DNA of 26,917 nucleotides from positions 1 to 26,917 of the forward strand of contig PAVA01000087.1 of NCBI GenBank assembly GCA_002712945.1, in the 5' to 3' direction. The stretch is from Citromicrobium sp. (GTDB lineage Bacteria; Pseudomonadota; Alphaproteobacteria; Sphingomonadales; Sphingomonadaceae). Each line of letters opens with the position of its first letter. The stretch's first letter is position 1. Below are positions 1 to 26,917 of the stretch, one piece after another. The notes beneath the pieces are model-generated. The model was not told the origin of the DNA, did no database searches, and saw only the letters and a program-made list of their open reading frames with translations. A program made the translations under genes and the position numbers.

Positions 1-16
1 CCCCCCCCCCCCCCCC
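1..16. repeat. Poly-C run at the left edge
   Basis: The window opens with sixteen consecutive C residues, followed by further G/C-only runs up to about position 36. This lies inside the open frame of the lipoprotein gene read on the minus strand and would encode a poly-glycine stretch. Such a run is unlike anything else in the window and may be a contig end or sequencing artefact rather than genuine sequence. Confidence 0.6.
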
Positions 17-352
17 GGCGCGGAGGCCCGGGGGGTGACCGTTCTTTCCGGTGGTCGACCCCCCGCGCGGGCCGGTCGAGACGAGAGCCGTGTCCTCGCC
101 ATTCGTCTCGAAGGAATAGTTGAGCAGCAAGCGCGCTTCCATCGTCAGCGGGGCAAGCACATGCTCCTCGTTCGCGTCGAACAGGCCGGAGAGGTCGGGC
201 CCGCGAAGCGGCGCGGGTTCGGCTGCTTCCCCTTCGGCAACGTCGGCGGAGGATGCTTCCGCCGCAGAACCGGACGTCTCGTCCGCCGATGCTTCTCCGC
301 AACCCCCTGCAAGAAGCGCGATAACCGCCGCGATGCCAACCGAGATACGCAA
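1..352 (-). CDS. Putative lipoprotein, N-terminal part (runs out of window)
   Basis: This is a partial gene. The proposed start is a TTG at 352-350 because a strong purine-rich ribosome site (GGGAGGGGA) lies just upstream and the resulting N-terminus is a clean lipoprotein signal: a short Arg-containing start, a hydrophobic stretch (about residues 4-15) and a lipobox LAGGC with Cys18. The residue after Cys is Gly, so outer membrane sorting is possible. After the lipobox comes an Ala/Glu/Ser-rich linker, then a segment reading LFDANEEHVLAPLTMEARLL. I do not recognise the family. The gene lies 61 bases after gcvPB on the same strand and could be co-transcribed with it, but nothing suggests a role in glycine cleavage. 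The frame stays open to the edge, although the last codons fall in the suspicious G/C-only run. An ATG start at 387 in another frame gives a basic, Arg-rich product and looks like a shadow. Confidence 0.6.
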   Translation of the reverse strand, partial: MRISVGIAAVIALLAGGCGEASADETSGSAAEASSADVAEGEAAEPAPLRGPDLSGLFDANEEHVLAPLTMEARLLLNYSFETNGEDTALVSTGPRGGSTTGKNGHPPGLRAGGGGG

Positions 353-360
353 GATCTTCC

Positions 361-382
361 CCTCCCATCGAAAACGGGGAGG
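361..382 (-). other. Hairpin covering the lipoprotein ribosome site
   Basis: On the minus strand CCTCCC and GGGAGG form a 6-bp stem with a 10-base loop. The 3' arm is the ribosome-binding sequence of the downstream lipoprotein gene. It lies about 30 bases after the gcvPB stop and has no U-tract on its 3' side, so it is a poor terminator. It may tune translation of the lipoprotein or simply be a chance pairing of a strong ribosome site. Confidence 0.3.
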
Positions 383-413
383 ATCATGCCGCGCAGGCGC
401 GTGCCTTACAAGC

Positions 414-2015
414 CTACTGCCCGCCGACCTCGCTCGGCATCGGCTGCCCGGCGGGCGCGAGCTCGCCTTCCCAGGCCAGTACCGGTTTGCGTGCCGCCTG
501 CGTCTCGTCGAGCCTCCGGCGCGGCGCGAAATAGGGCGCGGCCTTTAAACTCTCGTCGCCCGCCTTTGCGCGCTCGGCAACGCTGCGCAGCGCGGCGATG
601 AACTGGTCGAGCCCCGCCTTGCTCTCGGTCTCGGTCGGTTCGACCAGCATCGCGCCATGGACCACCAGCGGGAAATACATCGTCATCGGGTGGAAGCCTT
701 CGTCGATCAGCGCCTTCGCCAGATCGAGCGTCGAGACATCCTCGGCAAAGCCTTTGTCCCCGAACAACGCCTCGTGCATGCACGGCCCGCTGTCGCCATA
801 GGGCGCGTGGAGTACGTCCTCCAGCTCGCGCAGGATGTAGTTGGCATTGAGCACCGCATCTTCCGCGACCTGGGCCAGCCCGTCCGCTCCGTGGCTGAGG
901 ATATAGGTCAGCGCGCGGGTGAACATGCCCATCTGCCCGTGGAATGCGGTCATCCGGCCGAAGGCTTGCGTATGGTCGTACTCGGCGGCGTTTTCTTCCT
1001 CGACCAGATGGACCACCCCGTCCTTGTCGCGCGCGGTGAACGGCAGCGGGCCATAGGGCGACAGCGCTTCGGACAGGACCACCGGGCCGCTGCCCGGCCC
1101 ACCACCGCCGTGGGGGGTGGAGAAGGTCTTATGCAGGTTGATATGCATCGCATCGACGCCGAGGTCGCCGGGGCGCACCTTGCCGACGATCGCGTTGAAG
1201 TTCGCGCCGTCGCAATAGACGAAGCCGCCCGCCGCGTGGACCGCATCGGAAATCGCCTTCATATCGCGCTCGAACAAGCCGCAGGTGTTGGGATTGGTTA
1301 TCATCACCGCAGCGACATCGGGACCGAGGCGCGCCTTCAGCTTGTCGAGATCCACGCGGCCTTCGGCGGTCGCGGGAATATCCTCGACCTCGTAGCCCGC
1401 AAAGGCGGCGGTGGCGGGATTGGTGCCATGCGCGCTCTCGGGCACCAGCACGACCTTGCGCGCATCGCCCCGGGCCTCAAGCGCGGCACGGATGCAAAGG
1501 ATTCCGCACAGCTCGCCATGCGCGCCCGCCTTGGGGCTCATCGCGACGCCGTGCATGCCGGTGAGGTCGAGCAGCCAGAAGGCGAGTTCGTTGATCACCT
1601 CCAGCGCGCCGCGCACCGTATCGACCGGCTGCAGCGGATGCACGTCCGCAAAGCCGGGCATTCGCGCGACCTTCTCGTTCAGGCGCGGGTTGTGCTTCAT
1701 CGTGCAGCTGCCGAGCGGGAAGAGACCGAGGTCGATGGCGTAGTTCTGACGGCTGAGGCGGGTGTAGTGGCGCACCGCTTCGGGCTCCGAAAGCCCGGGC
1801 AGGCCGATCGTCTCGCTACGCTCCATTCCGCCCAGGCGGTTGGAGGTATTCTCCGGTACCGGCGGCAGGTCGACGCCGGTTGTGCCGGTCCGCCCGATCT
1901 CGAAGATCAGCGGCTCTTCCAGCATCAGGGCTCGGTTGCCGGTGGTGGTGGGACTTTCGCTGTCGCCCGTGATCGGAGCGGAGGGCTTCCAGCCGGACTT
2001 GTTGGGCGCGTTCAT
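414..2015 (-). CDS. gcvPB: Glycine dehydrogenase (decarboxylating) subunit 2, P-protein beta
   Basis: This is the C-terminal half of the P-protein (533 residues), which with GcvPA decarboxylates glycine and transfers the aminomethyl group to lipoyl-GcvH. The PLP site is visible: [16 protein letters not shown] around residues 293-308, with Lys296 as the expected Schiff-base lysine. [10 protein letters not shown] (101-110) and ESAHGTNPA (193-201) are further family hallmarks. I chose the ATG at 2015, not an upstream start in the same frame, because the protein then begins in the usual way and the ATG overlaps the gcvPA stop in ATGA (2012-2015), implying translational coupling and matched amounts of the two subunits. 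It is the last recognisable gcv gene in the operon. Confidence 0.97.
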
Positions 2016-3391
2016 GCCAGCACCTCCTTGAGCGCTTCGACGAGGGCGTCGATATCGTCCTCGCTGGTGGTTTCGGTAACCGTGACGAGCAAGCCGTCGG
2101 CCAGGTCTTCCGCCTGCGGATAGAGGCGACCGAGCGAGACGCCCGCGAGGATGCCCCAAGGGCCAGAGGGTTCGGCCAGCTTGCGCACGACCTCGCGCGC
2201 GTCCTGCCCGAGCCGGATCGTGAATTCGTTGAAGAAGTGATCGTTCAGCACGCTGACGCCCGACACCGCCGCCAGCTTGTCCGCCGCGATACAGGCAAGG
2301 CGGTGGTTCTCCGCCGCCAGCCGCCGCAAGCCTTCCTCGCCCAGCAGCGTCATGTGCACATTGAAGGCGAGCGCGCACAGCCCGCTATTGGTGCAGATAT
2401 TGCTCGTCGCCTTCTCGCGCCGGATATGCTGCTCGCGGGTGGAGAGCGTCAGCACGTATCCGCGCTTGCCCTCCGCATCGGTGGTTTCGCCACACAGGCG
2501 CCCGGGCATCATGCGGACATGCTTGCTGTCGCGCACCGCGAACAGGCCGAGGTAGGGCCCGCCGAACTGGAGCCCGACGCCGAGCGCCTGCCCTTCGCCG
2601 ACCACGATATCCGCACCCATCTCGCCGGGCGATTTCACCGCGCCCAGCGCCACGGGCTCGAGGTTCACGGCGATCACCAGCGCCCCCTTGGCGTGCGCGG
2701 CTTCACTGATCTTCTGGAGATCGCACAGGCGACCAAGGATGTCAGGATACTGGACCACGACGCAGGACGTATCCTCGTCGATCCGGCTCACCAGACCTTC
2801 AACATCGGGGCTAGCCTGCATCGTGGGCAGGGCATCGGCGATCTCGTCCTCGGTGAACTTCGCCATGGTCCGGATGACCTCGGCATAATGCGGGTGCAGC
2901 GCGCCCGAGAGCACGACCTTGCGCTTCTTGCCGCGTGCGATCCGCCCCGCCATCGCGATCGCTTCCCAGCACGCGGTCGAGCCGTCGTACATCGAGGCAT
3001 TGGCCACCGCGCAGCCATAGAGCCGCGCGACCTGGCTCTGGAACTCGAACAGCATCTGCAGCGTGCCCTGCGCGATCTCGGGCTGGTAAGGCGTGTAGGC
3101 GGTCAGGAACTCGCCGCGCTGGATGATGTGGTCGACCGAGGCGGGCACATGGTGGCGATAGGCCCCAGCGCCGAGGAAGAACGGCGCGTCAGCCGCCGCG
3201 AGGTTCTTCTTGGAGAGCGCGCGCATGTGCCGCTCCACCGCCATCTCGCTCGCGTGCATCGGCAGGCCCTCGATCGGGCCCTTGAGCCGCGCGTGTTCGG
3301 GCACATCGACGAACAGGTCGTCGATGGAAGACGCGCCGATCTTCGCGAGCATTTCGCCGCGATCGGCATCGGTCAGGGGGAGGTAGCGCAT
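2012..3391 (-). CDS. gcvPA: Glycine dehydrogenase (decarboxylating) subunit 1, P-protein alpha
   Basis: This is the N-terminal half of the split P-protein (459 residues, the normal size for the two-subunit form). It opens with [15 protein letters not shown], typical of Gcv[17 protein letters not shown] (about residues 98-112) and [12 protein letters not shown] are strongly conserved family blocks. It works with GcvPB as an alpha2beta2 enzyme in the cytoplasm, passing the aminomethyl group to GcvH. The 3' end overlaps gcvPB by four bases. On the 5' side a gap of about 100 bases separates it from gcvH and carries two hairpin repeats, so this is the only loose joint in the operon. Confidence 0.97.
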
Positions 3392-3407
3392 ATCTTCACT
3401 CTCTCGT

Positions 3408-3483
3408 GAGTCCCTGCGAAAGCAGGGATCTCATTCGGTTAGGTCGAGCGTGCCGAGGGAGGTCCCAGCCTGCGCTGGGACTC
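3408..3483. repeat. Pair of REP-like hairpins between gcvH and gcvPA
   Basis: Two near-perfect inverted repeats sit side by side. The first is TCCCTGC-GAAA-GCAGGGA (3411-3428), a 7-bp stem with a GNRA-type tetraloop, flanked by GAG/CTC. The second is GTCCCAGC-CTGC-GCTGGGAC (3462-3481), an 8-bp stem. Paired elements of this kind resemble short REP/BIME palindromes scattered between genes in sphingomonads and relatives; that comparison is from memory. Their place inside the operon could mark an RNA-processing or transcript-attenuation point between gcvH and gcvPA. Confidence 0.6.
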
Positions 3484-3493
3484 AGCTTTTCAA

Positions 3494-3865
3494 CTAGAGC
3501 CCCTCGACAAAACTCTTGTAGGCGGCTTCGTCCATCAGGCCTTCGAGCTCGCTCTCGTCGGCGACGGTCAGCTTGAAGAACCAGCCGTCTTCCTCGGGCG
3601 AGGAATTGACCAGCGAAGGATCGTCTTCGAGCGCGGAATTGCTCTCGATCACCGTGCCGGTGATCGGCGCGTAGACGTCGCTCGCCGCTTTTACGGATTC
3701 GACCACCGCCGCGTCCTTGCTCTTTTCCAGTTCGGCGCCTTCCTCGGGCAGTTCGACGAACACGATGTCGCCCAGTTGCTCCTGCGCATATTCGGTGATG
3801 CCGACCGTCGCGGCTTCGCCTTCGACTTCGATCCACTCGTGGTCTTCGGTGTAGTAACGGGACAT
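3494..3865 (-). CDS. gcvH: Glycine cleavage system H protein
   Basis: This 123-residue protein is the lipoyl carrier that shuttles the aminomethyl intermediate between the P, T and L proteins. The lipoylation motif [12 protein letters not shown] is present with Lys59 as the modified residue, and the N-terminus ([12 protein letters not shown]) and C-terminal DGWFFKL block match the family. The ATG at 3865 has a ribosome site (GAGGGAG) upstream and lies four bases after the gcvT stop. A longer in-frame extension to 3991 merely translates the end of gcvT and was rejected. No lpd gene is in the window; the L protein is usually shared with other dehydrogenases. Confidence 0.97.
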
Positions 3866-3869
3866 TTGC

Positions 3870-4994
3870 TCAACTCCCTCGGTAATAGCGATGGGGGACA
3901 AAGGGCATTTCCGCGACGCGCGCGGGCAGGCGTTTGTTCCGGACCTGCAGTTCCAGCGAAGTGCCGATCTCGGCATGGGCGGCATCGACATAGCCCATGG
4001 CGATCGGGTGGCCGAGTGTGGGCGAGAAGCCGCCGCTGGTCACCGTGCCGACGTTCTTATCGCCCGCGAAGATTTCCGCCCCCTCGCGTGCCGGCAGCCG
4101 CCCGTCGAGCACCAGGCCGACACGCGTGCGCTGCGAACCATCGAGCAGCGCGGCACTGATCCGCTCGTGCCCGTGATAGCCGCCGCTCTCGCGCCGCTTC
4201 TTGCTCAGCGCAAAGGTCAGGTCCGCGCTGACCGGATCGATCTCGGCGGTGAGGTCGTGCCCGTAGAGCGGCAGGCCCGCTTCGAGGCGCAGTGAATCGC
4301 GCGCGCCCAGCCCGATCGGCTTCACGCGCTTGTCCTCGACCAGCGCGGTCGCAAGCTTCTCCGCATGCTCGGCGGGCACCGAAATCTCGAACCCGTCCTC
4401 GCCCGTATAGCCCGCGCGGCTGATCCACAGCGGCGTGCCGTTCCAGTCGTAGAGCCCTGCCGTCATGAACACGAGTTCGGCGGCGCCCGGCACCAGTTCG
4501 CCCAGCGCGTCGACCGCTTCGGGCCCCTGCAGCGCGAGCAGCGCCTGCTCGTCGTGGTGGGTCAGCGTGATTTCGTCGGGTAGGTGTTCGCGCAGGAAGG
4601 CGATATCGTCCCACTTGCACGCGCCGTTGACCACCAGCGCGATTGTCTCGCCGGTATTGGTGATCATCAGATCGTCGAGGATGCCGCCATCCTCCGCCAG
4701 CAGCAGCGAATAGCGCATCCTGCCGGGCTTGAGGCTGCTGACGAGGCCCGGAACCAGCGCCTCCAGCGCCTTCGCCGCACCCTCGCCCGAAAGCGAGAGC
4801 TGGCCCATGTGGCTCACGTCGAACAGGCCCGCGTGCGCGCGCGTCCAGTCGTGTTCCGCCACGATACCTTCATACTGGATCGGCATCTCGTAGCCCGCGA
4901 AAGGCACCATGCGCGCGCCGTGGCTGCAATGCCATGCATCAAGCGGCAGCTTTTCCGGCGTCTCTTCGATTTCGCTTACGTCTTCGCTCATCAT
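3870..4994 (-). CDS. gcvT: Glycine cleavage system T protein, aminomethyltransferase
   Basis: GcvT releases ammonia from the aminomethyl-lipoyl group on GcvH and makes 5,10-methylenetetrahydrofolate. The protein has 374 residues from ATG 4994 (373 from the adjacent ATG at 4991). Family blocks are FDVSHMGQL (58-66), [11 protein letters not shown] (103-113) with the expected catalytic aspartate, the mid-protein [11 protein letters not shown], and a C-terminal GYV...G module. The open frame extends upstream to 5240 but that stretch is the riboswitch and is not coding. The ribosome site before ATG 4994 is weak, which would suit control by the RNA leader. It is the first gene of the gcv operon. 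Confidence 0.95.
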
Positions 4995-5044
4995 TTCATA
5001 TCCGACAGCCGCGGACGGGCGTGCCCCTGCACGATCCCTTGCCG

Positions 5045-5220
5045 CCTGCCCCCTCTGTCGGAAAACCTGAGAGCGTACCCCTTCGGTGGCCTGCCTTGTC
5101 GGGCGAGGCGCTTTCCAGAGTGTCCATTCGGGCCGCGCGGTTCGTCGTGCCTGAGAGTTTCCGGGGCGGTTGCTCCTTCGGCGCCGCCCGCCTTCCGGCG
5201 AACGATCTCTCCCGCGCGTT
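5045..5220 (-). promoter_or_regulatory. Tandem glycine riboswitch (gcvT leader)
   Basis: On the minus strand the leader carries two consecutive glycine aptamers in the classical arrangement. Aptamer 1 begins near 5218 with GCGGGAGAGAT, then has GCCGAAGGAGCAACC and GGAAACTCTCAGGCA. Aptamer 2 has ACTCTGGAAAG, then CACCGAAGGGG, GCTCTCAGG and the closing GACAGAGGGGG near 5050-5060. The pairing of CTCTG with CAGAG closes the second aptamer. The element ends about 50 bases before the gcvT start; a small GTGC-AGGG-GCAC hairpin (5021-5032) lies between. In known cases glycine binding turns gcv expression on. Confidence 0.95.
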
Positions 5221-5383
5221 CCGCCGGAAGGTGATTCCACCCGCCGGAGAACATGCTCGGTGTGCGCGATCTACTGCGGTGCGTCAATCGGCGAACGTAC
5301 GCATTTTTGCCAAGCTCGACTCTTTCGGGCGCGCTCCGCATAAAGAGCCGGGCGCAAAAGAAACGAACGGGGAGAATAATCAG
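5221..5383. other. Divergent promoter region between gcv leader and lectin gene
   Basis: This 163-base gap must hold the promoter of the minus-strand gcv operon and probably that of the plus-strand lectin gene. For gcv, a TTGACG hexamer occurs on the minus strand (5282-5287), but no convincing -10 element follows at standard spacing, so it is only a candidate. For the lectin, the segment just before the gene is locally A-rich and ends with a clear ribosome site (GGGGAG). No tidy promoter hexamers were found for it. Confidence 0.3.
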
Positions 5384-5683
5384 ATGGCGGACGACCCAAG
5401 TTATCCGGTCGGCACTGCGAGTGTCGCATGGACAGACAAGTCGGGCAATGGGCAGCTTCACGTCTTTTCGACCGACGGATACGACGTGATCGAACGTTTT
5501 TGGAACGGATCGGGCTGGTCGACGGGCGATTTCAAACAGCCCGGCAGCCAGGTTTCGGCGACCGGATATCTGCTCGACGACGGTTTCTACATGCGGGTCT
5601 ACTGCACGAGTGGGGACAAGACGACGGAATGGTGCAAGGACGGCGACGGCGACTGGTTCCAAGGCGACTACACCACCAACTAG
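5384..5683 (+). CDS. Fucose-binding lectin of the RSL/AAL beta-propeller type
   Basis: This 99-residue protein matches my memory of the Ralstonia solanacearum lectin RSL almost block by block: two tandem W-motif blades, ERFWNGSGWSTG.FKQPG and TEWCKDGDGDWFQGDYTTN. RSL forms a trimer, giving a six-bladed propeller with fucose sites within and between monomers. Blade 2 keeps the Arg/Glu pair (Arg71, Glu82), and Trp40 and Trp45 of blade 1 supply the aromatic partners, so one site looks intact. In the other site the Arg position is His26 (Glu37 kept), the first aromatic is Lys85, and one residue is inserted before Trp91, so it is probably altered. There is no signal peptide, as in RSL. The ATG at 5384 has ribosome site GGGGAG; the longer open frame upstream covers the riboswitch and was rejected. 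GC is about 58% in a 180-base hand count, lower than the neighbours, which suggests acquisition. Confidence 0.9.
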   Translation: MADDPSYPVGTASVAWTDKSGNGQLHVFSTDGYDVIERFWNGSGWSTGDFKQPGSQVSATGYLLDDGFYMRVYCTSGDKTTEWCKDGDGDWFQGDYTTN

Positions 5684-5701
5684 ACGGTCGACGGCAAGCA
5701 T

Positions 5702-8329
<2,628 letters not shown>

Positions 8330-8381
8330 AGAATCCTGATCTCCCGGCTATTGCCTTTCCGGGATGTCGTGGCGCCCGGTC

Positions 8382-9440
8382 TCAGGCCGCCATCGTGAAA
8401 GGTTCGAGCCCGGCGAGTCGCGTCTTGCGCTCCAGCTCGGGAATCGCGCGCGGCGTCGCGCCTTTCGCCGCCTTCGCGATCGCCGCGATATGCGCGGGCG
8501 TGGTCCCGCAGCAGCCGCCGACGATGTTGACGAGGTTCTCCTTGAACCAGACGCCGATCAGCTCGGCGGTCTGATCCGCCTCCTGGTCGTATTCGCCCAG
8601 ATCGTTGGGAAGACCCGCGTTGGGATAGGCGAGGATCAGCGTATCCGCCTGCCGCGCCAGCGCGGCGAGATGCGGACGCAGCTTGTCCGCCCCGAAGGAG
8701 CAGTTGACGCCCACCGCGATCGGATCGACATGGCGCACCGCATGCCAGAAGGCCTCGACCGTATGGCCCGACAGGTTCCGGCCCGAATTGTCGGTGATCG
8801 TGAAGCTGAGCATGATCGGCACTTCGCGGCCCGCCGCTTTCGCGGCTTCCTGCGCCGCCATCGCCGCGACCTTGGCGTTGAGCGTGTCGAAGATCGTCTC
8901 GATCAGGATGAAGTCCACCCCGCCCTCGATCAGGGCGTCGCACTGTTCGCGGTAGACGCCAAGCATCTGGTCGAAATCGACCTCGCGAAAACCCGGATCC
9001 TCGACATCGGGGCTGAGCGAAAGCGTCTTGTTGGTCGGCCCGATGGCACCCGCGACGAAGCGGCGGCGACCGTCCTTCGCTTCGGCTGCCTCGGCCGCCT
9101 CGCGCGCGACCTTGGCGCCCGCGAGGGTCACCTCGCGGACCAGATGCTCGGCCTTGTAGTCGGCCAGCGCGATGCTGGTGGAGCTGAAGGTGTTGGTCTC
9201 GATCATGTCGGCGCCGGCGTCGAGATATTCCTTGTGAATATCGCGGATGACATCGGGTCGGGTCAGGTTGAGCAGGTCGTTATTGCCCTTCTGGTCGGCA
9301 TCGAGACCCAGGTCGCCCGCATAGTCCTCTTCGGTCAGCTTGCGGTTCTGGATGCCCGTGCCGTAGCCACCGTCGAAGACGAGGACGCGTTCGCGCGCGG
9401 CTTCGCGCAGGGCCTGTGCTGCGGATTGCTGGTGGCTCAT
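8382..9440 (-). CDS. metH: Homocysteine S-methyltransferase domain (first half of split MetH)
   Basis: This 352-residue protein is the N-terminal homocysteine-binding barrel of methionine synthase as a free-standing gene. The three zinc cysteines are all in place: Cys247 in GVNCSFG and Cys310-Cys311 in GGCCGTTP, numbers that coincide with those I recall for Escherichia coli MetH. The N-terminus carries FDGGYGTGIQ. The start at ATG 9440 overlaps the metF stop in ATGA (9437-9440); an extension to 9566 only reads metF out of frame. It transfers the methyl group from methylcobalamin on the partner protein to homocysteine. The split arrangement is common in sphingomonads. Confidence 0.96.
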   Translation of the reverse strand: MSHQQSAAQALREAARERVLVFDGGYGTGIQNRKLTEEDYAGDLGLDADQKGNNDLLNLTRPDVIRDIHKEYLDAGADMIETNTFSSTSIALADYKAEHLVREVTLAGAKVAREAAEAAEAKDGRRRFVAGAIGPTNKTLSLSPDVEDPGFREVDFDQMLGVYREQCDALIEGGVDFILIETIFDTLNAKVAAMAAQEAAKAAGREVPIMLSFTITDNSGRNLSGHTVEAFWHAVRHVDPIAVGVNCSFGADKLRPHLAALARQADTLILAYPNAGLPNDLGEYDQEADQTAELIGVWFKENLVNIVGGCCGTTPAHIAAIAKAAKGATPRAIPELERKTRLAGLEPFTMAA

Positions 9441-10408
9441 GCTGTCTTCTCCCCTTCGCCTTTCGGCCTCATCCCCAGCAGGTGGCAGATCGAGTAGGCC
9501 AGATCGGCGCGGTTCAACGTGTAGAAGTGGTAGTGGCGGATGCCGCCCGCATAGAGGCGGCGGCACATCTCTCCCGCCACCGTCGCGGCGACGAGCTTGC
9601 GCGCGGAAGGCCGGTCGTCCAGCCCCTCGAACAGGTCGTCCATCCAGTCCGGGAACTCCGCCCCGTTCTGGCCGGCGAACTGGCGCGCCTTGGCGACATT
9701 GGTGATCGGCAGCACGCCCGGTACGATCGGCACGTCGATCCCCGCCTTGTCGGTCTTTTCGAGGTAGTCGAAAAAGGTGTTAGGCGAGAAGAAGAACTGC
9801 GTGATCGCCCGGTCCGCGCCTGCATCGATCTTGCGCTTGAGGTAATCGATCTCCTCCTGCTGGCTCTTCGCATCCGGATGCATTTCCGGATAGGCGCTGA
9901 CCGAAATCTCGAAATCGGCGACCTCTTTCAGGCCATGGACCAGTTCTTCGGCGCTGTTGTAGCCTTCGGGGTGCGGCTTGAACGGCCCAAGCGAGCCGTC
10001 CTCCTGGGGCATGTCGCCGCGCAGCGCGACGATATGGCGCACGCCCGCTTCCCAGTATTGCTCGGCGATACGCTGCGTTTCTTTCCTCGAGGCGTTGACG
10101 CAGGTGAGGTGCGCGGCGGCGGGCAGGCCCGCCTCCTGGATGATGCGCGCGACCGTCTTGTGCGTGCGCTCTCGCGTCGAGCCGCCCGCGCCATAGGTGA
10201 CCGAGACGAAGTGCGGATCGAGCGGCTTCAGTTCCTGAACCGCATTCCACAGCGATTCTTCCATCTTCTCGTTCTTCGGCGGGAAGAACTCGAAGCTGGC
10301 GTCGATATCGCCCGGCAGACCGCTGAAGAGCGGATCGTTCTTCGCGCGGGTCCTCTCCTGCGCGGGATCGAGCCCATGGGCGAGCGGTGGGGTCGGTTGG
10401 GCCGTCAT
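9437..10408 (-). CDS. metF: 5,10-methylenetetrahydrofolate reductase
   Basis: MetF reduces 5,10-methylene-THF to 5-methyl-THF, the methyl donor for methionine synthase, using FAD. The 323-residue protein shows the SFEFFPPKN block, with Glu40 as the expected catalytic glutamate, YGAGGSTR (72-79) and ALRGD (128-132), whose Asp132 corresponds to the flavin-tuning aspartate of E. coli MetF. It overlaps its neighbours by four bases at both ends, so it is translationally coupled to the regulator gene upstream and to metH downstream. Its substrate is the product of the nearby gcv operon. Confidence 0.97.
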   Translation of the reverse strand: MTAQPTPPLAHGLDPAQERTRAKNDPLFSGLPGDIDASFEFFPPKNEKMEESLWNAVQELKPLDPHFVSVTYGAGGSTRERTHKTVARIIQEAGLPAAAHLTCVNASRKETQRIAEQYWEAGVRHIVALRGDMPQEDGSLGPFKPHPEGYNSAEELVHGLKEVADFEISVSAYPEMHPDAKSQQEEIDYLKRKIDAGADRAITQFFFSPNTFFDYLEKTDKAGIDVPIVPGVLPITNVAKARQFAGQNGAEFPDWMDDLFEGLDDRPSARKLVAATVAGEMCRRLYAGGIRHYHFYTLNRADLAYSICHLLGMRPKGEGEKTA

Positions 10409-11406
10409 CGTGCCGCCTTTCTTGTCGTGTCGCGAGCCGCCAGCGCATCCATGCGCCGTGCGACCCAGATTTTTACGGTGAGGGTCTCGCCCTCCAGCGC
10501 GCGGGGCGCTTCGGGCGCGAAGCCGGTCTGCTCCAGTGCGTCGGCGAGTTGCTGATCGTCGAAGCCAAGGCGCGCGTGCTGGAAGCGCTCGCGCAATTCC
10601 TCGTGCTGGTGCGCGGCGAAATCGACGATCGCGATTCGCCCACCGGGCCGCAGCACCCGCGCCGCTTCGCGCAGGGGCACCGAAGGATCGACGGCATAGT
10701 GCAACACCTGGTGCAGCAGCACGGTGTCGAAGGCGCCGCTATCGAACGGCAGCGAGAGGAAGTCGCCCTGGACCAGCTCGACCTGTTCGGTCGGCAGGTT
10801 CTGCAGCTTGGCGCGCGCGACGCGCAGCATCTCGAGGCTCTTGTCGAGCGCCACGATCCGCTCCGCATCGTCGGCGAACAGTTCCGCCATCCGGCCCGTG
10901 CCGGTGCCGATATCGAGCAGGGTGCCCAGCGGCTCCCCGTCGAGCGCGTCGCGAAGCGCAGCCTCGACCTGCGCGTCGGGGCTGTGGCGGCGGCGCAGAT
11001 CGTCCCACTCGCCCGCGTGTTCCTCGAACCACTCGGAGGCCTTGCCTTCGCGCGCCTCCCGGATCGCGGCGAGCTGACGGCGATCCTCGTCGCACTGGGC
11101 GGCGAAATCCTCGTCTTCCTGTTCGGCGATGGCGAGCAGCCGCGCGACCGCCGCCGTCAGCGGCGAGCTGCCCGGCGCGGCAGGGGAAGCACGCAGATAG
11201 ATCCAGCTGCCTTCGCGCCGCCGGGTTGCGAGCCCGGCATCGCACAGGATCGAGGCATGGCGCGAAACGCGCGGCTGGCTCTGCTGGAGCACCTGCGAGA
11301 GTTCGCCGACCGCGAGTTCCATCGTACCCAGCAGCCGCATGATCCGCAGCCGGGTGGTGTCGCCGAGCGCGCGCAGGATGGCTTCGGTGCGCATGCCGAG
11401 GGACAT
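10405..11406 (-). CDS. ArsR-family HTH fused to SAM-dependent methyltransferase domain (SahR-like regulator)
   Basis: The 333-residue protein has an ArsR winged helix (about 5-75; LGDTTRLRIMRLL, then the recognition helix QPRVSRHASIL), a linker and a class I methyltransferase fold (about 125-300) with the SAM-binding glycine motif LLDIGTGTGRM near 163-173 and an RVLRPGG block. It heads the metF-metH operon and overlaps metF by four bases. From the literature as I recall it, ArsR-type SahR proteins repress methionine-cycle genes and respond to S-adenosylhomocysteine. A methyltransferase-like domain could be the SAM/SAH sensor, but its enzymatic activity cannot be judged here. The start is uncertain: ATG 11406 overlaps the putative operator and has no ribosome site; Met5 at 11394 is an alternative. 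A leaderless transcript is possible. Confidence 0.88.
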   Translation of the reverse strand: MSLGMRTEAILRALGDTTRLRIMRLLGTMELAVGELSQVLQQSQPRVSRHASILCDAGLATRRREGSWIYLRASPAAPGSSPLTAAVARLLAIAEQEDEDFAAQCDEDRRQLAAIREAREGKASEWFEEHAGEWDDLRRRHSPDAQVEAALRDALDGEPLGTLLDIGTGTGRMAELFADDAERIVALDKSLEMLRVARAKLQNLPTEQVELVQGDFLSLPFDSGAFDTVLLHQVLHYAVDPSVPLREAARVLRPGGRIAIVDFAAHQHEELRERFQHARLGFDDQQLADALEQTGFAPEAPRALEGETLTVKIWVARRMDALAARDTTRKAAR

Positions 11407-11424
11407 ATAAAGATATTTTTATAT
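11405..11424. promoter_or_regulatory. AT-rich palindromic operator candidate in front of the metF/metH operon
   Basis: The plus strand reads ATATAAAGAT followed by ATTTTTATAT: the second half is the reverse complement of the first except for one base. Twenty consecutive A/T-dominated bases in a sequence of about 65% GC is striking. The palindrome covers the first two bases of the regulator's start codon as annotated. A -35-like TTGCAA lies upstream on the minus strand (about 11433-11438), so a bound repressor would block the promoter. The most likely ligand is the ArsR-type protein it precedes. Confidence 0.7.
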
Positions 11425-11471
11425 CTACAAGTCTTGCAAAGGCCCGTAGCCTCGCCCGGGCGATGAAACGT

Positions 11472-11484
11472 GGCGCGAAGCGCC
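11472..11484 (-). terminator. Weak hairpin after the flavin reductase gene
   Basis: GGCGC-TTC-GCGCC (minus strand) forms a 5-bp GC stem directly after the flavin reductase stop, followed by ACGTTTCAT, which is only a poor U-tract. A further palindrome CGCCCGGGCG lies at 11453-11462. It may partly insulate the flavin reductase gene from the methionine operon. Confidence 0.25.
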
Positions 11485-11486
11485 GC

Positions 11487-12095
11487 TCAGCCGCCTTCGA
11501 TTTGCCGCAAGAGCGCGAACTGGGCGAGGCCCGCTTCGGTCAGCCGCCATTTCTCGCCATCGCGAAGGATGAGCCCGTCGGCCACAAGCCGTGCCTTGTC
11601 CGCATCGCCCGGCTGCTCGCCTTCGCGCATCACGCGGCCATAGCGGCCGCCGTGATAGATCAGCGGTTCGGCAGGCGTGCGTTCGAAATCGATGACTTCG
11701 CCCAGAAAGATCGCGTGATCCCCGCCCTCGTATTCGAACTTGGCCTCGCACCCGAAGCGCGCGGCACAGCCCTCGATCCGGGGTGCCCCTTCCGGGCCGT
11801 CACCGCAGTCGAGATCGCCGAACTTGTCCGCCCCGCGGCTGGCGAAGCGGTTGGACAGGTCCTGCTGGTCCGCCGCCAGCACATGGACCGCCCAGGCCTT
11901 CGCGGTGCGGAAGACGGGGAGGTTGCGGCTGCCGAGCGACAGGCTCCACAAAACCATCGGCGGATCGAGCGAGACCGAATTGAAGCTGTTGGCGGTGAGC
12001 CCCGCCGGCTGCCCCTCCTCGTCGTAGGTCGTCACGATGGTGACGCCGGTGACGAAAGTGCCGAGCGCATCGCGAAAGGCGGATTGATCGATCAC
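11487..12095 (-). CDS. Flavin reductase-like FMN-binding protein
   Basis: The protein (202 residues from GTG 12095) belongs to the flavin reductase-like split-barrel family. It begins [17 protein letters not shown], followed by [15 protein letters not shown], the standard FMN-contact block, and [12 protein letters not shown] near residues 130-141. These enzymes reduce FMN or FAD with NAD(P)H, often to supply a partner monooxygenase; none is visible nearby. After the core, about 40 residues resembling a small winged helix ([23 protein letters not shown]) are appended. Another GTG at 12137 is in frame and has a purine-rich site upstream, so the start is not certain. The gene is divergent from adhC and lies upstream of the methionine operon on the same strand. 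Confidence 0.87.
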
Positions 12096-12139
12096 GGGTC
12101 CAGCGCCTAGGCAGACCGGCGAACAAGCGCAAGGCACGT

Positions 12140-12167
12140 TTGCCCTGCCTCGCGCGTTGCCGATACC
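12140..12167 (+). promoter_or_regulatory. Possible adhC promoter
   Basis: TTGCCC (12140-12145) and GATACC (12162-12167) are separated by 16 bases and would give a short leader before adhC at 12194. The match to a sigma70 consensus is modest. It lies in the 98-base gap shared with the divergent flavin reductase gene. Confidence 0.25.
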
Positions 12168-12193
12168 AGCCCCCGGAAGAAGGAAAGCCTTTC

Positions 12194-13300
<1,107 letters not shown>

Positions 13301-13314
13301 GGAGAGAAGGAAGA

Positions 13315-13695
13315 ATGTTCAGCCACGTGATGCTCGGCGCCGACGATATCGACGCCTCCAAGAAATTCTACGACGCCTGCTTCAAGGCGCTCGGCGGGCG
13401 CGAAGGCTCGGTCGATCCCAAGGGCCGGGTGATGTACATCCACAACGGCGGCATTTTCATGCTGACCAAGCCGATCGACGGCCAGCCCGCAAGCTGCGGC
13501 AACGGCTCCACCATCGGCTTCGCCGCCTCCAGCGAGGAAATGGCGGATGCCTGGCACGAAGCAGGCGCGGCCAATGGCGGCACGCCGATCGAAGACCCGC
13601 CGGGCATGCGCGAAGGTGGCGGCTTGAAGCTCTACCTTGCCTACCTGCGCGATCCGGCGGGCAACAAGGTCTGCGCGATGTATCGCCCGGGGTGA
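13315..13695 (+). CDS. VOC-fold protein in the formaldehyde operon
   Basis: This 126-residue protein has the vicinal-oxygen-chelate fold: two beta-alpha-beta-beta-beta halves, an N-terminal strand with His4, and a C-terminal YLRDPAGNKVCAMY strand. The classical His/His/Glu metal set looks incomplete: the strand following DPAGNK has Cys-Ala where a metal Glu is usual, so metal-dependent catalysis is doubtful. It sits 14 bases after adhC with a strong ribosome site (GGAGAGAAGGA) and four bases before fghA, so it is firmly part of the operon. A role with glutathione-formaldehyde adducts is plausible by position only. It could equally be a binding protein for a glutathione conjugate. Confidence 0.85.
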   Translation: MFSHVMLGADDIDASKKFYDACFKALGGREGSVDPKGRVMYIHNGGIFMLTKPIDGQPASCGNGSTIGFAASSEEMADAWHEAGAANGGTPIEDPPGMREGGGLKLYLAYLRDPAGNKVCAMYRPG

Positions 13696-13699
13696 CGCC

Positions 13700-14539
13700 G
13701 TGACGATAGAGACCCTTTCCGAGAACAAGGCCTTCGGCGGCACGCAGGGCGTCTATCGCCATGCGTCGCGCGCGACGGGCACCGACATGACCTTTTCGGT
13801 GTTCGTGCCGCCACAGGCGGAGCACGGCCCCTGCCCGGTGCTCTGGTATCTCTCCGGCCTGACCTGCACCCACGCGAACGTCACCGAGAAGGGCGAATAC
13901 CGCGCTGCCTGTGCGCAGCACGGTATTATCTTCGTCGCGCCCGACACCAGCCCGCGCGGAGACGGCGTGGCGGACGAGGACAGCTACGACATGGGCCAGG
14001 GTGCGGGGTTCTATGTCGATGCGACGCAAGAGCCGTGGGCTCCGCACTTCATGATGCGCAGCTATATCGAGGAGGAGCTGCCCGCGCTGATCGCCAAGCA
14101 ATTCCCGGTCGACATGGCGCGGCAAGGCATCACCGGGCATTCCATGGGCGGGCACGGCGCGCTCACCATCGGGCTACGCAATCCCGGCACCTACCGCAGC
14201 ATCAGCGCCTTCGCCCCGATCGTCGCACCGATGCAGGTGCCATGGGGCGAAAAGGCGCTAGCGAGCTATCTGGGCGACGACCGCGCGGCCTGGCGCGAAT
14301 ACGACGCCGTTGCGCTGATCGAGGATGGCGCGCGCGCCGAGGCGCTGCTGATCGATCAGGGCACGGCGGATCAGTTTCTGAAGGAGCAGCTGAGGCCCGA
14401 ACTGCTCGACGCCGCCTGTGCCAAGGCGCGCATCGAATTGGTGCTGAACCTGCGGCCGGGGTACGACCACAGCTACTACTTCATTTCGAGCTTCATGGCC
14501 GACCACGTGACCTGGCACGCCGAGCGGCTGAAGGCCTAG
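13700..14539 (+). CDS. fghA: S-formylglutathione hydrolase
   Basis: This 279-residue alpha/beta hydrolase splits S-formylglutathione to formate and glutathione, the last step of glutathione-dependent formaldehyde oxidation. The nucleophile elbow is GHSMGGHGA with Ser148; Asp224 in IDQGTADQFL and His257 in GYDHSYYF complete the triad. LSGLTCTHAN (51-60) forms the substrate pocket. I chose GTG 13700 because the family's N-terminus (TLSENKAFGG) follows directly and it lies four bases after the VOC stop. A longer frame from 13637 overlaps the VOC gene. It ends 12 bases before the convergent diguanylate cyclase gene. Confidence 0.95.
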   Translation: MTIETLSENKAFGGTQGVYRHASRATGTDMTFSVFVPPQAEHGPCPVLWYLSGLTCTHANVTEKGEYRAACAQHGIIFVAPDTSPRGDGVADEDSYDMGQGAGFYVDATQEPWAPHFMMRSYIEEELPALIAKQFPVDMARQGITGHSMGGHGALTIGLRNPGTYRSISAFAPIVAPMQVPWGEKALASYLGDDRAAWREYDAVALIEDGARAEALLIDQGTADQFLKEQLRPELLDAACAKARIELVLNLRPGYDHSYYFISSFMADHVTWHAERLKA

Positions 14540-14551
14540 CCCACCACCTGC

Positions 14552-15832
14552 TCAGCTGGCGACGAGGCGCGGGCTTGGCGGTTCGGCGACCTTCTTCTGC
14601 GCCAGCGGCTGCGCGGCCTGCACCTGGTTCTTGCCCAGCGCCTTGGCTTCGTAGAGCGCGGCATCCGACGCCGCGAGCAGATCGGCCGAAGACTTGGCAT
14701 TTTCCGGCAGCGAGGCAACGCCCAGCGACGCGGAGACCAGCGCCCCGTGCGGATCGGACAGGGCCTCGATCCGTGCGCGCACCTGCTCGGCACGCATCAT
14801 CGCATCGTCGAGCCCGCAATCGGGCAGGATCACCAGAAGCTCCTCTCCGCCATAGCGGCACACCACGTCGGAGGGGCGCAGCGCTCCCACGATCTGCGCG
14901 GCGACATCCTTGAGCACGGCGTCGCCCTTGGCATGGCCATGCTCGTCATTGAGCACCTTGAAGTTGTCGAGGTCGATCATCAGCACCGAGGTCGGCTGGC
15001 CCTGCCGCTGCGCGAGCGCAACAAAACGGTCCAGCGTATCTTCCATGTAGCGCCGGTTGTAGAGCCCGGTCATCGGGTCGCGCAGCGACTGGGTGCGCAG
15101 CTGTTCGCGCAGGGCAATGTTCGACAGCGCGAGCGATGTCGAATCGGCCAGCGCCCGCGCGATCCGGCGCGCCCGGTCGACATTGTCGCAGCGCCCGCCC
15201 CGGTCGCCCAGCACAAGCAGCCCGAACACCTGCCCGCGTGCCATCATCGGCACTTCGATGCTGGCGACCTCGCCGATATAGTGCGAACAGCACAGCGAAC
15301 CCTCGTGCGGGTTGTTGACATGGTCCTTGCCGCGTTTCAGCGCCCAGCAATTCGAGGGCACCAGGCTTTCCGCCGCTTCGTAGCCTTCGGGCATGTCCCA
15401 GCAATCGACCAGGTCCAGCCGGTCGCGCGAGTTGTTGAAGACGTAGAGGCACACCCCGCAGCCCGGCAGCAGCTTGCGGCTGGTCGCGCGCAGAACCTGC
15501 GCCGCGTCCGCATTGCTGTTGGCGCTTTGCAAGGTGTCGGTCATCGAGAAGAGTTCCTCGATCTGCTCGTGCGTCGCATTGATGGCATCGACGTGCGACT
15601 TGTAGGAGCGGACCTGGATATCCTTGAGGCGGTCGCTGGCGAGACTTGCCGCCAGGGCGATCACGACCAGCACGCTGCCGAAGGCCAGCAGGCCGAAGCG
15701 CCAGCTTTCCGGGAGCACGAGCGATGCGAGGCATGCGGCGAGGGCAAGAAGCAGGACAAACTGCATTGCCCGGATCAGGGTCGAGACGAGCCTGAGACCG
15801 ACGCGACCTTCCAGAACCGATTGTGCCATCAT
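14552..15832 (-). CDS. Membrane-anchored GAF-GGDEF diguanylate cyclase
   Basis: This 426-residue protein probably makes cyclic di-GMP from two GTP. Two transmembrane helices (about 18-40 and 46-66) are followed by a short coiled helix, a GAF domain (about 95-245) and a GGDEF domain (about 250-415). The active site reads GGEEL (328-332), a functional variant, and the inhibitory I-site RxxD is present (Arg319-Asp322). The GAF domain is rich in Cys and His: Cys125, 128, 144, 162, 181, 182 and His171, 184, with the motif CWALKRGKDH. This could bind a metal or haem, or sense redox; that is inference. The start at ATG 15832 has GGGGAG upstream; a GTG at 15868 is also in frame. Confidence 0.92.
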   Translation of the reverse strand: MMAQSVLEGRVGLRLVSTLIRAMQFVLLLALAACLASLVLPESWRFGLLAFGSVLVVIALAASLASDRLKDIQVRSYKSHVDAINATHEQIEELFSMTDTLQSANSNADAAQVLRATSRKLLPGCGVCLYVFNNSRDRLDLVDCWDMPEGYEAAESLVPSNCWALKRGKDHVNNPHEGSLCCSHYIGEVASIEVPMMARGQVFGLLVLGDRGGRCDNVDRARRIARALADSTSLALSNIALREQLRTQSLRDPMTGLYNRRYMEDTLDRFVALAQRQGQPTSVLMIDLDNFKVLNDEHGHAKGDAVLKDVAAQIVGALRPSDVVCRYGGEELLVILPDCGLDDAMMRAEQVRARIEALSDPHGALVSASLGVASLPENAKSSADLLAASDAALYEAKALGKNQVQAAQPLAQKKVAEPPSPRLVAS

Positions 15833-16218
15833 GCGTGTGAGTCTCCCCGTCGCCCCCTCGCTACGCACAAAGTGTAAAACAGAGCTTAACCAACGGGCGC
15901 GTCAGACCCCGCCTTGCGCTGCGCGGGAAGCCATTCGGCACGATTTTTCGAGAGGGGTCTACAGGAGGCGGTCGACCGAGCGGCGGTCGGTTGCCGCGCG
16001 CTCGAACGGACGAAGGGCCGCTGCGGATCAGGTTGTCCCAACGCCCTGAACGGCGAGCCGACAGGATGTCTCGCGAGAGGCCAGGCGGGGCGCGCGCGCC
16101 TCCGCCCGAAGGAGGGTCCGATAACCTGGGGTTATGCGCGAAGTAATGGACGCTCTTGGCCTTGCTCGACGAGTGGCCCGTAGGTTTCGCGAAACCAGAA
16201 CGGAGAGGCGGGCCCGTC
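15833..16218. other. Divergent intergenic region with several palindromes
   Basis: These 386 bases lie between the diguanylate cyclase and the first gamma-glutamyltransferase-like gene and must hold both promoters. Short open frames exist but none has convincing coding character. Palindromes seen: CGACCG-5-CGGTCG (15973-15989), ATAACC-TGG-GGTTAT (16121-16135) and a perfect GGTTTCGCGAAACC (16183-16196), the last two just upstream of the proposed GGT start. No clear sigma70 hexamers were identified. Confidence 0.5.
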
Positions 16219-17961
16219 TTGCATTTGCGCAGTTCCATCAAGCCCCAGGGGGCATTCGCCCTGCTCTTGCCGATAGCGCTTGCCATTGCGGCATGTGCGG
16301 CTCCTGCGCAGCCTGCCACGCGCCAGGGCGTCCAGCCTCGGGCGATGGTCGTCGCAGCCCATCCGCAGGCGACACAGGCCGGGCTCGACATGCTCGCCAG
16401 GGGCGGCAACGCCATCGATGCGGCTATCGCGGTTCAGGCCATGCTCGGGCTGGTCGAGCCGCAAAGCTCGGGAATCGGAGGCGGAGCGTTTCTGCTCTAC
16501 TACGATGCCGCAACCGGCCAGGTGACCGCCTATAACGGCCGCGAGAAAGCGCCGGCCGGGGCCACGGGCGACATGCTGCTCGACAGCGACGGCAAGCCGC
16601 TGGCGCGCAGCGAAGCGATGCTCGGCGGCAGGGCGACGGGCGTGCCGGGGGTGCTGGCAATGCTCGCAATGGCGCACGCGGATCACGGCCAGCTTCCCTG
16701 GAGCGACGCGTTCGAGGGCACCGTGTCGCTGGCCCGGGAGGGATACCCCCTTTCCGGCCGCACCGATCGCTATATTCACGGATCCTACCCCCAATCGGGC
16801 GCTGCCGATGTGCGCGCGGTCTTTCGCATGCCGGATGGCGAACTGGCACGCGAGGGCGATCGCCTCATGAACGACGCCTATGCCGACACGCTGGAAAGAA
16901 TCGCCCGCGGCGGCATCGCGGCATTCTACGACAGCGACGATATCGCGGGAGCGATCGTGGCCCGAACCGGACAGGGTCCCTTGCCGGGCACGATGACGGG
17001 GGACGATTTGGAAGACTACCGTGCTCAGCGTGTCGCCCCCCTGTGCCGCCCTTACCGTGCCTACGTAATATGCGTCCCTCCGCCTCCGTCGAGCGGCGTG
17101 GCGGTACTGCAGATACTGGGCATCCTGGAGGGGACCGATATCGGTCGGCGCGGTCCGGACGATCCGCAAGCCTGGTTCCTGTTCGCCGAGGCGAGTCGCC
17201 TCGCCTATGCCGACCGGGATCGGTACGTGGGCGATCCCGATTTTGTGGACGTACCGATCGAGGGCATGCTCGATCCGGCCTACTTGGCCCGACGCCGGGC
17301 GATGATCGCCCGGACTGCGATGGCCGCGCCTGCGGCAGGCCGGTTCGCGCAGGACATGCCGGGCACGGATAGCACCCGTGAGCCCGGCGGCACCTCCCAT
17401 TTCGTCATCGTCGATGCCCACGGCAACGTCGCTTCGATGACCACGACCATCGAATCCTATTTCGGCAGCGGTCGGACGGTGGGGGGCTTCTTCCTCAACA
17501 ACCAGCTCACCGATTTCGCGTTCTCGCCAGTCGATGGCGAGGGGCGCCCGGCGGCGAACGCAGTGGCGGGGGGCAAGCGGCCGCGGGCTTCTATGTCGCC
17601 CACCATCATTCTCGATCGCGAGGGCAAGGTCGTCGCGGCGCTCGGCTCGCCCGGGGGCAACGCCATCATCGCCTATGTCGCGAAGACGATCGTGGGCATG
17701 GTCGACTGGAACCTTTCCCCCCGGGACGCCATCGCCCTGCCGAACGTCGTCGCACGCGGAAGCACGTTTCGCGGGGAACGCGACAAGCTTCCTCTCCCGG
17801 TAATCGAGGATCTGGACGCACGCGGCGTAGTGGTCGTCCCCGGCAGCGGAGAGGAATCGGGCCTGCACGCGATCTTCGCCAGCGAAGGCCGATACGAGGG
17901 CGGAGCAGACCCGCGCCGCGATGGCACCGTGGGCTCTTTGCCGGTGCCTCCGACCAAATGA
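16219..17961 (+). CDS. Gamma-glutamyltransferase-like Ntn hydrolase, lipoprotein form
   Basis: The protein is a GGT-family Ntn hydrolase (about 580 residues), made as a precursor that self-cleaves before the catalytic Thr. In GGTSHFVIVDAHGN the nucleophile is Thr392, so the chains would be about 391 and 189 residues. Arg108 in YNGREKAPA corresponds to the glutamate-carboxylate-binding Arg114 of E. coli GGT; Asp432 in NNQLTDF corresponds to Asp433. At the oxyanion SS pair it reads ASM (457-459), with Ala in place of the first Ser. I chose TTG 16219 because GGAGAGG precedes it and it gives a good lipoprotein signal with lipobox IAAC (Cys26). A TTG at 16156 is also in frame. Likely periplasm-facing. 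Its stop overlaps the next gene by ATGA, so it heads an operon with the D-amino acid dehydrogenase and RidA. Confidence 0.88.
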   Translation: MHLRSSIKPQGAFALLLPIALAIAACAAPAQPATRQGVQPRAMVVAAHPQATQAGLDMLARGGNAIDAAIAVQAMLGLVEPQSSGIGGGAFLLYYDAATGQVTAYNGREKAPAGATGDMLLDSDGKPLARSEAMLGGRATGVPGVLAMLAMAHADHGQLPWSDAFEGTVSLAREGYPLSGRTDRYIHGSYPQSGAADVRAVFRMPDGELAREGDRLMNDAYADTLERIARGGIAAFYDSDDIAGAIVARTGQGPLPGTMTGDDLEDYRAQRVAPLCRPYRAYVICVPPPPSSGVAVLQILGILEGTDIGRRGPDDPQAWFLFAEASRLAYADRDRYVGDPDFVDVPIEGMLDPAYLARRRAMIARTAMAAPAAGRFAQDMPGTDSTREPGGTSHFVIVDAHGNVASMTTTIESYFGSGRTVGGFFLNNQLTDFAFSPVDGEGRPAANAVAGGKRPRASMSPTIILDREGKVVAALGSPGGNAIIAYVAKTIVGMVDWNLSPRDAIALPNVVARGSTFRGERDKLPLPVIEDLDARGVVVVPGSGEESGLHAIFASEGRYEGGADPRRDGTVGSLPVPPTK

Positions 17962-19172
17962 GCCATCCCCGTACGGCCATCGTGATCGGCGCCGGCGTGG
18001 TCGGTGTGTCCTCGGCCTATGCTCTGGCGCGCAGAGGCGTCGAGGTCACGCTGGTTGACCGGCGAGAGGGGCCCGCCATGGAGGCCTCGCACGCGAACGG
18101 CGCACAGCTGAGCTATCTCTATACCGACGCTCTGGCGAATCCGGCACTGCTCTCGCAATTGCCGAAACTCGCGTTCGGCCAGGTCCCGGCGTTCAGGCTG
18201 CAGTGGCGCGTGGACCCGGATTACCTGCGCTGGCTCGGTGCCTTCCTCGCCAACTGCACTGCTGCGCGGTTTCGCAGGAACACTCTGGCAGCGCTGCAAC
18301 TCGCGCTCGAATCGCAGGTCGCGATGGAGGAACTGGCGAGCGAGCACGATCTCGAATTCGGCTATCGCACCGCCGGCAAGATGCACGTCTATCGCTCGGC
18401 CCGCGCGTGGCGGGCGGCGCAGGAGATCGCCGCCATGAAAGCGCAGCCGGGGGTCGTCCAGCATGCGCTGTCTCCGGCGGAGGCTATCGCGATCGAGCCG
18501 GCGCTGGAAGCGGCAGCCGGGGGCATTGTGGGCGTACTGCATTCGCCGGAGGAAGCGGTCGGCGATCCGCATGCCTTTGCCTGCGCGATGCACGATCTGC
18601 TGGTCCGGCGATGGGGGGTGACCGCCCATTTCGACCGGCGGGTGGAGCGCCTGGACCTGAGCGATGCGGCAGCGGCGGTCATCCTCGATAATGGCGAACG
18701 TCTTGCTGCCGATATCGTGATCGATTGCACGGGTTCCGAAGGGGGTCGCCTGTTGCGCGCCCACGGACACAGGCTCCCGATCATCCCGATGAAAGGCTAT
18801 TCCTTCACCGCACCGGCGGCGAGCGGATCGCCCCTGGTGAGCATCACCGATGTCGGAGCGCGCGTCGTCTTCACGCGGCTCGAGGGCGGCATTCGCGTGG
18901 CGGGCCTGGCCGACCTCGGGAATGCCGACCGCAAGATCGATGCCCGGCGAATGGAGATACTGATCGATACGGCCCGTGCGTCGCTGCCAGAGGGTGCGGC
19001 CTATGGCGAGGCCACCGGCCTGTGGTGCGGCCTGCGCCCGATGACGCCCGACGCCACCCCACGCATCGCGCGGCCGCATCCGCGGCTTGCCTACAACCTC
19101 GGGCATGGAATGCTCGGCTGGACGATGGCGATGGGCTCGGCCGAGCGTCTTGCAAGATTGATCCTCCCCTGA
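17958..19172 (+). CDS. DadA-type FAD-dependent D-amino acid dehydrogenase
   Basis: The 404-residue protein is a DAO-superfamily flavoenzyme. The N-terminal dinucleotide motif VIGAGVVGVSSAYALARRG is followed by the acidic VDRREGP. The C-terminal NLGHGMLGWTMAMGSAE block is the signature of DadA-like D-amino acid dehydrogenases, which oxidise D-amino acids to imino acids and pass electrons to the respiratory chain on the inner face of the cytoplasmic membrane. The exact substrate cannot be read from the sequence. It overlaps the upstream GGT-like gene by four bases and is followed 17 bases later by ridA, a pairing also found in the Pseudomonas D-glutamate (dguAB) operon. Other DAO members such as sarcosine or hydroxyproline oxidases are less likely given the C-terminus. 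Confidence 0.9.
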   Translation: MSHPRTAIVIGAGVVGVSSAYALARRGVEVTLVDRREGPAMEASHANGAQLSYLYTDALANPALLSQLPKLAFGQVPAFRLQWRVDPDYLRWLGAFLANCTAARFRRNTLAALQLALESQVAMEELASEHDLEFGYRTAGKMHVYRSARAWRAAQEIAAMKAQPGVVQHALSPAEAIAIEPALEAAAGGIVGVLHSPEEAVGDPHAFACAMHDLLVRRWGVTAHFDRRVERLDLSDAAAAVILDNGERLAADIVIDCTGSEGGRLLRAHGHRLPIIPMKGYSFTAPAASGSPLVSITDVGARVVFTRLEGGIRVAGLADLGNADRKIDARRMEILIDTARASLPEGAAYGEATGLWCGLRPMTPDATPRIARPHPRLAYNLGHGMLGWTMAMGSAERLARLILP

Positions 19173-19189
19173 CCTGCGAGAGAACCTTT

Positions 19190-19573
19190 ATGAATCAGTC
19201 TCCCACGACGCTGCCGAAAAAAGTGCCGCTCAGCCGTGCACGACGAGCCGGGCCGTTGCTTTTCCTCTCCGGCCAGCTGCCCCGCTTTCCGGGCGGCGGA
19301 ATGCGCGAGGGCCCAATCGAAGCGCAGACCGAGCAGGCGATTGCCAACCTGCGCACCGTCCTGGAAGAGCACGGGCTTGGCCTGGGCGACGTGGTCAAGA
19401 CGACCGTGTGGCTTACCTCGGCCGAGCATCTGGAAGGCATGAACCGGGTCTATGCGGCATCGTTTCCCGAGCCGTTCCCGGCCCGGTCCACGGTGGTATC
19501 GGGGCTGGTCGCACCGGCGGATATCGAAATCGAAGCGGTCGCCTACGACCCGCAAGGTTCCTCGGCCCGCTAG
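19190..19573 (+). CDS. RidA/YjgF family enamine/imine deaminase
   Basis: This 127-residue protein is of normal RidA length. Hallmarks are FLSGQLP (25-31), QTEQAIANL (46-54), GDVVKTTVWL and the terminal FPARSTVV, with Arg99 as the carboxylate-binding arginine, then DIEIEAVAYDP. RidA proteins hydrolyse reactive 2-iminoacids or enamines to 2-oxoacids and ammonia, protecting PLP enzymes. Directly after an imine-producing D-amino acid dehydrogenase its job is evident. ATG 19190 has a GAGAG ribosome site. Its last four bases overlap the end of the convergent second GGT-like gene, so no terminator fits between the two operons. Confidence 0.94.
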   Translation: MNQSPTTLPKKVPLSRARRAGPLLFLSGQLPRFPGGGMREGPIEAQTEQAIANLRTVLEEHGLGLGDVVKTTVWLTSAEHLEGMNRVYAASFPEPFPARSTVVSGLVAPADIEIEAVAYDPQGSSAR

Positions 19574-21321
19574 GAACCTTCTTCCTCGATCCTCAGGTTC
19601 CCGACGCCGATCGCGGCGGCGCCGGGGCGGCGCGGATCGGCTGCACCCATGATCTTGCCATCGTCGATCATGATCGTCTGCGCGCTACCGATCGTGTCGC
19701 GCAGTTCGATCTCGTGACCGAGCGACTGCAGCACCTGCAGGGAATCGGAGCTGAAGCCGGGCTCGATCTCGAGTTCCGAAGGTTTCCAGTTCTGGTGCAG
19801 GCGCGGCGCGACCGTGGCTTCGGCGATATTCATATCGTGGTCGACCACGTTGAGGATGATCTGCAGCACGGTGTTGATGATGGTGCTGCCGCCCGGTGAG
19901 CCCACCACCAGATAGGGCTGATCGTCGCGAAACACGATCGTCGGCGTCATGCTCGACAGCATGCGCTTGCCCGGCTCGATCTTGTTCATCTCGCTGTTGG
20001 AAAAGGTCGCGCCGGGCACATCGACCCGCAGGGAGAAATTCTTGATCTGGTTGTCGAGCAGGAAACCTGCGCCCTCGACAAGCACGCCCGAGCCGAACGA
20101 AGAGCCCAGCGTGTAGGTGTTGGAGACGATGTTCCCCTGCTTGTCGACAACCGAGAAATGCGTCGTGTCGGGGCTTTCGTTCGCCATGGGATCGAAGGGG
20201 GAGATCGCTTCGGGAGGCGTGCTGCGCTCGCGCGAGATCAGCTTCGCGCGCTCCTGCGCGTAGGCCTTGGAAATCAGCACGTCGACCGGGTTGCCGACGA
20301 AATCCGGATCGCCCATCGACTGCCGCCGGTCGGCATAGGCCAGCTTCATCGCCTCCGACAGGATGTGCACCGTCGATGCGCTGTTATGCCCCATCTCCTT
20401 GAGATTGAATCGCTCGAGCATGTTGAGCATTTCGAGCAAGGCCACCCCGCCGGTGCTGGCCGGAGGCATGGTCACGACCTGCAAACCGCGATAGCTGGTG
20501 GCGATCGGCTCGCGGATCTTCGCCTCGTAGGAGCCCAGGTCGGCCTTCGAGATCAGGCCGCCATGGGCCTCCATATCCGCCACGATCCTGTCGGCGATCT
20601 CGCCCGAGTAGAAATCTTCCGCGCCGACAGTCGCGATCCGGTCCAGCGTCCAGGCGAGATCGGGCTGCTTGAGCCGTTCCCCGTACATGTATGGCGTTCC
20701 ATCGGGCTTGAAGAAGGTGGCGAGTGACGCGTCCGAACTGCTCAACCGCTTGCGCCCCCAGCGCAGGGCTTCGGACAGGTCGCGGGTCACGATAATGCCG
20801 TCGCGCGCCAGCTCCACAGCGGGCCGGACGACGTCCTCCCACGGCAGCGAACCCCAGCGTTCATGCGCGAGCTTGAGCCCGGCGACCGTGCCGGGCACAC
20901 CCGAGGCCATGTAGCCGCGGTCGGCATTGTCTTCGCGCTTCCCTTTGCGGTCGAGGAAGAGCTTTGCCTCGGCCGCCGCAGGGGCGGCTGTGCGGTAGTC
21001 GATCGCCACGGTGCGCTTCTCGTCGGCGAGGTAGACGAGCATGAAGCCGCCCCCGCCCAGGTTGCCGGCCCGGGGCAGGGTCACGGCCAGGGCGAAGGCG
21101 GTGGCGACCGCGGCGTCGATCGCGTTGCCGCCCTGCGCCATGATCCTGGCGCCGACCCTGCTGGCGACTTCGTTCTGGCTGACGACCATCGCCTCGTCAT
21201 CGACGACCGGGTGGTGGATGGTGGCGTAGTCGAGCAGCTCCTGCTGCGCTGCCGCCGGGGCATGGGCCACCGGCGAAAGGCACAGGCCGAGTGCCGCAAG
21301 AGCGGCGACGATCGTCTTCAT
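19570..21321 (-). CDS. Gamma-glutamyltransferase-like Ntn hydrolase, exported (second copy)
   Basis: The precursor has 583 residues with a Sec signal peptide (LGLCLSPVAHAPAAAQ, cleavage near AHA or AAA). Autocleavage would occur before Thr386 in DTTHFSVVDKQGNIVSN. Arg110 in DYRTAAPA and the oxyanion pair Ser456-Ser457 in RMLSSMTPTIV are conserved, as is GSPGGS. However, the position of E. coli Asp433, which binds the alpha-amino group of the gamma-glutamyl moiety, is Asn428 (DNQIKNFS). In E. coli GGT an Asp-to-Asn change there is known to favour cephalosporin-acylase-type substrates, so this enzyme may not be a standard gamma-glutamyl hydrolase. It is the last gene of the minus-strand operon and differs clearly from the other copy, so they are not a recent duplication. 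Confidence 0.9.
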   Translation of the reverse strand: MKTIVAALAALGLCLSPVAHAPAAAQQELLDYATIHHPVVDDEAMVVSQNEVASRVGARIMAQGGNAIDAAVATAFALAVTLPRAGNLGGGGFMLVYLADEKRTVAIDYRTAAPAAAEAKLFLDRKGKREDNADRGYMASGVPGTVAGLKLAHERWGSLPWEDVVRPAVELARDGIIVTRDLSEALRWGRKRLSSSDASLATFFKPDGTPYMYGERLKQPDLAWTLDRIATVGAEDFYSGEIADRIVADMEAHGGLISKADLGSYEAKIREPIATSYRGLQVVTMPPASTGGVALLEMLNMLERFNLKEMGHNSASTVHILSEAMKLAYADRRQSMGDPDFVGNPVDVLISKAYAQERAKLISRERSTPPEAISPFDPMANESPDTTHFSVVDKQGNIVSNTYTLGSSFGSGVLVEGAGFLLDNQIKNFSLRVDVPGATFSNSEMNKIEPGKRMLSSMTPTIVFRDDQPYLVVGSPGGSTIINTVLQIILNVVDHDMNIAEATVAPRLHQNWKPSELEIEPGFSSDSLQVLQSLGHEIELRDTIGSAQTIMIDDGKIMGAADPRRPGAAAIGVGNLRIEEEGS

Positions 21322-21336
21322 CTGTCTTGTTCCGTG

Positions 21337-21747
21337 CTAGGCTGCGAACAGCTGTTCCATGTCGCGAAAGGTCTTGAATTCGAGCGCGGTCCCCGCCGGT
21401 TCGCGCACGAAGAAGGTGCCCTGCTCTCCGGTCTGGCCGGCGAAGCGCACGTAGGGTTCGATCACGAATTCGACATTTCGGCTGCGCAGGCGTTCGGCCA
21501 GCGCCTCCCAGTCGTCCCAGGCGAGAACCACTCCGAAATGGAAGGACGGGACCGAATGGCCGTCGACCGGATTGGTCGCCGCGTCCTCGGTGTTGCCGAC
21601 AAGGTGGGCGGTCACCTGATGGCCGAAAAGATCGAAGTCGACCCATCGCGACGCTTCGCGGCCCACGCCGGCACCGATCGTGTCGACCATGAAGGCACGG
21701 GTTGCGGCGAGGTCGGTCGTGGGGAAGGCAAGATGAAACGGCTGCAT
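21337..21747 (-). CDS. VOC-fold (glyoxalase-like) protein
   Basis: This 136-residue protein belongs to the vicinal-oxygen-chelate superfamily, close to small dioxygenase/glyoxalase-like members. A plausible metal triad is His5 (MQPFHLAF), His70 (SFHFGVV) and Glu123 (GTALEFKTF), all at the expected strand positions, so unlike the VOC protein of the formaldehyde operon this one looks metal-competent. RFAGQTGEQGTFFVREP (101-117) is a recurrent block of this subgroup. ATG 21747 has an excellent ribosome site (AGGAGA). It sits between the symporter and GGT-like genes in the same operon. Its substrate is not predictable; it may act on a modified amino acid or 2-oxoacid product. Confidence 0.87.
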   Translation of the reverse strand: MQPFHLAFPTTDLAATRAFMVDTIGAGVGREASRWVDFDLFGHQVTAHLVGNTEDAATNPVDGHSVPSFHFGVVLAWDDWEALAERLRSRNVEFVIEPYVRFAGQTGEQGTFFVREPAGTALEFKTFRDMEQLFAA

Positions 21748-21770
21748 GGAAACGTCTCCTGTTCGGGGGG

Positions 21771-23033
21771 CTATTCGGTTGGGAGGGCGCGATAGATTTC
21801 CGGGTCGAGGTCTTTTTCCCAGACCGAGACGACGGTCGCTACGGCCAGGTCTCCGGTCACGTTGGCGACCGTGCGCATCATGTCGAGGATGCGGTCGAAA
21901 GGCAGGATGAAGCCCACGACGATGGCGGTCTGGGCACTGCTCATCCCGATCACGTCGAGCACCGCCGCCATGAGGAAAAGCGAGGCCGACGGGACCGACG
22001 CCGTCCCGATCGAGACCAGGGTGGTGGTGAACCCGATCAGCACGTAATCGAAGAAATCCAGAGGCAGGCCGAATGCCTGGGCGGCAAAGATCGAAATCAG
22101 CGCGACGTACAGAGCGGTCCCGTCCATGTTGATCGTCGCCCCCAGCGGCAATACCGAGGATGCGACCGGCGCCGAGATCCCGAGGTTGTGCTCTGCCGCC
22201 GAAAGGCTCGCAGGCAAGGTCGCCGAGCTGGAGGATGTCGAGTAGGCGACCAGTTGCGGCTCGCGGACACCGCGAAAGAACGGCAGGACCGGCAGGCGCG
22301 CAAACAGCTTCACGATCCCGCCGTGGACAATCAACATGTGCAGGAAGCAGCCGAGATAGACCGCGACGGCCAGGAGGAACACGTTGATGAACGTCGCCGG
22401 GCCCACCGTGCCCATGACCCAGGCGACCAGCGCGAAGACGCCGAAGGGCGCAAACTCCATGACGATGGCGGTTACTTTCAGCATCGTTTCCGAACCGGCG
22501 TCGAACACCGCGACCAGCGGCTTGCCGCGCTCGGCCGACAGGATGAGGCCGGCTCCGACGAGAACAGCGAAGAAGATGACCGCAAGCACATTGCCTTCGG
22601 CGAAAGCGGCGAAGGGATTTTCGGGCACGATCCCCATCAATCGGTCGGTCAGCGAACCTGCACTGTCGAGCGTCGTAGCCTCCGCGCCGCTGAGATCGAT
22701 CCCGGCGCCGGGCCGCAGGACCAGCGCCAGAACGATGCCGATCACGATGGCGAGGAACGTCGTCCCCAGGTAAAGCGCAATCGCCTTGCTGCCGATCGAG
22801 CCGAGGCGTTTCGGATCCTTCATCGCGGTGACGCCCGAAACCAGCGTCACGAAAACCAGCGGGACGATCAGCATTTTGATCATGCGGATGAACAGGTCGC
22901 CGACCCACTTGATCTGCTCGCTCGCGTCGCCGACCACCAGCCCGGCAATCGCCCCGAGAACGAGTGCGGCGAGGATGCGCTTCCACAGGACGATGCCGAA
23001 CCACCGGCGGGCCACCGCGCGCATCACCGGCAT
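21771..23033 (-). CDS. Sodium- or proton-coupled acidic amino acid symporter (DAACS family)
   Basis: The 420-residue membrane protein has the glutamate-transporter fold. The HP1 serine motif STSSSSATLP lies at 265-274, the TM7 cation motif NMDGT at 302-306 and the TM8 substrate motif DRILDMMRTVANVTGD at 380-395. Mapped on archaeal GltPh, Asp384 equals Asp394 (binds the amino group), Arg387 equals Arg397 (binds the side-chain carboxylate), Thr388 equals Thr398 and Asn391 equals Asn401. Arg plus Asp indicates aspartate/glutamate, not a neutral amino acid or a simple dicarboxylate (DctA lacks the Asp). Both L- and D-aspartate are accepted by some relatives. ATG 23033 has AAAGGA upstream and overlaps the deacylase gene by ten bases. 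It would import the amino acid released in the periplasm. Confidence 0.93.
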   Translation of the reverse strand: MPVMRAVARRWFGIVLWKRILAALVLGAIAGLVVGDASEQIKWVGDLFIRMIKMLIVPLVFVTLVSGVTAMKDPKRLGSIGSKAIALYLGTTFLAIVIGIVLALVLRPGAGIDLSGAEATTLDSAGSLTDRLMGIVPENPFAAFAEGNVLAVIFFAVLVGAGLILSAERGKPLVAVFDAGSETMLKVTAIVMEFAPFGVFALVAWVMGTVGPATFINVFLLAVAVYLGCFLHMLIVHGGIVKLFARLPVLPFFRGVREPQLVAYSTSSSSATLPASLSAAEHNLGISAPVASSVLPLGATINMDGTALYVALISIFAAQAFGLPLDFFDYVLIGFTTTLVSIGTASVPSASLFLMAAVLDVIGMSSAQTAIVVGFILPFDRILDMMRTVANVTGDLAVATVVSVWEKDLDPEIYRALPTE

Positions 23034-24622
23034 GTTCCTTTCGGAGGATGGCGGAGCAGTGCGCGGCCAGGCAGCTTGCCCGTCGTCCGGCCCTGTTCGA
23101 TTGCGAGGGACCCGTTGACGAAGAGATAGCGCACGCCCGTCGCCAGGATTTCCGGCTCGCCGTAGGTCGCGCGCGGAGCGAAGGTGGCGGGATCGATCAC
23201 CGCGATATCGGCGAATGCTCCGGTTCGCAGGTAGCCGCGATCTGTCAGCCCGAGCAGGTCGGCGCTCGCTCCCGTGCTGCGGCGAACGAACGCCGCCGTG
23301 CCCATTTCGCCCGAAACGACCAGATCGCGGTAGGCCTTGGGGAATGTGCCGTATTTGCGCGGATGCCCGGTGCTCCCGTCCGAACCCGTCACGACCCAGG
23401 GCTGCATCGCGAAGGCCGCGATATCCTTCGTGTCCATGTTGAACGATGCGACCCGCGCATCGGTGGTTTCGAGGATCGCGATCGCTGCTTCGACAGGGTC
23501 TTTGCCCGTGGCTTCGGCAACCTCGGCAAGGGTCATCCCGTCCCATCTGGCAGCCTCGCCGAAGCCCCGCGTCAGCAGCAGGCTTTCGGCCCCGCCGCGA
23601 CGGCGCAGGTTCTCGCGCATCTCGGCGCGCAGGCCTTGTGCGGTTTCCGGGTCTTTCAACCGCAGACGCAGGCCGGCCATTCCGCCGTCGAGCGCCCAGC
23701 GCGGGACGAGAGCATTGCTGATCCGCGTGCCCGAGGCTCGCCACGGATATTGATCGGCGGTGACCTGCTGGCCCCCGGCGCGGGCGCGTTCGATCATCGC
23801 GATCACGGCTTCGCTGCGCCCCCACACATCCGGGCCGAGCGCCTTGATATGGGCGATATGCACTGCACTGCCCGACAGCCGACCGATCTCGAGCGCTTCG
23901 GCAACCGAGGCCTCGAGCCCGATCGAATAACTGCTCTCGTCGCGCAGATGGCTGTCGTAGATCGCGCCGCGCTTGCCTGCTTCGCGCGCCAGTGCGGCGA
24001 CCTCTGCGGTGTCCGCGAAAGATTGCGGGGCGTAGTGCAGGCCGGTCGAAAGCCCGAGCGCGCCTTCGCAGATCGCGCCCGCCACGAGAGCCTTCATCGC
24101 GGCCAGTTCGGCGGCATCGGGCGCGCGGTCCGCATCGCCGACCACTTCGGCCCGGACCGTGCCGAACCCCACGAGCAGCCCGACATTGGTACCGATCCCG
24201 CTCCGCTCGAGACGGGCGGCCACCTCGGCGATGCGGGGCGTGCCGCCGCCATCATTGCCGATCACGACCGTCGTAACCCCCTGATGGAGGAAGGCCGGGT
24301 TGGCCCGCCGTGCCGGATCTTCGGAGGAAAGGTCGCCGTCGGCATGGGTGTGGGGGTCGATGAAACCGGGCACCACCAGCATGCCCGCGGCATCGATCGT
24401 TTCCCCTGCTTCGACCGCCTCGGCTCCCTTCGGGCCGACATAGACGATCCGATCCGCCCGGATGGCCACATCGGCGAGGCGGCCGGGTTCGCCCGAACCG
24501 TCGTGAACCACACCTCCCCGGATCAGCACATCGGCGCGGAGCGGCTCGGCCAGGGCCGGCAGCGGCGACAATATCAGCGGCAGGCCCGCGAATACCGTCG
24601 CCAGAGCGCGCAGGGCGGCCAT
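23024..24622 (-). CDS. Exported N-acyl-D-amino acid deacylase (amidohydrolase superfamily)
   Basis: The 532-residue precursor has a Sec signal (hydrophobic to about residue 22, cleavage after LPALA near 25), so it works in the periplasm. It is a D-aminoacylase-type amidohydrolase: metal motif DPHTHADG (His91, His93), HQGVTTVV, SHLRDE (His225), HIAHIKAL (255-262) and the late GSDGSTGHPRKYGTFP with Asp415. In Alcaligenes D-aminoacylase the bridging ligand is Cys in GNCG; here the same position is Asp124 (GNDG), so metal content or substrate may differ. It releases a D-amino acid from an N-acyl conjugate. Only seven bases separate it from the TonB receptor stop and it overlaps the symporter gene, a clear operon. 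A D-amino acid dipeptidase activity is an alternative. Confidence 0.9.
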   Translation of the reverse strand: MAALRALATVFAGLPLILSPLPALAEPLRADVLIRGGVVHDGSGEPGRLADVAIRADRIVYVGPKGAEAVEAGETIDAAGMLVVPGFIDPHTHADGDLSSEDPARRANPAFLHQGVTTVVIGNDGGGTPRIAEVAARLERSGIGTNVGLLVGFGTVRAEVVGDADRAPDAAELAAMKALVAGAICEGALGLSTGLHYAPQSFADTAEVAALAREAGKRGAIYDSHLRDESSYSIGLEASVAEALEIGRLSGSAVHIAHIKALGPDVWGRSEAVIAMIERARAGGQQVTADQYPWRASGTRISNALVPRWALDGGMAGLRLRLKDPETAQGLRAEMRENLRRRGGAESLLLTRGFGEAARWDGMTLAEVAEATGKDPVEAAIAILETTDARVASFNMDTKDIAAFAMQPWVVTGSDGSTGHPRKYGTFPKAYRDLVVSGEMGTAAFVRRSTGASADLLGLTDRGYLRTGAFADIAVIDPATFAPRATYGEPEILATGVRYLFVNGSLAIEQGRTTGKLPGRALLRHPPKGTCR

Positions 24623-24629
24623 CGCCGGA

Positions 24630-26917
24630 TCAGAACCGCTTGCGAACCGACGCGTACCAGTAGCGCCCGCGGTTCGAGTGGAGACCCCCGAGATAGCCGA
24701 AGCTGCTGTCTGCCAGAGGCGGATCTTCGTTGGTCACGTTCCGGGCCCCGATCCGGAAGCGGGTGCCGTCCATCGCCCCCTCGTCGAAGGTGTACTGGAC
24801 ATAGACATTCGCGTAGGCCCAGTCATCGACCACGAACTGCGTGCCATCGCTCAGCGTCGCCCCGGTATCGTACACCGAACTGACGTAGCGGCCGAAGACC
24901 CCGGCGCCGAAATTGCCGAGCCGCCAGGTCAGCGACGTCGTCAGGCGCCAGAGCGGGTTGCCGTCCTGCCGCAGAAGGCCGTTGGCGCCATCGACGACGA
25001 AGCCGGAGGTGATCTCGCCGGTTTCCTGCGCGTCGATGATCGCCTGCGCAATCGGCGAAGGCTCCTGGTCGAAGCGCAGCAGGTGGGCTGCATTCACGTT
25101 GAGCTTGAAATCGCCGATGGCCGTGTCGTCGAGATCGTAGAGCAGGGTGAAGTCGATCCCCTCGATCTGCCTGGGCAGCAGGTTGAGGTAATTGTCCAGC
25201 ACCCGCACGATCTCGCCCACCGGCTCCAGCCCGGTCCCGGCGAAATTGTCGATATCGTCCTGGGTCGGCGCTTCGCGGATGACCGCCGGATTGGACGAGC
25301 CACGAACGCGAAGCAGATAGTCGTAGGCGATCTGGTTGTCGTCGCCGAAGATCCCGACGACGTCGTTCTGGTTGATCCGCCAGTAGTCCACGGTGGCAAT
25401 CAGGGTGCCGAAGCGCCCGTTGGCGATGTTGGGCTGGAAAACCGCACCCAGCGAATAGGTATTGTTGGTTTCCGGACCAAGCTCCTGGCTGCCCTGCCGC
25501 TCGCTCACGACCGATTGCGAGCGACCGCAATCGTCGATGGTAGCAATGCGCTGGGCACGAATATCGGCTTCGCACCGGATATAGTCGAGCCGGCCATTGC
25601 TGCGCTCGAGACCATTCTCGTTGATCTGCACGAGGTTCGGCGCGCGGAAGCCCTCCGAGTACGAGCCGCGGAGTTTCAGCCACGGGAAGACCGTCCATGC
25701 AGCCGCGACCTTGGGCTTGAGGATGGACCCGACATCGGAATAGCTCTCGAAGCGTGCCGCCAGCTGGACGTCGATCCGCTCGACAAGCGGGATGTCCATG
25801 TCCGGACTGATGACCGGCACGGCAAATTCGAGATAGGCGGAGGCAACGTCGCGGTCGCCGGAGGAATCGGGCGTGGCGCTGGAGCCGAGCAGATCGCTGG
25901 TCGATTCCTCGCCCGAAACCGGGTTGGTGAACGTGATCGTCCCATCGAGGCGTTCGTCCCGATCGTCGTTGAACGCTTCGTAGCGAAATTCGCCGCCGAA
26001 GGCGACGCCGACATCGCCGGCCGGGAGCTGCAGCAGGTCGGGGCGCGAGATGCGCAGATCCCACAGGCCGAGCTGGCTCTTGTTGGTGCGATAGGCGTCG
26101 ACTGTGATCGCATCGATGATCGCCTGGTCGTTCGGGGTGCCGTCGCCGTTGGAGAAATCGGCCAGGTTGCCCCCGTTGAACACGTTGTAGGCCGAGGGCG
26201 TTTCGAGCGCGAGCGACTGCTGCAGCAAGGTGTTGCTGATGCGGTTCGACTTGTCCTCCGTGGTCGCTTCGGACCACAGCATCGCCGTTTCCCAGTCCCA
26301 GCCGTCGACCTCGCCGCGCAATCCCGCAAGCAGGCGGTAATTCGTGTTCTTGACCTCGATCACCTCCGGCCCGGCATCGACGAAGCGATAGTCGTTCAGG
26401 ATCATCGCCACGCCTTCGTCGGGAATATTCAGGCCGGGCAGGCGATTGGGATTCGCGCTTCCGTCGGAGAAGGTGACCGGGCCGAACGGGTTCCAGTAAT
26501 TGTTGGCGGGGACGATGATATCGACCGCGTTCAGCGGCGCGTCCGCTTCCCGGTAGGTGGTGTAGTCGGAGAGATAGAGACCGGCCTCGACAAAGGCTTC
26601 CAACCCGCCCTCGAATTCATGGTTGCCGAAGAGAAAGGCATTGAAGCGCTCGGTATCGCCGGCGAGCCAGCGATCATTCGCCGTATTGTATCGGTAGAGC
26701 CGGTCCTCGTCGTTGGCAGAATTCTGGGTGCTGTTGTCGGCGCACAGCCCATTGCCCAGATCCGCGAGGCAGCCGGCGATCGTATCGGGCTGGATGTGCC
26801 AGTAATCGCTGGGGGAGGTTATCGCGGTGCCGTTCCGCCGAACGGTGGCGGTGTAGTTGTAGAGCTGGAACTCGCCGAAGGGCGAATTCGTCGACCGATT
26901 GTCGAAATCGGTATCGC
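24630..26917 (-). CDS. TonB-dependent outer membrane receptor, C-terminal part
   Basis: The frame is open from the stop at 24630 to the window edge, so about 762 residues of barrel are seen and the plug domain and start are missing. Barrel features are abundant: WDWETAMLWSEAT, ASAYLEFAVPVISPDM, LKLRGSYSEGFRAPNLVQINE (the SEGFRAP motif is a hallmark), NTYSLGAVFQPNI, NVYVQYTF and a final RGRYWYASVRKRF ending in the outer-membrane insertion Phe. Paired cysteines occur in a predicted outer loop near the window edge. Position immediately upstream of a periplasmic D-aminoacylase suggests it imports the acylated amino acid or peptide. Its ligand cannot be read from the sequence. The start codon nearest the edge of the shorter open frame (26603) is a TTG inside the barrel, not a real start. 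Confidence 0.93.
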   Translation of the reverse strand, partial: DTDFDNRSTNSPFGEFQLYNYTATVRRNGTAITSPSDYWHIQPDTIAGCLADLGNGLCADNSTQNSANDEDRLYRYNTANDRWLAGDTERFNAFLFGNHEFEGGLEAFVEAGLYLSDYTTYREADAPLNAVDIIVPANNYWNPFGPVTFSDGSANPNRLPGLNIPDEGVAMILNDYRFVDAGPEVIEVKNTNYRLLAGLRGEVDGWDWETAMLWSEATTEDKSNRISNTLLQQSLALETPSAYNVFNGGNLADFSNGDGTPNDQAIIDAITVDAYRTNKSQLGLWDLRISRPDLLQLPAGDVGVAFGGEFRYEAFNDDRDERLDGTITFTNPVSGEESTSDLLGSSATPDSSGDRDVASAYLEFAVPVISPDMDIPLVERIDVQLAARFESYSDVGSILKPKVAAAWTVFPWLKLRGSYSEGFRAPNLVQINENGLERSNGRLDYIRCEADIRAQRIATIDDCGRSQSVVSERQGSQELGPETNNTYSLGAVFQPNIANGRFGTLIATVDYWRINQNDVVGIFGDDNQIAYDYLLRVRGSSNPAVIREAPTQDDIDNFAGTGLEPVGEIVRVLDNYLNLLPRQIEGIDFTLLYDLDDTAIGDFKLNVNAAHLLRFDQEPSPIAQAIIDAQETGEITSGFVVDGANGLLRQDGNPLWRLTTSLTWRLGNFGAGVFGRYVSSVYDTGATLSDGTQFVVDDWAYANVYVQYTFDEGAMDGTRFRIGARNVTNEDPPLADSSFGYLGGLHSNRGRYWYASVRKRF

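Follow-up and report, generated by a model that had tools for sequence, protein, structure and literature searches.

D-Glutamate (D-Glu) is present in the walls of nearly all bacterial cells and persists for long in dissolved organic matter, and in the literature that we searched its uptake by bacteria from environmental peptides is little described. The dguRABC cluster of Pseudomonas aeruginosa reportedly places a gene for a D-amino acid-type dehydrogenase beside one of the RidA family, as does the DNA studied here; unlike that DNA, however, dgu includes to our knowledge no outer-membrane receptor, deacylase or gamma-glutamyltransferase (GGT). A DgcN-DgcA pathway is described as a route for D-Glu, and murein tripeptides are used through MpaA-YcjG-PepD in Escherichia coli and YkfABCD in Bacillus (PMC2954226).

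The window, by which we mean the whole stretch of DNA that was analysed (contig PAVA01000087.1 of Citromicrobium sp., 26,917 nt), carries two convergent gene clusters that together would form a scavenging system with D-Glu as its end product, a reading to which we give a probability of roughly 0.6. A TonB receptor would bring gamma-glutamyl peptides across the outer membrane; in the periplasm, a pair of GGTs would cleave the gamma bond and a D-aminoacylase would set D-Glu free by removing the acyl or aminoacyl group on its nitrogen (e.g. in L-Ala-D-Glu). A symporter of the Asp/Arg type would then take up the acidic amino acid, DadA would oxidise D-Glu to the imine at the membrane, and RidA would speed hydrolysis of the imine to 2-oxoglutarate and ammonia. 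The substrates, their source, the order of the cuts and D-Glu as the cargo of the symporter are inferred. In relatives, the DgcN-DgcA route takes the place of DadA and an M14 peptidase that of the GGTs.

Gene content and order

On the plus strand lie, in this order, GGT1, a lipoprotein-like GGT with an uncertain TTG start (16219-17961), a DadA-type FAD D-amino acid dehydrogenase (17958-19172, Pfam DAO) that overlaps GGT1 by 4 bp, and a putative RidA-type imine deaminase (19190-19573, above the cut-off of Pfam Ribonuc_L-PSP, PF01042). The minus-strand cluster comprises the C-terminal 761 aa of a TonB-dependent receptor whose start lies beyond the window (24630-26915, above the cut-off of Pfam TonB_dep_Rec_b-barrel), a D-aminoacylase-type amidohydrolase predicted to be exported (23024-24622, assigned by its nearest solved relatives and by hydropathy), an SDF/DAACS symporter overlapping it by 10 bp (21771-23033, above the Pfam SDF cut-off), a VOC protein of the glyoxalase/dioxygenase fold (21337-21747, above the Pfam Glyoxalase cut-off) and GGT2, a predicted exported GGT-like hydrolase (19570-21321). 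The letters CTAG at 19570-19573 hold the overlapping stop codons of RidA (plus strand) and GGT2 (minus strand), so that the two operons end on each other, as an earlier note on this DNA had claimed. Matches to profiles or to relatives of solved structure likewise bear out the seven families which that note had placed here, and the family assignments agree with the general role it gave to each part.

The VOC gene was missing from its gene list. A search with the VOC protein returned at least 7970 relatives among the 7999 candidates listed, with uninformative names; the gene has no part in the proposed D-Glu route, and L001 and L157 are the sole examined loci with a copy in this position.

Pelagerythrobacter rhizovicinus (L001) has all eight genes in identical order and at 68-86% identity, hence the window's locus is no chance assembly. 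The exact gene set is nonetheless rare, while its core recurs. Of a first 80 relatives' loci, L001 alone has the full set, and no further locus examined has it either. L157 keeps all of it except the deacylase, which is therefore not indispensable there, L053 is missing the symporter and GGT1, and most relatives are without both GGTs, RidA and VOC. Among the loci examined, L001, L157 and L053 alone have RidA close to the set, and the symporter is present in 28 of 57 relatives' deacylase loci. The seven families are thus not the one fixed set that had been supposed. The expected co-occurrence of the two operons held in part: among 119 family genomes, the six that have the window's DadA subfamily all carry it within 10 kb of a receptor ortholog, and in five the deacylase is no more than 4 kb away, but the GGT1-DadA-RidA unit is confined to the window, L001 and L157 among the loci examined.

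In L001 the receptor is 1042 aa long in full. The window copy is 86% identical to it, identity to the orthologs in 13 further loci is 35-49%, and an ortholog occurs in 18 of the 119 family genomes, with a weaker match in one more (G040). Among proteins of solved structure, the symporter is closest to an aspartate transporter, with whose binding-site stretch Asp384 and Arg387 align; both had been correctly numbered before, and we take them to be the substrate-site Asp and Arg in TM8 of SDF/DAACS acidic amino acid transporters. RidA scores 84 bits against TIGR00004, below the cut-off of 106, and carries a PARS motif, which presumably holds the catalytic Arg.

The deacylase and the proposed D-glutamate sinks

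The nearest solved homologs of the deacylase include D-aminoacylase, PpOngB and the N-acyl-D-glutamate deacylase 3gip (BbDam, which we take to be Bb3285), and the best NCBIfam model, the amidohydrolase NF006560 (PRK09061), gives 151 bits, short of its cut-off of 340. Residues H91/H93, H225, H258, D415, K260, Y292 and R422 align with D-aminoacylase and are invariant in an alignment of 17 deacylase rows. The HxH pair (H91/H93), H225 and H258 are presumably the metal His and D415 the catalytic Asp. The Cys of the D-aminoacylase motif GNCG, a metal ligand in that enzyme, is replaced by Asp124 in the window (GND(124)G), and the corresponding column holds Asp in 15 of the 17 rows and Cys in two. A Lys, a Tyr and an Arg of PpOngB are described as alpha-carboxylate contacts, roles that we carry over to K260, Y292 and R422, and Arg295 of BbDam as binding the gamma-carboxylate of D-Glu; Arg300 and Arg308, in a loop without reliable alignment, are candidates for the gamma-carboxylate Arg. 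Judged from hydropathy and by eye, the deacylase starts with a Sec-type signal peptide, and a crude hydropathy threshold finds a signal-like N-terminus in 53 of 57 sequences. Such export would separate the deacylase from DgcN, which is cytosolic and makes a product open to attack by it. On these sequence features, we propose that the enzyme is an N-acyl- or aminoacyl-D-Glu hydrolase.

The DadA-type protein scores 332 bits against the best D-amino acid dehydrogenase model, NCBIfam PRK00711, whose cut-off is 383. By sequence identity, it belongs to a subfamily apart from the family's generic DadA, with orthologs at 47-72% in six of 119 genomes and generic paralogs at 32-37% in 17. At the deacylase loci of relatives, we observed that one sink replaces another: in counts that, like the genome figures below, ignore relatedness, 12 of the 57 have DadA, 30 have DgcN/DgcA, 15 neither and none both. 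The deacylase tree needs three switches of sink, two of them forced by starred branches, and one of these two rests on L026 and L028, which, together with L021 and L037, make up the four of 12 DadA loci whose DadA is 37-38% identical to the window's and no closer to it than generic DadA. Across the 119 family genomes, either DgcN over its curated cut-off or the DadA subfamily is present in 23 of 24 genomes with the deacylase vs one of 95 without, while the generic paralog shows no such tie (deacylase in 4/17 genomes with it and 20/102 without, p = 0.75). When any DgcN-family match is accepted (30 genomes, vs 19 over the cut-off), DgcN by itself is present in 20 of the 24 genomes with the deacylase and 10 of the 95 without. 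The single DgcN copy (from L004) and single DgcA copy (from L006) that were scored pass the curated equivalog cut-offs; neither protein is among the eight of the window's locus in a Pfam and NCBIfam profile search of that locus. Both sinks are present in genome G024, in separate loci (DadA in L157, DgcN in L131), and the genomes of L001, L002 and L003 have DUF1611/DgcN-like genes elsewhere, so that exclusion is by locus and not strictly by genome.

Since DadA and DgcN follow the deacylase and generic DadA does not, the end product of the locus is most likely D-Glu. The scavenging of conjugated D-acidic amino acids put forward in the earlier note is supported by these counts, with D-Glu as the best-backed product; D-Asp, also named there as a substrate, finds no support of its own here.

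Proposed gamma-glutamyl cleavage and possible sources of D-glutamate

Both GGTs exceed the TIGR00066 cut-off of 357.85 bits (GGT1 395.9, GGT2 553), and their catalytic Thr and alpha-carboxylate Arg are Thr392 and Arg108 in GGT1, Thr387 and Arg110 in GGT2. The best solved relatives are 4y23 for GGT1 and 2e0w for GGT2, presumably the GGTs of Bacillus licheniformis and E. coli, respectively. Hydropathy and inspection by eye point to a lipoprotein-like signal in GGT1 and a Sec-type signal peptide in GGT2. The two periplasmic GGT-like hydrolases claimed earlier are indeed GGTs with export-like N-termini, but they are not equivalent: where E. coli GGT has Asp433, GGT1 is ordinary, with Asp432, and GGT2 has Asn428, an Asn in place of the alpha-amino-binding Asp of other GGTs. 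GGT2 may cut N-blocked gamma-glutamyl peptides. More tentatively, it might belong to a natural GGT clade in which that Asp was given up for N-blocked gamma-D-glutamyl bonds (L-Ala-gamma-D-Glu-diamino acid), which would give the cephalosporin-acylase-like state of a GGT a physiological substrate and define a murein-peptide route that cuts D-Glu out first, parallel to the epimerase route, in which an M14 peptidase and an Asn-type GGT would stand in for each other as gamma-cutters, as would DadA and DgcN/DgcA as D-Glu sinks.

A second replacement was observed at 34 receptor loci, where an M14 peptidase occurs in 20, a GGT in 10, neither in four and both in none. The M14 partners resemble the cytosolic carboxypeptidases, a family of deglutamylases.

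D-Glu may come from peptidoglycan stem peptides or from poly-gamma-glutamate. A PBP4, AmpG-like or M15 dipeptidase gene is present in 24 of 30 Dgc loci but absent from all 12 DadA loci. The link to peptidoglycan is therefore carried over from loci of the Dgc class and from three Luteimonas loci that are close relatives of one another. A supply of poly-gamma-glutamate or gamma-glutamyl oligomers instead of stem peptides, which we judge rather unlikely, would still yield D-Glu because the D residues of the polymer are themselves N-acyl-D-Glu units. It would fit the PGA_cap (CapA) gene found in four of those 12 DadA loci, the nature of the M14 partners and the nearness of GGT1 to 4y23, given that Bacillus GGTs lack the lid loop and are described as degraders of this polymer. 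However, the Luteimonas loci L004, L007 and L041 combine the same receptor and both GGTs with an M15 (D-Ala-D-Ala dipeptidase) gene, and a diaminopimelate-decarboxylase-like gene, below the curated cut-off in the one scanned, stands in L024 and in L027, whose gene clusters are the same. We also know of no CapA-type protein that acts as a polymer hydrolase.

Two GGTs, a glyoxalase-fold VOC protein and a Glu symporter could instead be assembled for the breakdown of glutathione or its S-conjugates, the more so as a putative-esterase-family gene (13637-14539) adjoins an alcohol-dehydrogenase-like ORF (12140-13300), a pair that reads from its sequence as S-formylglutathione hydrolase and partner. 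Such a role is improbable, as it needs neither a D-amino acid dehydrogenase nor a D-aminoacylase, L001, L157 and L158 contain no counterpart of the formaldehyde genes, and 118 of the 119 family genomes have some GGT match, whereas Asn-type GGT2 and the DadA subfamily follow the deacylase. An aminosugar-acid route akin to the ong cluster is very improbable, for although PpOngB is a solved relative of the window's deacylase and the ong cluster is described as including RidA, TonB receptors and OngB, a D-aminoacylase relative, the profile search found no beta-hexosaminidase, KdgK, SSS transporter or PLP deaminase among the eight locus proteins, and OngB is given as cytoplasmic while our deacylase looks exported.

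If scavenging of D-Glu is the correct reading, the locus would represent a named route for it from outer membrane to dehydrogenase in a group of bacteria common in water and soil, the TonB receptor family, the deacylase subfamily and the unusual GGT clade would each have a predicted substrate, and the two sinks would be exchangeable modules. A small number of proteins and gene deletions would suffice to test each step.

Relation to described systems

The DgcN-DgcA pathway shares the proposed substrate and, in 30 of 57 loci, stands next to the deacylase ortholog in DadA's place; the window has a dehydrogenase and RidA and neither Dgc gene at the locus. In contrast to dguRABC, the regulator whose gene adjoins that of the receptor in L001 is of the LysR type. 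The deacylase is homologous over most of its length to BbDam of Bordetella bronchiseptica, from which it differs in its signal-like N-terminus and in Asp124 at the site of the D-aminoacylase Cys. GGT2 shares Asn at the Asp433 position with the class IV cephalosporin acylases and the EcGGT D433N variant, but overall it is nearest to E. coli GGT and has no known acylase activity. The ong cluster of Pseudoalteromonas resembles the window in its TonB receptor, D-aminoacylase relative and RidA, and departs from it in a sugar-acid substrate, a cytosolic deacetylase, a PLP deaminase, a kinase and a hexosaminidase (PMC9537276). Finally, the system of the metallocarboxypeptidase MpaA also cuts the gamma-D-Glu bond and uses stem-peptide nutrients, but in MpaA-YcjG-PepD and YkfABCD L-Ala-D-Glu is epimerised before it is cut (PMC2954226), whereas the window's proteins would free D-Glu first, outside the inner membrane, and then oxidise it.

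Gene content of the locus and its occurrence in relatives

ORF lists together with Pfam and NCBIfam scans recovered every gene family that the earlier note had placed at the locus, and one more, a VOC protein. The forward strand carries GGT1, the first of two GGT-like hydrolases (16219-17961), a DadA-type dehydrogenase (17958-19172) and RidA (19190-19573). The reverse strand carries a TonB receptor (24630 to beyond 26915), an exported D-aminoacylase (23024-24622; hereafter the deacylase), an SDF symporter (21771-23033), the VOC protein (21337-21747) and GGT2 (19570-21321). The operons do end on each other, the final codons of both overlapping in the CTAG at 19570-19573, and the symporter residues singled out in that note, Asp384 and Arg387, are correctly numbered. 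A promoter scan found no sigma-70-like promoter against 1.4 expected, and terminator-like sites numbered 9 against 6.3 (sd 2.7) in shuffles. In the window and in two loci of relatives, L001 and L157, the VOC gene separates the symporter from GGT2; none of the other loci examined showed it. The matches listed in a search with this protein belong to a very large family whose names say little, and the protein has no role in the D-glutamate route proposed here.

Elsewhere in the window, a 99-aa ORF (5384-5683, forward strand) is clear kin of the RSL/BambL-type fucose-binding lectins (E ~2e-17 to single-domain chains), with no Pfam match at E 1e-5. It adjoins a B12-dependent methionine synthase (5702-9566, reverse strand) that belongs to a one-carbon gene block and is divided between two adjacent genes, one for the homocysteine methyltransferase domain and the other for the pterin, B12 and activation domains.

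A scan of genome contigs with the deacylase as query gave 80 loci. Among them the complete eight-gene complement, in the order of the window, occurs in L001 alone, from Pelagerythrobacter rhizovicinus, where a LysR-type gene lies upstream of the receptor. The seven families proposed to travel together are thus seldom found complete, and the parts behave as modules; as a universal module the full set is rejected. In L157 (genome G024 of 119 genomes of the same family), LysR, receptor, symporter, VOC and GGT2 face RidA, DadA and GGT1 without a deacylase; the single deacylase match of this genome at E <1e-60 lies at a separate locus, L131, with DgcN and DgcA. L053, from Novosphingobium, combines receptor, GGT2, DadA and RidA with a deacylase in two pieces. 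In all six family genomes that have the window's DadA subfamily, this gene lies less than 10 kb from the receptor ortholog, and in 5 of 6 it lies less than 4 kb from the deacylase. Titles and abstract openings in a literature search of partial coverage, with few subscription papers, contained no description of this gene set or its task.

DadA or DgcN/DgcA beside the deacylase

Neighbour clustering and family scans showed that many deacylase loci carry DgcN (NF041892) and DgcA (NF042940); the DgcN copy tested, from L004, passes its curated cut-off, as does the DgcA copy tested, from L006. DgcN reportedly acetylates D-glutamate and DgcA racemises the resulting N-acetyl-D-glutamate. Two papers connect the DgcN-DgcA pathway with D-glutamate, and dgcN with acidic D-amino acids and the corresponding amides.

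We compared 57 loci of relatives, 34 from the 80 of the scan and 23 around deacylase orthologs of the 119 family genomes. DadA occurs in 12, DgcN/DgcA in 30 (L122 being classed from DgcA alone), neither in 15 and both in none. If the window is added to the DadA loci, such a lack of overlap would have a probability of 1.2e-5 for independent loci, which these are not. The scan had yielded 38 loci with a deacylase of at least 46% identity across much of its length, four of which were left out of the tree: L009 (which resembles L008; Dgc adjacent), L015 (neither), L046 (a fragment; DadA adjacent) and L053 (two pieces; DadA adjacent), none of them with both. By BLAST, the 42 scan loci that were not used have no DadA, DgcN or DgcA. 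The deacylase tree, built by a quick method from 58 rows including the window, needs three label changes, two of them forced by starred branches, and its DadA labels fall in a main clade that includes the window, in an Acidovorax pair (L026 and L028) within a Dgc clade, and in L124. Eight of the 12 DadA loci encode a dehydrogenase 45-68% identical to that of the window; those of L021, L026, L028 and L037 are 37-38% identical, no closer than generic DadA. The Acidovorax switch is therefore weaker evidence for the DadA subfamily.

A DUF1611 search in the genomes of 20 loci gave matches in 17, among them the genomes of the DadA loci L001 and L002 and that of L003; the genomes of L011, L021 and L053 gave none. 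Elsewhere in the genomes of L001, L002 and L003 lie DgcN-DgcA-like pairs (L134, L135 and L136), 45-48% and 41-44% identical to the locus-type DgcN-DgcA; L134 has weak serine-hydrolase-like matches as well.

At the genome level, the deacylase is present in 24 of the 119 family genomes at E <1e-140, a limit placed, once the best matches per genome were known, in their gap from 3.8e-143 to 5e-74 (35 match at 1e-60). DgcN exceeds its cut-off in 19 (30 at E 0.001), and the DadA subfamily of the window, at 47-72% identity, occurs in six. One or the other is found in 23 of the 24 deacylase genomes versus 1 of the 95 others, relatedness being ignored; the lone exception, G041, has DgcA at its locus and a DgcN-like gene elsewhere below the cut-off, while G024 has both. 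When all 30 DgcN-family genomes are counted, DgcN alone accompanies the deacylase in 20 of 24 genomes and occurs in 10 of the 95 without it, so that the link persists, less sharply. As a control we took a generic DadA paralog (32-37% identity at E <1e-50), for which the deacylase was found in 4 of 17 genomes with it versus 20 of 102 without (p 0.75, relatedness ignored).

The hydrolases and the source of the peptides

The nearest solved relatives of the deacylase are D-aminoacylase and N-acyl-D-glutamate deacylase. It keeps the catalytic and alpha-carboxylate residues, and Asp124 replaces the Cys metal ligand. Bb3285 is said to cleave L-Met-D-Glu as well, which would make L-Ala-D-Glu a plausible substrate. 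In BbDam, the N-acyl-D-glutamate deacylase of Bordetella bronchiseptica, an Arg reads the gamma-carboxylate (PMC12017989); this residue maps to a loop without reliable alignment, where Arg300 and Arg308 are candidates. Crude hydropathy gave a signal-like N-terminus in 53 of 57 deacylases including that of the window, one further row being too short; by eye, three of the other four are also signal-like and L018 is not clear. An N-acyl-D-glutamate deacylase that shared the compartment of DgcN would undo its work.

GGT2 has Asn at the position of Asp433 of E. coli GGT. All GGTs examined at 44-87% identity to GGT2, leaving aside L164-L167 (40-44%), have this Asn; they come from the window, L001, L053, L004, L007, L041, L157, L209, L210, L223 and duplicates, and the Asn411 position of these Asn-type GGTs holds Gly, Ser or Thr. 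L209 and L210 have also lost the alpha-carboxylate Arg, so their substrate may differ. Asp433 is retained in every GGT1-like sequence examined and in the four E. coli-like GGTs of L164-L167; the remote GGTs of L211 and L221 have Ile and Val. In the best 30 GGT loci of the 119 genomes (more matches exist), the deacylase is present in the genomes of all 5 Asn-type loci and in those of 5 of 25 Asp-type loci. According to a review, E. coli GGT with the D433N change loses transpeptidation, retains about 82% of its hydrolysis and gains glutaryl-7-ACA acylase activity; the review also places Asn at this position in class IV cephalosporin acylases. We infer from this that GGT2 is a hydrolase tolerant of substrates whose alpha-amino group is blocked or absent, L-Ala-gamma-D-Glu-mDAP being an example. 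The Asn-type GGT of L223 (10076-11887, reverse strand; genome G067) adjoins an oligopeptide ABC importer (SBP_bac_5, permease, oligo_HPY ATPase), which fits peptide substrates.

Receptor orthologs (at least 37% identity to the full L001 receptor, uncut) were drawn from the deacylase scan with additions, from L157 and from a search of the 119 genomes with the L001 receptor; L039, with M14 and no GGT, was excluded because its receptor is cut. The 34 receptor loci have an M14 peptidase in 20 cases (some at only 33-38% identity to the query, that of L002 being of the cytosolic-carboxypeptidase kind), a GGT in 10 (three near-copy Luteimonas loci, and L211 and L221, whose GGTs are 30-32% identical to GGT2 and on the opposite strand), neither in four (L124, L216, L217, L218) and both in none, with a chance of 7.6e-6 if loci are independent, relatedness being ignored. 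Seven loci (L212, L213, L215, L218, L219, L220, L222) combine a window-class receptor with an SDF symporter of a more distant kind, a sigma-54-type response regulator and a Cache-domain sensor kinase (domains checked in L212), and all except L218 with M14; none has a deacylase or DadA within the stretch examined. A core of receptor, cutter and symporter therefore exists without the D-amino acid part, and these loci may be a variant of the system for acidic peptides. In genome G059, which contains L213, a deacylase lies about 20 kb off on the same contig.

A PBP4, AmpG-like or M15 dipeptidase gene occurs in 24 of the 30 Dgc loci (PBP4 in 21, AmpG-like in nine, M15 in three Luteimonas loci), in 5 of the 15 loci with neither DadA nor Dgc and in none of the 12 DadA loci, four of which have a PGA_cap gene. 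Of the copies scanned against curated models, that of PBP4 scores above its cut-off and that of AmpG falls short of its own (306.6 of 350 bits). The 'VanX' query is a fusion: L019, L020, L029, L030, L115, L128 and L130 match its serine-hydrolase half only, and its M15 half finds matches in L004, L007 and L041 alone. The window-class receptor stands with the M15 gene in Luteimonas, and with a diaminopimelate-decarboxylase-like gene (below cut-off) in L024, the same cluster recurring in L027. Because of these genes and the peptidoglycan genes of the Dgc loci, peptidoglycan stem peptides are our first choice of source for the system as a whole, with poly-gamma-glutamate a serious rival in the class to which the window belongs.

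D-glutamate as the probable end product

The general idea of the earlier note, scavenging of conjugated acidic D-amino acids, is strengthened and narrowed to D-glutamate. We consider it somewhat probable, at about 0.6, that the locus scavenges peptides with D-glutamate as end product; the four DadA genes, out of 12, that resemble the window's no more than generic DadA does lower this probability slightly. Readings of the locus as one for chitin oxidation, as in the ong cluster of Pseudoalteromonas with its deacetylase PpOngB, or for glutathione are both unlikely beside the D-glutamate reading. In Pseudomonas and Raoultella, dadA expression is raised on D-glutamate as carbon source (PMC6131576), a precedent for a DadA-type enzyme acting on D-glutamate.

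In E. coli and Bacillus, MpaA or YkfC cuts the murein tripeptide, and epimerisation of the L-Ala-D-Glu dipeptide precedes its hydrolysis (PMC2954226). The route proposed here would differ from these in that D-glutamate would be cut free first, in the periplasm, and then oxidised, whereas there it is the dipeptide that is epimerised.
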